Assembly (NCBI GenBank): GCA_026545225.1
Contig: CM048845.1
Span: forward strand, 123,757,533-123,821,532
DNA length: 64,000 nucleotides
Reading direction: 5' to 3'
DNA from: Cornus controversa
Taxonomy: Eukaryota; Streptophyta; Magnoliopsida; Cornales; Cornaceae
The notes under the pieces are model-generated. The model was not told the DNA's origin, did no database searches, and worked only from the letters and a program-made list of their open reading frames with translations. Below are positions 1 through 64,000 of the stretch, piece after piece (position 1 is the stretch's first letter; every line of letters begins with the position of its first letter). Both the position numbers and the translations under genes were made by a program.

Positions 1-74
1 AAGAATTTGCACAACAAAGGAAAATGTTAGTAACGGAAGCTTTCGCATCTCATATCATGAATATAATTATTTTT

Positions 75-552
75 GATCAGCCAAAACCAACACTTCAGAA
101 ATGAACTAAAATATTTTTTATACTCTATTTGTTATTTTTTCCAAATCCCAAGCAAAAAAATAAAAAACCCCACAGTATTGGACCTTGTCTCAATAGGCGC
201 ACACCAAGAAGTACTGGACCCCTGACACACTGCAATTGAAAATTATGCTGCGTTGGTTTTGCAGATAAGAGGATGGTATAATGCATGCATACCAAGTGTT
301 ATCCGCCTAGGATCAGCCAATACCAACACTTCAGAAATGAACTAAAATATTTTTTATAATCTATTTGTTATTTTTTTCCAAATCCCAAGCAAAAAAAAAA
401 AAAAAAAAACCCCACAGAATTGGACCTTGTCTCAATAGACGCACACCAAGAAGTACTGGACCCTGACACACTTCAATTGAAAATTATGCTGCGTTGGTTT
501 TGCAGATAAGCGGATGGTATAATGCATGCATACCAAGTGTTATCCGCCTAGG
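75..552. repeat. Tandem duplication, unit about 236 bp
   Basis: Two adjacent near-identical copies run from 75 to 310 and from 311 to about 552. Each starts with gatcagccaa and ends with gttatccgcctaggat. They differ by a few substitutions and by the length of an A-run. No coding potential is visible. If the MPP beta gene on the minus strand continues beyond the left edge, this block lies in one of its late introns. Confidence 0.9.
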
Positions 553-837
553 ATTAGGATTACCTATGGGGACCCAATAGAATCAATTGAAATGGATTAT
601 TCACCCAACGTGACAGAACAAAATGATCCCACCAGAGGGTGATATTATGAATCCAGGGGACAAAGCTTATTTATCAAACGGAAAATGAGGACTGGAGAAG
701 AGGAAAATCAGAATTAAGCCCCTCGTAACAAGGGATTTCTTGATATGGAGCCATGAAACAAGGATATTGTAGGAGAAATAGCAAGTTCCCTTTTCATGAA
801 ATAGGAAACCCAAATGCTAGATTGGTTCAACATCCAC

Positions 838-971
838 CAGTGCAGTCTTCATCCAAACAACGAAATGAGATTATCTTTCCCAGCTTACACATCCCTCCAA
901 AAACCAGTGTGGTCTTCATCCAAACAACAAAATGAGATCATCTTTCCCAGCTTACACATCCCTCCAAAAAA
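838..971. repeat. Tandem duplication, unit 67 bp
   Basis: Two adjacent copies begin at 838 and 905. Each contains gtcttcatccaaacaac and cccagcttacacatccctcc. Divergence is about three bases. The short forward reading frame that crosses it only reflects the repeat. Confidence 0.85.
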
Positions 972-1279
972 TTACACATTCTTGTTTAATTGATCCAATT
1001 TGACCAAATCATATCTTACAGCCAAAGGTGGTTTTGGTGGATTTTCTAAAACCACACGACTAACAAATCATTAGTCAGAAGTTTCTCTCAAAAAGTCAGT
1101 GTGAACTTAGTCTCTTGTCAGCTGTGTCCGAAAAGAAAAGGGAAAAGAACACTCGTATCTCATCATTTGAATCCTATCTCAAAATATTTGGCTGCTGAGA
1201 AAAGAAGCTAATTTTGATGGCATTTGTTTCTGGTGCTTAAATCTGTTTTGTCGTTTTAGGTGGGGTTAGTAAGGGTGTT

Positions 1280-1680
1280 GTTATAGTATTGTAAGAGGTT
1301 AAGACCCCTTCTAGCTATCAATTTCAATTTCATCTTGCGGGAGCCAAAGACCTCCTTCCTTTCCAAATAACAGGCTTTGGCGAGTTCACTTTCCATCCCT
1401 TACACATAGGGCTTGCGGAAAGGGTAATTGAAGAAGGCGAGACGGGAGAAAGAAGTCCCGCTTTGCTTTAAAGGAAGAAGGAAGGGAAAAGAGAAAGGGA
1501 AGGGGGGGCTTGGGTGGGGGAGGAAGAGAGAGGGAGAGACCTATCTTTAGTGGTTCGTAGGTGCCTTATTTGATCTAGTAAGGGGAGCTAGAGCTAGAGG
1601 GAGAGAACTATCTCTAGTGGTTCGTAGGTGCCTTATTTGATCTAGTAAGGGGAGCTAAAGCTAGAGCAGCATTCCCAAAC
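1280..1680. repeat. Purine-rich block with 66-bp tandem duplication; organelle-like in style
   Basis: A 66-bp unit (…gtgccttatttgatctagta…) occurs twice, starting at 1531 and 1597. The preceding 200 bp (gcgggagccaaagacctcc, then gacgggagaaagaagtcccg) is less AT-rich than its surroundings. To me it has the look of plant mitochondrial intergenic DNA, so it may be a nuclear insertion of mitochondrial DNA. That origin is a guess from style only. The tandem repeat is directly visible. Confidence 0.45.
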
Positions 1681-1831
1681 ACTACCCTCAATTGCAGCCA
1701 CCAATCCATACAAGACAGTCAACCTACCAGCAGCAAAGGCTGTAAATACATGTTGGGTTCCCTGTCTTTTACAATGCTATTGAGCTTTTTTTGATGTGGA
1801 ACGTTATAACACAGTAAATATGTAGATGAAT

Positions 1832-2068
1832 CACTGTACTTTGCCCTATTTGTAATTTAGTTCATATAGGTTATGGAATGCTCATTTCCTTGAGAGTTTA
1901 GTGAATTTTAATTTCGTCAACGAGATAGTTCTTGGTTGCTCACGTGTTTCCACTGTACTTTGCCCTATTTATATTTAGTTCATATAGGTTATGGAATGCT
2001 CATTTCCTTGAGAGTTTAGTGAATTTTAATTTCGTCAACGAGATAGTTCTTGGTTGCCCACGTGTTTT
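1832..2068. repeat. Tandem duplication, unit 119 bp
   Basis: Adjacent copies run from 1832 to 1950 and from 1951 to 2068, both starting cactgtactttgccctatt. They are almost identical, so the duplication is recent. It lies about 130 bp beyond exon 7 of the minus-strand MPP beta gene, inside the following intron. Confidence 0.9.
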
Positions 2069-2195
2069 TGCAGCTCGGGTTTCATATTTGGCATCCTCCA
2101 CCAAGAAAGGGGATGTGAAACAAGCAAGAGGGCGCCCAGTTCATATCCTACCATTGTTCTCAGTAAATGCTGTTCAAGTTGGAAAGAAATTGTAC

Positions 2196-5100
2196 CTGGC
2201 GCCCAATATCTTCAGCAACAGGACTGGTTCCATCTATGTGAAGCAGCAGAGAAGATTTCAACTGTAATGGAACAAATTAACACGTGGATAAAGTTAAGCA
2301 CTAGAAAGATGAATAAAAGCAGGCTTAGATTAAAATGAATTTCACTTAAACCAACCTAATATACCATATAATGAGAATCACTAGATTATCAAACCAGACA
2401 CTGTAGAGGGTATTACAAGTGTGATAATGTTGACTTTGTTAATCAAGTGATTCCTTGTTGACTATATATTTTAGGAGCCATAAATAATAACTTAACAAAA
2501 AATAAAATAAAATAGTTTAGCCATATCGAGATACTGCCACACTGGTTCTTCTTCCCAACCTAGAGATACTAGTTGTTCTTCCTGACTTGGCAGCTGGGAC
2601 GGGGCTAGGCACTATAATCATAAATGGGGATGGGATGCCAAAATAAATCCATTATGAGGTAGGGACGGGTATGGGTCAATATTACATTTTAACGGGATGG
2701 GGTAGAGTGTATGAGAACCCGCCCCGCTATCATCCCTAACAATATACTTGCCCAAATTTGATAAACTAAAAAATCTCTAGTTTACATGATGTCAATAACT
2801 AACCTTACATTAAACTGTTGGGATAGTACATAAATACATAAATAATTCATTACTAATTGATGCAACTAGACATTCTTGAGTTAGGCTCCGCTTGGTTAGA
2901 TGGAAATAGCAAGAGAAGAAAGGAAATGGAAATTTTCTGAACACTTTAGTAGTTTGGTTAGCAAGAAAAGGAAAATTTTGAAAGAATATTACTTTCCACA
3001 ACCACCTAATTTTCGCATAAAATTTTCGTACAATAAACACAACTTTTTTTTGATTTCTTGAGAAACTTTTATGAACTTGCAATAATGTCCTTTCTTTTAT
3101 GGTAAGTTTCATGCTATTCAAACCATAAACTGGTAATTTTCTACTTATAAAAAAAAATGGTAATTTTCCATAATTTTCTTGAAAATTTTTCATGCTAATC
3201 AAATACACGATGAAAATTTTATTTTTCTTTCATTCACTTTTACTTTCACTTTCCACTATGAATTTCCATCTAACCTAACGAAGCCTTAGGCATTACAGGG
3301 TCTAAAAAAAGTAGCACCTACTAATCCCTCTGAATACCTAAAATCATCCGCCCATTACGGGTATCGGTAAGCCCAGGGTAGAAGCTTAAAACTTCCAAGA
3401 GTCGAAAACGAGACTTTTGGGATATTCCCAGATGCTCATTTTACCTTAAATAACTACCATGCTACCACAACAATCTTCGTCAAGACAGAATTTGTGGCCT
3501 ATACAAAGTTGGCAAGGTGGTTCAATTCCAACTAATGACAGGAAAAAGTTATTATCTTTCTTAATGAATTAGATGGTTGAGCACTTGAGCTAGACTTTAT
3601 CTGTTCTTTTCTTCTTTTCCTAATTGAAGGGGTTGTCCAGCCACAACAAAGTCCCGAGGAAAGAGAAATTGAGCCAAACCTAACCTTTGATACTTCATAA
3701 AGTGACCCTCTGAGGCTCGAACTCACCCTAGTGGCACCATTTCTCAAGCATTTTTATTTTTCTATTTAAAAACCATTATATACATATCATATCTACCAAC
3801 CATTTATATATTAACATTAGTAATGAGCATTACTTGTTGCAATGTTAAAAAGACGGCCCACCAAGTACGAGAGTTCGAGTTAAGGGTAGCCACTTAGTAT
3901 GAACGACACAAAAAGTTAGGTCTGTACCCAATTTACCCCTCCCAAATTATTGTATTGTTGGCACCTTCTGTTGATGGGTTTAACACTTAGTAAACACATT
4001 TTCATATTACCAATAATAACAAACTGCATAAGAAATAAACTAGCAGTAACTTACTAATTCATGGCATAAAAATTCATGTTTTAAGTTTTCCATCTAATTA
4101 CAAAATCTGGTTCTGCTCCAAAGTACTTTCTTGTAGTCAAGAGTCCATATAAACTACAAAACAATCATTTTTCAACACAGAAACTATCCTGATATTCAGA
4201 GGTGGGAATCTTTTATCCAGGAAAAAGGGCATAATTTAGTTCCCATAATCTTCAGAAATGCAAAGCTATCAGCATAAGCATTGCCTCTATAACAAAGTTA
4301 GCAACATACTATCTTCCTTTCCTATTTTTAAAATATAAAGACAAATCAATTTCTTAACGGTTGACTAACTGTAAATGAACATTTTGTTTAACCAAAATCA
4401 ACAAAATTTATAATTACAAGTTCTGACCTAACATATAACAATAACAATTAACCAAATGAGCAGTCCAATAAGCATTACAACTGGATAACAAGTGGAAGGA
4501 TCAGATATTAATGGTTGCATTAAATTGTATTTTAAAAGAAAAAAAAACTTAAATATAAAAACCATGTAATACTGACACCCTTTCCATGACAAGAATAGCC
4601 AACTTCTTATCATATAGGTAGCTACTATCAAGGTATGGTAGGCGATAGCTACCTGATTACAAGCACGCGTAACATCAGCTTCTGAAACACGATAACATAA
4701 TTTGCTTGTCTCGTGCATAATGGCCCAGGCTAAATCATCTAAGCAATCCGGCTGAAAGGGAAATGTAACAATGTAGACTGAATAACTAGAATTATCATGG
4801 CATAAGTCACAGAATCAACAGAAAAGTTAAAAATGACTTGTAACTAGAATTCCTACAGAAATAAAATACTTGAAAACATATAATGATATGGAATTTAACT
4901 CTCTAAATCTTAATACATATTCATACAAAACAAGGTAACATTACTTTCCAACATATTCATAAAAAACAAAGTAACATTACTTTCCAATAACTCTCTCTCC
5001 CCACCCCCTGTTTCTAGGAAGCTTGTCTACGCCCTAATTATACTCAAGGAAGAATCCATAATCCCTCATAGTTATTTTACTTCTATCACTCCCACCAATC

Positions 5101-7672
5101 TAAAGAAGTTTTCCCTTCCATGCAAATTCACCCATTGTTTTCCTCACTTTTGACAGCCACTTTGTTCAAATAATGTCAAATGTTAAATCTGTACTGAACC
5201 ACTCTTTCCAACACTTTAAATTAAGAGGGAGAGACGTTGGATAATGACCTCTTTACTATGGATTTCAATGTCACTAATTGTTAACTCTGTTTCACTTACT
5301 AGTACACTAGAAAGGTGAATAGGAAAGAAATAAAACCGAAAAGGAAAGGGCATATGAAAACTGAACAATTCAAGAAGAGATCTGCAAATATTAGAATTGT
5401 AATAAAACAAAAATCTGATGCAGTCATGGAGAATGGGTCTTAAGTAGATTAGAAGCTGCTCTACCATGATATAGTTTGAAGATTTGAGAAAATCCATGAA
5501 AAAAACATAGATGATAGAACTGGGGAGTGACCTCACCTTAGCAATAGCATAAACACCAAATAGACCAGTGTCTTTGTAGTTAGTATTGAAAGCCATCATG
5601 CTTTCAGCTATTTCATTAATGCCAACCCTCTGTGCAAGCTCAGAACTGCAGATTGTACAAAATAGTCAATGCATGTGGCCACAAGATGAGAATATCACGG
5701 GCCATTCAATGTAAGCTAATCATAAATAATTTGACAAAGACTCACCCCATGTGCTTTCCACCACCTGCATTCTTATTCCAAGAGCCCAACATAGTCTGCA
5801 TGACCATCAAAGCGATGGAATCTGGATCCGTCCAAGATGCTCCGCTGAAAGCAACCGCAAATTGTGCCAGAGGCATATCATCATCAATTATCCTAACCTG
5901 ATTTCAACACCCAACAGATATCAATACAAAAATTTGTCAGAATGCACTGCCAAGGAAAGAAGCCATTAGGTACACGTATGATGTACACCCACCTCAGAAC
6001 CGGTAAATATAGCTGGCTCTTTAGCAACTAACTGAGAAGCTGTGGTTGGATCAGTTGATAATTTTGTGAACAGTTTCTTTACTTGCTCAACAACATCCTC
6101 ATGCTTAACAGCTCCAGAAGCAGCAATTACCTATGGGCGAAATAGAATAACAGTTGAAAATTTCCAAAAGTGAGACTCAAACAATAAGTAACGAACAGTT
6201 AACAACAGACTAGTGGGAAGCCAACATGTCAACCAACCAGACTCCACAGCAAATGAAGAACAGATAAAAGCCCGTTAGTTCACATATACCATTCTTGGAG
6301 CACTGTAGTGCTTTGAGATGTATTCTTGAAGATGATTTTTGGTGATTGTCTTTATATTCTGAGCAGGTCCAAGAATGGTTCTACCCAGTGGAGTGAATTG
6401 GAATGCAGTTGCATGCAAATGGTCAAAAATAACTTCCTCAGTTTGCCCTTCCACCTACAATAAAGAATATACAAAGACACAATAAGCAATATAGCAATTA
6501 CATAAGAAATAAAAGTTTACTTTGCGTAAACAAATAAAATGCAGTACTGATATAGACAATTACACCACTAGAAATTACTCAATTGCTTGTCATACCATCT
6601 GTTAGTTAAATGATTTGTTACACTTTAGTATCCCTGGTACACCAATGCAAACAGAATTCAATAAAGCACAAGGAGGCCCGTAACAGTAAGGCATTAAGTT
6701 TAGTTGTTGCTGCACCTAAAGGATAAATTAATAGAACCCATCATATTCTCCCTTTTAAGATATAAAATTTTTTGATCATCGAACAACTCTTTGGTCTTCC
6801 ATAATCTACACAAATATAATCTATAGGGGCCAAGGGGGAAGTCCAAAAGTTTTTACTCATCTTTCTGAAAGTTACCCATAGGATAAACTGCCTGCTATTG
6901 ATAATGAAGCATCAGTTGTCATTGCATCAAACAACTCTCAGTTACCAGACTTAGAGGAATCAATCTATGATCTAACATTCTATTTTATCAAAAAGACAAA
7001 TTCAAACATTACCTCCTCCATTTCCCTCAAGATCACATCACGCTCTCTCGTAATCCGATTCTCGTCGAACTTGGAATTCTGTAGTATATCAGCCAATATA
7101 TCCAACGCCCTGGGCACATCCTTGTCCATAACCTTGGCGTAATACGTTGTCTGCTCTCTGGACGTGTACGCATTGAGATGTCCACCCATATTCTCAATCT
7201 CCTCTTCCAATTCCCTCGCGGTCCTCTTCTCGGTGCCCTTGAATATCATGTGTTCCAGGAAATGCGCGGTGCCGTTGGTGTCGTCCGACTCGAATCGACT
7301 GCCGGCGTCGATCCAGACGCCGACGGTGGCGGACTTGGCGGCGAGGTTGGACTCGGTGGCGACGCGGAGGCCGGAGGGGAGGGTAGTGATGCGTGTAAGT
7401 GGGGAGGTGAGAATTGGGGTGTGGTCGGTTAGGGTTGGGTGGGGAGAGTTGTATTTGAGGAATCTTGGGTCGGAGTTTTCAAGTTGCTTTAGTTTATGTT
7501 TGACAGACTCGGCGATTCGGTCGTAGATCATGGCATCTGGAGGCGGAGGAGATGGTTGTGGTGCGGTGGTGGCGACCGCCGGAGCGGTGGATAAGGACCG
7601 AACGGCTTGGATAAGGGTAGAAGAGGGTTTACGGGACCTGCGAGCTAGGGTTAGGAGGTGTCGGATCGCCAT
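2196..7672 (-). CDS. MPPB: Mitochondrial processing peptidase subunit beta, 7 exons visible, 3' end not in window
   Basis: In plants MPP beta is the zinc-metalloprotease subunit that removes presequences from imported mitochondrial proteins, and it also forms a core subunit of complex III. Exons on the minus strand, all with GT..AG borders and consistent phase, are 7013-7672, 6290-6454, 5993-6130, 5746-5897, 5537-5645, 4653-4751 and 2196-2261. The ATG at 7670-7672 is chosen because a basic presequence ([15 protein letters not shown]) follows it. The inverse zinc motif HFLEH is at residues 137-141, with the likely third ligand Glu217 in REMEE. Later exons carry family blocks such as [20 protein letters not shown] and [13 protein letters not shown]. 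The last visible exon encodes 22 residues starting [12 protein letters not shown]. It is 2.4 kb from exon 6 and easily missed. The family's final ~65 residues (LLTYGRR… to the C-terminus) are not found between 1 and 2195, so the gene runs off the left edge or is truncated. Confidence 0.93.
2884..3285. mobile_element. Tourist/PIF-Harbinger-like MITE, 402 bp
   Basis: The terminal inverted repeats read ggctccgcttggttagatgg on the left and, inverted, ggcttcgttaggttagatgg on the right. The element is flanked by a TTA target-site duplication (2881-2883 and 3286-3288), as expected for PIF/Harbinger elements. There is no transposase. The apparent reading frame inside it is a by-product of its AT-rich sequence. 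Confidence 0.8.
3490..3960 (-). repeat. SINE-like sequences
   Basis: On the minus strand near 3700-3745 there is an A-box-like stretch (atggtgccactaggg) followed closely by a B-box-like gagttcgagcctc, the order of a tRNA-derived RNA polymerase III promoter. A second B-box-like gagttcgagtt lies near 3871 on the plus strand. No clear target-site duplications were found. The spacing and type are uncertain. Confidence 0.3.
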
Positions 7673-7779
7673 GACTCTTCCTTCTAGGGTCTGCACAGAG
7701 ACAGAGACAGAGACAGAGCTAATGGAAGTGAGGTCTTCGTTCTGTCATCTGTGTAATGTATTGCAAAGGAAGGGATGAA

Positions 7780-7950
7780 CAATTGGAAGACGACGTCGTA
7801 CCAGGTTTATATCTTACAATGTCACGTCGTCTTACCAGTTACCAGGGTTCTATATTCTTCAAATAGTACGATGTCGTATCTATTACAGAAGAATAAGATG
7901 TGATACTCCTCCTCCATTTGCAAGACGACGTCGTATCTATTACCAGACTT
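7780..7950. promoter_or_regulatory. Repeated ACGACGTCGT palindromes upstream of MPP beta
   Basis: Perfect acgacgtcgt palindromes occur at 7790-7799 and 7925-7934. Close variants lie at 7822-7831 (cacgtcgtct) and 7867-7878 (tacgatgtcgta). The last two full sites share the extension gtatctattac. The ACGT core is the kind bound by plant bZIP factors. This cluster sits 110-265 bp upstream of the MPP beta start codon. Similar GACGTC-containing repeats are also common in plant intergenic DNA, so regulatory function is an inference. Confidence 0.4.
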
Positions 7951-8015
7951 TCTTTGCGATGTTTTTGTATTTCGTAGTAACATAATACCAGTAGAATGAT
8001 TTATATAATTCATTC

Positions 8016-8630
8016 GCTACTGTATAGGATTCCTGTGCTTAATGTACGACTTCTCACTTTTAAAATATGAAAAAAGATAAATTTTTGATTTATTTTTGTT
8101 ACCCACTTATGTAACTATAATTAAGTTTAATGAGATTATCACATGTAGATAGATACACGTCTATGTATATATATCAAATATTGGGTTTGAAATAGTGTTG
8201 GATTTGATCCAATGTCAGATCCGATCCAAAGTTTATTTCAACCGATTTGAAGTTTAACTGAATAAATTTAAAAAAAAAAAAAAAAAGGTTGAATATGAGT
8301 TTTTCTTAAAAGGCTTGTCAGGGGTCCGAGATCAAATACGAATATAAGTCTAAAATTTATGGAAGTTAATCTCCGATTCCAGCCAAATCAAATACTCAAT
8401 TTTGTCTCATAGAATTCTCAAACTAAAAAAGAAAAAAAGAAAAAGAAAAAAAGTAATACCTTGGGGTATGCCTTTGCCGATATATCAATGTATGTATGAC
8501 ATGAGATTGAACATAAATAATTCAAACGTTTTTCCGGGCAACAAGAGATAATAAAATAAGAACAATGTTTGTCTCAGGCTATATAAGAAGGAGTTTCTTA
8601 TTTATGAGAGATGGACCAATACAATAATGA
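8016..8630. other. AT-rich intergenic stretch
   Basis: I see no gene, RNA or transposon ends in this stretch. It has an A-run near 8270-8286 and a GA/A-rich tract near 8425-8450. Confidence 0.6.
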
Positions 8631-8632
8631 CA

Positions 8633-9697
8633 CCCTTGTAAAATTCAAAAAAAATTAAAGATGGATCAAATGAATAATTTTTTTCAAATTATCCAAATGT
8701 TACATATACAGAGTTTGATATATTACTCCTAACCAACCTCTTTTACAAAGATAATGATTCAAATTTTTCGTTTTCGCTAAATTCATTAGTTGCTGGAAAA
8801 CGTAGACACTGTCGAACTAAATTTCCTGCACCACTGAGACCATCCGTCTCTAAAACATGATTTTTTTCATCTTCAGTCATCTCTGACCCTCAACATCTTG
8901 TATTGTTATAGAAAATTTTAAGTTTTGGTTACAAATGTTGTTGTAAACAAAAAAGAGCAGAGTTCAGACCAATTTCAAAAGGAATTGCAGGCAACATGAT
9001 AAGAAAGTTTGCTCCTTCAAATTGACATCACTGTTTCTTCTTCTTGCGTGGTTATTGCTTCCTCTTTATGTGAGCCATAATCTTTTGTTTATTTTTATCT
9101 TATGTACACAGAGTCTGCAAGGGAAGAAGAGGTTGAAGGTAATATAATATGGATGATTTGCAAAGTGATGACGAGGACGATGATGGTGGTGCGTCTGACA
9201 AGGAAATGGGAGACAATGCTGTTTATTTTGACTAGCCCTTAAAATCTCCCCTGTTTGAGCCTCTTTAATTTTTTTAGAGGGAAGAATCTGTGCACAGAAA
9301 GAGGAATCAATAAACACACAGGAAGAGGAAGCAATGATGTCAATTTCCGGGAGCAAACTTTCTTATCATGTTTCTTGCAATTCCTTTCGAAATTGGTCTA
9401 ACCCCACTATTTTTCGTTTACGACAATATCTGTAACCAAAGGTTAAAAATTTGTGTAACAACACAAGATATTGAGTTAAGATGAAAAAATAATTTTTTAG
9501 AGACTGATGGTCTCAGCCGTGCTAGAGATTTGATTCGACGGTTTTTGTGCTTTTCAACAACTAATGAATTCAGCAGAGACGAAAAATGAAAAATTGGTTG
9601 GGAGTAATATACCTAGCTCTGTATATTCAACCTTTGAATATTTTAAAAAAATTTATCCGTTTCACTTATCTTAAATTTTACAGAAGTGTAACATGTA
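8633..9697. mobile_element. Long imperfect inverted repeat (arms about 420 bp) with short captured-looking core
   Basis: The left arm (about 8633-9085) is repeated in inverted orientation in the right arm (about 9285-9697). Shared blocks include aacatgataagaaagtttgc, gctaaattcattagttg/gctgaattcattagttg and atatacagag. The arms match over nearly their full length with moderate divergence. The core of about 200 bp encodes a short acidic frame at 9150-9236 beginning MDDLQSDDEDDDGG. Such long arms with a gene-like core suggest a Mutator-like element carrying a host fragment, or a foldback element. I found no convincing target-site duplication. Transcription of either strand would give a long hairpin. 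Confidence 0.65.
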
Positions 9698-9720
9698 AGT
9701 AGGAGGATCCTACTTACATG
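9692..9720. repeat. 13-bp perfect stem palindrome
   Basis: The arms catgtaagtagga and tcctacttacatg are separated by three bases. The palindrome abuts the right end of the long inverted repeat and may be part of the element's terminus. Confidence 0.8.
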
Positions 9721-10672
9721 CGACGAGGCAAGCATTGTCAAAATTACTTGTGACGTATACATCAATTTAATTTTCACAATATACAACTTTGAGGACACTT
9801 GTTTCACTTGTCTTTAACATGGCAACCACCATTTCAAACAACACAACACACACACACTCTCTCACTCTCTCTCTCTCTCTCCACATTGTTTTTGGTAGTG
9901 AGTCATTCTCTTTCTGCCCCCTCTCTGTCTTCTGCGTATAAGTTCAACGGTTGGTTGCCGTTGCAGGTTATGATATGATAATAACTAATAAGGGTTTGAG
10001 GTCCCATTCAAATCTCTTTATATATCCTCAGTTTCGCTTCGGAAACCCAAAGGTACTATTTTTATGTATATAAAATATTTTCTTTTTCACTCCTCGTATT
10101 TTGTTTTATGTCATATATATATATATATATATCACCTCTAAAGAATTGAAGACAAGGAGTAGTTTTTACATGAACTACACTTGCAAGCTTCTCTCTCCGT
10201 ACTTTTTCATTCATCTTGCTTTCATAGTATGATACTTTATTCTCTGGAATATACTATTTGTACCTATAATTTAGCTGTTGTTTATTTTGGTTGATTCATC
10301 CACGTCTTGGCCAGGGGTGTGAAATCTCTCACATCAGGTTGGTGAGTTAATTCTTGTACTCTATATAACTATTGATATGAATTGGTTTTGAATTTCCTAA
10401 GCTTTATGTTATATTTATATATATATATATATATTGCATAATTTTGTCTATGCATCACCAGTCTATTGGCCTGAGTGGTGTTTCCTCTCCTTCCTACAGG
10501 GAAGGTGAAGCTTCAAGCCCTAGGGGCATTTGTGCGCGCGTTATCTTATATATAACCCCAAAAAATAATTGTCTGAGTGTTTTTACATGTATATATAATT
10601 CATTACCTAGTATATTAGGTTTTACCACTGTACAAATTACCAAAGAATGGTTCTATATATAATGTATATATG
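9721..10672. other. Intergenic region with microsatellites
   Basis: It holds CA and CT runs (about 9841-9881) and TA runs near 10113-10131 and 10417-10434. There is no supported gene. A plus-strand frame at 10444-10662 has no recognisable content. Confidence 0.5.
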
Positions 10673-11835
10673 TGTTGGTATCGGCCATTCAGGGTCTACC
10701 ACGTATGTCCACGTGGTTAGGCCCACTTTGACTTTTTCACCATTTTGAGCTTTCCTAGCAGTTCCATGTGACAATGAGCCTACTTTGACTTTCCCCGCAA
10801 ATAGATCAGAGGATTCCAATTGAGCTCCTTCTCGAGTAGGGGATTCTAATCGAGCTCCTCTGAGGAGAAAGAGTCTCCATTGAGCCCTTCCTCGGATAGA
10901 GAATTTTAATCGAGCTCCTCTAGTGAGAGAAGTTTTCCGCCGAGCTCTCTTTCCCTCATTTTGTAGGGCACCCTTAGGGGTGTGATCGCCTTTTTTTGGC
11001 GAGTCCTTTTCTACTGATGAAACTTTACGGAAGTCCTCTCTACGGATCAACCTCCATTTTGTAAGGAAATACTCTTCTCTACAGATAAAACCTTGCGAGG
11101 AGTTTCTCTCTATGGATAAACATCAAACAAGCCTTTTTTTTCCTTTTATTTGGATAAGTCTTGGATGGTGATAAGTTCCTTTCTACGGATAAACATCATG
11201 AAAAATCCTCTCTACGGATCAATTTTTCCAAAGCGAGGAGGTACTCATCTCTACGGATAAAATCTCGCGGAGATCCTCTCAACCTCTATTTTACGAGGAG
11301 TTCCTTTCTACGGATAAATCTCCATTTTTACGAGGAGTTCCTCTCTACGGATAAACCTCATGGAACTCCGCGCTCCTATGGGAGGTATGAGCTCAGACCA
11401 CTGCCTTATGGGAACCAAGGGCTCGGGTTCGGTGGCTAGAGTCTAAGGTACTCTAAATCCATGACGGACCTCATTTTTAGTTAGGATGAGGTCATTACGT
11501 CTTTGATTGGCCTGTCACAGAGGGAAGAAGAGAACCAGGTGAGGTGAGTGAGTTCCCTTTCTGACAAGTACAATCTCAGCCCTTGCTTAGTAGATATTTA
11601 CCACTGTAAAACCTCGACCATTGGTGAGAAAAGACATTTTTGTCTATAAATAACGAGAGAAAAGTAGAGAACAGGGACTGGGACAAGAAAAACACGACAG
11701 AAAGAACCTTTTTCTCAAACAATCTCATATACACCCTAGATCTCCTCTTTTTCCTACATTATTCCTCCCCTCTTCTTAGAATCCGCATAGAACAGTGAAC
11801 CCCTCTATAATAGCTTGGACTCCCACCAGGACTCA
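10673..11835 (+). mobile_element. LTR of a retrotransposon (gypsy-like), possibly followed by a primer-binding site
   Basis: The block starts tgttggtatcgg and ends about …ccaggactca. It is followed by ttttctggcgacgatc, which looks like the spacer and TGG-starting primer-binding site after a 5' LTR. A TATA-like tctataaataacg lies at about 11640-11652, where the U3/R border would be. The U3-like part contains many copies of a short subrepeat around ctctctacggataaa (10990-11370) and gagctcctc (10820-10930). No gag or pol sequence follows, so this is an isolated or deleted LTR. Reading frames inside reflect the subrepeats. Confidence 0.5.
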
Positions 11836-11910
11836 TTTTCTGGCGACGATCATCGTGAAAAGTTTAACTTTAGTTTAATAGAACCTATTACAAACAATAT
11901 GTTTTATAAC

Positions 11911-12658
11911 TAAGAAGCACGAACACGGACACGGGTACGACACGACACAGACACGACGACACGACAAATTTAAAAAAACAGGACACAACACGGCGGGGAT
12001 ACAGCTATAAAATAATATATTAATATATATTCAACAAGTTAACCAATATCCACAATACCATAAATCTAACAATAAAAAAATAATAAATCACACAAATACT
12101 TCAATTTATTATCAAGCAATTAATGTATTTTCAAAAAGGATGTTCATTATATTCAAACCCACTACTAGAATATTGCATATTACTCATTTTTCTAATAACA
12201 AACAAATAAATTTAAATACAAAATATCAAATAAACCAACATGACTTTATGTTAAATAAAGTTCTATTGGATTTTTTATTTTTTTGTTTCTAAATTTATTA
12301 TTTAGGAATTTTATCTTACTATTTTTTATTTTTAAAATTTTTTATTTTAGAAAATACTATATTTATATAGAAAAAATGATATATATGCCATTATAGTTAT
12401 TTCAAAGGGTCAAGATGCCAACTTTTAGAAGATGAGGGGCTGAAATGCTCAAAAAAATAGTTCAAATGAGTTTTTTTGTAACTTTGGAAAAGTTCAGGAG
12501 TTTTTTTGCACTTTTAAAAATTATAAAATGTACCCCGCCGTGTCCCTTACGTGTCCTTGCCGTGTCTCCCGCGTGTCCTTGCCGTGTCCTAAAAAAAAAA
12601 ATTCCAGGACACTTTTAAGGAGTGTCCGACACGTGTCCGAGTGTCCGTGCTTTCTAAA
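11911..12658. mobile_element. Non-autonomous element with CGGACACG-rich inverted ends
   Basis: The left end reads agaagcacgaacacggacac and the inverted right end agaaagcacggacactcgga. Both continue as runs of acacgg/ccgtgtcc. The interior is very AT-rich and non-coding. A related element at 34,385 has similar ends (gaagcacggacacg) and a 10-bp target-site duplication, pointing to the Mutator superfamily. For this copy I could not find a clear duplication. Confidence 0.5.
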
Positions 12659-13304
12659 TTATAAATTTTTGTTAGGTGACCTTGTCCAGTATGCTTTACT
12701 GTTGATATTTCATTATATATATATAATTATATATTAGTTCAATTTTCCAAAAAATAATTGTTCATTCGGATGATTGCACACAAATTATTTCTTGATAAAC
12801 CAGCACAAGAAGAGCTGAGAGATATTTTCACCTAGTATTGCATGATGAAGATCATAGACTTCGTCTCTAGCTAGCTCCTACGGAAATACAAGAAGAGATA
12901 GAAAAAGGGCTATCTTTTCCAACAAAGCGATAAAATAAAATGGATGAATATATGGCATTCAGAATGGCATCTATCACCACAAGAAGCATCAGTATGAGCC
13001 AGTCATGCATGCATGTGCGTCCTAATTGCCACTGTAACTCATTCGTTTGCATTCATTATAACTTCAGTAAAATTACCTTTCTTTCATATATTCAATTTTA
13101 TTTGTATTCCTACTTATCTTGATATATTCCTTTTAACTCTAAACTAATTCAACATTTTCAGGGATAGATAACTAGAAATACCAGAAGATATATTTTGTAC
13201 AAAAGCAAATGAATAAGCTTAAAGAGAGTGACCAAGCTAGTATACAGCTTCATGAGTTCCTTACACATCAATCCTTTTTCCCTATATCTATCTATATATA
13301 TATA

Positions 13305-13332
13305 CTAGGCGTATTGCCCGTGCCTACGGCAC
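13305..13332 (-). other. Helitron 3' terminus: hairpin and CTAG end
   Basis: A perfect 5-bp stem with a 3-base loop (gtgccgtaggcac on the minus strand) is followed by gggcaatacgc and CTAG. In rolling-circle Helitron models the hairpin acts as the transposition terminator. Confidence 0.9.
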
Positions 13333-13469
13333 TATAAAAAAAAAAAATTTATTGAACTGAAATAAAAACTGATTTTATATAATCAACGTGTCAATAAACA
13401 AATATTTACAAAACACTATTTGCATTAGCTACTGTTTACAAAAAATACAATGACCACGCTTCTCCTTCT

Positions 13470-13726
13470 CTACTTCTTCCAAGATGAAGCATAAATTTTC
13501 TTCACTACCGAGAAGAATATTTTTGCGTCAATATGAATGTACTTCGCCTTCAAAAAAGGACTATATACAACAATCTACAAAATAATAACACAAAATGAAT
13601 TGTTATATTATTATGTAAAAAATAATAATTTAGAGTAACAAAAAATTGAATTACCTCATTACATCCCCAATTGCGCAGTGAAGATGAATTGATATATCGG
13701 ATTTTTCTTGCAGCAGCATCCCAGTC
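13470..13726 (-). CDS. Possible C-terminal extension exons of the Helitron gene
   Basis: Two segments, 13655-13726 (24 codons, starting DWDAAARKIRYIN) and 13470-13547 (25 codons plus stop, ending KKIYASSWKK), are bordered by AG and GT or stop. They read in phase 0. They would be used if the helicase exon ended at 13778 (a weak GAA|gttttat donor) instead of its stop at 13766. Phase agreement argues for real exons; the weak donor argues against. Confidence 0.35.
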
Positions 13727-13765
13727 CTACAAAGTTATATTGGATAACACACTTTGATTAGAACA

Positions 13766-16700
13766 CTATAATAAAACTTCTGGGTACACAATATTTGTTG
13801 TAGAATGTAGACCGTCGTCTGGAAGAAGGATACTTATACGCTCAGAACTGGTGCATCTAGACAGTGCAACATATAACTGCCCGTGACTAAATACTGGTGT
13901 GCGCAAATCAACCCCAACAAATTGAACAGACTGTCCTTGAGACTTATTAATGGTCATTGCATAGGCCAGTCGAACAGGAAATTGACGTCTTGTCATTTTA
14001 ATGGGCATTTCTGAAGAGGATGGAGTCAAGGATATTCTTGGAATAAAGACAAAATTACCACATTTATCTCCCGTCAGAATCTGTGCTTCAATTACACGAT
14101 GTGCACACTTGACAACCATCAGTCGTGTGCCATTGCATAGGCCATCCTTGGGCGCAATGTTCCTCAACAACATAATCGGACATCTTACTTTCAAATTCAG
14201 CTCAAAGGGTGGTAACCCTGAAGGATCTAATGAGTTTAAAAATTCATTAGGATATCGATTAGTAATGGTTCGATCTACTAACTCATCTTCCAATATTTTG
14301 TCAGCTGCAAAATAAGTAACCGTCTCCCTAGGAAATATATTTAATGCAACACTATTGATAGTACTAATATCATCATTTCGGGTAGAAAGAATTGTACGCT
14401 CATTTAAAAAATTTGGTGAAACTGTATTCGCAACACTTAACCCTGGATACACTGCACATAGTAACTCATCTAAATTCCTGCACTTTCGTATTGTATGCGG
14501 AAGTTCTATATTTTCTTGTGAGTTTGATCCAATCTAAAAAAAAAAAAAAATTGTTAAGGTGGGATGTCAAAAAATAACACGCTACTAAAATTATTACAAT
14601 TTGTATGTTTTCAGAAATATTACCTCCGTCAAGAAATTTGAAAAGTCCGCATTTGCAGTGTCTGTGCTATTCAGGCGCATGTTCAAATTCAAAATTAGAA
14701 CGTGTACCTGATTCCAGAGTCTGGAGCGTCTCAAAGTTGCGCCCACAATTTCTTCACGGCTGCCCTTTTGTATAACTGGTAAGATCTGTCTGAAATCTCC
14801 GCCAAGAACAACAGTAATACCCCCAAATGGCTTCTCATTATCGCAAATATCTTGAAGAGTGCGATCAACAGCTTCCACACAATACCTGTGTTGCATAGGG
14901 ACTTCATCCCAAATTATTAGTTTCGCTTCCTTAAACAACTCTGCATGCAACGATTGTTTTGTAAACCCACAAATTGAATTTTCCAACACATTTAGTGGAA
15001 TGCAGAACGTAGAATGTGCAGTACGACCCCCTACCAATAACAGAGAAGCAATACCAGATGAAGCAACAGTGATAACAATGAGTCCAAGGCTGCGACATTT
15101 TGTTGCAATTGTATTATACAAAAATGTCTTTCCTGTTCCAGCACCACCACTTAAGAAAAATGTTGTCCCTTCATTTTTGAGAACTGAAGAAATAATTGCA
15201 CTATAAGCAGCACGTTGTCCATCATTAAGGCGGTCAACATTAAATTGAACATCTGATTGTTGTGCCTCGACTTGAAGTTGATGATGTTCCCAGATAAATC
15301 TGTTTCCAACTATCGTACTCCAATTGCCAGTCGGCAGTGGCATTGGTGGGAAGTCAGTTAAACTCTTACCAGATTCCTTTAGTAGCTGATTCAGAAGATA
15401 TAAACCATAATCCGTGATTTGAGACTCAATTGGATTGGGAATCGCAAAGTCTTTAGAAATTATGCGAGCAAGATCATCACACATATGCATTGAAAATTTA
15501 TTCCATAACACATGCGGTTGTAGTGGGGAGCAGTGTATCAAAATAACACAGAACAAACTTCTCAACTGACGTCCATTTTTTATGGTTGCTGCTTCATCAA
15601 GGCATTGCACCCATTCTTCATCGTCTTCCAGAAGTCCCCTTTCAACACATGCATATTTGAATGTTTCGTGCAATATATTGTTGACGGTCTTTAAACATTC
15701 AAAGGATCGCGGTCCTTTAACAACAGTAAGTAGCAAACGCAAGTAAAATCTCTCACCTTCATTGGGGTTAGCAAAGTACATTCTACCAATTGCAAATCCC
15801 CTCTGTCTTTTTGTCCACTTCTTTTCTTGAATGTGCCATACATAATGCTGGGAAAATTCTTGATAAGTAAATGCGCGGGCATCTGCATTGGCAGCACAGC
15901 ACGCAAAAAAACCAGTAAGAGTTGACACTTCAGCCTTAGCCCGTTCCATGATCTTATGCATTGAATCAGCTTCATTGTAAACAACTTGATGTTTGCCAGG
16001 TAAATGAAGTTGTAATCTCACAACATTTGGAAGTTCCTCGTGCATCGGATTGCCAAATATTCGCCAAGCAGCTTCTGTCGGCCCGATGTACCTTGCATCA
16101 AGGTATTGCTGAATCTCATCTACGCCGCCTAAAATCATTGTCGTGCGATCATGACCCTTGTAAATATACTTGTGAATATATTTTACATATCTCAATCCTG
16201 CACAAACTTCCACATTGATATGACAGTTGAACATTCTGGACAAATACGGATGATATGGCACAACATCTCTATTATCAACATCATGTCCCCTCACAGAATA
16301 AACGCGACCATCATTGCGTCGTCGATATAGCGGGTAACCATCTTGGTCCATACTTGTTTCTTCTGAAAACTGTTTAGGGTACCTCTTAGTGCATTTTCCA
16401 TTTTCCATACACGATGCGTGTGGATTTCGAGTACCACACGGTCCATGAACCATACAACTCTTGATAGTTTCAAAAAGTGTGGGATCTTCATTTGGATATG
16501 GAAATTCAGATGACACAATTTTATCCACCTGAGCACATGTTCGAATTTTGCTTCGACCTTCAAGGAATATAAGTAAATGCATGTGCGGCAACCCCCGTTT
16601 TTGAAATTCAATTGTGAAGACATGACCAACTTTTTTGCCAAACACTTTCTTATTATCTAACTCCATCATTAGAGCGTGTCGCTTCAATTCAAAAACACGG

Positions 16701-19160
16701 GCAACTAAATCAGGACGATCAGTGGCCTGTTGATGTGGTAATAAAGCTGAAGTAATTTCATGCCAGTTAGGATTTGCAGTCATTGTAAGGAAGATATCTG
16801 GATGTTGATTGTATCGAGTAATTGCCATTGAATCTTGAAAGATCTCAAACATATGTCTTGGACTACCCCTGAATGAAGAAGGCAACACTATTCGTTGCCC
16901 AACTTGATGTGGTTCAAATCCATCTACAGAAATATCTGTCAGACCCTGGTAAAGTTCCCGACGGAGTTTAGGCTGATTTAACTTATAGTATGTCAGTCGA
17001 TTTTGCTCAGTAGCGGCCCAAGCATCTACAATGAACTCCTGAAATAATTTTCCGCCTCTTAAAATGGTTGAGTACTCAGAAGAACGTTCAAACAAATGAT
17101 AAGCATAGAACTGTAACTGGGTAAGTCTATTAGTTGTATATCTCCCATCTAGGATGTTCCACTGTTTTAACTCAGGTTCCCATCCAAGCTCACCGTAAGG
17201 AAACAACAAAACATAATGCAAAGGCAAATAAGCAGGGTGACATTCACTAATTCGCATCAATTCATTATTTCCTCTCAAGCGCACAACAATATCTCTCATT
17301 CCACTGACTTGAGTTCCATCTCTTGGTAATATAACTGCAACTTCATTTGCTGTCGGCAGATTATACCTTCGTCGATCTGCTGCTGAAGATGGAGAGTAAT
17401 GAAGATAGGCCGGTATATTTTGGTCTGCTGAATTCAATTGCTCTAGTATTGCAAATGCTTGACGGAATTTTTTTGAAAATGCGTTATACTGCAACAAATT
17501 TTTTTGAATATCTTCGAGAACATCCCTCCTCAGATGCGAATTTTTACGACTACGAATGTCTAAAGCCGCTTCAGGGTCATAAATGTACAACTGAGCATAA
17601 CTTGCTTCCTGTCCTGATTGGGGTAAAAGCGTCCCTGTACGATGTCGCAGTTCTCCATGAATGGTAAATGATGTTGGACCCCTGCCACTAAGAACTCTGT
17701 CATCCATCTGAACACCCAGACTTGTAAATGCATTAGCTGCATTATATTCCCGAGTATAACGACGAAACGATTTTGATTTGTCATCATCACCGTTGTATAA
17801 TAATGCAAGTTCTGGAGGGGGTGTAAGCAGAGCCGGTAATTGAATCTTTCCTTATAGACAACATGTTCCAAAAAGAGGATGCCCGCAAGATGAGTTTTTT
17901 AATTTTTCATCCATCCAGTGTAAGGCTTTACAATAAGGACATGCTACATTCATGTTAGCCAAAGAATGCCGACGAATATTATGTTTAGACCGAACATTGA
18001 CCGTTGCATTGGCACATGTGTTTTCTAATTCATCACTCAGATGATCATTTTGAATGATATTTGATCCATTTAATTCCTGATCTAAGAACATACGCCGAGA
18101 CCGACGCCGACGCCGAGGCAAACCAGGAAAAAATCTTGATTGTACCAGAGGGCGTTCATTTCTCTCTCTCTCTCTTCGTAAACGTTGGGCAATTGCAGCT
18201 TTTGATGGAAGAGCATGTTCACAAATTTGCTGATTTAGATTAGTAGTAAGAAACACTTGACTAAGATTTCTAGGAGAAAGATCAAAAGACACTTCTAATT
18301 GAGGTGATGCTTGCATATTAGATGTCACATTTGCCACTGTTATCGGAGTTCTTTGTAGAGGAATAATAGAATGCAACTGATGAGGTGTTGATATGGTAGT
18401 TCCAAAAGATGGCACCACAGAATGTGCAAACGCAGTTTTTGAGACATTCGGAATAGGTTCCTATAAGATGTCAATTAACTGTTAAAATAATTGTAAACGT
18501 TGGTTTTAGCATTCTATACTAAATATTTTTAAAAAGTGACAATATGATAATTACATAAACTGAATATAACATAAACAAAAGGTCCCTAAATGATGGTAAT
18601 CGTTAAAAATGCATAAAATAAAATAATATTTACACGTGTATAGTAAACAAAACAAAATTAATGATAAAAAACACACCCCCACTTTTTCCTTTCCCTTGCG
18701 CGAAGTGCAAGCCTCTGAATCTTTCCTGGCCACCTAAAAATTATTAAAAAATTGAGTATGGAAAAAAAAAGTTAATTAAAATTATAAAAAATAAAGAAAT
18801 GTAATGAGTTGACTCACCTTCGCAGCTCTAATAATATTGAGCTCACGTTCATCATGGATAACAATAGAATAATTTCTTTTTTTCAAGAAATTAACCTACA
18901 TATTAAATTCAATAAATTCTTAAAAATAAGATAAAATATAGATGTTAAAAAATAAATAAATAAATAAAATTCTTACTGTGCACTCGACATCATGATTCAC
19001 CTGATATAGAAATAATTTAAAAATCAGACATAGAAAATGATAAGTCTAAAAGGAATCTATAAAATTTTATAAAGAAACTAACTTACATTGCCAAATATGG
19101 TGAAATTATCCACTGGTGTACCACTAATAAATGGAGAGGAAAAAGAATGTCCAATGAATA
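13766..19160 (-). pseudogene. Helitron Rep/helicase (RepHel) gene, multi-exon, one internal nonsense codon
   Basis: The main exon 14624-18460 carries the CX2C…H…C N-terminal cysteine motif (CPYCKALHW, then SSCGHPLFGTCC) and the HUH nickase motif HMH (16577-16585). It also has the two-tyrosine motif YIHKY and PIF1-type helicase motifs: Walker A GGAGTGKT and Walker B IIWDE (14903-14917). A 90-bp phase-0 intron (14534-14623) leads to exon 13766-14533 with the remaining helicase motifs ([29 protein letters not shown]). One in-frame TAA at 17852-17854 splits the main exon. The frame is otherwise open on both sides and family similarity continues past it. Three short upstream exons (18683-18733, 18818-18895, 18977-19000) are multiples of three, all in phase 0 with GT..AG borders. 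A further segment ending at 19087 (…VDNFTIFGN) may precede them. The true start codon is not fixed. Confidence 0.85.
18461..19160 (-). CDS. Short upstream exons of the Helitron gene
   Basis: On the minus strand the segments are: one ending at 19087 (…GTPVDNFTIFGN, donor gtaagt); 19000-18977 (VNHDVECT, donor gtaaga); 18895-18818 (26 codons, starting VNFLKKRNYSIV, donor gtgagt); and 18733-18683 (17 codons, VARKDSEACTSRKGKEK, donor gtgggg). The last splices to the acceptor at 18461-18462 before the main exon. All are phase 0 and the internal ones have lengths divisible by three, which is unlikely by chance. I do not recognise a domain in them. Confidence 0.6.
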
Positions 19161-20619
19161 AGGTTAGTTTAATAAATAGAGAAATAAACTAAATTTTGAC
19201 ATTGTTACTATTCAATTAAATAAAAAGATACATGAAAGTTAATTAAAGTTATAAGTTCAGATTATAAGTATAGATAAATCCATTAAATAAAAATAAAAAG
19301 AGACAAAGAAAGCAAATTAAAGCTAAAATCACCATTCGTGACCAAAGGAAAAAAATAGATGATTAATTAAAATCTATTGGTCAAAAATAGACATAAATAG
19401 ATGATTAATTAAAATCTATTCGTAAAAAATAGACATTTGCATGATTTTATATTTTTCACATAACATTGAGCCCAATCCCACTGTTCTTGGTTACCCAATA
19501 TGGTATTTACGCAACTGATTAGACTCTGACCCAGTTATGGGACCATGCTCCCGTCTCCATACTGAACCTAACACTTTCATCATTATTATTTTTTCTTTTC
19601 TTTTTCTATCTTTATTTTATTATTTTCTCACAAATTTATTATAATATGTATGGATCCTATTCAATCAAGTGAGTGTTAATCTTTTTATTTGTACTAAAAA
19701 TAATTTTATGAGTAGTGAAATAAAAAAACTTAACACTTCTACCGGTGAAATTGTTCAGTTTTTCAATCTCATTAAATCTGATGATAGTATTCAAATAGGG
19801 GACACTTTGAAGCTGCATTTAAATTGAATCTATTGCAATAAATTTAAGAATTTAATGGCCTAGATGACCAAATTGGAACACTTTTTCATGTTGGACAAAT
19901 TTTATATGAGATTGAGAATTACCCAATTCAATGTCCTATGCAGAGGATCTTTAAATGCAACTTTGAATTGCTGAAAATCTAACACCCTCAATTTATTTTT
20001 TACTCAAAAGATTCCAAAAACCCATTGAATAGAGACATGAGAAATTAAAGGTAGAAGGGAAGTAGGACTTGTGATGATGAAAGAAAAGAAAAAAAAGGAT
20101 ATATATCTACAATCACAACATTATCCTCAAATTGCCAACAACATTTTTAATTCGACTACAGTCACAACATTATCCTCAAATTACTGCCACGGTTTCTCAT
20201 AGCCACGGTGCTGACTTGATGTGGTGTGTGCCGGAAGGAGGGAGCTCGGGTGCGACAGAGAGAGAGAGAAAAAAAAAAGAGTGAGATGCGTGACACAGAG
20301 CAAAAGAAGGGGAGAGAGTGAGAGAGAAGAAATACAGAGTTGCAGTTATACATATTTTTTTTCCCTCCCTTTTCTCACTCGTGCTTGCCAGCCCACACTA
20401 TCCCACATTTTTTCCCTCTCTTTTTTTTTACTTTTGCTTGACAGCTAACAATATGTAACCAGAACCAACAAACCAGATTACAACCAACTAACCAGATAAA
20501 ATATACTCAACCAACTAATCTGTGAGAGTAACCGGATATAATATATATATAAATACTAAATAAAATAAAATAATAAATAAAATAAATAATATACACACAA
20601 CCAGCAAATTGAGACTCAC

Positions 20620-20910
20620 CTTTACAACAGCGCCGGCAGTCTAACGGCCGTGACAGCGCCGTCCAGCGGACGCGACAGCGCCGCCGTCGTCGTCGTCCCA
20701 GCTGCCCACCCCACGGATCTCTCGCCGTCATCGTGGATCGCCGTCGTTGCGCCGTCCAACAGCCGTGACAGCGACGATCGCCATCCAACAGCCGTGACAG
20801 CGACGACCAGCAGCCCGTCGTCGTCGCTCCGCCGTCGTTGCGCTGTCCAGCGGCCGTCACAACGACGACCAGCAGCCCACCCCTCCAGCGGCGTCGCTCC
20901 AGTTTCGTTT
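20620..20910. repeat. GC-rich tandem-repeat island in the Helitron 5' region
   Basis: This block of about 290 bp is strikingly GC-rich inside an AT-rich element. It repeats short units such as ccgtgacagcgacga, cagcagcccac and gtcgtcgtc. It lies upstream of the Rep/helicase gene, which reads toward lower coordinates, followed by GA-rich tracts. It may be promoter/5' leader sequence or a picked-up host fragment. Frames on both strands look like repeat by-products. Confidence 0.6.
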
Positions 20911-21471
20911 CAGTTTGATAGAGATAGAGAGAGATGAGAGATTGCTGAGAGATAGAGATGAGATAGAGAGAGAGAAAAGAATAAAAAAATATATGGAGAG
21001 AGAGAGAGAAAAGACCATTCAAATATATCAAAACCATTCAAATGGGCTAGGACTGACGGCTGACTGTAGCTATTCTGCCAAACTAACATCACATGTTATA
21101 TAGATGCACATGGGCTTGGAGTCTTTTACAGAGATAGATATATAGAGATAGAGAGAGAGAAAAGAATAAAGGGTTGGTTTAATCTGAGCCGTTGATAGGG
21201 ATATTAATGGGTTGATTTTACACCGTAGATAGTGATATATATTTTGCACCCTTGGATGAATTTTTCAAGCATTTGTGACCCTTAGATGATAAAATTATTT
21301 TGGGGGGAAATTCAAACTCAATGCTAAAATGTTATATAGATATATATATACCCTTTAGCTGAGTTTATTGGGCAATTCAGCTTTACCAAATGCAAGCAAC
21401 TTTCAAACCATAAGGTAACCTTTTTTTCTCTCGCAACTGCATCAATGCTTAGTAAACAAAAAACTTCAAAG

Positions 21472-21612
21472 ACCATCAAGGTGGTGGCCTAGTGGTACTT
21501 TCACTTTACCTTTCAAAGTGAAGATGGAGAGTCCAAGTCCTCTTAGAGGCAAAGTGAGTGTGTGAGCAAGTTTAAAATAATAATAATCATAATAATAATA
21601 ATAAATAAACTT
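21472..21612 (+). repeat. SINE-like element
   Basis: An A-box-like tggcctagtggta (about 21486) is followed some 45 bp later by a B-box-like gagagtccaagtcctc. The sequence ends in an A/T-rich simple tail of ataata repeats (21585-21606). This is the architecture of a plant tRNA-derived SINE. No target duplication was identified. Confidence 0.5.
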
Positions 21613-22365
21613 AAAGTAAATTCAACGATTGAACAAACCCAATTCATATGTTAGGATAAGTAAACCTAACAAAAGAAAACTTAAATAAATTAAACAAGAA
21701 ATTTGATATATATCATACCAAGAACTGAAAGCCTGAAACACCAAATACTTGATCAAAGCAGTTTCTTAAATTCAACAAAAATTAGTTTGACATGAATAAA
21801 GGAGACATGTACTTAGTTAGATCCATCACACTCCGCCCCAACATGAACATTCCTACGGACAAAAGACCCATCATATAGAACATATAGAATATTGTGAGGT
21901 ACTAATTAGAGACAAATTTACTTATTTCTAAATCCTAGTAATGAATGGACATATAGAGCATCAAACTCTGTAAAACAAGGAAGGAAAATAAATGCAAGGG
22001 ATCGAAAAGCATAAAGGAATAGCTAGATCATCTTTATTTTTTTATTTTTTATTTTTTACAATTAACACACATTCAACCCTTCATTTTAAAAGGCAGAGCG
22101 GGTTACAATTTTTGATCATTTTTTAAAAGCAAGATAAGAAAAGAAGAAAGAGAGGGAAGTGCAATAGAATGATTTTATTTATCACTCTCAAAACTAATAA
22201 TTTGCTTTATATAAAGGAAATTTTGTAATTCTTTTAATCCATCACGTGAAACTCTTCCAATCAGACTCCCTTTGAATTTGTGGTTATAGCATAAACCCTG
22301 GGACAACCACTCAAAAGTGAAAGCTAAGGTAGTAAGCATGAGGTCTTGCAATCCAATCAACACTC

Positions 22366-22406
<41 letters not shown>

Positions 22407-22818
22407 GTGGTAAAAAAATAGACGCTTTAAGGGTCCACTATTTTCTAACCACTCTTAAATGAACCTGTGTAAACTTGTGTGACATTTAAAAGTCACACCA
22501 TGCCACCACGTGATGCTGCCATTCAAAGAAAACAATGTCCAGGTGGGAGCACTCTCTTTTAAACAACACTCTCTTTTCTTCTTAACTTATTGATTAATAA
22601 GTGCAAAGTTAGTATCATTTATATTTCAAAACATTTTCATTTCTGTGCATCAAACACACTCATTGAAACAAATCTAACTTGGAGTTCTCAAATCAAACAC
22701 AGCCAAATACAAAATTCAGAACAAATAATGCATTAAAATGAAAGCAAATACATCCCAATCTCATCAAACATTTCCACGTATAAGTTATAGTAATATTGTT
22801 GAAATAATAAACAAAATG
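21613..22818. other. AT-rich intergenic region
   Basis: No gene is supported here. A TA microsatellite lies at about 22371-22402. Confidence 0.5.
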
Positions 22819-23441
22819 TTAGATGATTTTCAAATTATAACATTCTTTACAAGAGGCTTTTGCAACCACATGTGGATAATAACTATCGTAATCTAGACTG
22901 TAGCTTGGAGTTGTGTTGTCGTCGGGCAATAAATATCTACAACAAAAATCAACCAAAAATCATGCAAGATTTACATACATTTTAGAAATTATCAAAATAA
23001 ATGAAAAATTACTAATTTCTTACCCATTTGTAAGCATTGGACAGTTTCTTTTATTGTGTGACTCGCCAACCAAACCACACCCATTACACCGTCTAGCTTT
23101 GGAATTTTTGGCACTTCCTAATGCTTTCTCTTGCCCTCCCTTAAGCCTTTTGCCACACCCCTTTCACAAACTTCGTTCGGTTCATTGTAATAATTGCAAC
23201 TCACATTACTCGAACCAACTACACTTCGAATTTGACTTCTATCTACCGCATCAACTAAACTTGTACTACAACCAAACATTTGATTGGGTTTATAAACCTT
23301 AGTTACTTCTCCACTAGTAAGGATTGTAACGACCTTATCAACCACATCCAAAGTTAGTTGAATTAATTCACTCCTCTTACGACTTTTAAGAGTGGTCTTA
23401 GTTAGTTGAATTAATTCACTCCTCTTACGACTTTAAGAGTG
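22819..23441 (-). pseudogene. 3' part of a FAR1/FRS-like gene, frameshifted
   Basis: The minus strand encodes the C-terminal zinc-knuckle tail typical of FAR1-RELATED SEQUENCE proteins, which are domesticated MULE transposases acting as transcription factors: KGCGKRLKGGQEKALGSAKN, then RRCNGCGLVGESHNKRNCP. A GT..AG intron (22937-23023) joins it in frame to a last exon 22819-22936 (YLLPDDNTTPSYSLDY… to stop). Upstream residues (LDVVDKVVTILTSGE… NYYNEPNEV) are in another frame, so there is a frameshift near 23165. A stop lies in the knuckle frame just before KGCG. The FAR1 DNA-binding, transposase and SWIM domains are absent upstream, so this is a truncated remnant. Confidence 0.7.
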
Positions 23442-23446
23442 GTCCC
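23351..23446. repeat. 48-bp tandem duplication
   Basis: Two adjacent copies of agttagttgaattaattcac…gagtggtc differ by one base in a T-run. They lie inside the FRS-like remnant, where the repeat is in frame (16 codons) except for the one-base difference. Confidence 0.85.
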
Positions 23447-24504
23447 AAACAATATGACTTTTATGGCTTAAAAAATAACGGACCGTTAAAACGTCCATTT
23501 TTTTGAACTGCATGAGAGCCTTCCTTTGTGTGTGTGTGTATATATATATATATATTTGTAATTTAGAGTTTACTCCTTTAATTAACCTAACAAGTGGTTG
23601 ATTTTGAGCTCATCAAGGTGATTTTTTAAAATTTCAAAGGATTAAACCATAATTTTCTAAAAAAATTAATTTAAGAGTAATTTCTAAAAACCTCATATCT
23701 TTGCATGGTATGCTATTTGTGGTCGTTTGTAACGGGTTCTTGTCCCACGTCGAAGATGAATGAGATGAGCATTATAAGGGGCAGGCATTCATGATCACTT
23801 AATATTTAAAATTTTTGAATCGGATGGCAAGTGTGGAGTCTCTTACACCATTACACAACGAAGAGATAAAATCATCTTTGTAAACTTTTAATAAGATCAT
23901 ATTTGTCCGAGAAACAAAAGGAGGAGACAATTTCAAGCTTTCACCCAAGGGTGCAACTTGGACGGACCAACTCGAATCCAACCTGATTTTTTATGGAACT
24001 GGATAACCATTTTTACAATTAGGGTTGAGTCTCGGTTGAAAAATCTCAACCCGTACTAAGTGATGGTTAGACTTAAATTGAAATGCTAGTAATCCAAGTC
24101 CAACCCGAATTTGGATCTTAATTTTATTTTTTATATATATTTTTATTTTTAATATATTATATATACTATTATAATTATAATCACCTTATTTTATTTTAAT
24201 TTCTTTTGTTTAAATCTTAATTTGTTAGGGTATGTGTTAACATTTGGAGAATTATTTCTTAAGAATTTGTTACAATTTTTTAAATTTTTTTATGAAATCT
24301 AATATAAAACTAATTCAAGATTACTTTAAATTTCAATTTGTGAAATGATCAAACAACTTGAATTAATTCAAAATATTAGTTAAAGTGCAAACTAGTTTAA
24401 AAATTCTTAGAGTAAGTTGTTAGCTGGGTTCTAAGGACTTAAAATTGAAAGTTGGATTAAGATTGAGTTGGAGTTTACCGTTAAGGTTAAGTAGCACCTC
24501 CAAC

Positions 24505-24650
24505 CTAGGGATGGCAGCGATGCGGATTTTGCTTTTTTTATAATCAAAACTGTTTAACTTTTTCTGTCCCGTCCTCGTCCCGCAACCGTGTATAAACAGA
24601 GGAGAACGGGACGGAACAGGTTTTGACTTCTTCATTTCTAACATGCCCAA
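24505..24650. mobile_element. Partial copy of the GC-rich hAT-type MITE family
   Basis: It starts tagggatggcagcg and continues with actgtttaactttttctg, cgtgtataaac and gggacgg, matching the left part of the full element at 47,744. Only one end is present. It lies directly upstream of the RPL26 promoter. Confidence 0.55.
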
Positions 24651-24659
24651 ATCGTACGA

Positions 24660-24812
24660 ATTAGAGCCCAACTTTCAGCCAACTAGCCAAAAGAGAAGGC
24701 CATTTTCGTCAACTCATCTAAACCCTAAACACCCTACATTCCAGTACTCTCATCGCCCCTCGAACTCAATTCCTTCTCTCCTCTTCTCAACTAAATTTTG
24801 CAGAAAGAAAAA
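24660..24812 (+). promoter_or_regulatory. RPL26 promoter with telo-box and site II element
   Basis: A telo-box AAACCCTAA lies at 24720-24728, about 85 bp before the start codon. A site II element (TGGGCT, inverse strand) lies at 24665-24670. This pairing is characteristic of plant ribosomal-protein and other cell-proliferation genes. Confidence 0.65.
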
Positions 24813-25265
24813 ATGAAGTACAACCCAAGAGTATCGAGCTCGCGTCGTAAGTGCCGGAAGGCGCATTTCAGCGCACCCTCTAGCGTGCGCCGGGTGCTGA
24901 TGAGCGCACCCCTCTCCGGCGACCTCCGGAACAAATACAACGTCCGGTCAGTCCCCGTCCGCAAGGACGACGAGGTCCAGGTTGTCCGTGGGACATACAA
25001 GGGCCGCGAGGGCAAGGTGGTCCAGGTCTACCGCCGCAAGTGGGTCATCCACATCGAGCGGATCACCCGAGAGAAAGTCAACGGGTCGACGGTCAACGTC
25101 GGCATCAACCCCTCCAAGGTCGTCATCACCAAGCTCAAGCTCGACAAGGACCGGAAGTCCCTTCTCGATCGCAAGGCCAAGGGTCGCGCCGCCGATAAAT
25201 CCAAAGGGAAGTTCACAGTCGATGATGTCGCCGCCGGCGCACCTTCTCCGCGAGAGGTCGATTAG
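24813..25265 (+). CDS. RPL26: 60S ribosomal protein L26 (uL24 family)
   Basis: This intact intronless gene encodes 150 residues, close to the usual length of about 146 for plant L26. The protein is part of the cytosolic large ribosomal subunit near the exit tunnel. The N-terminus [20 protein letters not shown] and the segment [15 protein letters not shown] are family hallmarks. The KOW motif is at about residues 50-76 ([20 protein letters not shown]). The ATG at 24813 is chosen over an upstream in-frame TTG because the family begins MKYNP. The coding part is GC-rich with codon use unlike the AT-rich surroundings, as expected for a highly expressed gene. An AATAAA-like signal follows at 25339-25344. 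Confidence 0.97.
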
Positions 25266-26395
25266 ATATTATCATTTCCCTTCCCTAACCCGTGTTTCTA
25301 TATTAGGTTTGAATATGTTTTTATTTTATTTTATTTTAAATAAAGTGTATAACTCTTTTATTCAAGTGTTTGCTTAGTTTTATTGGCTTATTGCACGCAA
25401 GTGGTCAATTTAGGGAGACGATAATTTCGAGTTATTAGTTAATGTAATGGTCTTTATTGGGTTCACTTCACTTTTATGGTGCTTCTGTTTATTGGGTTTG
25501 TGATAACTGTTGTTTGTTGTGTGTTTCTTATAATTTGGTTTATTTAGCCGATTAGTGGATGCTGCAACAATTTTGTTTCTGTTCTGAGGGATTTTTATGG
25601 AATATATAGGTTTGAGGGATATGAAAACATGAACTAATTTCTGATTAATTGTTCATTTACTGTTTTTTTGGGAATGAGTCCTCTTATTACTTGTAGGATG
25701 TTTTTTTCATTGATGCATTTCAAGAATTCAGTGTGCTGTGTTTGGAGCAAGTATTTTTCTGTGTTGCTGAACTAATTTCCAACTTCCATTTTATGAGTAT
25801 GCAGCAATTTGGTTTTGTGCAAAAATTGATTGGCATGATGAAGCAATCAATTGGGTTTTGTTCCTATCATTCGATGTCTTGCAGATATATTTACTTTTAG
25901 ATAAGGTTGCAACTCTAGCTTGGCCTAGATAAAATTAATTGTGAGCTTTAGATTGATTGCATTGCATCATCTCATTTCTGATGATATAGTATTAGTTTGA
26001 GGCTATGAGCTGCTCAATTGGTTTCCTTGAGATGGGTTATTTAGATTTTTAAGCTTGACTGACAGTCGGGGTAGGGGTGCACATTGTTCGGATTCCATCG
26101 ACTTTTGTGAAAATGACTTGAAAATGAAAATTCAAGTCATTCGAGCTAGTTTATTTAATTGAAATACTGGATTGAGGCTGTTAGGGTTTTCGATTTGGAT
26201 AAGGTCAAGAGAGTTGAATGTGATACAATATCTGAATAACAAGAAAAATTGAACCAAATTGAAACATCCAACATTCTTGTTGACAACGATGAAAATGTCA
26301 ACTAGAAATACAATCAAATTATATCAGGTATGGATGAAGAAGATGACCATCCATATGAACCATTCTCCTGTCAAAGAGTTTCTCTTCAGTATTGT

Positions 26396-26426
<31 letters not shown>

Positions 26427-27816
26427 AAGACTCTTTTATGATGGGAAGGTGGTGAATGGTTGCTGGAGAAATGGTGAGTGGGGATGAGAGACGGAGATCA
26501 TGAGAGGCTTTAGGTTTAGGGTTAATGAGTTATGAATGCTATGGCCCTGTTTGGATTGGCTTTTGAAAAACAGTTTTTTAAGTTTAAAAGTCGTTTTAGA
26601 GAGTGTTTGGATTGGTAAGGCTGAAGAGTTTCGGAGTTCAAAAAGAGCGTTCAAAGGAAGCTGGTGGTACCATTAACATGACATTTTTGAAGTCGTTAAT
26701 TCCATCTTGTGTTGTGCTTCACTAACTATTACTTGCAGTGAAAATTTTCAACATCCGACGTGGAAGTAATTAACAAATTTTTTCTAGATGATTTGTTTGT
26801 ATAACTTTTTTCATTTTTTATTTTTTTATTGTGGAATTACAAAATTATCAATGGTAGGCAAATAATTGACATTGTGTCTGTGTTTAAGATGCTCAGATAT
26901 CTGTACGTTCAAATTGTGATGGACTTATTATAGAGTTGTATTTTGGGTGGTATCAGTCTCTTCTTTTACTGGCAGGTCCAAAACCTGTTTTGACTGTCAA
27001 TTTACTGAACATACATATCTGCCAGACCGTGTATTGTTGGTTGGTTGCCATACTGGTGATTGAATTAGGTTTAATGCTGTGATAGTTCCCGTTTTGACTC
27101 GTTTAAATTAGCTTCTACAAACAAGTCGTTTGCTTGAGCGTTGAGACCAATTCATTAGTGAACAGGGTCTATACCAAATTTATAAGTTGCTTTTAGAAAC
27201 AAGAAAAGCGCTTCCAAATGGCAATGGGGATTGTGAAAAAAGTGCTTCCTCTACTTGGCTTTAGCTAACTAGACCAGTAGTAATATAATCCACTAAAAAA
27301 AAAGATGCATTCTTATTTATGTGTGTCAGTATTTAATTTGTTGAAGTTAGTTTGAGAAGAAAATTCAATAATCCAAAGAAAATCAGTTTCTCTTGTTTCC
27401 ATTGGAAGATGAGAAAATTTTAAAACATTAAAGAGAATGAGATGGTAACTTCTAATTTATGTCATTTTCATTGTTTTTCCCTTAGTTATGCAAACAGGCC
27501 TTTTAGTTGACAAATAAGTTAGACAAAGAGGTTGCACAGAGAAAAATAATCTAGGAGAAAGTTTGAAACTTTGGATAGAAAAACTCAATCATAAAAATTA
27601 ACCTATTATCAATTTTCTATTGTTAAACTCATTGCATGAATTGCAATGCCAAAATTGATTCAAATTGTATAAAAAAGAAAAAGAAAAAAGGACATGTGAT
27701 CAAGAGTGTATAATCTTAACATCCGATTATGAATAAAATCACTCAATAAGGTGAACCTCAAGTGTTTGAAACAACAGTAAACAGAGAATGAGAAAGAAAA
27801 CGAAAAAGAGCAAAAA
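25266..27816. other. Intergenic region between RPL26 and the glycine-rich protein gene
   Basis: It contains the RPL26 3' region, a GA microsatellite (about 26395-26422) and transposon-like ggccctgtttggattggc at 26544. No further gene is supported. Confidence 0.5.
26395..26422. repeat. (GA)n microsatellite
   Basis: About 14 GA repeats. Confidence 0.95.
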
Positions 27817-28221
27817 TCATATCTGAAATACCCGCTTATTGGAATCCGAATTCGGCTTGGACAGATAAGAATCAAAGGTATCTGAACTGAAACCTAATCC
27901 GAGCCCCTGCCCATACCCAAACCCGACCCCAACACCACAACCCATCCCAATCCCAAAAACCATCTTGAGATGGTTCCATGGCCACCCACCATAGCCAACT
28001 CCTCCAACTAACCCGAAGCCTACTCCGACTCCACATCCAATTCCGGCACCGCCTCCGGGACCCACCACCGTTTCCTCTATCTTCCGGCCACTGTTTTGGA
28101 GGAATCGGGTAATGGAGAACCCCTTTTCTTTGTGCTTTCTCTTGTTTCTCTTCATTCCCGTCCAAAAGGAATTGGTGTCCTCCTTCTGAATTCCATTTAT
28201 GTAACTGGTTTTGGGCTTCAT
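27817..28221 (-). CDS. Small glycine-rich plant protein of unknown function
   Basis: This intact frame of 134 residues starts at the ATG 28219-28221 (MKPKTSYINGIQ). An upstream in-frame TTG is disregarded. A basic segment (MKRNKRKHKEKG) is followed by a family-like block FSITRFLQNSGRKIEETVVG. Two glycine-rich stretches (GIGCGVGVGFGLVGGVGYGG and GIGMGCGVGVGFGYGQGLGL) are separated by WPWNHLKMVF. Alternating small residues suggest a glycine-zipper membrane-associated segment. I believe similar proteins occur widely in plants and are annotated only as glycine-rich. I do not know a function. The C-terminus is polar. Confidence 0.7.
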   Translation of the reverse strand: MKPKTSYINGIQKEDTNSFWTGMKRNKRKHKEKGFSITRFLQNSGRKIEETVVGPGGGAGIGCGVGVGFGLVGGVGYGGWPWNHLKMVFGIGMGCGVGVGFGYGQGLGLGFSSDTFDSYLSKPNSDSNKRVFQI

Positions 28222-28867
28222 GAGTGATGAATCTGCTGGAATATTTTGAAAAGAGAAGGGTACAGTGAATTTCAACTCAGATGGTTAGGTGGTGGTAGCC
28301 TTATCAAATATTTTGTGGACCAGTGGATACATGTTTCTTTCTTATCCTGTCAAGTTGCTTGTTTTCTTCTGCAGAATGATTTGGATACAACAGTTACATT
28401 ATTATATCTCATATCTGGTCTCACCTACTTTATGATTTTACACAAAAGTAGTATATGGTAAAGAAGCAATGCCAAGTAGTTGAGGGTTAATTTATCTTTT
28501 TGACACTTTTTACTGTTGTTTAATACACAGACATCAAATTACTTATCTACAGTAAAGCTTTAATTTAATGCAATTAAAATATTATGGCTGTGCAATAAAA
28601 CTTTTACATTTTGGAGTTAAAGTGTTGTATTTTTATAAATTAAAATTGATCAATCTAAAAATGCAAAGTGGTTCATCATATTTAAATATGAATGATTATA
28701 ACAAGTGAATAAAAGAATCTACACTACTTAAATGTGAAGTAGACCTCATATATCACATGTAATTGGACTACTTATACACATGCCAACATGTACCAATTTT
28801 GTGAAACTCTGAATCATTGATAATAACCGGTGCCTAATATTAGTTCATTTAACAATGGTGCATCAGA

Positions 28868-29356
28868 AGTAGGGGTGTATCAAAATCTGTCCAAACCGGA
28901 CCGAATAGTTCGATCCTTTTTTTTATGGTCCGGTTCAATCAAGGTTGAATTAATAGTTTGGTTCCGACTTCATGTACATGAGGATCACACCGAACAAAAC
29001 TGAATCGTTTATATATATTTATATATAAAATACATTATATAATTTATAATATTATAAATTAACATAAATACGTAAGTTGTAAGTGTAGCCAATATAGTAA
29101 TATACTAATAGTCTAGTCTTACACTCTTATATTGTACTATATATGTGTGTGTGTATATATATATAATATAATATAATATTATATAATTTATAATATAATA
29201 TATTAGAGGTGAATTGTGGAATCGAACCGAACCAAACCGGTTGTTCATGATTCTGTTTTATTCGGTTTCATTGGTTATAACAGTTCGATTCCGGATTGTA
29301 CGGTTTGGTTCCAAAAAATACCAAAACCAGACCGAATCGAACCATGTGCACCCTTA
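28868..29356. mobile_element. Degenerate non-autonomous element with taggggtg…/…gcaccctta ends
   Basis: The ends taggggtgtatcaaaa and ccatgtgcaccctta are roughly inverted. The next inner blocks (aaccggaccgaa…, …gaccgaatcgaacc) are also roughly inverted. This is a common style of plant hAT-type MITE. No target-site duplication was found. Confidence 0.45.
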
Positions 29357-29999
29357 GTCAAAACTTTCGATCTATGAGCATGATTGTATTAGTTTTGAAA
29401 TGTTTCAAATTATATGCAATAAAACTTTCACCCAATGTAATAAAATTTATACATTTATGCAATAATAATTTAACATACTACAGTTAAAGTCTTACATATG
29501 TTCTGTAAAAATGAAAATTTCTAATAAAATAATTTGAGACATGCTCACTTGTATTCTCACTGTAATGTGTACCATTTGGTGACCACTTATTTGCTTGTTT
29601 TGTCAACCATATAATATAATAAAATATATACAAATTTATGAATAGAGACTACACATTAAAAAACATGTCCACTGCACATTATTTGAAAGGGTTTGCACAC
29701 TTACATGCCAACATGAGTAGCCAAATGCACCGGCGCACTTTTACTTTCAACATAACATGTGCATTGCACATTAACATTTAATATTCAATGAAAAACCCTT
29801 ACAAAAAATGATGCACTGCTTAATATTTTGTACTGTAAAATTATAACATGACGTAGTTGAAGTCCACTATGTTGTGCAGTAAAAGTTTTGGTAAAATGAT
29901 ATGTGAAGGGCATTTGTGTAATTTCCTAAAAAGCTCTTAAGGGCAATTTGGATCCAAATAATATAAATTATCGTATTTGTAATTACTTTAAAAAAAGTT
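29357..29999. other. AT-rich intergenic stretch
   Basis: I see nothing gene-like here. Confidence 0.5.
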
Positions 30000-30008
30000 A
30001 TTTTTTTT

Positions 30009-31263
30009 AGGGAAAACTATACTTAAATAAAGTTAGGAAGCCTAAATTACTAAGTGGTCTATTTTAAAAGTTTATTTTTCACTTTGGTTGAATTAAACAA
30101 AATAATTACATATGCATTGAAAATTATTATTCAGGTACAAAATACCCTTAAATCTCTTATTCCAAAATATCAAATTATCATTCTTAAATCAAATGATTCA
30201 TTCACTCAAGAAACTAAGAAATATCTGGAATATCGTTTAATTTCTGAAAAATTGTAGGAATATAAAAGTAATTCAGTAAAAGTGAATAAACTCATAAAGT
30301 AAAACAAAATATACATTATACAAGCACTTGTGAGTATACTATTATGTCGTAAAGTAGTCTAATTAGATAGCTTGATATGGCCCTGAATGGTAGCCAATTT
30401 TTTTCCCTTTTAGATTAATACAAGTGGATACACTTGTGGTATCACAACACATCAACTATATCTGGATAGGAATAAAGTAGATTTTCCAGATGTGCTTGGG
30501 TAACTTTTCGGTCTGATTTGTCTAAAAAAATATGAGCATCATGAAGAGATATTACATCAAGACATGAGGTACACATATAAGGAAAATTCAAATTTCACAA
30601 GTAAACTCCTATAAATTTCAAGTATGCCTTCAAATGTAAACAAAATTTGAGTTTTATCAGCAAATTAATGATTTATGAGTCATTCTACATAGAATGTGTC
30701 TATTCACTAAATCAAATTAAGAACATATTTAAACAAGAAAATATAAATTAGATAGTTGATAATGACAACTTAAAAAATTGACTAGTGAAACCGTTCATCA
30801 CATTTAAAAAACTTCAAAATTAAGAACTATTGACACATGAATTTGTCATGCAATTCAAAAACTAGTTCATTAATTTTTTATTTTTTATATTTTTTTAAAG
30901 TAAAAAAAACAGTTTACTAAACAAAAAAAGAGACCATATTTTTGTGATGAGAGATGATCAACGACCAATAATTTATTTAGGTAGTGGTGCTTTGCAATAA
31001 ATTTGATTTTCTTTTAGTGAGACGGAAAGACAATGATCTGTTAAATTTTATTTAGTAACGCACAACGCTCATTCGGTCGCACAGGAATCAAACACAATTT
31101 AGTGTGAGTTGGAATAAAAGATTAAAGGGCATTTTGGACTTGAATAGTAATTTTTAATGCATATGTGATTATTTTGTTTAATTCAACCAAAGTGAAAAAT
31201 AAACTTTAAAACCGACCACTTTGTAATTTAGGTCTCATAACTTTATTTAAGTGTAGTTTTCTC
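30009..31263. mobile_element. Non-autonomous Mutator-like element (TIR-MULE), 1,255 bp
   Basis: Terminal inverted repeats of about 150 bp share the blocks acttaaataaagtta, gtttatttttcactttggtt and gaattaaacaaaataat. The element is flanked by a 9-bp duplication ATTTTTTTT (30000-30008 and 31264-31272), the Mutator hallmark. The interior is AT-rich with no recognisable gene. Confidence 0.8.
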
Positions 31264-31726
31264 ATTTTTTTTAACTATATTGTAATTAGAACACTAAAAA
31301 TGTTCATAATTAAATTTACCTTTTATATTTCTATATTATATTTCACATGCACATACTCCCATTTATCAAATCGGTGCTACCCATTGGGCTCCATTGCTAC
31401 TAATATTATGTTGGTTTGTTGACTGACCATGTTATAATTAAGGGTAAATATCATCTACATTTCCTGAGGTTTGTCATTATAATACTTACCTCCCCTCTAT
31501 GTTTCATAATTCCACCTATCTCCCCTGTCAGTGATGGCCGTTTAAATAACTAACTGTAGTGTGTGATTTTACCGTCATGCTCATGCATTATATATTACAA
31601 GTTATGAACCTGATCAGAAATGACTAAATTGCCCTTTATAGTTTCTTTTAATACATATCCACTACCTCTGTCCCAAGAACTGAAATGGATTTTTCTCTCA
31701 TATCACTGCCACCGTCCCAAGAGCAC

Positions 31727-31941
31727 CACCATTAAAGCTCTATGGTCACCATAGCCATGTCGAAACCACCATGTTCTAAACTATAATCACCATCACCGGT
31801 TATTTTCTCCGGCAAGTCAACCGCTGTCGTTGATGAGCCCCATTGAAGACCATGAGTGCACTTCACTGGCCAAAGCATTTTCCAAGTTCCACCGGCCACC
31901 CTTGGGTCTCCTCCATCTTCATCCTCCACCGAGGCCATCAC
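31727..31941 (-). other. Gene-like insert in the MULE, copy 1
   Basis: The minus strand reads MMASVEDEDGGDPRVAGGTW followed by KMLWPVKCTHGLQWGSSTT. Copy 2 at 32886-33065 has the same content at roughly 90% identity. I do not recognise the source. Both are fragments. Confidence 0.5.
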
Positions 31942-32885
31942 TGGAATGAAGACCCACTGCTAAAGCAAACCCATTTCCACCGGCTCACAATATCTTCTAT
32001 GGTGGTGTCAGCATGAAACTCTTCTTCTGTGGTGGAGGTCCAGTAAGTTCATAGTGAGAAGGTGGCGTTTGGAGCTCTGACCGTGGTGGAAACAAAGACT
32101 TGGCTCTTTGCATGGAAGATGGTTTTCATGGTGGTTCACGGTGGAGAGATGTTGGAGATGGAGATGAGGTGCTCGGGCAGTGGTGGTGTTTCGGTATGGA
32201 TAAAAGAACATCAAAACTTTTAATACCTAGTACATATAGATTAGAAATATTCCCGATACAAATTTTAGGTGTAAAAAAAATTATTTTTGTTGATTTATTA
32301 GATTTTATTTTGGGTTATAAATTTTAGAAATCGAATTGTCAAAAGTTCCACCCCACTTGACCTTTTCTGTGTGAAAGAGATTTGTGACATTTGGTGATGT
32401 GTTAGAAACACTCCTTTGCACATTATTTTGGTTTCCATGAAGCATATCTGAGTTTGAAGGACAAATCTACTTTCTCTTTGTAATTGCAGCTACAAAAACC
32501 TTTTAAAAGGAAGGGAAAAAAAGAAGTAAGGAAAAAAGAGGAACTGAAATGAGATAATAATGCTGTTTTCTTATATCCAAAAAAAGAAGGAAGAAAAAAA
32601 GGAAAGTTTAGAGGAGTTGACTCTCATAGTGATGTAATTTGGACAAATTTCACTGTTTGATGAAATAAAGTAATATCTAAGCATTAAATAAAAGTATGAA
32701 TGATCAGAGACCATTGTAATCTTCCTATATAAAGAAGAGCTTATATTAATAATATCCCAGTCATTGATTTTTATTCACCAAAACGTTGCGGAATTATTTA
32801 CTGATTAGCTAAATGATAAAGTCCAAAACGAAAGAAAACTGAAAAAAACATTTTTTAATTGTCCTAAAATAAACAAACTACCACT

Positions 32886-33065
32886 GAAGCTCTATGGTCA
32901 CCATGAAACCATGGCCATGTCGAAACCACCATGTTCTGCAGTAGAATCACCATCACCGCCCATCTTATCTGGCAAGTCAACCGTTGTTGTCGACGAGCCC
33001 CATTGAAGACCATGAATGCACTTCACTGTCCAAAGCATCTTCCAAGTTCCACCGGCCACCCTTGG
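32886..33065 (-). other. Gene-like insert in the MULE, copy 2
   Basis: A direct repeat of 31727-31907 inside the same element, with scattered substitutions (for example tctggcaagtcaaccg against tccggcaagtcaaccg). The reading frame is only partly kept. Confidence 0.6.
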
Positions 33066-33532
33066 GAGGAGGGAGAAAGAATCGGGAGATAGGAGAGAGA
33101 AGGAGAAAAGAGAGAGAGAGAGAAGGGGAGAGAATGGAGGAAGAAGAGAGGAGAGGAGAGGAGAGAGACGGAGAAATCATTAAAAGGGAAGAGAGAGAAA
33201 GGAAAAGAAATAAAAAAAGGAGAATATTTAATTAATAAGTCAATAGTATATAAGTAATATTTACTTTGTCAATAAGATTAAAATAGTCATTTCATTAGTT
33301 AGAGGGGGACAAAATAGACATTTTATCCGTTTACTGGGGTTGATATCAAAAATTTCTCTTTGTCTGAGTCAGTTATCGTAACAGGAGGGGAGAATGCGTA
33401 ACACGGATTAAAACCTCAGTAAATTATGAAACGTAAATGAGAGATATGTGTTATTTTACAAACCTCAATGAATATAAATATATTTACCCTATAATTAATA
33501 CAGATTCTTCAGTCAGATGTCTTGGGCTTATC

Positions 33533-34080
33533 TAGGGATGACAATTTGCCCCGCCCCGCCTCGCCTCGTTTAAAACTCGTTTAAGAAAATGGGGTGGGGA
33601 TGGGGTTAGGGAAAATAACTCACGTTTAAACGGGGCGGGGACGGGGTAAGACCCTACCTCGACAGGTACCCGCCCCGTTTAAGTATACATATATTTATAA
33701 TCATATATATAATATATAAAGAAAATATTAATAATATATAAAAGAAATATTAATATTATATATATCATACAACTATACAAGTTTATTATATCAGTAATGG
33801 ATGATTCAATATTAGCTATTGTGTTGCATGTACCTAAATGTGTGTTTTTAGTATATATGTATCAAAATATCAGATTTATTATTATAAAAATTTTTGCATT
33901 AAAAAAAAAGAAAAAGTATAAATGGGGCGGGGCGGGGCGGGAAAAGTTAAACAGTTGTGGGGACAGAAAAGTCAAAATCCGCCCCACCCGCCCCGTTTAT
34001 ACACGATTGTAGGGCGGAAAAAGTTAAACAGTTGCAGAAATGGAGAAGTCAAAACTCACCCCGCCCCGTTGCCATCCTTA
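33533..34080. mobile_element. hAT-type MITE with GC-rich arms, 548 bp
   Basis: The ends are tagggatgacaa and ttgccatcctta, flanked by the perfect 8-bp duplication GGCTTATC (33525-33532 and 34081-34088), the hAT signature. Both arms hold runs of ggggcgggg/ccccgcccc beside gtttaaac, around an AT-rich core. A second full copy lies inverted at 47,744 and part copies at about 24,505 and 2,585. Confidence 0.85.
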
Positions 34081-34384
34081 GGCTTATCTAGAATTGAAAT
34101 GGGCTGCAATTTTGAATTTCTCTGTAGCATAAGTTTGGCTTTTACTTTAATAAAAAAGAATATATTGGCAACAATCTTGCATGAGATATGGAAAGGGCTA
34201 ACCCTAAAAAAGAATTTACAAATTTGAGTGGAAGTTTGACATTAATTCTCTGTTCTATAAGTACCACATTGACCACTCTAATAAAGATTTCATCATGTGC
34301 TGAAAAGGTATAAATTTGAATTGTATAAAAAAAAAAAGAAGAAAAATGGAAGTTTTCATCAATGACATATGTAGAGTTCTCAGC

Positions 34385-34895
34385 TATGAAGCACGGACAC
34401 GCATACGGGATACGGATACGACACGATACGGATAAGGCGATACGGCAAATCTCAGAAAAATAAGATACAGGTACTGCGGGATACGACAAATATATATATA
34501 TATATATATATATACAAAAAAATTAATAGAACACAAATAAAGTTTTAAGTTTTAACTTAAGAGATCTTTTTTTTCAACATTAAAGATCTTTTGATTTATT
34601 ACAAATTAAGCCCCACATTTTAACTAAACTTTTTAAATTTTAATATTACAATATGGCTACCATCTTTATAAAAAAAAAAAAAAAAAATTCAAACGTATCC
34701 GAGAAGTATCCACCACGTATCCTGCCGTATCCTTGCCATATCCTGTCGTATCCGAAAATAAAAAAATTATTTTAAGAAGAACGGATACTTCTCCGGAGTA
34801 TTTGATACGTGTCCGACCGTATTTTGACCGTATCTGTATTAGATATATATTCGATACGACCACGACGCCTCCGAAAAAGTATTCAGTGTTTCATA
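34385..34895. mobile_element. Non-autonomous MULE-like element with ATACGG-rich arms
   Basis: The ends are tatgaagcac… and …gtttcata, with inverted runs of gatacgg/ccgtatc. The flanking 10-bp duplications agttctcagc (34375-34384) and agtgctcagc (34896-34905) differ at one base. It is related to the element at 11,911. Confidence 0.7.
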
Positions 34896-35072
34896 AGTGC
34901 TCAGCAACGCCTGCATCAATCCAAAGGAAAAGTCTTGAGAAAACATACCATCAATACAATTGAAATGATGTAAAACATTTATGCATGATGACATATATAC
35001 CAGTGGTACTGTAATAATATCCAAGAAAATTCGAATCGGCCAGCCTACAAAAGACTTTGAACTTTGAAGTCT

Positions 35073-35104
<32 letters not shown>

Positions 35105-35478
35105 GATAAATATATATGTATATACATATACATATATACAGCCATCCAGGTGGTGCCCAGCTTCTGGATGAACTCTCTTACTTTTAGTTTTATCTGTTAA
35201 GAAATTTCTTTCCTCCTCCATTTGAAGTCCAATGAACCGCGCGTGGGCACGACGTTTCTCCTTAAAAGCTTTATTTTGACATTTTTTCTTGACTTAATTG
35301 TTTCGTACCAAGTCAATACATCTTACAGGTGTTTGCATTTAAGTTGATCTTCTTCGTCACGTGAATTTTGGTTGGTGAGGGAGGCGATATCAATGTACTT
35401 CATTAGTAAGAGAATCAAATATAAAGATATTTGATTTTGACATTTAAAAAAAGGAAAAAAAAGTGCTTCTATTAAAAG

Positions 35479-36050
35479 GTGAGTGTGAATATGAAACACA
35501 TGAAAAGAAAGAGAGATAGAGCTATATATGTACGTACGATGATGGTGGAGGTGAAATGGATTGATCGAATGGTTGTGATGAGTGAGGCGGTTGATTTTGT
35601 GGTGATAGTGAAAGAGAAAATCAAGCTTGAAAGTGAAATAACATTAAACTTTTAATTTGTAAAAATATTAGATGAGTGTAAATATGAAACACATGAAAAG
35701 AAAGAGAGATGGAGTTATATATGTACGTACGATGACGGTGGAGGTGAAATGGATTGATCGGATAGTTGTGATGAGTGAGGCGGTTGATTTTGTGGTGACG
35801 GTGAAAGAGAAAATCTAGGTTGAAAGTGAAATAACATTAAACTTTTAATTTGTAAAAACATTAGATGAGTGTGAATATGAAACGCATGAAAAGGAAGAGA
35901 GATGGAGCTATATATGTACGTACGATGAGGGTGGAGGTGAAATGGATTGTTCGGATGGTTGTGATGAGTGAGGGGGTTGATCTTGTGGTAATGGTGAAAG
36001 AGAAAATCAAGTGAAATAACATTAAACTTTTAATTTGTAAAAACATTGGG
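35479..36050. repeat. Three tandem 193-bp repeats
   Basis: Copies start at about 35481, 35674 and 35867, each beginning gagtgtgaatatgaaac or nearly so. They contain atatatgtacgtacgatga, gtgatgagtgaggcggttga and acattaaacttttaatttgt. The last is slightly shorter. They end about 450 bp before the start codon of the small basic protein gene. Confidence 0.92.
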
Positions 36051-36501
36051 TAGTTGGCTGTTGCAACTGTACTACGATTGAAATCAACTTGCTGGGTGGT
36101 GGTTGGCTGTTATAGTTGTACAAAAATTGATTAATCAATATATCATATACTATGTACGGAGTATATATTTTTCTGCTTTCTACTTTTTCTATAATACAAG
36201 TTTCTAATACTATATTACAAAAAAATAAAAAATAAAAAAATAAAAAACACTGGAATAGTCACACCGTCTTTATTGACCTGTCCCCCCTCTTCAGCTGCGA
36301 CCTACTTTTGTTCCAAAAGTTAATATACAATCTTGGTCTATAATTATGATCACATACTCATAACCCCCATTTACATTGCTGGCTCTTGCATACACTACAG
36401 ATATATATATATTCACTTCTGCCTCGGCCATCAGCCATTAACAACTCTCTCTCTAGATCTCTCTCACTGTATATATATATATATATATATAGAAGAAAGA
36501 A

Positions 36502-36921
36502 ATGGAAATGGTACTTTCTAATCCATTTAAAGGAAGCATGAAGAGGTACTGGAGGAGAAGGAGGTACCGGCGACTTGACGGTGCAAACAGAAAGAATGGG
36601 AAGATTGTTAGGTTGGGAGGAGCGCCTCGGAGGTCTTGGAAGATCAAAGTGATCCCAAAGTTGCGCATGATGAGGATAGGCATAGCCTCTGCCTCACCTA
36701 TGAAGCTTTGGAGCAAGTTTAAGAACGCTTATATTAACATGATGCTTAATCTGGCCGGAAACGTCGGGGCACTGAATGACGGAAATGTTTTCCGGGGAAA
36801 AAGGATTCCGACGGCTCGCCAAGTTCCTAATCTTTATTCCAATGATGAATTTGAGAACCGGCTGGTTTTTGAGATTTATAAGGCCTTGGTGGCTTCTAGG
36901 GAATTGACTGCAGCTACATAG
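36502..36921 (+). CDS. Small basic plant protein of unknown function, 139 residues
   Basis: This is an intact single-exon frame with ATG at 36502; a second in-frame ATG at 36508 is also possible. The N-terminal third is strongly basic (MKRYWRRRRYRRLDG, APRRSWKIKVIPKLRM), suggesting nuclear or membrane-surface binding. A conserved-looking middle block SPMKLWSKFKNAYINMMLNL is followed by a polar C-terminal region. I recognise this as the style of a plant-specific family of short basic proteins but cannot name it or assign a role. TA-rich sequence with TATA-like runs precedes it. Confidence 0.72.
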   Translation: MEMVLSNPFKGSMKRYWRRRRYRRLDGANRKNGKIVRLGGAPRRSWKIKVIPKLRMMRIGIASASPMKLWSKFKNAYINMMLNLAGNVGALNDGNVFRGKRIPTARQVPNLYSNDEFENRLVFEIYKALVASRELTAAT

Positions 36922-37097
36922 AGCGGTCACTTTAATAATTCTTAATTTCCTCTCCATATAATATATATATGCTCTTTTCTATGTTTGCAAGACATCTTCT
37001 TTAAGTTTTTTTTTTTAATATCCATCCTCTGTACCATTAGTTACATATATAAATATATCTTCGATAGAGATGCATTTTTACCGTATATCAACCTCAA

Positions 37098-40000
37098 TTT
37101 TTTTTTTTCCAACATAAAACTAGATTAAGGAGAAGAACAAGAGGAATATTCCTCATTAAATACATACACCAATTATGAAGAATAAACTTGCCATTGCAAG
37201 TCACCTACCTTTTGATCTAACTTAAGACCTAAATTCTGTTTGAGGCAGAGCATGATATCATGATTACAAGCCACAAAGGATTAGAAGACTTGAGGTTAGT
37301 CACTGATTGACATTCACATTCGGTGTCTACATTTGAATAGCCCCAAGTAAATAAAAGCTTTAAACCATCCTCTGCCACTTCAGCACACAATTCATATCCT
37401 GATAGAATACAATAGTCACCTTCACAGCTTCGTGGTGCTGATTTCGAAGAGCCAAACTCCTACCGCAAAAAACCAAAGATCTTATGGAAGGCTGTATTAA
37501 GTTTAAATCTTCCGATAGCAGGTTTCATCCAGGATCTTGGGCGCGGGCAATCATTACGAATATTAGGAGTAGTGGGAGCATTTCCTAACAAAGATGCATA
37601 AAACTTGTGGAAAGCGAAAACATCTAATTATTCCTTGATGAATTTTGGGACCGATTCACATTTATTGAAAACAAAATTATTCCTCCCTTTCCAAATTTGC
37701 CAACAAATAAAGGATGCCAAACTCAGAAGTTGATAAAATTCATATGAATCGTTCCAAAAAAATTGCATTTCACACCATTTGAAAAACATGATCGACTTGA
37801 ATCGGCAAAATGAAGACGAGACGGATTTAACGAAACAGGAAGAAGTTCATGACAGCATTGCCATAGGAAAAGCTAAATTTTACTTAAACTAGGTAACCTT
37901 CAAATTTGTTTCCAAATTACTTCTTGGCATGGCTGATTGCTAGAACTTACTTGACAAAAGTTAGCAAGAGTTTGAGTGTTCGTTCCTTCTTTACAAATTT
38001 GCAACACCACCCTATAAGCTGATTTGACGGAGAAGCGGCCATCATTAGTGTGCCTCCAAAGTTTGCAATCTTCTCCTCCAAATTGAAACAGAGGGATTTG
38101 AAAAATTAATTTACAGTCTCGTGTGTTGAACATTCCTCTCCCCAACTCATTTTTCCACTTGTGAGTATCTCGATCAATTAGATCCGCCACCCAATTACAG
38201 CCTGACACTGGTTCACCGTTGTTACCTTTTGATTAAGAGGATCTGGAAGCCAGTTATATGTCCAAATACTAACCTTCTGCCCATTTGAAACTTTCCAACC
38301 CATCCCTTTTGCAATCATTGGTTTAACAGCACATATATTTTTTCACACCCAGGAGGCTCGCTGTCCACATTATGAATATATGAAATTAGAGTCAACAAAA
38401 TATTTTGCCTTAAAAAATTTAAATAAAAGAGAGTTATCTTCATTTGCCAATCTCCAAGCCCACTTTGAGAGCAAAGCCAAATTAACTGCTCCGATATTTC
38501 TAAAGCTCAAACCCCCAAATTTCGTTGGCTCGCACATTCTATGCCATCTTATCCAGTTGATTTTAGTCGATTTCTCTTTTCCGCTCCACATAAAGTTAGC
38601 AAACATCCCAGATAGTCAGAGGAATTTTAAAACACTGGAGGGAATAGACTAGTAAAAAAGATAAGACAGTGCGAATCAAAATCTCTCGTCCGGCCTTGGA
38701 CATTAGTTCCTCTTTCAAAGATCTAGTTTTGGCTGCAACTCTCTCCTTTAAAAACTCAAAAGATTCCACCTTAGACCTTGACATAGCAGCTGGTAATCTG
38801 AGGTAAACATTCTTCCATCCTTCCAAAATAATTCCCAAAGCTCTTCTACTTTGAAGCTGAAAAGAATCACTAGTATTTGGGTTGAAAAAAGGGCAAGATT
38901 TATCATAATTCACTAATTGGCTAGTTAGACTTTCGTATCTCTTTTAGGTCTTCAGCTTCTTCTAAAGTTGCTTTGCTAAAAAAGAGGGCATTGTCAGCAA
39001 AAATGAGGTGAGAAATAGGGAAAAAGAATATGCTAATTTTGATCCCTTTAATCACTTTTTTCTTTTGTGCTTTCTTTAACATTAATGTAAGGCCCTCTAT
39101 GCAAAAAAGAAAGGGATAAGGAGAAAGGGGTCCCCTTGTCTCAAACCTCTTAAAGGAAGGGAAAAACTTACAGCCTCTCCATTAATAAGAACTGAATATG
39201 ATATAGTGCGAATACATTCCATCATGATTCTCACCCATTAGACATCAAACCCCATTCGAAACATCATTTCCTCAAGAAAAAACCATTCCACCCTATCATA
39301 GGCTTTGACCATATCAAGCTTAAGGGCAAAAAAACTAGTTTTAGTATCTGATTGAGATCGAAGGTAATGGATAACCTCATGAGCTATCATGATATTATAG
39401 TGAATCAACGAGAAGGAACAAAAGCAGTTTGGTTTTCTGAGATCAAAGAGTTAAGTAGAGGTTTCAACTTGTTTGCAAGAGTTTTGGAAAAAAAATTATA
39501 TATTACATTGCACAAAGAGATAGGCCCGAATTGGGTCATTTTGGTGGGGTGAAGAGTTTTAGGAATCAAAGCAATATGAGTTTGGTTTAAGCTTCTAAGA
39601 AGGAAATCAGAGTTCAAAAAAGAGTTAAAACCCAGAAGTAAATCACTTTTAACTAACTCCTAATTGATTTGATAGAATAAAGGAGTAAGGCCATCTGACC
39701 CATGTGCTTTAAATGGTCCCATAGACTAGAGAGCACTCTTAAGTTTCTCATCTATTGCTTCTTTAAGAAGATCTTGATTCATTTCATTAGAAACATTTTT
39801 ATTCACTAATTCCTATGAAATATAATTAACTCAATCAAAAAAGGAAGTGAACAAACCTGTAAAGTAAGATTCAGCTATATGATGAACCTCAATTTTTGAA
39901 TCACACCACTGCCCATAATCATCTTCTAGCCCTGATATGTCGTTATTCCTCTTTCTAATAGAGGCCTTTCGATGAAATTTTTTTGTATTCTTATCTCCTG

Positions 40001-40880
40001 CTTCAGCTAATCCACCTGAGACTTTTGTTTCCAGTACAATTCCTCTTCTTTCCGGGCTTGACCCAACTAGGATTCCAAAGAAAAAAATTGGGTTTTGTTA
40101 AGAACTCCGCTTGACTTCATTGCTACAATCTGATTCTGCAAATTTGAAATTTTCTTACTTGAATTATGTTTTCTTGAAGAATACCAGTGCTTAAGCCTTT
40201 TTTTTGCAATGTTTGAATTTTCCTGAAGGACATACTGAGCTGAACCAATAAAGCACGAAGTCCATGCTTGGTTAATCTGCATTACACAGTTCCTCTCCTT
40301 TGCCCATCTAGCATCAAAATGGAAGCGTTGACTAAATTTTCCCATACCTTAATTCAGATTTAAACACAAAGCAGTATGATCAGATCCTGTAACTGAAATA
40401 TGATAAAGAGTTGAATGTGGAAAAACTTTTGCCCATTCCATGGAACACAACGCTCTGTCAAGTCTAGCCATGATTGTATCCCCTTTTTCTCTTCCATTCC
40501 ACCATGTGAAGGGAAACCTTTAAAAGCAATATCAACAAGTCGACATCCCTTGATAAACTGCTTAAAGCTTTGAATAAGCCAACCTTGCTTTTCATTACCT
40601 CATCTTTTTTTTCCTTAACATGAAGAAGAGAATTGAAATCACCCATAAGGAGCCATTTTGAACCTAATTGACCCTATAGAGCCGACAAAAATTCCCACTA
40701 TTTTTGTTTTTTCTTTTCGTCACAGGCAGCACAAACCCCTGTAAAGAACCATTTCCCAAAGTGTTCACCATTAGACAATTCACAAGTGATCTGAAAATTG
40801 TTGCAATTCACTAATCTAACACCAAAATCAATTTGAAATTTATTGTTTCTATCTCTATTTCTCTGCTTGGAAGTACATAG
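37098..40880 (-). mobile_element. Decayed LINE (L1-like), endonuclease to RNase H, 5'-truncated
   Basis: From the 5' side on the minus strand there is an endonuclease part (WFFTGVCAAC, then MGDFNSLLH at 40646) and a linker region (40067-40345). Reverse transcriptase follows (ALIPKTL, FGPISLCNVIYNFFSKTLAN and ISENQTAFVPSR at 39405-39617; FADN box at about 38990). Next come a thumb/linker (38370-38913) and the zinc-binding RVT domain (WRHTNDGRFSVKSAYRVV at 37900-38208). Pieces of an RNase H region end the order (WQIWKGRNNFVF, KPAIGRFKLNTAF). Frames are broken by many stops and shifts. An A11 run on the minus strand (37098-37108) may be its poly(A) end. Confidence 0.85.
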
Positions 40881-40975
40881 TAGGCAATGTCTATTGTTGA
40901 AGGGATGTTTGATCATTATGTAATATGTATGTTGTAGTGAATGACTAGCGATGTCAAACATGTTTAGGTATATAG

Positions 40976-42460
40976 TGTTGGAAATTATGCTTTGTTCAAA
41001 CAAAATTTGAGTGGGTCCAATTGAGATTTTGGAGTGGATCCGGATTGAAATGTGTTATTCTCTGCTAGTAGATGAGAGCGTTATATTCATTTGTTCAAAT
41101 CCGTTTACAAATGAATGAAAAATTTGTCCTTAAGTGAGGTAGTTGAACATAGCAAACTAGTAGTGAAAATGGGTTTGTTCCCATTTGAAACTCTAAAAGT
41201 ATATGTTCTAGGACTGGAAGGTATTGAACAGATCTAACTTGAAAAATATAGGTAGAAATTTGAGCTAGTTATAAGATGTGAGAGAGAGAGCAAAAGTGAT
41301 TAGGAACAAGAGGGGTTTAGAATGATCCAAGTGTCACCAGACCATGTGGTATTTATAGACCTCAAGTGGAGGCCATTGACAGCTGTCATCCTACGTGGCA
41401 AAATGCCATATATGTCTCTTCCTTCACTACCCATGGTTGCAACCATGAGCCTAAGTCCTTGTGTTCCCTGCATGCTAATCAGATCTGTGAGGAACGCTAT
41501 GACAGTGCCCGTGTAGGGTCATCTCAGCATAACTTTCTGGATTATGCCCATAGCTTAACAAACATTCTTCTCAATTCTGCATTCCACATTCAACCCATCT
41601 TCTCGTTTGGAATTATGACACCATATGCTTCATTATGATACCATTATAGCCCAGAGCATATCACAATGTGCTTCTGTGCCTAAAATGATTTGTGGGGCTT
41701 TATCAGCTCATACAAACTCCAACTCCTCAATATTATAAGTAACATCGCGAAAAATTTACTTTCTATATTGAAAAGAAGAGCCAGTGATCTTCCACCTAAT
41801 CCTTGCTACAAGGATTATCAATCGGGATTGCAAGCTCAAAGCCAGACAATAGCTCATTCGTTAATGATTCCATGTAGTCCTGGGCATACCATAGTACTAG
41901 CTTAGAAGCGTTCACCCAGACACACCTGCCGAAGGAGTGTGCCAAGGAAATATCCATAAACTACTAACCATAACAAACCTGCAAGAGGCGATAGTCCCCA
42001 ATCCACCCCTATCCTATGTGAGTTACAACTACCTACAATCGCTTATCTGAACAGAATCAATCATATCTTGATAATAGAATAGTCCTTTCGTGAGTAAGCC
42101 CCGCTTGCGAAAAGAGATTTCACGCGAGTGAAACGTTCTAGCGAGAATATCCCTTACACGAGTAGTGTTAGCCCGTGTAAGTGTATTTTACACGGGAAGC
42201 TCCCTCCCGTGTGAAGATCCTTTGCGCAGGTAGACCTTACTCGTGTGAGGTACTTCTGTGCTTTCATCACTTTCCTGATTCTGGTCCTTCGATTGTTTCC
42301 GTCTTTTCTGTATGTACTCTATTTACAGAAACTTGTCCACGTTGAAATCTTGTGCATCACTTCAAGTGATGCAGTGGATATGGATACCTATGGTTGGATT
42401 GGGCTTGATCCATTCAAATTACGCGAGTGTCGCGTTAGTTATTTTTTATTGCATTCTTCA
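40976..42460 (+). mobile_element. Candidate LTR-like sequence
   Basis: It begins tgttggaaattatg, a common start of copia-type LTRs, and has a TATA-like gtatttatag at about 41349. Short inverted hairpins near 42130-42230 repeat the motif acacg(a/g)g…cccgtgta. I could not find the 3' end or target-site duplication, so the borders are provisional. Confidence 0.25.
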
Positions 42461-42483
42461 AGATATAGTTAATACTCCTAATT

Positions 42484-42880
42484 TTGGACTGGGTTTGGAT
42501 ATTATTAGTTTATGATTATGGAATAAATATTAAAATTGGTTTGAATATTATTAGTTGATATATGAAGAACAATATGTCACGTGTCAATCTGATGTTTTTG
42601 GACTGGGTTTGAATATTACTAGTTGATGATTATGGAATAAAAATTAAGATTGTTTTGAATATCACTAGTTGATGTATGAAGAACAATATGTCACAAGTCA
42701 ATGTGATGATTATTCCATAAATAATAAGATTAATGTGGACTGGGTTTGAATATTATTAGTGGATGATTACCGAGTAATATACATTAAGATTAATGTGGAC
42801 TAGGTTGAATGTTACTAGTTGATGATTATGGAATAAATATTAAGTAGTATGAAGAACAATATGTCACATGTGAATCCACT
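42484..42880. repeat. Imperfect tandem repeats, four copies of 60-140 bp
   Basis: The phrase ggactgggtttgaatatta recurs at about 42486, 42599, 42738 and 42799. Each is followed by agttgatgattatggaata and, in three copies, gaagaacaatatgtcac. Copies differ by internal deletions. Confidence 0.85.
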
Positions 42881-43870
42881 ATTGGCAATCGTGGCCACTA
42901 AACCTAGCATGAACATAAATATTTTGTGGATCATGTCATTTCATCAATAAATACCACTTTACTTCTAACTGATAATTTAGCAATTTTCTTTACTTTGAAA
43001 ATTTCTGTAAGTTATTGTGTGAACCATTAAGCACCTTTGTTTGGCATTTCTCTGTTGGTAGGGTCTAGGGTAATGCAGTGTTTTTTTATACATGTGGAGT
43101 GGGCTATGCATCATGGGCTAGTCGGGGTTTTGTGCCAAGCCTGCAGCTAGCTGAACCTGGGTGGTAAAATATTGGCAGGGACAACCCGAGTTGGTGTCGG
43201 GTTTTTCACTAGGAATGGGCTTTTAGACTGAATTGGGCTTTTGGTCAACTCAGCATTTCACTTCTATTTCCCGGGTTTCACCCAACTCCTCTCTTTCACA
43301 TGTTACAAAAGTTTATTTATTTATTTCAGTAAAACACCAAGCAATAACTTTTATTTTCACGTGGGATCTACATGAGATCATCTATTTTTAATTTTCGCTG
43401 GTTATTATGAATTTGTATTGCTTAGCCACTTGGATATTTCACTTTAAAAAGAAATTTCCTTAAAAAAGTGATATAAATTTTATAGTATACAACTAAAATA
43501 TTTCATTTATACCAAAAGTATTCAATGCAAACGTTATATATATATAAAAAAAAAAGTTTCATCGGGAAGGACAACGGGATAATTTTTTGCTTTAAAAGAT
43601 AAGCAGCTTGATCGTAGAGTTGAAAGATCCTTCAATTCTAACCCAAGTTTTAAATTGCATTTTCATTTGATTGATTTTGAGTTCAATATATATATATTTT
43701 TTAACGAAATTTCAATATTTTCGTCCCACCCAACCAATAGTGCACCGGTGCATTCGGTGATGGGACAAAAAGGGAGACTATTGTGACTTCTTCGTATCTA
43801 AATGATTTCATCATTGAAATCATTTAGATACTAAAAAGAGCAACTTAACAATATTATTGACCTTTTATGA
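42881..43870. other. AT-rich intergenic stretch
   Basis: No gene is supported. A small inverted repeat aaatgatttcatcattgaaatcattt lies near 43800-43825 (stem of about 11 bp). Confidence 0.5.
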
Positions 43871-44214
43871 TGATGAGAGGATCCGCATGTCAACGGATAA
43901 AAATCTCCATTTATTTTCCAATGCTCTTATGATGAGTTTGAGTGTCTGCATGACCAAAGAGTGGGATGTAATAGGGCACGGCACCCATTCCGAGTGAGGT
44001 CAAAAAAAAAAAAAGGAAAGTAGGTGGAACAATGTAGAATTAATTGTCTTGAGAGTTGTTTGGCTGAAATGGAAGCAACCAATGAGCAGCAACAAAAATG
44101 GCCAAAAAAGCAAAGGAACAAAGACCACCTAATCATATACAAATTGAACCTTTCCAATTAACCGTTGCTGAAAGCTTTTCCTGATTCTTCATCCAATGCA
44201 ATCCCAAAAATATT

Positions 44215-46888
44215 TGACAAAAAAAAGTAGTGATACTAGCAACTAGTGGATCGTTATATATACGCACCAAGTTCCCCTTGGAGAGTACAAGTAGCATGCC
44301 TAGGAAGAGGGAGGGAGGATCTTTTTTTTTTTTTAAATATTTGTTTTCTTGGATCTCATGAACGACTAAAAATGTTTTTTTTTTCCTTCTTTTATTTATG
44401 TGATTTAAGGATTTTTATCTAACTTTTGTATATTACTTTATTAGGGAAGTTTGGACAAATTACACAGGTTGAAATATTTGACCATTATTACTCTAACCTC
44501 CTTTATAGACGTTAAATTTATAGTGCAAAATGACATTTTTATCTTCAATATAAAATAAAATATCATATGATTGAAAGGAAGGGCAAAATGGTCATTTTAA
44601 AAAATTTGGCTAACGGTTCTAACGGAAAAAAAAAATAGGGGTGCCGTTGAGCATACGCTGCCAAATTCAAAGGAGGTGAAAGTAAAAAATCTCAAATACT
44701 CTATCCATATGTAATTTGCCCAAATCTCGAGGAAGGTCATTGTAATTTACTCATTATATTAAGATACTTTGTTTGTTACGTAGAGATAAAACTCTCGATT
44801 ATTATGTGTTTTACTTAAATATATGGGTTTTGGTATTTTATTCATAACCCTGTTTAGAACCTAATACTTTAATAATTTTCTTTATTTGTTTAAATTCAAA
44901 TTTGTCAAATGTTCAATTCAAATTTAATTTTAAATCCATTTAATCCGTTAATGCTTGGAAGATTACATTTCATTATGATACATGAATTTGTTATGTGTGT
45001 GTGTATATATATATATCTATATATATATATATATATTTTCATATATTTGATTTTTTTCTGGACAAGACAACCTTAATAATTGACAGATTTATCTTACTTG
45101 AGGAAAACAATTACCAGAAGAAGTTAAAAATACCATTAATTCTCATAATTGTGGCCTAAAGAGTATCCTATTATTTGTCATGTTAGTTAATTTTTTTCAC
45201 AAGCTCAATTTATGCCCTTAAACAAAATTGATGAGTACATATTTTATACATGTTTTGCCTCCAAAATTATATTTGTTAGTACTTTATTGTATTTTTATTT
45301 TAATTAATAAATAATTTTCATGCCTTTTCAGGTTATTAGTAATTTTCACCCAAAGAGAGGTTATTTAGGTTATATGTAACAGAAAGCAAATTGAACAAAT
45401 AATATTTCAAAGACTAATTGTGTGGAGAGCAAGCAAACAATAGAATCCAAGGATCAAAATGAATTGAGGATAATTCTAGAAGATTTTAGATGGTCAAATT
45501 TGCTTGGACTTTAATTTCAAAGAAATCAACTTCTTAATTCAATTTGAAAACAAATTTGAAGGAAAGTTCTGAATGTGTCTTCGTATTTTGACCATATCTT
45601 TTGACTCATATATCAAATTGGTGTACTGTTTTCTGATCTGGAAAGAAGCCTACAAGTTTACAACTTTGTATTTTACAAAAATTTCATGAAAATCATTTCT
45701 TGAGGGTAAAACTTGAGATTCAAGTTGACGAAAATATTCTGTTCGAATTTTGGCAGATTTCTTCCCCAACAAGGACCTTTTTTTTTTCCTTCTTTTGAGA
45801 AACCTTGGAGTTTATTATAAATAGGGAATTGAGGCAGATAAGAGAACGAAGAGGAGGCACAAGATAAGAAAAAAAGGCAAAAAAGTCAGAGATCACTAGG
45901 TTGGAAGAAATTCGAGTTTTATTTATTTGCTTTGTTTTCTTTAATTATGTGTAGTTAAACTCCTTAACTAAGGTTGTGGAGGAAACTTGCATTGATGAAA
46001 TAAATTTATCTTATTTTATTTATCAATTATCATGTGCATGGTTTAAATGTTTGATGATTTTCTTTTTACATGATGAATTAGTTTATATTTCTTTCACCAC
46101 GTCTATCATGTATTTGTGGTAATTAGGATTAAAAAATAATTAATCTAAGCTTGATTTTATAATCTTTAAAAGTAAAAAAATTTGATCTTATGTTTTTCAA
46201 TAAGTTGAATACATATGAAAGTTGAAATTTTACACTTGTTAAGCGAAGGAAAATTTACTTTTTAAAATATTTTTAAATGAGTCTTAATGATCAAATCTTG
46301 TGAAAGCAAATGAGTGATATCTGGATTGCTTTTCTTAATTAGAAAATTGATAGATGAATAATTGAAAATTTATGGATTTAACAGTGATGGAATCCGATAC
46401 CTTAGTATGTTCTTTTATTGATTAAATTCTCATTAGCTTTATTTAAAATTTGCACCTTTAGTTTAATCTCTCAAATCAACAACTTTGTTCAACTAGGTTA
46501 TATTTAAATTAATTTGAATTTTTATTAGTTTTGTTATAAAGCAATTCCTTATGTTTAAGATCGTTTTTACATGTCTATACTTTAATAGATTTGTTCGCTT
46601 GTGAATTATTTTATTTTTTCAACACATCAATGATTATGTCTTTGTTCTAAAATTAGACAATATGATTTATTTCATCTAATGGATAATATTAAATAGAATA
46701 ATGTATGGTTAAAACATTCCTCTAACAAAAATATCTATGATCTCATGCGATATAAATATTTGTTAGCCAAAGAAAAAAAATAATGTTATAAACATCCATA
46801 TAGTTTTTGGACGTATGACCATCTTCAAGAAGAGTGTTAAGTACTATTCTTGCGTTTCCAAGTGCTCATGCCTAAAAAGGAAAGCACC
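44215..46888. mobile_element. 2.7-kb insertion present only in copy A
   Basis: In copy B the flanking sequences (…gatgcaatccccaaa and gatgtgttctaaaa…) are adjacent at 57,440-57,470. In copy A they are 2.7 kb apart. The insert contains a MULE-like stretch (44,440-44,760) and a retrotransposon-like stretch. The latter has a TATA-like tataaataggga at about 45,818 and cttcccc… leader-style sequence. Exact termini are not resolved and more than one event is likely. Confidence 0.55.
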
Positions 46889-47743
46889 ACCATCAAGATG
46901 TGTTCTAAAAAGAATAGTGTCGAAAATTACTGAAATTGTAATTACAGAAATCTGAACAGTTTTATGGCCAGCATTCAAATCTTTTATCGCCAGCTGCTTA
47001 GAGATCTTTTTGTTCATGTGAACTTTGAACACAACCTTTTAGGGCCAGTTGCTCTGTATGATTCTTTTTGTGGATAACCCACCTGACAAAGCAGATTTGA
47101 CCTCTCTTCCAATACATTCAAGTCATCATTTGTAGGCGTTTGAATGGATTAACATTAATATTAGTTGAGTATTGATTCTTCTCCTCTTTTCTCGTGAACA
47201 AAAATGCTACTTGTCCATTCTGGTCAAGTGGGCCACTTAGAAGAGTGGTGAACCTCACTATTAAATAGTGGTGGAAGTCACGTAACACTCTGTGAATGAT
47301 TCAGCAAGATTGAACTAGTATCACTCTTTTCAAAATTATTTAAAAAAATTTGAACCGAAAACAAATACATACACTTAATTTTAACACTTTATGTGCGGAT
47401 AAAATATCGTACCATCTGAATTAATAATACCAATATAACTGAAAGTTTATTTATTATAATATGATTAATTAGTATATCATTAAATTAAATTTTGTGTAGA
47501 ATTTATGCTATTTTGGTGAGAGGATAAGCGTAAAAGAAGATATGGGGCGAGACAATGGGGTGACGACACGTGGAAGGATAGGCACACCACCTTATCATTC
47601 TTTTTTTCCTTTGTGAGCCGGAAAAGCAACAGTGAGAGAAAGAGAGTATAGGTAGGAATTAGGATAAGCCACTTGTGGTGGGGTTTAATTTATCCAACTC
47701 TCTAGTTTCTTCTCCATGCTTCATTTTTTTGACAACTTGCATG

Positions 47744-48309
47744 TAGGGATGGCAACGGCTGGGGTGGGGCGGGTTTTGCCTTTCTCATAACCAAAATCGT
47801 TTAACTTTTCTCGCCCCGTCCCGTAACCGTGTATAAACGGGGCGGGTTTTGACTTCCCCATTCCCATAACTGTTTAACTTTTCCCGCCCCGTCCAGTTTA
47901 TACATTTTTTTTTATGCAAAATTTTTTATAATAATAAATATGATATTTTGATACATATACACCAAAAACACACATTTAGGTACTTGCAACATAACGGATA
48001 ATATTGAGTCATCCATTACTGATATAATAAACTTGTATAGTTGTATGATATATATAATATTAATATTTTCTTTATACATTATTAATATTTTCTCTATATA
48101 TTATATATATAAGTATAAATATATATATACTTAAACGGGGCGGCTACTCGTCGGGGTAGGGTCTTATCCCCGTCTCCGCCCCGTTTAAACGCGGGTTATT
48201 TTCTCTAACCCCATCCCCACCCCGTTTTCTTAAATGGTTCCGTAAACGAATTTTAAACTGGGCGAAACGGGACGAGTACCCGACGGAGCAGGGCAAATTG
48301 CCATCCCTA
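47744..48309. mobile_element. hAT-type MITE with GC-rich arms, 566 bp
   Basis: The ends are tagggatggcaa and ttgccatcccta, with the perfect 8-bp duplication CTTGCATG (47736-47743 and 48310-48317). It is the same family as 33,533-34,080 in the opposite orientation. It is absent from the corresponding place in copy B, so it inserted after the segmental duplication or was lost there. Confidence 0.88.
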
Positions 48310-49339
48310 CTTGCATGTATGGCTAGCCGTTGACGCAACTCTATATATTGTGCATCAATTATAATTGTTACGTTGATAATAGGATTTGAGCAATTAATTA
48401 GGACACTAATGTGATTCGAGCTCACTTGCTCTCTGGGATGGACCCACATTGGGGATTATATACCTACAATTTTAGTATTATATATCAGAACTTGCCTCCA
48501 TAAAATTACAAAAAATAAAAAAAATTTCACTAGGGCCCCTAATATTTTTTTAAAATCTCTCTTTTCCTCTCTCTTTGTCTGCTTTCTTTCCTCTGTATCA
48601 CTATGTATCTATAAAAACTTAAATTCATTTAATTTTTTAATAAATAAATTAAAAAGTAATAAAGTAAATATTTTTTTTTCCTTCAAAAATTCTTAATAAA
48701 TAAAGTAAATGTTATCAATTAATAATGATAAAATTTTCAATTATATTATTATTATAATTTATTTATTCTTATATTTTTTTTTGTTAAAGGTTGTCTCCCT
48801 CGAAAAATTTTCGAGTCCACTGCTTTCCTTTGTTAGAACACCTGTTGTCCAAAAACATAGCTATAAGTAAATTGTATTTAAGGTGATCACGTTACCAATA
48901 AAATCAACATAATGAAAGGTAAGGATATAAAAAAAAATGATAAGTCATTTTCATTAGATATACACGTAAACACTTGTATGTATGTAATCCTGTAAAAAAG
49001 TTTTTTGAGATTAGATTTAGTGTCTTTTTTTCTTTTTGGGTATGGGGATTAGATTTGATGTCTACAACTTGAGTTTCCCACCAGCAGAATTTGTTTTATA
49101 GAAATGACAAAAATAGAACAAACTAGTTAATTCTCTTCCTCGTGAATTAATATATAATAGGACTTTGCAGTATAGCGAGGCTTCAAAGAATTACCAACAA
49201 ATAACTTCAAGCACACGTATTTGATAGAGCATCAGCACTTGGGGCCGGGGTTGGTATACTTGAATTTCTTTTCCACATTCAGCCTTTCTCATAACTTCAA
49301 GTTATGAACCTCCTGCATATATGCATGTTTCAAAAATGA

Positions 49340-49375
<36 letters not shown>

Positions 49376-49779
49376 GCAAAAGAAAATCAAGCTGCGTGGG
49401 AGAGAAAAAAAACCCACCCTAATAAAGTAATATAATACTACAGTAAGCACTAATCATAACAGGAAGATGAAATAGCTAATAAACAAAAATTCCTTTGACC
49501 TATAGCTAAAATTTAAATGTTTCAAAATCAACCGTCACTAATGCATGTCCAGTGTTGTTTTAAGTCACTTGTGATCTAATATTATGATTGAAAGCTACAA
49601 TACAATATAGAAACATTAAGTAGGCGCTGACCCGTAACCGTAATAGTGATAGAAAACATAAATATAACTAAGTGTAAAAATTCAAATTGGTCACTTACCA
49701 AAGAACTTCAAGCAGCTGGCCTTATGGGTGTCATCTCTTGGGAACATATATGGTCCACACAGGTAATATATATGCATAT

Positions 49780-49830
49780 ATAGATTTTCCCTATAAATAG
49801 AGGGTTTGGGAAGTCCTTAATTAGGTCATC
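49780..49830 (+). promoter_or_regulatory. TATA box of MIR157 gene A
   Basis: TATAAATA at 49792-49799 sits inside ttttccctataaatagaggg. The block is nearly identical in copy B (60,631-60,650). It lies 128 bp before the mature miRNA, so transcription probably starts near 49,825. Strong conservation of this block in both copies supports a real polymerase II promoter. Confidence 0.65.
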
Positions 49831-49889
49831 CAAAATTAACTCTCTGTGTGTCTGAAGATATATATATATTATATATATATATATGAACA

Positions 49890-50025
49890 ATAGAGGGAGG
49901 AGGCATACGGGTGATGCTGTTGACAGAAGATAGAGAGCACAGATGATGAAGTGCATGGAGTCTTTGCATCTCACTCTTTTGTGCTCTCTATCTTCTGTCA
50001 TCACCTTCAGCTCCTCACTCTGTTT
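49890..50025 (+). ncRNA. MIR157: microRNA 156/157 precursor hairpin, copy A
   Basis: The mature miR157 sequence, which starts with T then TGACAGAAGATAGAGAGCAC, is at 49920-49940. The opposite arm at 49981-50000 is its exact reverse complement over 20 nt (GTGCTCTCTATCTTCTGTCA). A 40-nt loop of the usual family form lies between them (gatgaagtgcatggagtc). The stem extends outward with gtgat/atcac pairing. miR156/157 represses SPL transcription factors and controls the juvenile-to-adult transition. The gene is on the plus strand with its own TATA box upstream and a second, decayed hairpin 233 bp downstream. Confidence 0.95.
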
Positions 50026-50099
50026 TTTTTTTTTTTTTTAAGGTAAATGATTTGGCCATGGCATCCTGATCGATTAGGCCATTGAAGTCATCTATATAA

Positions 50100-50260
50100 A
50101 TATATTGTTTGTATACAATAGGGAGATAGGGGAGGAGGCAGTGGTGATATTAATGACAGATGATAGAGAGCGCGCACAAATATGATGAAGTGCAGAAAGC
50201 CCTAAACCTTCACCCCCAGCGCATGCCCATACCATTACTTCTATCACCATCATTGATCAT
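50100..50260 (+). ncRNA. Decayed second MIR157-like hairpin, copy A
   Basis: A duplicate of the upstream hairpin region: acaatagggag, gaggaggcagtggtgat and then TGACAGATGATAGAGAGC at 50154-50171, then gatgaagtgcag. The miRNA arm has one internal substitution and then diverges (gcgcgcac). The expected star arm is no longer complementary (gcgcatgcccatacc…), so Dicer-like processing seems unlikely. Confidence 0.6.
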
Positions 50261-51699
50261 CTTTATTATTATTATTAAAACTATCACTAGAAGTAGAAGA
50301 ATTAAAGATCTTGTTCGATATCTAGCATATCATGATCTGCTCACTATCTCTCTACAGGTGTGTTCATATATGTGTATATATAGCACTGCTATTGTCCAGC
50401 ATTCATATTACAAAAAATATAACATATATAATTGAGCATATATTATTCTAGGATTTCTTCTCACATATTGTATGCAAATGAGATCGAGCTAGATCTCATG
50501 CATTCAATTTTTTAAATTGATTTATATTTTCACTTGTTTTGTTTGATCACTTTCATTTCCCGTTCATTGTTAATTTGTTTGTTTGTTTTTCTTTTATGGG
50601 TTTAATTTAGTGTACAAAAAGGACAGAAGCATGTCAGTATGTTTTTCATTTCTATTTCCATTGTTGTGCTTGTTCACTTCTATTAATCTCATTAACAATC
50701 GATCTAATTAAGCTCTCCTCTAAGGTTTTCTTGTACCACATCAACTAGCTAGTTTCCTTTTTCCTTAATGAAACTCCATTAAGTGCTATTGATCTGAGAT
50801 TCATATATATATATATATATTGGGTAAGGTAAGTATGTATATTGATAGAAGAGGGTAGAAACAAGCATCCCTCATCTTCTCCAGGATTCTCTCTTTCCCA
50901 AACCATGCATCAGAATGCATTCTAACCCCTCCTTCCCCTGCTGTGGTTTGGGAGTCATTGGTATATATTTATATGATTCACATCAAATATCCCCATATAT
51001 ATATATATATATATATAGTCCATTGTAGCAACTCGAGATCGAACATCAAATCCTAGCGGGTAAACTTGTCCTGGGCAGCATATATATATATATATGTGTA
51101 CCACATTTGGGAGGAGAGGAGGAACAACATAATGTTCAGAAATAGACTCTCTACACCCACTGGCTGTCCTCAATATGCAGATTTTTTTCACTCAAACTCG
51201 AGGGCGCAAACTAAGGAGGATACAAGAAGAGCTAGCCATACAAACAAGCTACAGGGTGCATCAAGACATCAATATTTAGCTGAGATTCATAGTTAAAATA
51301 TAATTCATGGGGTGGCCTCTCCGCACTACTTGCTTACACCTGACCTGACATATGTGGGTGACCAAATAGTGCACAAGGTTTATGGGATTGGTTTTTCTCA
51401 TACACATCACCGTTTGCACGCACTTTCTCCAACTACTTGTTGCTCATGACTTAGCCAACCAGGCACTAATTCATGGTCTGATTGTATGTCTATGAGGTAA
51501 TTGGCTTGACCATTTTCATCGAGATTTTCACTCTCTCAGGTTTCTTACCAATTTTGTATTTATAAGCTACAATTTCACGGGTAATCATTTGAACTGAGAG
51601 ATTGTTTTTCTAATTTCTGAATGTGTGGTAAAACATTATCCCCATATATTTATCATTGCCAAGAAATATTCATAATTTCATATATTTTATCTTGGTTAA

Positions 51700-52500
51700 T
51701 TTTAACACGTAACTTGCATTCCATTAAAAAAATAATGTTCAGTTTTTTAAGAAAAAATTCCAAATTCAACATTTTAAATTCTAGGCAAAGCATTAAAGTG
51801 ACACAATTAATTTAAGTCTAAGATAGAGTTCATGGTCAAGTAATTAACTCCAGGGACCACTCAAAGCAGTCATTATTGTTGCACCATATATCAGGGCATG
51901 CTTCATTGCTTCTGGTTTTCTTTTGTTATAACATATATGTAACGTACTTGTACCATGTTGATGGTAAAACAACATGCTAGGTTATTGTTTTGCTCAAATT
52001 TCATAGAAGTAAATGAGTATTTCATGTTCAAGAATCTTTAATCATCGAGGATATGTGTCCTTTTGATGGATTACATTGTGTTTGCATCAGGGCGGTTCAA
52101 TATAATTTGAGGGACAAAAAATATAGAATGTGGCCTTTAAACATGTAATATTTTAATATAAAATATTAATTAATAATGTCTATTTAAAAATTAATTTTCT
52201 TACTTGTATATGTACATATTCAAATATATACATGTACAAGGCTCCAGAACTAAAAAATAAATATTTTTTGAAATCTTTTTGAATTTTCAGTGTTTAGCAT
52301 ACAGTGATAAGTGATGTCTCTGTCACTTAAAATTTTACTCTATTTTAAGTGATGCTTACCATTTTTAGTGATATTTAAATTGTGTTATGAAACACATTTA
52401 ATTGGATAAATTCTTAATCTATTCAGAATTAAGCATTGAATTGAGTTATCAAACAGCACATAAGACTCTAGCCAGCCCTATATTGCATTCCTTACCGTAA
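51700..52500. other. AT-rich intergenic stretch
   Basis: No gene or transposon ends are supported in this part of copy A. Confidence 0.45.
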
Positions 52501-52897
52501 TGCTTTGTTTGGTAGGAAGGAAGAAATTTGGATGCATGGAAGGGAGAGAAGGGGGGATGATGAGACATTCTTTATGAAGAGATTATGTTCTTCATTTTTT
52601 TGTTTGGTTGGATGGAAGAGAAGAGAATGAGATAATACCTTTATTACTTTGTTTGTTAGAAAATAAAGGAAGAGAAATAAAGAAATTTTTGTAATTTAAA
52701 ACATTTATAATAGCATTACATGTCTTTCTTTCTGTCTTCTGTCCAAATTTGGAGGGATGAAAATTTGTAAAAGAGGAAGAATAGCTTATCTATCCTTTCT
52801 TTCTCTTCCTTCATTTCATCTTTTTTGCCAAACGAATGAAATTTGCTTATTCTTTCTTATCTCCACTCCTCTTCCTTCCTTCCTACCAAACTAAGCA
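52501..52897. mobile_element. Tourist/PIF-Harbinger-like MITE, 397 bp
   Basis: The inverted ends are tgctttgtttggtaggaagg and tgcttagtttggtaggaagg (inverse strand). The flanking TAA duplication is at 52498-52500 and 52898-52900. There is no coding content. Confidence 0.8.
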
Positions 52898-53311
52898 TAA
52901 AATTGCCTTTCTAAGCACATGCCTCTATGTCAATAACTGTAATAATATCATGACCCTTTCTTAATTTAGACTACTATCAACTTACATCTCTTTTCTTACT
53001 AGGTGTATTGGTTATTGACATTTTTGAATGAAGGAGAGAAACAAGGAAGCCTTCGTGCCTAATAAAAAAAAAAGACATTGTAACCCTAATGGAAAAAGAG
53101 ATGCCAAAACCCACAAGTGCTCTCTGAAAGGTGGCGACGGTGGTGGTTGAAAAATCAAAGGTCAACAAAGAAATTAGATTGATAAATTTATTCTACATGT
53201 ATGTACATATGTATATATTTGAATATGTACAAAAATTCGTACAATGATATATTTCTCAGTATATATATACATGTGATTTTTTTTATATTTTTTGGGTGGG
53301 TATTACCATTT

Positions 53312-53738
53312 GGGCAAAATACATTGACATCTCTTGAATTTGGCCTAATTACACACGACAGTTATGATTGACGCTTATTGCACCATACACTCCTAGATGT
53401 TATGAAATTTCCTTTTTACCCTTAATATTTTAATATTTTTAAATAAAAAATCTTTTAATGTGAAATATCTATCTTGTCCACCATATATATATATATATAT
53501 ATTAATACTATGGAGTATTTTTTACATATGTCAAGGGTAATTTTATCAATGTTTTAATAGTATTTTTGTCATTTCATTGCAGACAAGGGTAATTAAGTCA
53601 TTTTTTAAAATTTTATTATGGGAAGGAAGATCGTTGATGACAAGAGCTTAACCTCAAAGAAAAAGGTGTAATAAATGTCAAACATGGTTGTGGTGTGTAA
53701 TTAAACCAAACCTCGAGGAAGTTAGTTTATTTTACCCT
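53312..53738. mobile_element. Small Mutator-like MITE, 427 bp
   Basis: The ends are GGGCAAAATACATT… and …TTTATTTTACCC, with inner ttgaatttgg/ccaaacctcgagg pairing. The 9-bp flanks TTACCATTT (53303-53311) and TTACTATTT (53739-53747) differ at one base. It is the same end type as the MULE at 31,442. Confidence 0.7.
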
Positions 53739-54296
53739 TACTATTTACACAAGTGATTGTACATACATACAACTCAAGTTTGAGCCGAGCTTAAGGTTGG
53801 TTGAACAATGACGAGCCAAGCTTGAACTTTTCTCCCAAAGTCGTCCAAATATGAGGTGAGTCCCGACAACCCAATGCTTGGCTCGATTAATTCCCACTCT
53901 TAATTAATGGGATGCATATTAGGATATCATGATGATACTTCTCCTCTAGCTTGATAAGGCTCAACTTAAACTAAAACCTTATTTCGATAGATTCTAACCC
54001 TCACCATCATAGTTTGTAACATCCCTAATTCACTGTTTTCCCTATACTACATCATTGCTTGGTGTTTTCAGTAAACAAACTGACCGTAAGCTGTGATCTT
54101 TCAATTCGAGGCAGAGGATTTTTTTGATTTAAATGTATTTTCCTACCCAAATTTCACATTCTTCCTTTATATTCAAAACATTACAACTTAGAAATTCGAG
54201 TCAAAGGAGATACCACCCACTGACCCAAGTGTGCTTTTTATATTTATTTATTAGGCAAGTACTCACGCAGTGGTGGAATTAAACCCAACAATGTTG

Positions 54297-54423
54297 GAGA
54301 TAACAGAGTTTTTGTTTCAATGATAGTAAGAATACCAATATTCTGCTGATTTAAGAAGGACTTGATCTCAATTTGTTTTACAAGGAAATTGAGGCGGCTT
54401 ATGTTCCAAGCTGAGATGGTCAT
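54297..54423 (-). pseudogene. Start of a LINE endonuclease ORF (fragment)
   Basis: The minus strand from ATG 54421-54423 reads MTISAWNISRLNFLVKQIEI and continues …QQNIGILTIIETKTLLS. This is the typical beginning of plant LINE ORF2 (WN.RGLN.P.K, then I..L.ETK). Similarity ends abruptly, so it is a fragment. Confidence 0.65.
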
Positions 54424-54787
54424 TTGGAAGTGAATTTCAGAGTCCTAATTAAGCCCCTAAACCCCTTCAAGGTATGTTTGTTTGATGAGAAGAAGCTTAA
54501 CTTGACTTGGACTTGAGCTTTTTAAGCTTCTTAATTCCTTTCTTTTTATTGATGGTAGTTTGAAACTCAACAGATGAGCAGGCAGATTCAGTTTCAAAGC
54601 TACTGGTATATATAAGATGATTCAAAGTGCAGCCACATCATCATGCAAACTATCATTTGTATCATCTTCATTGTCAAGTTCATCAGAACTTTCAGCATAT
54701 ATATATTATCCATAGGAGTCATTTTGAGGTTAGATAGAACATTGAATTGGTTTGATAGTTGGTTTGGTTAGGTTTGTGATTGACTTG

Positions 54788-55525
54788 TTAGGATGGGACG
54801 GAATGGGAGAGGGGGTTTGCACTGTGGAAGGATAAATGATTCCACAATCTTCTCGGAGGTTGTCTAAAAAGGGTGATTGACTCCAAGACTTTCTTCGTGA
54901 ACCCATGGAAGAGCTCATCAATGATCTCACTTCCAAAGTGCTCTCTTATCAGTCCTTCATTTCCCAAGCAGCTCTCGTATGCAACATAAACATTTTTGAT
55001 ATTAGAAACTGCTTTTTTCATTGTAAGGTCGCGAACTAACAGTTCCATTTTCACAATTCTGAAACACCCATTTTCCTCTATTAGTTTCTCCAACTCTTGT
55101 GAGGTTGGGTTGTACTTGGGGAAGTTTAAGGAGTCCACTTTTTCTTCACTCACCACAATCCTTTCAATTAGGATAATCAATTTTAACTAAGTCACAAAGA
55201 CAGTTCAACTTCTATATTATTAAGGTCTTATTTCAAGAAGATATTGGGTGCGTCAAGAAAATGATCTATATTAGTTTCTTGTCAACATTTTTATATGTAG
55301 AACAATTCTATTTTTCATCTGGATGCGGGCTATTTAGGGTTTGCCTCGTGTACTTGTAAAAAATGCTGACAAGAAGTTGATACGGTGTGTTTTGGAAGTG
55401 GTGATTTTTGATCAGTTCATGCTAAGAAAGAATTAATATTTTCTAAGAAAAATAAAATAAAAATGGAAGAACTCTTACCATGTTGGCCATGTCATGAAGA
55501 CTGGCTCCTAAAAGATGGACGATTG
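54788..55525 (-). pseudogene. SABATH-type methyltransferase gene fragment
   Basis: The minus strand encodes the C-terminal part of the SABATH family, which methylates carboxyl groups of salicylate, jasmonate, loganate or similar acids using SAM. The end of one exon (55489-55525, LLGASLHDMANM, donor gtaaga) is separated by about 290 bp from the last-exon part 54840-55180 (IVVSEEKVDSLNFPKYNPTS, LIEENGCFRIVKMELL, IREHFGSEIIDELFHGFTKK). The SAM-binding half is absent upstream. The two parts do not join in frame with the obvious splice sites. A frame change near 54,890 moves the C-terminal tail into another frame (SPFLDNLREDCGIIY). I call it a pseudogene. The substrate cannot be inferred. Confidence 0.7.
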
Positions 55526-55680
55526 CACTATAAGGGAAAATGCTGGTTTTGAATTTTTAGTATTAATTTGTTGTGGAAACCATGTATTTCATTATCAAGC
55601 GGGAAGACTACATGTGCTTCTTCCCTCCAAAAAGCGGTATATTGGGAGAAAATCTTTTTTCTTTCTGCAATATGATGGCA

Positions 55681-55830
55681 ATAAATTATGGAAGTCATAC
55701 ATACACTTTTTCTGCAATACAAATCTTGCCTCATCGGAAAAAAATAAATTATGGAAGTCATACATACACTTTTTCTGCAATACAAATCTTGCCTTATCGA
55801 AAAAAAATAAATTATGGAAGTCCGAGCAGC
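55681..55830. repeat. 63-bp tandem repeat, 2.3 copies
   Basis: Units start at 55681, 55744 and 55807 (ataaattatggaagt…). The unit is 21 codons long, so both strands stay open across it. This explains the long but unconvincing frame at 55515-55949. Confidence 0.9.
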
Positions 55831-56039
55831 ATGGCTCCGGAGAATGGTTATATATATATATATATATTTGGGCTGATCATCTTATAAAATGGTATGATGC
55901 ATACTTGTGTAATTCTAGGAGCATTAGGAGATCAATCGTGATAAGGTAACAAGCTTGTTACCAACAATTTTCATAGCAATCTAATATGACACCAAGCGAT
56001 TAGTTTTACTTTTTTATAATTGATTGTTACCTTGTTACC

Positions 56040-56950
56040 AGCATTTCTGAGTAAAAAAAGAATACGATATTATTGGTTAAAATACTTTTTTTTTTTTTCT
56101 CTTCTGTTAACTTTTCCAAACAAGAATGTTATTATTTCTTTTTTTTTCTTTCATAATTTATCCAAAGATGAACACAAATTATTGTTATCCTTTTTTTTCT
56201 TTTCTCTCTTGTTTATCCAAACAAAACCTAAAAGGACATGAAAGTTTTGTGCAATTTCACTTTCTTTCTTATTAAGTAATTATTACATGCGTTTCCTTTT
56301 TTTTACATTTACACTCTTATTTTAGAAGTAATGATACTTCTAACCCTAACTTCACAAATGAATGATTATCTTTTTTCAAATTATACAAATACACTTTCAG
56401 ATATCCCTTTTCTGTCTCCTTATCATGTTTTTGAGTTTTTTGACCGAATAAAAAAAATACAAAAAAATAGCTAATTTTTTTTTTTATATCTCTTGATTGG
56501 ATCAAAAAAATAAAATATTATCTATGCTATATAAATGATCTCTTTTTACATGACCCAAAAAAAGTACTAATTTTTTTTTTTATCTCTATTGAATAAATTA
56601 TCTCTTTTCACAGGGAAAAAAAGTACACTATGCAAAAAAAAAAAAAAAAAAAGGACCTAAATTTTTTTTAATCTTAATTATCTTTTTTGATTGAGTCCAA
56701 AAAAATTCATCTCTGTTAAATAAATTATTTTCTTTGACAAAATCAAATATATATATACAGTACGCAAAAAAATAAATAAAAGAACTCAACAAAAATTTAT
56801 CTCTATTGAATAACTTATATCTTTTGAAACGACCCAAAAAAAATTATCTCTATTGAATAAATTATTTATTTTGATATGACAAAAAAGTATCAAGAAAATA
56901 TTTCTCTTTTAACCTGGCCACAAAAAAATAATAGTGAAGGAAGTAAAGAG
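56040..56950. repeat. Low-complexity region with degenerate tandem repeats
   Basis: Poly-A and poly-T runs alternate with recurring tttatctctattgaataaa and gacccaaaaaaa phrases, roughly every 70-100 bp between 56,480 and 56,880. No coding potential. Confidence 0.7.
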
Positions 56951-58071
56951 TGTAAAAAAAGGTTAAAAGTTTACAATACAAAGAATAGTTATGACATTAT
57001 AAAATTATAGATGATACGAGTTTAAAAATTTTGTTGCTATTTTATTTAACAAAAAAATATAAATAGAGTGCAATAGGAAAAGAGAAGGGCCGAAATATGG
57101 CCTCCCAGTATTATTGAACTAAATACACTGATTTATTAGACAGGAGCTGTCAAAGGATAAATCTCCATTTCTTTTCGGATGCTGTAACGATGAGAGTGTC
57201 CACATGCACAAAGAGTGGGGCTGTAATAGCACACGGCACCTATTAGAGAGGTCAAAAAAAGTAGGCGCGACAGTGTAGAATGCTCTTGAGAGTTGTGTGG
57301 CTCAAATGTAAGCAAACCAATGAGCAGGAATGAAAATGACCAAAAAGCGAAGAAACAAAGATTACTACGCAATCATACACAAATTTAATCTTTCCAAAAC
57401 CTTATGCTGAAAGGTTTCCTTGATTCTTAATCGATGCAATCCCCAAACACAGTAAGGATGTGTTCTAAAAGGATAGTATAGGAATTTGGTGCAATTGTCA
57501 TTGCAATGTGTGCTGGACTCGGAACACAACCCTTTAAGACCAGTTACTCTGTATGATTCATTTTGTGGGTAGCCACCTCTGACCACTCTTCCAATTCAAT
57601 TCAACATATTGAAGTGGTTGAATTAATTAACATAAAAAGAAGATGAGTATGGATTCTTGTCCTTTTTTTTTCAAAATAAAAATGTGACTTAGTTGGACAG
57701 ATTTGCATCAGGTCGGCTACTCATAATAGTGGTGTATCTCACCACTTAGTGATGACTTTGGTTGCATCACTTTTTAAAAATTATTTTTAATATTTTTATT
57801 TTCTTTTCAAACGCATGCACACGTAATATTTTTCCACTAAGATGCCAACACCTTACCTCTCCTTTTGAAGAGAAAGGAATACTATTCCATCTACAATAAT
57901 GTCATTGATAACTGAATTTTTTATTATTATAACAAAATTCATTAGATTATTAAATTCAATTTTCTGTAGAATTTATTCTATTTTGGCATGATTCTATAAT
58001 CTGCCAGAGGACAAGCAAAATAGAAAAGAAATACGGGGTGGTGACATGCGGAAGGATAGGCACATTTGTGA

Positions 58072-59388
58072 CATATATTTTTATAATCGGTAATTTTCGT
58101 GTCAAAATCAAACATGATCGAGTTGTATTTGTTAATTTATATTTCGAATATTGATCATGTAATTGAAGTCTTAGAGTGAGTATGAAATTTTACACTAACC
58201 ATACAAACGTTTGTCAAATGATGAAATTTAAATTTTCGAAAAAAGTCATCAAGGGTCTACACAAGGATTCGATCGTTTGAAGTTTTGAGATGGTTTCGAA
58301 TGCATAAAGACATCGTTGATCACATATGAGAGTCACGTAGTTCAGGTAAAGTGGTGAGAACACTATTTTTCAAACGAGGAGGTTCCAACCTTGAAAAGAG
58401 GAATTTTTAAACAAAACAGTGCATTTTTCAAGGTTGGACTGGTCCAAGGGGTCTGAGCAACTCCTGCAGAGTCTGCTACAGGAGTTGGACAGGTCCAACT
58501 TTTTTGGTCTGCGAAATTTGACCAGTTTTGTTCTGTTTTGATCCAAAACTTTCTAAAATCATGAGACTTATTTCCTATTGGATTTTAACTTGTTTTTCAA
58601 AAAAATTAGGATTTTTAATCTCTATAAAAATCTTATATGGTTTCTCTTTCAAAACATGTTTTCAATATACAAGAGATACATATTCTAGAGAGAGAAAGTA
58701 TTGAAATATTTTTCTGAGCGGAGAATTTTTTCCTCAAATTATTTGTCTATATTTTTTAGAGCGCACACATATTCACTGAGTGATTTTAGGATGTTCTCTA
58801 TATTTGCTTGATCAATTGTTCGAAGACTGCATTGAAGCTTTTTTTATGATCAAATTACTGGATTGGTGTCTTCTACAACTGTTCGTTGGTGAGGAATGAG
58901 AAGAATATCGTACTAAGAAGGGGACAGAATACTTGCTGACTGTTCGTATTCTTCCAGTTACCCTTTTGAGAGAATTTTTGACGTTAATCGGGAATCTGCA
59001 GCAGTTGGACGAGATAGTCGCAATTATAAGCCTAATGTGTTCCGCATTAGAGTTCTTGTTAGAGTGAAGGGGGTGTGATCCTGAGATATAATCTGTTGTA
59101 CTTTGCTTCGACGATAGAGGGTTTATTTCTCCGGAGTTACAAAGCTTCACCTGTGATTTTCTTTCTTCTTGAGTTTTCTACATATATGTGAGGCATTCGT
59201 ATACTTTATTTTACTCCACTTTATTTACTTACTTTGTGGAATTAGTTTAATTATTAATTAAATTTAAAATTGAATAAATCGAATAATTAAACAAAAAAAT
59301 CATAATCACTCACTCTCTCTCTCTCTCTCTCTCTCTCTAAATTCGCACTTCTCCGCCGTCCAACTTAGAACACTACCTAATAATTCTT
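58072..59388. mobile_element. Insertion specific to copy B, LTR-like
   Basis: The flanks ggataggcaca (58,060) and ttatttgtgagccggaaaag (59,389) are about 20 bp apart in copy A (47,577-47,625). The 1.3-kb insert starts near tgtgacatat. It has a copia-LTR look: tctctataaaaatc near 58,620 as a possible TATA region, then agcgcacacatattcactgag and gggtgtgatcctgagat. It has no open frame. Its end, with a CT microsatellite at 59,312-59,338, is not sharply defined. It may be a solo LTR. Confidence 0.5.
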
Positions 59389-60624
59389 TCTTATTTGTGA
59401 GCCGGAAAAGCTACAGAAAGTACGGGTAGGATAAGGCAGTTCTTTCCCTGACGCAACTCTCTCTGTCACTATCTCGTACATTTTTCTAGAAGCTCGCAAA
59501 ATTGAATCTAGCTTCCAAGCATTTACCTTAGATGGACATGGAGATGTGGTGTCCTAAAACTACCTCTATTTTTACAATGGTCACAATTAATGTTGACTAT
59601 TTAGTCAACAAGGTATATATAAAAGTTTAAATTATTAATGCCCACAATTAATTAATGACAATAAAACATCAAACAAACTGAAACATATGTGCATAGCGTT
59701 ACCGTGACTGAGCAAAGTAAGCATTTGCATCAACTATAATTGTGCATTTGAATAATAGAATTTGAGCAATTAGGATAGTATTTGTATGTTAGAACAGCTG
59801 TTGTCCAAAAACATAGCTATAAGTAAATTGTATTTAAGGTGAACACGTTACCAATAAAATCAACCTACAATAATGATATAAAATGACAAGTCAATTTCGT
59901 TACATATACACGTAAACACTCGTATGTATATAGTTAATCCCTTAAAAATGTTTTTGTAGATTATATTTCAGGTCTTTTGTTAGATATGAAAATTAGATTT
60001 TATCTCTGCAACTTTAGTTTTCCACCATCTGAATTTGGTTGGTAGAAAAGACCAACACAGAAAAACTATATAATTCGCACAAGGAAGTTCCCTTGTCCAT
60101 GTATAATTTGATTAGAACAGCACCTCGAAAGGACTTTCAAACAACTTCAAGTTATCATGAACTTCCTGCATATATGCATGTTTGAAAAATGAGACACGTG
60201 CGCGCGGGCATATATATATATATATATATATATGTTAAGCAATAGAAAATCCGTGGGAAAGAAAAAAACCCTAATAAAGTAATATAATACCAGTACGCAT
60301 TAATGATAACACGAAGAAGAAATAGCTAATAAACAAAAATTCGTTTGACCTTCAGCTAAAATTTAAATGTTTCAAAATCAACTATCATTAATGCATGTCC
60401 TGTTGTTTAAGTGACTTGTGATCTAATATTGTGAATGAAAGCTATAATATAGAGAGATTAAGCTGGCGCTGACCTGTAACCGTAATAGTGATAGAAAAGG
60501 TAAACTATATGTAAAGTGCAAAAATTGAAACCCCTCAGAAGCATTTACTTGATGTAGCTGGACTTGGTTGGCATGCCTTGGTAACATGGTCCATACATAT
60601 ATCCTATATGCATAGACTATATGG

Positions 60625-60670
60625 ATAGATTTTCCCTATAAATAGAGGGTTTGGAAACTCCTGAGACTAG
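60625..60670 (+). promoter_or_regulatory. TATA box of MIR157 gene B
   Basis: TATAAATA at 60637-60644 in ttttccctataaatagaggg, matching copy A base for base around the box. It lies 116 bp before the mature miRNA. Confidence 0.65.
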
Positions 60671-60719
60671 GTCATCCAAAATTAACTGTGTGTGAAAATA
60701 TATACTATTATTTATATCT

Positions 60720-60850
60720 ACAATAGAGGGAGGAGGCATATATGTGATGCTGTTGACAGAAGATAGAGAGCACAGATGATGAAGTGCATGGAGTCTTTGC
60801 ACCTCACTCCTTTGTGCTCTCTATTCTTCTGTCATCACCTTCAGCTCCTC
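60720..60850 (+). ncRNA. MIR157: microRNA 156/157 precursor hairpin, copy B
   Basis: The mature miR157 sequence (TGACAGAAGATAGAGAGCAC preceded by T) is at 60753-60773, identical to copy A. The star arm at 60814-60834 has one extra T (gtgctctctattcttctgtc), making a one-base bulge in an otherwise full duplex. Loop and lower stem match copy A (gaagtgcatggagtctttgc). It should give the same mature miRNA as copy A. Confidence 0.94.
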
Positions 60851-60889
60851 ACTCTGTTGTATATACATGTGTCTTGATTATGCCATCAA

Positions 60890-60895
<6 letters not shown>

Positions 60896-60963
<68 letters not shown>
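60896..60963. repeat. (CT)n/(TA)n compound microsatellite
   Basis: About 18 CT repeats are followed by about 16 TA repeats, located between the two hairpins of MIR157 locus B. Confidence 0.95.
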
Positions 60964-60967
<4 letters not shown>

Positions 60968-60984
60968 TGTATACAATAGGGAGA

Positions 60985-61115
60985 AGAGGCAGTGGTGATA
61001 TTATTGATCGACAGACGATAGAGAGCACAAATGATGAATTGCAGAAAGCCCTAAAACCTTCACGTACCCCCCACAGCGCATGCTCATACCGTTACTTTTA
61101 TCATCTTTATTACTA
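60985..61115 (+). ncRNA. Decayed second MIR157-like hairpin, copy B
   Basis: A sequence matching miR157 at 19 of 21 positions lies at 61008-61028 (CGACAGACGATAGAGAGCAC), followed by gatgaattgcag as in a family loop. The opposite arm (gcgcatgctcataccgttac) no longer pairs well. It corresponds to the decayed hairpin of copy A, so it existed before the segmental duplication. Confidence 0.6.
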
Positions 61116-62899
61116 TTAAAACTATCACTAGAAGTAGAAGAATCAAAGATCGTTCTTCTCTAGCATATCTCCTCACTATCTCTCTACAGGTGTGTTCATA
61201 TATAAAATATTTATGTATATATATAGCACTGCAATTGTCTAGCATCCATATTACAAAAAATAACATATATATATATATATATATATATTATTCTAGGATT
61301 TGTTCTCACATATTGTATGCAAATGACATATCACATGCATTCAATGTTTCAAATTCATTTCTATTTTCGCTGTTTTGCTTTATCACTTCCATTTTCTGTT
61401 CATTGCTTGTTTTTTTACTTCTTTCTTTCTATTATGGGTTTAATTTAGTGTACAAAAAGGACCGAAGCATGTCAACATGTTTTTCATTTCTATTTCCATT
61501 GTTGTGCTTGATCACTTCTATCAATTAGAGTACTCATTTAAAATCGATCTCATTAAGCTCCTTTCAGGATTTAGGATCTCGCGCGTGTAGCACACTGCCC
61601 AACTAGTTTTCTCTTTAATTTCTTAATTAAACTCCGTTAAGCGCTATTGACCTGAGATTCATAGTTGATCATTCATGGCGTGGCCTCTGCGCTCTTATTA
61701 CTTACACCTGAAATATGTAGGTGAGATTCATTAGTGCACAAGGTTTATGGAATTGTTTTTTTTTTTTTTAACGCACATCATCACTCTTTCAAGATTCTTA
61801 CCAAATATATAAGCTATAATTTTCATGGTTAATCATTTGAAAGGAGAGAATTGTCATTATAATCAAAATCGTCATCTTTGCTTTTGTGTGATGTGAATGG
61901 GGTTGGCCACATGAATTTTATCTCTCTTTGAGATTTTTTATTATATGCTAATTCAGCTCCTGTATTAACTTTTTAAAATTATTTTTAATAACTTCATCCT
62001 ATGTCATTTTCGGTTGTTCTCTCAATCTCTTACCTTCCATTACAACTAGTCTTTCTTGTTTTACTGGTGTATCACTAGGTTTCCGATGTATGCTACACCT
62101 ACTTTTCCTCACACTTGGAAGGAGAGTATTTTTCTAATTTCTCAATGTGTTATAAAACATTATTCCGTAAATTTATCATTGGCAAGAAATTAACATTCAT
62201 AATTTTATAAACTATAATTATATCTTAATTAAAACAACACTGTAACCTTGTTCCTCAATTATAGTGGAAAAATTAAGAAATAGAGAGAGCATCTTATTGG
62301 ATTATCAACCCACTAATATTGGTCCCATCAACGCAATTGTCACAGTCGATGGTAGGAATACACAAACAGTTCGAGCTCGGCTTTATAATACTTCTTTTCA
62401 TTAAATAAAGAGCTGGCTCTAATTAAGTTCATATTTCAAACTCGTACAACAAATGAATTGAGTTTGAACAATGGTAATGTTCTGTTTGACAGAGCTTTTG
62501 TTTCGACTTTTACGCAGAAGAAAAAAAGAAATAAAAGTTAAATGAGGAAGTTAGTACCCACCAACTTCTTTTAGTCTTTTCAAATTCAAATACTCTCCGG
62601 AACGATTTTTAAACTTAAAAAATCAAAAATTTCTTTTCAAAACCAATTCACACAGAGTCTAAAGTTTGACTAGTTGGACTTCTGACTAAGGTATACTAAG
62701 TTCAATTTAGTAAGCCCATATGTCATAGGTTGAGCCCGAACTCATATTATCATTCAAGCCCATCTTGTTAAGGCCCGTAACAATAATCAACGTTATGAAT
62801 TATAAAGCATTAGATTACTTTCTCATATCTCACTTTCAGATCCACTTGTTGGTTCTCTGTCTTCTCTCTCACTCTTTCACTTTCATCTTCGCCGAAACC

Positions 62900-62980
62900 A
62901 TGAAAAAGAAGACCCACAAGTGCTCTAAGAAAGCTGGCGACGGTGGTGGTCGAGAAATCAGAGGTCGACGAAGAAATTAA
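62900..62980 (+). pseudogene. Short basic frame shared by both duplication copies
   Basis: ATG at 62900 opens a 26-residue frame (MKKKTHKCSKKAGDGGGREI…). The matching stretch in copy A (53,085-53,165) keeps cccacaagtgctct and ggcgacggtggtggt but has a stop after the GGG run. It could be the remains of a first exon. I do not recognise it. Confidence 0.25.
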
Positions 62981-62984
62981 AACC

Positions 62985-62986
62985 AT

Positions 62987-63031
<45 letters not shown>
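62985..63031. repeat. (TA)n microsatellite
   Basis: About 21 TA repeats in copy B. Confidence 0.95.
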
Positions 63032-63033
<2 letters not shown>

Positions 63034-63196
63034 AATATACATAAAATTTTGTACAAAGATATGTTACTGGATATATATAGATATGTGATTGCATATATAA
63101 ACACACATCAATTTCTTCTTTTAGCTTGGTATGGCTCAACCCAAACCAAAAGCTTATTTCAATAAATTATTTGTAGGTTGGATTTTAATTTTTCGG

Positions 63197-63767
63197 GTTA
63201 AATTCATAAAACCCCTCTATTATCAAAATTTTTCATAAAACTGCTTGAATTTTCAAAAACCTCATCTATTATCAATTTATCTTATATAAGGACAAATTAA
63301 ACGGCTTCATCAATTTGATAATGAAATTACCAAAATATCCTTCCTTTATTTAATAAAATAAATTCATAAAAAAAAATTATTTGTAACCGAAGGATGTACC
63401 CTTTATGAAGGAGTAATTTGAGAAAATTAGAAAGTAGAGGGGGGTTTCTTGATTGGGTTAAAATCATAAAACCCCCCTTCTACTATAAAAAAATTCTCAT
63501 AAAACTCCCTTTTACTATAAAAAATTCTCATAAAACCATCCTTACTATGAGGGTATTTTAGTCCTTTTAATTTCAATAGATATGTCAAGGTAATTTAGTC
63601 ATTTACACACCACTTAACAGCTCACGTGAGATGCACGTGCGGCTTCTAGATCTCCGTTAATTTCAACGGAAAATAATGAGAGGGGACAAATTGATTGATT
63701 TTTTTAGTATAAGGAGGTTTTATGAGAATTTTTGATAAAAGAGGGGGGTTTTATGAATTTAACCCTT
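63197..63767. mobile_element. Mutator-like MITE with a repeated left end
   Basis: The ends gggttaaattcataaaaccc and its inverse at the right (…gggttttatgaatttaaccc) pair over about 50 bp. A second left-end copy starts at about 63,455 (gggttaaaatcataaaaccc). The flanks ttaatttttc and ttaattttat resemble a 9-10 bp target-site duplication. It is specific to copy B. Confidence 0.6.
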
Positions 63768-64000
63768 AATTTTATGGCCAAACCTTTAACATAGTAGTTT
63801 GTAATCTTGGTGTTTTCAGTAAACAAGCTGGCTGTGAGCTCTAACCTTTCAATTCGAGGCGGAGTATTTTCTGATTTGAATGAGTTTTCCTGCCCAAATT
63901 CCATATTCTTTGTTTATATTCAAAACATTACAACTTGTAATGCCCATATCTTCATTTCTTCTCTGAGGGATATTTAGATGCCCATTTAGTATGTTGAATT

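Follow-up and report, generated by a model that had tools for sequence, protein, structure and literature searches.

Tandem MIR157 gene copies in Cornus controversa with conserved hairpins, TATA blocks and a relic second 5' arm

The window, the whole stretch of 64,000 nucleotides of Cornus controversa DNA that was analysed, contains two exact copies of the 21-mer TTGACAGAAGATAGAGAGCAC, which we take to be miR157. Both are on the plus strand with a spacing of 10,833 bp, in agreement with the first-pass annotation, which had described two hairpins giving an identical miR157 10.8 kb apart. Matches to TTGACAGAAGATAGAGAGCAC with up to three mismatches numbered five in the window, compared with none in 100 shuffles. 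The features of the two copies, referred to as A and B, are as follows, where C is a third copy outside the window and the array is a four-hairpin locus described below.

43888..55536, plus strand: duplicated segment, copy A; direct-order blocks matching B and/or C, interrupted by insertions
49780..49808, plus strand: core promoter block, copy A; TATAAA from 49792
49897..50022, plus strand: MIR157 hairpin, copy A (fold and Rfam MIR156); miRNA/star stem bulge-free
49920..49940, plus strand: miR157 21-mer, copy A; exact match, 5' arm
49983..50002, plus strand: predicted star strand, copy A; shorter than the star of B by one base, a shortening common to C
50112..50230, plus strand: relic second MIR157 hairpin, copy A; 5' arm at 50153-50173 with an 18/21 match, without a matching 3' arm
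54791..55186, minus strand: carboxyl methyltransferase gene fragment inside copy A (Pfam Methyltransf_7, E 3e-17)
57109..64000, plus strand: duplicated segment, copy B; collinear blocks, extending beyond the window end to ~C1:123822376
60625..60653, plus strand: core promoter block, copy B; TATAAA from 60637
60726..60855, plus strand: MIR157 hairpin, copy B (fold and Rfam MIR156); star arm with one additional base, bulged out
60753..60773, plus strand: miR157 21-mer, copy B; exact match, 5' arm
60816..60836, plus strand: predicted star strand, copy B; extra T in common with the four array hairpins
60960..61075, plus strand: relic second MIR157 hairpin, copy B; 5' arm at 61008-61028 with a 19/21 match, without a hairpin

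Shuffle-controlled folding indicated near-perfect pairing with the miRNA in one arm for both copies, with a fold of -66.8 kcal/mol (z -8.45) for the hairpin of copy A and -62.7 kcal/mol (z -6.65) for that of copy B, neither of which was equalled by any of 200 shuffles, so that the earlier description of both hairpins as intact was confirmed. A permissive search of 47-64 kb for Rfam MIR156 gave scores of 47.4 bits (E 2.3e-07) for A and 45.2 bits (E 9.3e-07) for B, against a gathering threshold of 62 bits, at which the search of the whole window gave no match. Because the miRNA arm is exact, a sub-gathering score counts little against family membership. Copies A and B are thus supported as real MIR157 precursors. 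Rfam matches were also observed on the minus strand over both hairpins, which is the usual palindrome effect. An aligned layout of the MIR157A,B,C read is printed in Table 1 of PMC5929574.

A search of the genome identified eight exact miR157 21-mers, all on contig C1: one at C1:103501727 (single locus S), four at C1:121345725-121346633 (the array M1-M4), and those of A, B and C. All eight loci folded as strong hairpins, in folds made without shuffles. Copy C, at C1:123850102, is intact, is located 31.8 kb past copy B and carries the hairpin, the TATA block and the relic second 5' arm. The claim that the MIR157 locus is present twice is, therefore, valid inside the window and does not hold genome-wide. 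The order on C1 is A, B, a partial segment copy and C. A 419-bp block located 1.6 kb downstream of the hairpin had only four genome matches including itself (E<=1e-10), all within one 42-kb stretch, and a search ahead of this block in the partial segment copy between B and C revealed neither a promoter nor a hairpin match. Our count of at least three intact copies comprises A, B and C, the partial segment copy not being counted as intact. The region C4:11710585-11710703 resembles by eye a decayed MIR157 hairpin, with a 19-mer core at one mismatch and a poor other arm, and was left out of the intact-locus count.

The same genome has five miR156-core loci, identified by sequence match only. The SPL-type target pattern TGCTCTCTCTCTTCTGTCA had 15 exact genome matches as a sequence pattern, and the reversed-TGCTCTCTCTCTTCTGTCA control pattern had one genome match at up to one mismatch. 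Eleven one-mismatch matches to GACAGAAGAGAGAGAGCAC could represent target sites instead of MIR loci, because they coincide with exact matches of the SPL-type pattern on the opposite strand.

Each window copy consists of one intact hairpin and one relic, and neither has the two or more intact same-strand hairpins within ~1 kb that would characterise a multi-hairpin (polycistronic) MIR gene. A working second hairpin was rejected for copy A, in which the 132-nt fold had a z of +1.58 and was equalled by 188 of 200 shuffles, and for copy B, in which the 135-nt fold had a z of +1.56 and was equalled by 193 of 200. The relic region was about as variable between the two copies as the remaining sequence, with 18/110 variable columns compared with 228/1436 overall (the latter including the relic and the hairpin). 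In folds of ~515 nt, the main hairpin retained its own pairing, and the relic arm is, hence, not predicted to compete.

The array M1-M4 is located at C1:121.35 Mb, 2.46 Mb off and on the opposite strand, with a hairpin spacing of 273-338 bp, the relic spacing being 218-255 bp. Comparison of the relic 3' flanks with that of M4, the last array hairpin, gave a score of 97 for relic A (null maximum 78 in 300 dinucleotide shuffles) and 84 for relic B (null maximum 73 in as many), and a weak resemblance for relic C, equalled by 21 of 300 shuffles. The flank signal was not unique to M4, as relic B scored 70 against M3 (shuffle maximum 68) and the score of the relic A flank against M1 and M3 was matched by just 7 and 19 of 300 shuffles, respectively. 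This resemblance of the relic flanks to the array flank is suggestive of an ancestral gene with two or more hairpins. By eye, the relics share part of the M4 loop in the alignments.

Alternatively, the second 5' arm may never have been in a full hairpin, the promoter and 5' arm alone having been duplicated. In both window copies, hairpin 1 and the relic cease to be similar within the loop, and whole-unit scores place the relics closest to M1 rather than M4, despite M4 having 50 extra bases, both of which are in favor of such an event; however, in A and B, the sequence following the relic resembles the M4 3' flank more closely than did any of 300 shuffles, and M4 retains its 3' arm together with the loop part common to the relics, which makes this alternative rather unlikely. 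Descent from one MIR157 gene with a pair of hairpins, followed by loss of the 3' arm from the last one, is supported by these comparisons, although not proven.

The first-pass annotation had also described a direct segmental duplication with long collinear flanks and the same TATA block 116-128 bp upstream of each miR157, and both descriptions were borne out. The matching blocks are in direct order, and the collinear flanks extend from 43888 to at least 54189 in A and from 57148 to 63936 in B, continuing beyond the window end. The distance from the start of TATAAA to the 21-mer is 128 bp in A and 116 bp in B. We presume that the methyltransferase fragment in copy A is of the SABATH type; related pieces of copy B were found by tblastn beyond the window end, at C1:123821882-123822201, with 39-67% identity.

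Between A and B, the K2P distance was 0.150 with 182 gap positions in the central local alignment of 1617 columns, hairpin included, and 0.156 to 0.389 with many indels in the remaining collinear blocks of at least 100 columns. Among A, B and C, it was 0.20-0.24 over 1274 shared columns, which is an overestimate because B is unalignable at the 5' end. The hairpin had 2/102 variable columns among the three copies compared with 297/1097 elsewhere (Fisher 4e-11), a contrast that is partly inflated because microsatellites align poorly, and the TATA block had 1/29 (p=0.002 compared with the remainder excluding the hairpin), supporting the conservation of the core promoter between copies. The sequence TATAAATAGAGG was found upstream of A and likewise upstream of both the array M1-M4 and S.

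It is conceivable that only one or two copies are active and the rest are decaying, with gene conversion or chance accounting for the retained strong hairpins of A and C. A dead second hairpin in every copy and the failure to find any hairpin in the partial segment copy would fit such decay, as would the birth and death of MIR genes, described as common in PMC2812943. Nevertheless, the hairpin and the TATA block are conserved jointly in A, B and C amid diverged flanks, and the hairpins are not simply homogenised because their loops and star arms vary among the copies, so that we find this reading doubtful. We consider it very unlikely that a second MIR157 locus arose from the first by a recent local duplication, with both loci active and with a present-day dosage effect on the juvenile phase. 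The identical miRNA arm, the kept TATA block and the near-identical hairpin are compatible with recency, as had been claimed before; however, the flank blocks have accumulated 0.15-0.39 substitutions per site and many indels, a third intact copy and a partial segment copy exist, and the identity of the hairpin can be ascribed to constraint because a locus at a distance of 20 Mb has the identical 21-mer. The duplication thus appears to be old, recency being not supported. An assembly artefact, in which diverged haplotypes were placed in tandem, would be compatible with the direct orientation and is hardly credible because the flanks have diverged (at least 15% between A and B, with differing insertions) and further copies are present, displaced from A by ~+20 kb and by ~+42 kb, the neighbouring block occurring at four places, all in this stretch.

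The star arms of A and B differ by one base, as described earlier, and this base is the sole difference between the miRNA/star duplexes of A and C (CTCTCTATCTTCTG) and that of B, the star-arm sequence of which is shared by M2-M4 (CTCTCTATTCTTCTG). The bulge, described earlier as one in copy B, is most likely not a novelty of that copy, since the extra base is present in six hairpins (B, M1-M4 and S, in which it is G instead of T) and missing in two (A and C). Because five hairpins besides B also have it, the extra base is most likely the older state, and A and C would have lost one base and gained a bulge-free stem. The predicted duplex energy was -33.5 kcal/mol in duplexes lacking the extra base and ranged from -27.1 to -29.7 kcal/mol in those that have it. 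Outgroup-polarised sites numbered three for AC, two for AB and one for BC, and the tree of hairpin units, with a single starred branch, gave no firm branching order for the three copies. The grouping of A and C as sisters, hence, rests on few characters, and the star-arm loss could have occurred twice or via gene conversion.

Taken together, A and B probably belong, with C, to an old tandem segmental array of three intact MIR157 genes, each with a single hairpin, that descended from a two-hairpin ancestor. We propose that one such gene gave rise to the tandem segments, in which the second hairpin would have lost its 3' arm, and that the related gene 2.46 Mb off on the other strand came to have its present four hairpins. 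In each copy, transcription by Pol II would rely on that copy's TATA promoter, DCL1 would release the same miR157 from every copy, and all copies would feed one miR157 pool repressing SPL genes. The star-arm loss would make the miRNA/star duplex of A and C symmetric and more stable, and A and C may, despite the same miRNA arm, be unlike B in the length of the mature miRNA or in AGO1 loading. That the symmetric duplex of A and C and the asymmetric one of B, which resembles those of the array and S, lead to differences in the length of the mature miRNA, in AGO1 loading or in the triggering of secondary siRNAs is a speculative proposal that we regard as unlikely. Bulges and 20-nt miRNAs are the topic of Lee et al, 2015, as cited in PMC7292542 and PMC5929574.

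Multiplication side by side is an ordinary route for MIR157 genes, and both MIR157 genes in tandem and MIR156 genes with several hairpins are already known. Maize Corngrass1 is reportedly a two-hairpin MIR156 gene. Such genes are also described in rice, sorghum, sugarcane and Ipomoea, with separations of 190-590 nt in PMC2358906, a range that includes the spacings of both the relics and the array; in contrast, the window copies retain one hairpin each, and the array has four hairpins of the miR157 type. According to PMC12404414, Arabidopsis MIR157A and MIR157B are a tandem pair and Arabis alpina has a single copy. The present locus is like that pair in being a tandem MIR157 duplication with the same mature miRNA and unlike it in having at least three intact copies and a partial segment copy, a relic second hairpin in each intact copy and a nearby four-hairpin array. 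It does not differ in kind from homologous plant MIR clusters such as MIR395, for which tandem and segmental duplication and loss within one family are outlined in PMC2812943.

The juvenile-phase length in Arabidopsis depends on miR156/157 dose near a threshold, as reported in PMC5929574, and a dosage effect on the juvenile phase is plausible here by analogy. The single locus, the four-hairpin array and the relic-bearing tandem segments constitute a natural series, in which the number of MIR157 hairpins and the bulge could be compared as the setter of the dose. If the proposed difference between the duplexes of A and C and that of B is true, it would represent a functional split among MIR157 genes that is invisible when mature miRNAs are compared.

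The duplicate description of the MIR157 locus in the first-pass annotation (hairpins, TATA boxes and collinear flanks) was borne out within the limits of the window. The two hairpin copies, A and B, carry TTGACAGAAGATAGAGAGCAC, a 21-mer, at 49920-49940 and 60753-60773, respectively, on the + strand. Five sites in the window matched this 21-mer at ≤3 mismatches, with 0 expected by chance; one of the five, on the minus strand, is the opposite arm of hairpin A. Folding, with a shuffle control for both copies, predicted a strong hairpin at A and at B; both also matched Rfam MIR156 (E 2.3e-07 and 9.3e-07, with the score under the curated cut-off), and TATAAA was present 128 bp (A) and 116 bp (B) upstream. 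Direct collinear blocks within the window extended from 43888 to 54189 versus 57148 to 63936, and, with the DNA past the window, collinearity reached about 55536 (A) and C1:123822376 (B). The window also contains the following features.

5219-7744, - strand: M16 peptidase exon (Pfam E 4.6e-49)
13769-18460, - strand: Helitron-like element with a 1085-aa frame carrying Helitron_like_N and PIF1 domains
24795-25262, + strand: ribosomal protein L26 open frame, full-length Pfam match (1-82 of 82)
33580-34080 and 47744-48234: inverted repeat pair, 83% identical
35477-36047: tandem repeat, unit ~193 bp
42482-42824: tandem repeat, unit ~114 bp

The M16 interval holds a second - strand frame with a weak M16 match under the cutoff, and its frames resemble a mitochondrial processing peptidase subunit. 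Another helicase piece lies in an adjacent frame of the Helitron-like element, and the repeat copy at 47744-48234 falls within segment A.

The window corresponds to C1:123757533-123821532 in an assembly of 771.7 Mb (61 contigs), in which the exact 21-mer occurred eight times, 8/8 on C1, the occurrences besides A and B being as follows.

C1 103.50 Mb, - strand: S, a single locus with the exact 21-mer
C1 121.3457-121.3466 Mb, - strand: M1-M4, an array with exact 21-mers at spacings of 273, 277 and 338 bp
C1:123850102, + strand: C, a third intact copy with the exact 21-mer

Every one of the eight loci folded as a hairpin, the energies of the 135-nt folds lying between -56.6 and -67.3 kcal/mol (shuffle control for A and B), and the four array stems formed also within one 1150-nt fold. 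Copy C has the same TATA block as A and B, 116 bp upstream. A 419-bp block lying 1.6 kb 3' of hairpin A was found at four genome places including itself (E≤1e-10), all inside the A-to-C stretch of C1, and at one of them, C1:123828831-123829413, a search at E 1e-5 detected neither promoter nor hairpin ahead of the block; on these matches, therefore, the segment order is A, B, partial copy, C.

The central alignment of A and B (1617 columns, 182 gap positions) gave a gapless identity of 0.864 and a K2P of 0.150, and the remaining collinear blocks of at least 100 columns gave 0.156 to 0.389. On columns common to A, B and C, K2P was 0.20-0.24, an upper figure for its stretch because a 5' part in which B is hardly alignable was counted in. 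By these distances, the A and B segments are far from a fresh duplication. The duplication is real but older and larger than the "recent" event first proposed. Such divergence is also far beyond usual haplotype differences. Variable columns among A, B and C numbered 2/102 in the hairpin versus 297/1097 elsewhere (Fisher 4e-11), a contrast supplied in part by poorly aligned flank microsatellites, and 1/29 in the TATA block (p=0.002). We infer from this low variation constraint on A, B and C alike.

Each intact hairpin is followed by a relic of a second one, overlooked in the first-pass annotation. Its 5' arm starts 233 bp after the miR157 arm start in A (18/21 matches) and 255 bp after it in B (19/21), and the relic of C lies 218 bp past its 21-mer; no 3' arm matching the relic 5' arm was found, and folding gave no hairpin for the relics of A and B. 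In A and B, the stretch that follows the relic is similar to the 3' side of M4, the hairpin at the end of the array, by alignment score against 300 shuffles (A 97, null maximum 78; B 84, null maximum 73), whereas C scored 59, equalled or exceeded in 21/300 shuffles. Counting against a likeness specific to M4, relic B scored 70 with M3, slightly over the shuffle maximum of 68, relic A scores with M1 and M3 were reached in 7/300 and 19/300 shuffles, and whole-unit scores placed the relics closest to M1, with M4 allowed 50 bases more in that comparison. The spacer sequence is common to M1-M3, so part of the array was probably expanded later. In the simplest history, a single ancestral MIR157 gene would have carried a first hairpin and a last one; its descendant at 123.8 Mb would have lost the 3' arm of the latter before being copied as a segment, and the descendant at 121.35 Mb would have kept both while extra hairpins multiplied between them. 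Two-hairpin MIR156 genes are described in grasses and Ipomoea (PMC2358906), and same-family MIR clusters from tandem and segmental duplication are described as common (PMC2812943). For a four-hairpin MIR157 array, our literature search of open-licence papers found no description.

Several further observations concern related sequences. The array (C1:121345600-121346800; four hairpins 273-338 bp apart) has a single TATA box in front and lies 2.46 Mb from the window copies on the opposite strand. A MIR157-like inverted repeat with a decayed look by eye, at C4:11710585-11710703, was in one genome search the sole non-C1 match other than short stretches of the query's AT-rich repeat. The miR156 core GACAGAAGAGAGTGAGCAC occurs at five loci (C1, C2, C3 and two on C7) versus the eight miR157 21-mers. 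The miR157-like 19-mer TATAGAAGATAGAGAGCAC, with 2 mismatches, is at 23 places in the genome match list, including three same-strand pairs separated by 3850-3859 bp (e.g., C2:29541189 and 29545047), as though each pair occupied both ends of a mobile element.

The star arm, opposite miR157, has an extra base in B, M1-M4 and S (T; G in S) and none in A and C. Since the majority of loci carry it and M1-M4 and S are taken as outgroups, its loss in A and C is most likely derived, and the "bulge in copy B" is most likely the old state. A and C may have inherited this loss together, although we are unsure: outgroup-polarised sites numbered 3 for AC, 2 for AB and 1 for BC, and unpolarised sites 125, 108 and 90. 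The predicted miRNA/star duplex is bulge-free without the base (-33.5 kcal/mol, versus -27.1 to -29.7 with it). If asymmetric precursors gave some 20-nt product, activity would differ between A/C and B, an effect of this base that we regard as unlikely. The star arm of Arabidopsis MIR157A-C also has an extra base, which counts against a length effect. So does the 21-nt miRNA that these genes yield (PMC5929574). Duplex bulges can alter miRNA length with the other strand remaining 21 nt, and an asymmetric duplex can initiate secondary siRNA production (PMC7292542). Arabidopsis miR157 is abundant, yet its activity is lower than that of miR156, a difference that its investigators connect with poorer loading into AGO1 and with the extra 5' U of 21-nt miR157 (PMC5929574).

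Each copy is most likely a separate Pol II gene, the transcript of which DCL1 would cut to the same miR157, and miR157 with AGO1 would repress SPL genes, for which 15 exact SPL-type sites (pattern matches; putative targets) are present in the genome. Arabidopsis MIR157A and MIR157B are likewise in tandem, with one copy in Arabis alpina (PMC12404414). Since the summed miR156/157 dose in Arabidopsis is described as acting close to a threshold (PMC5929574), additional MIR157 copies could matter.
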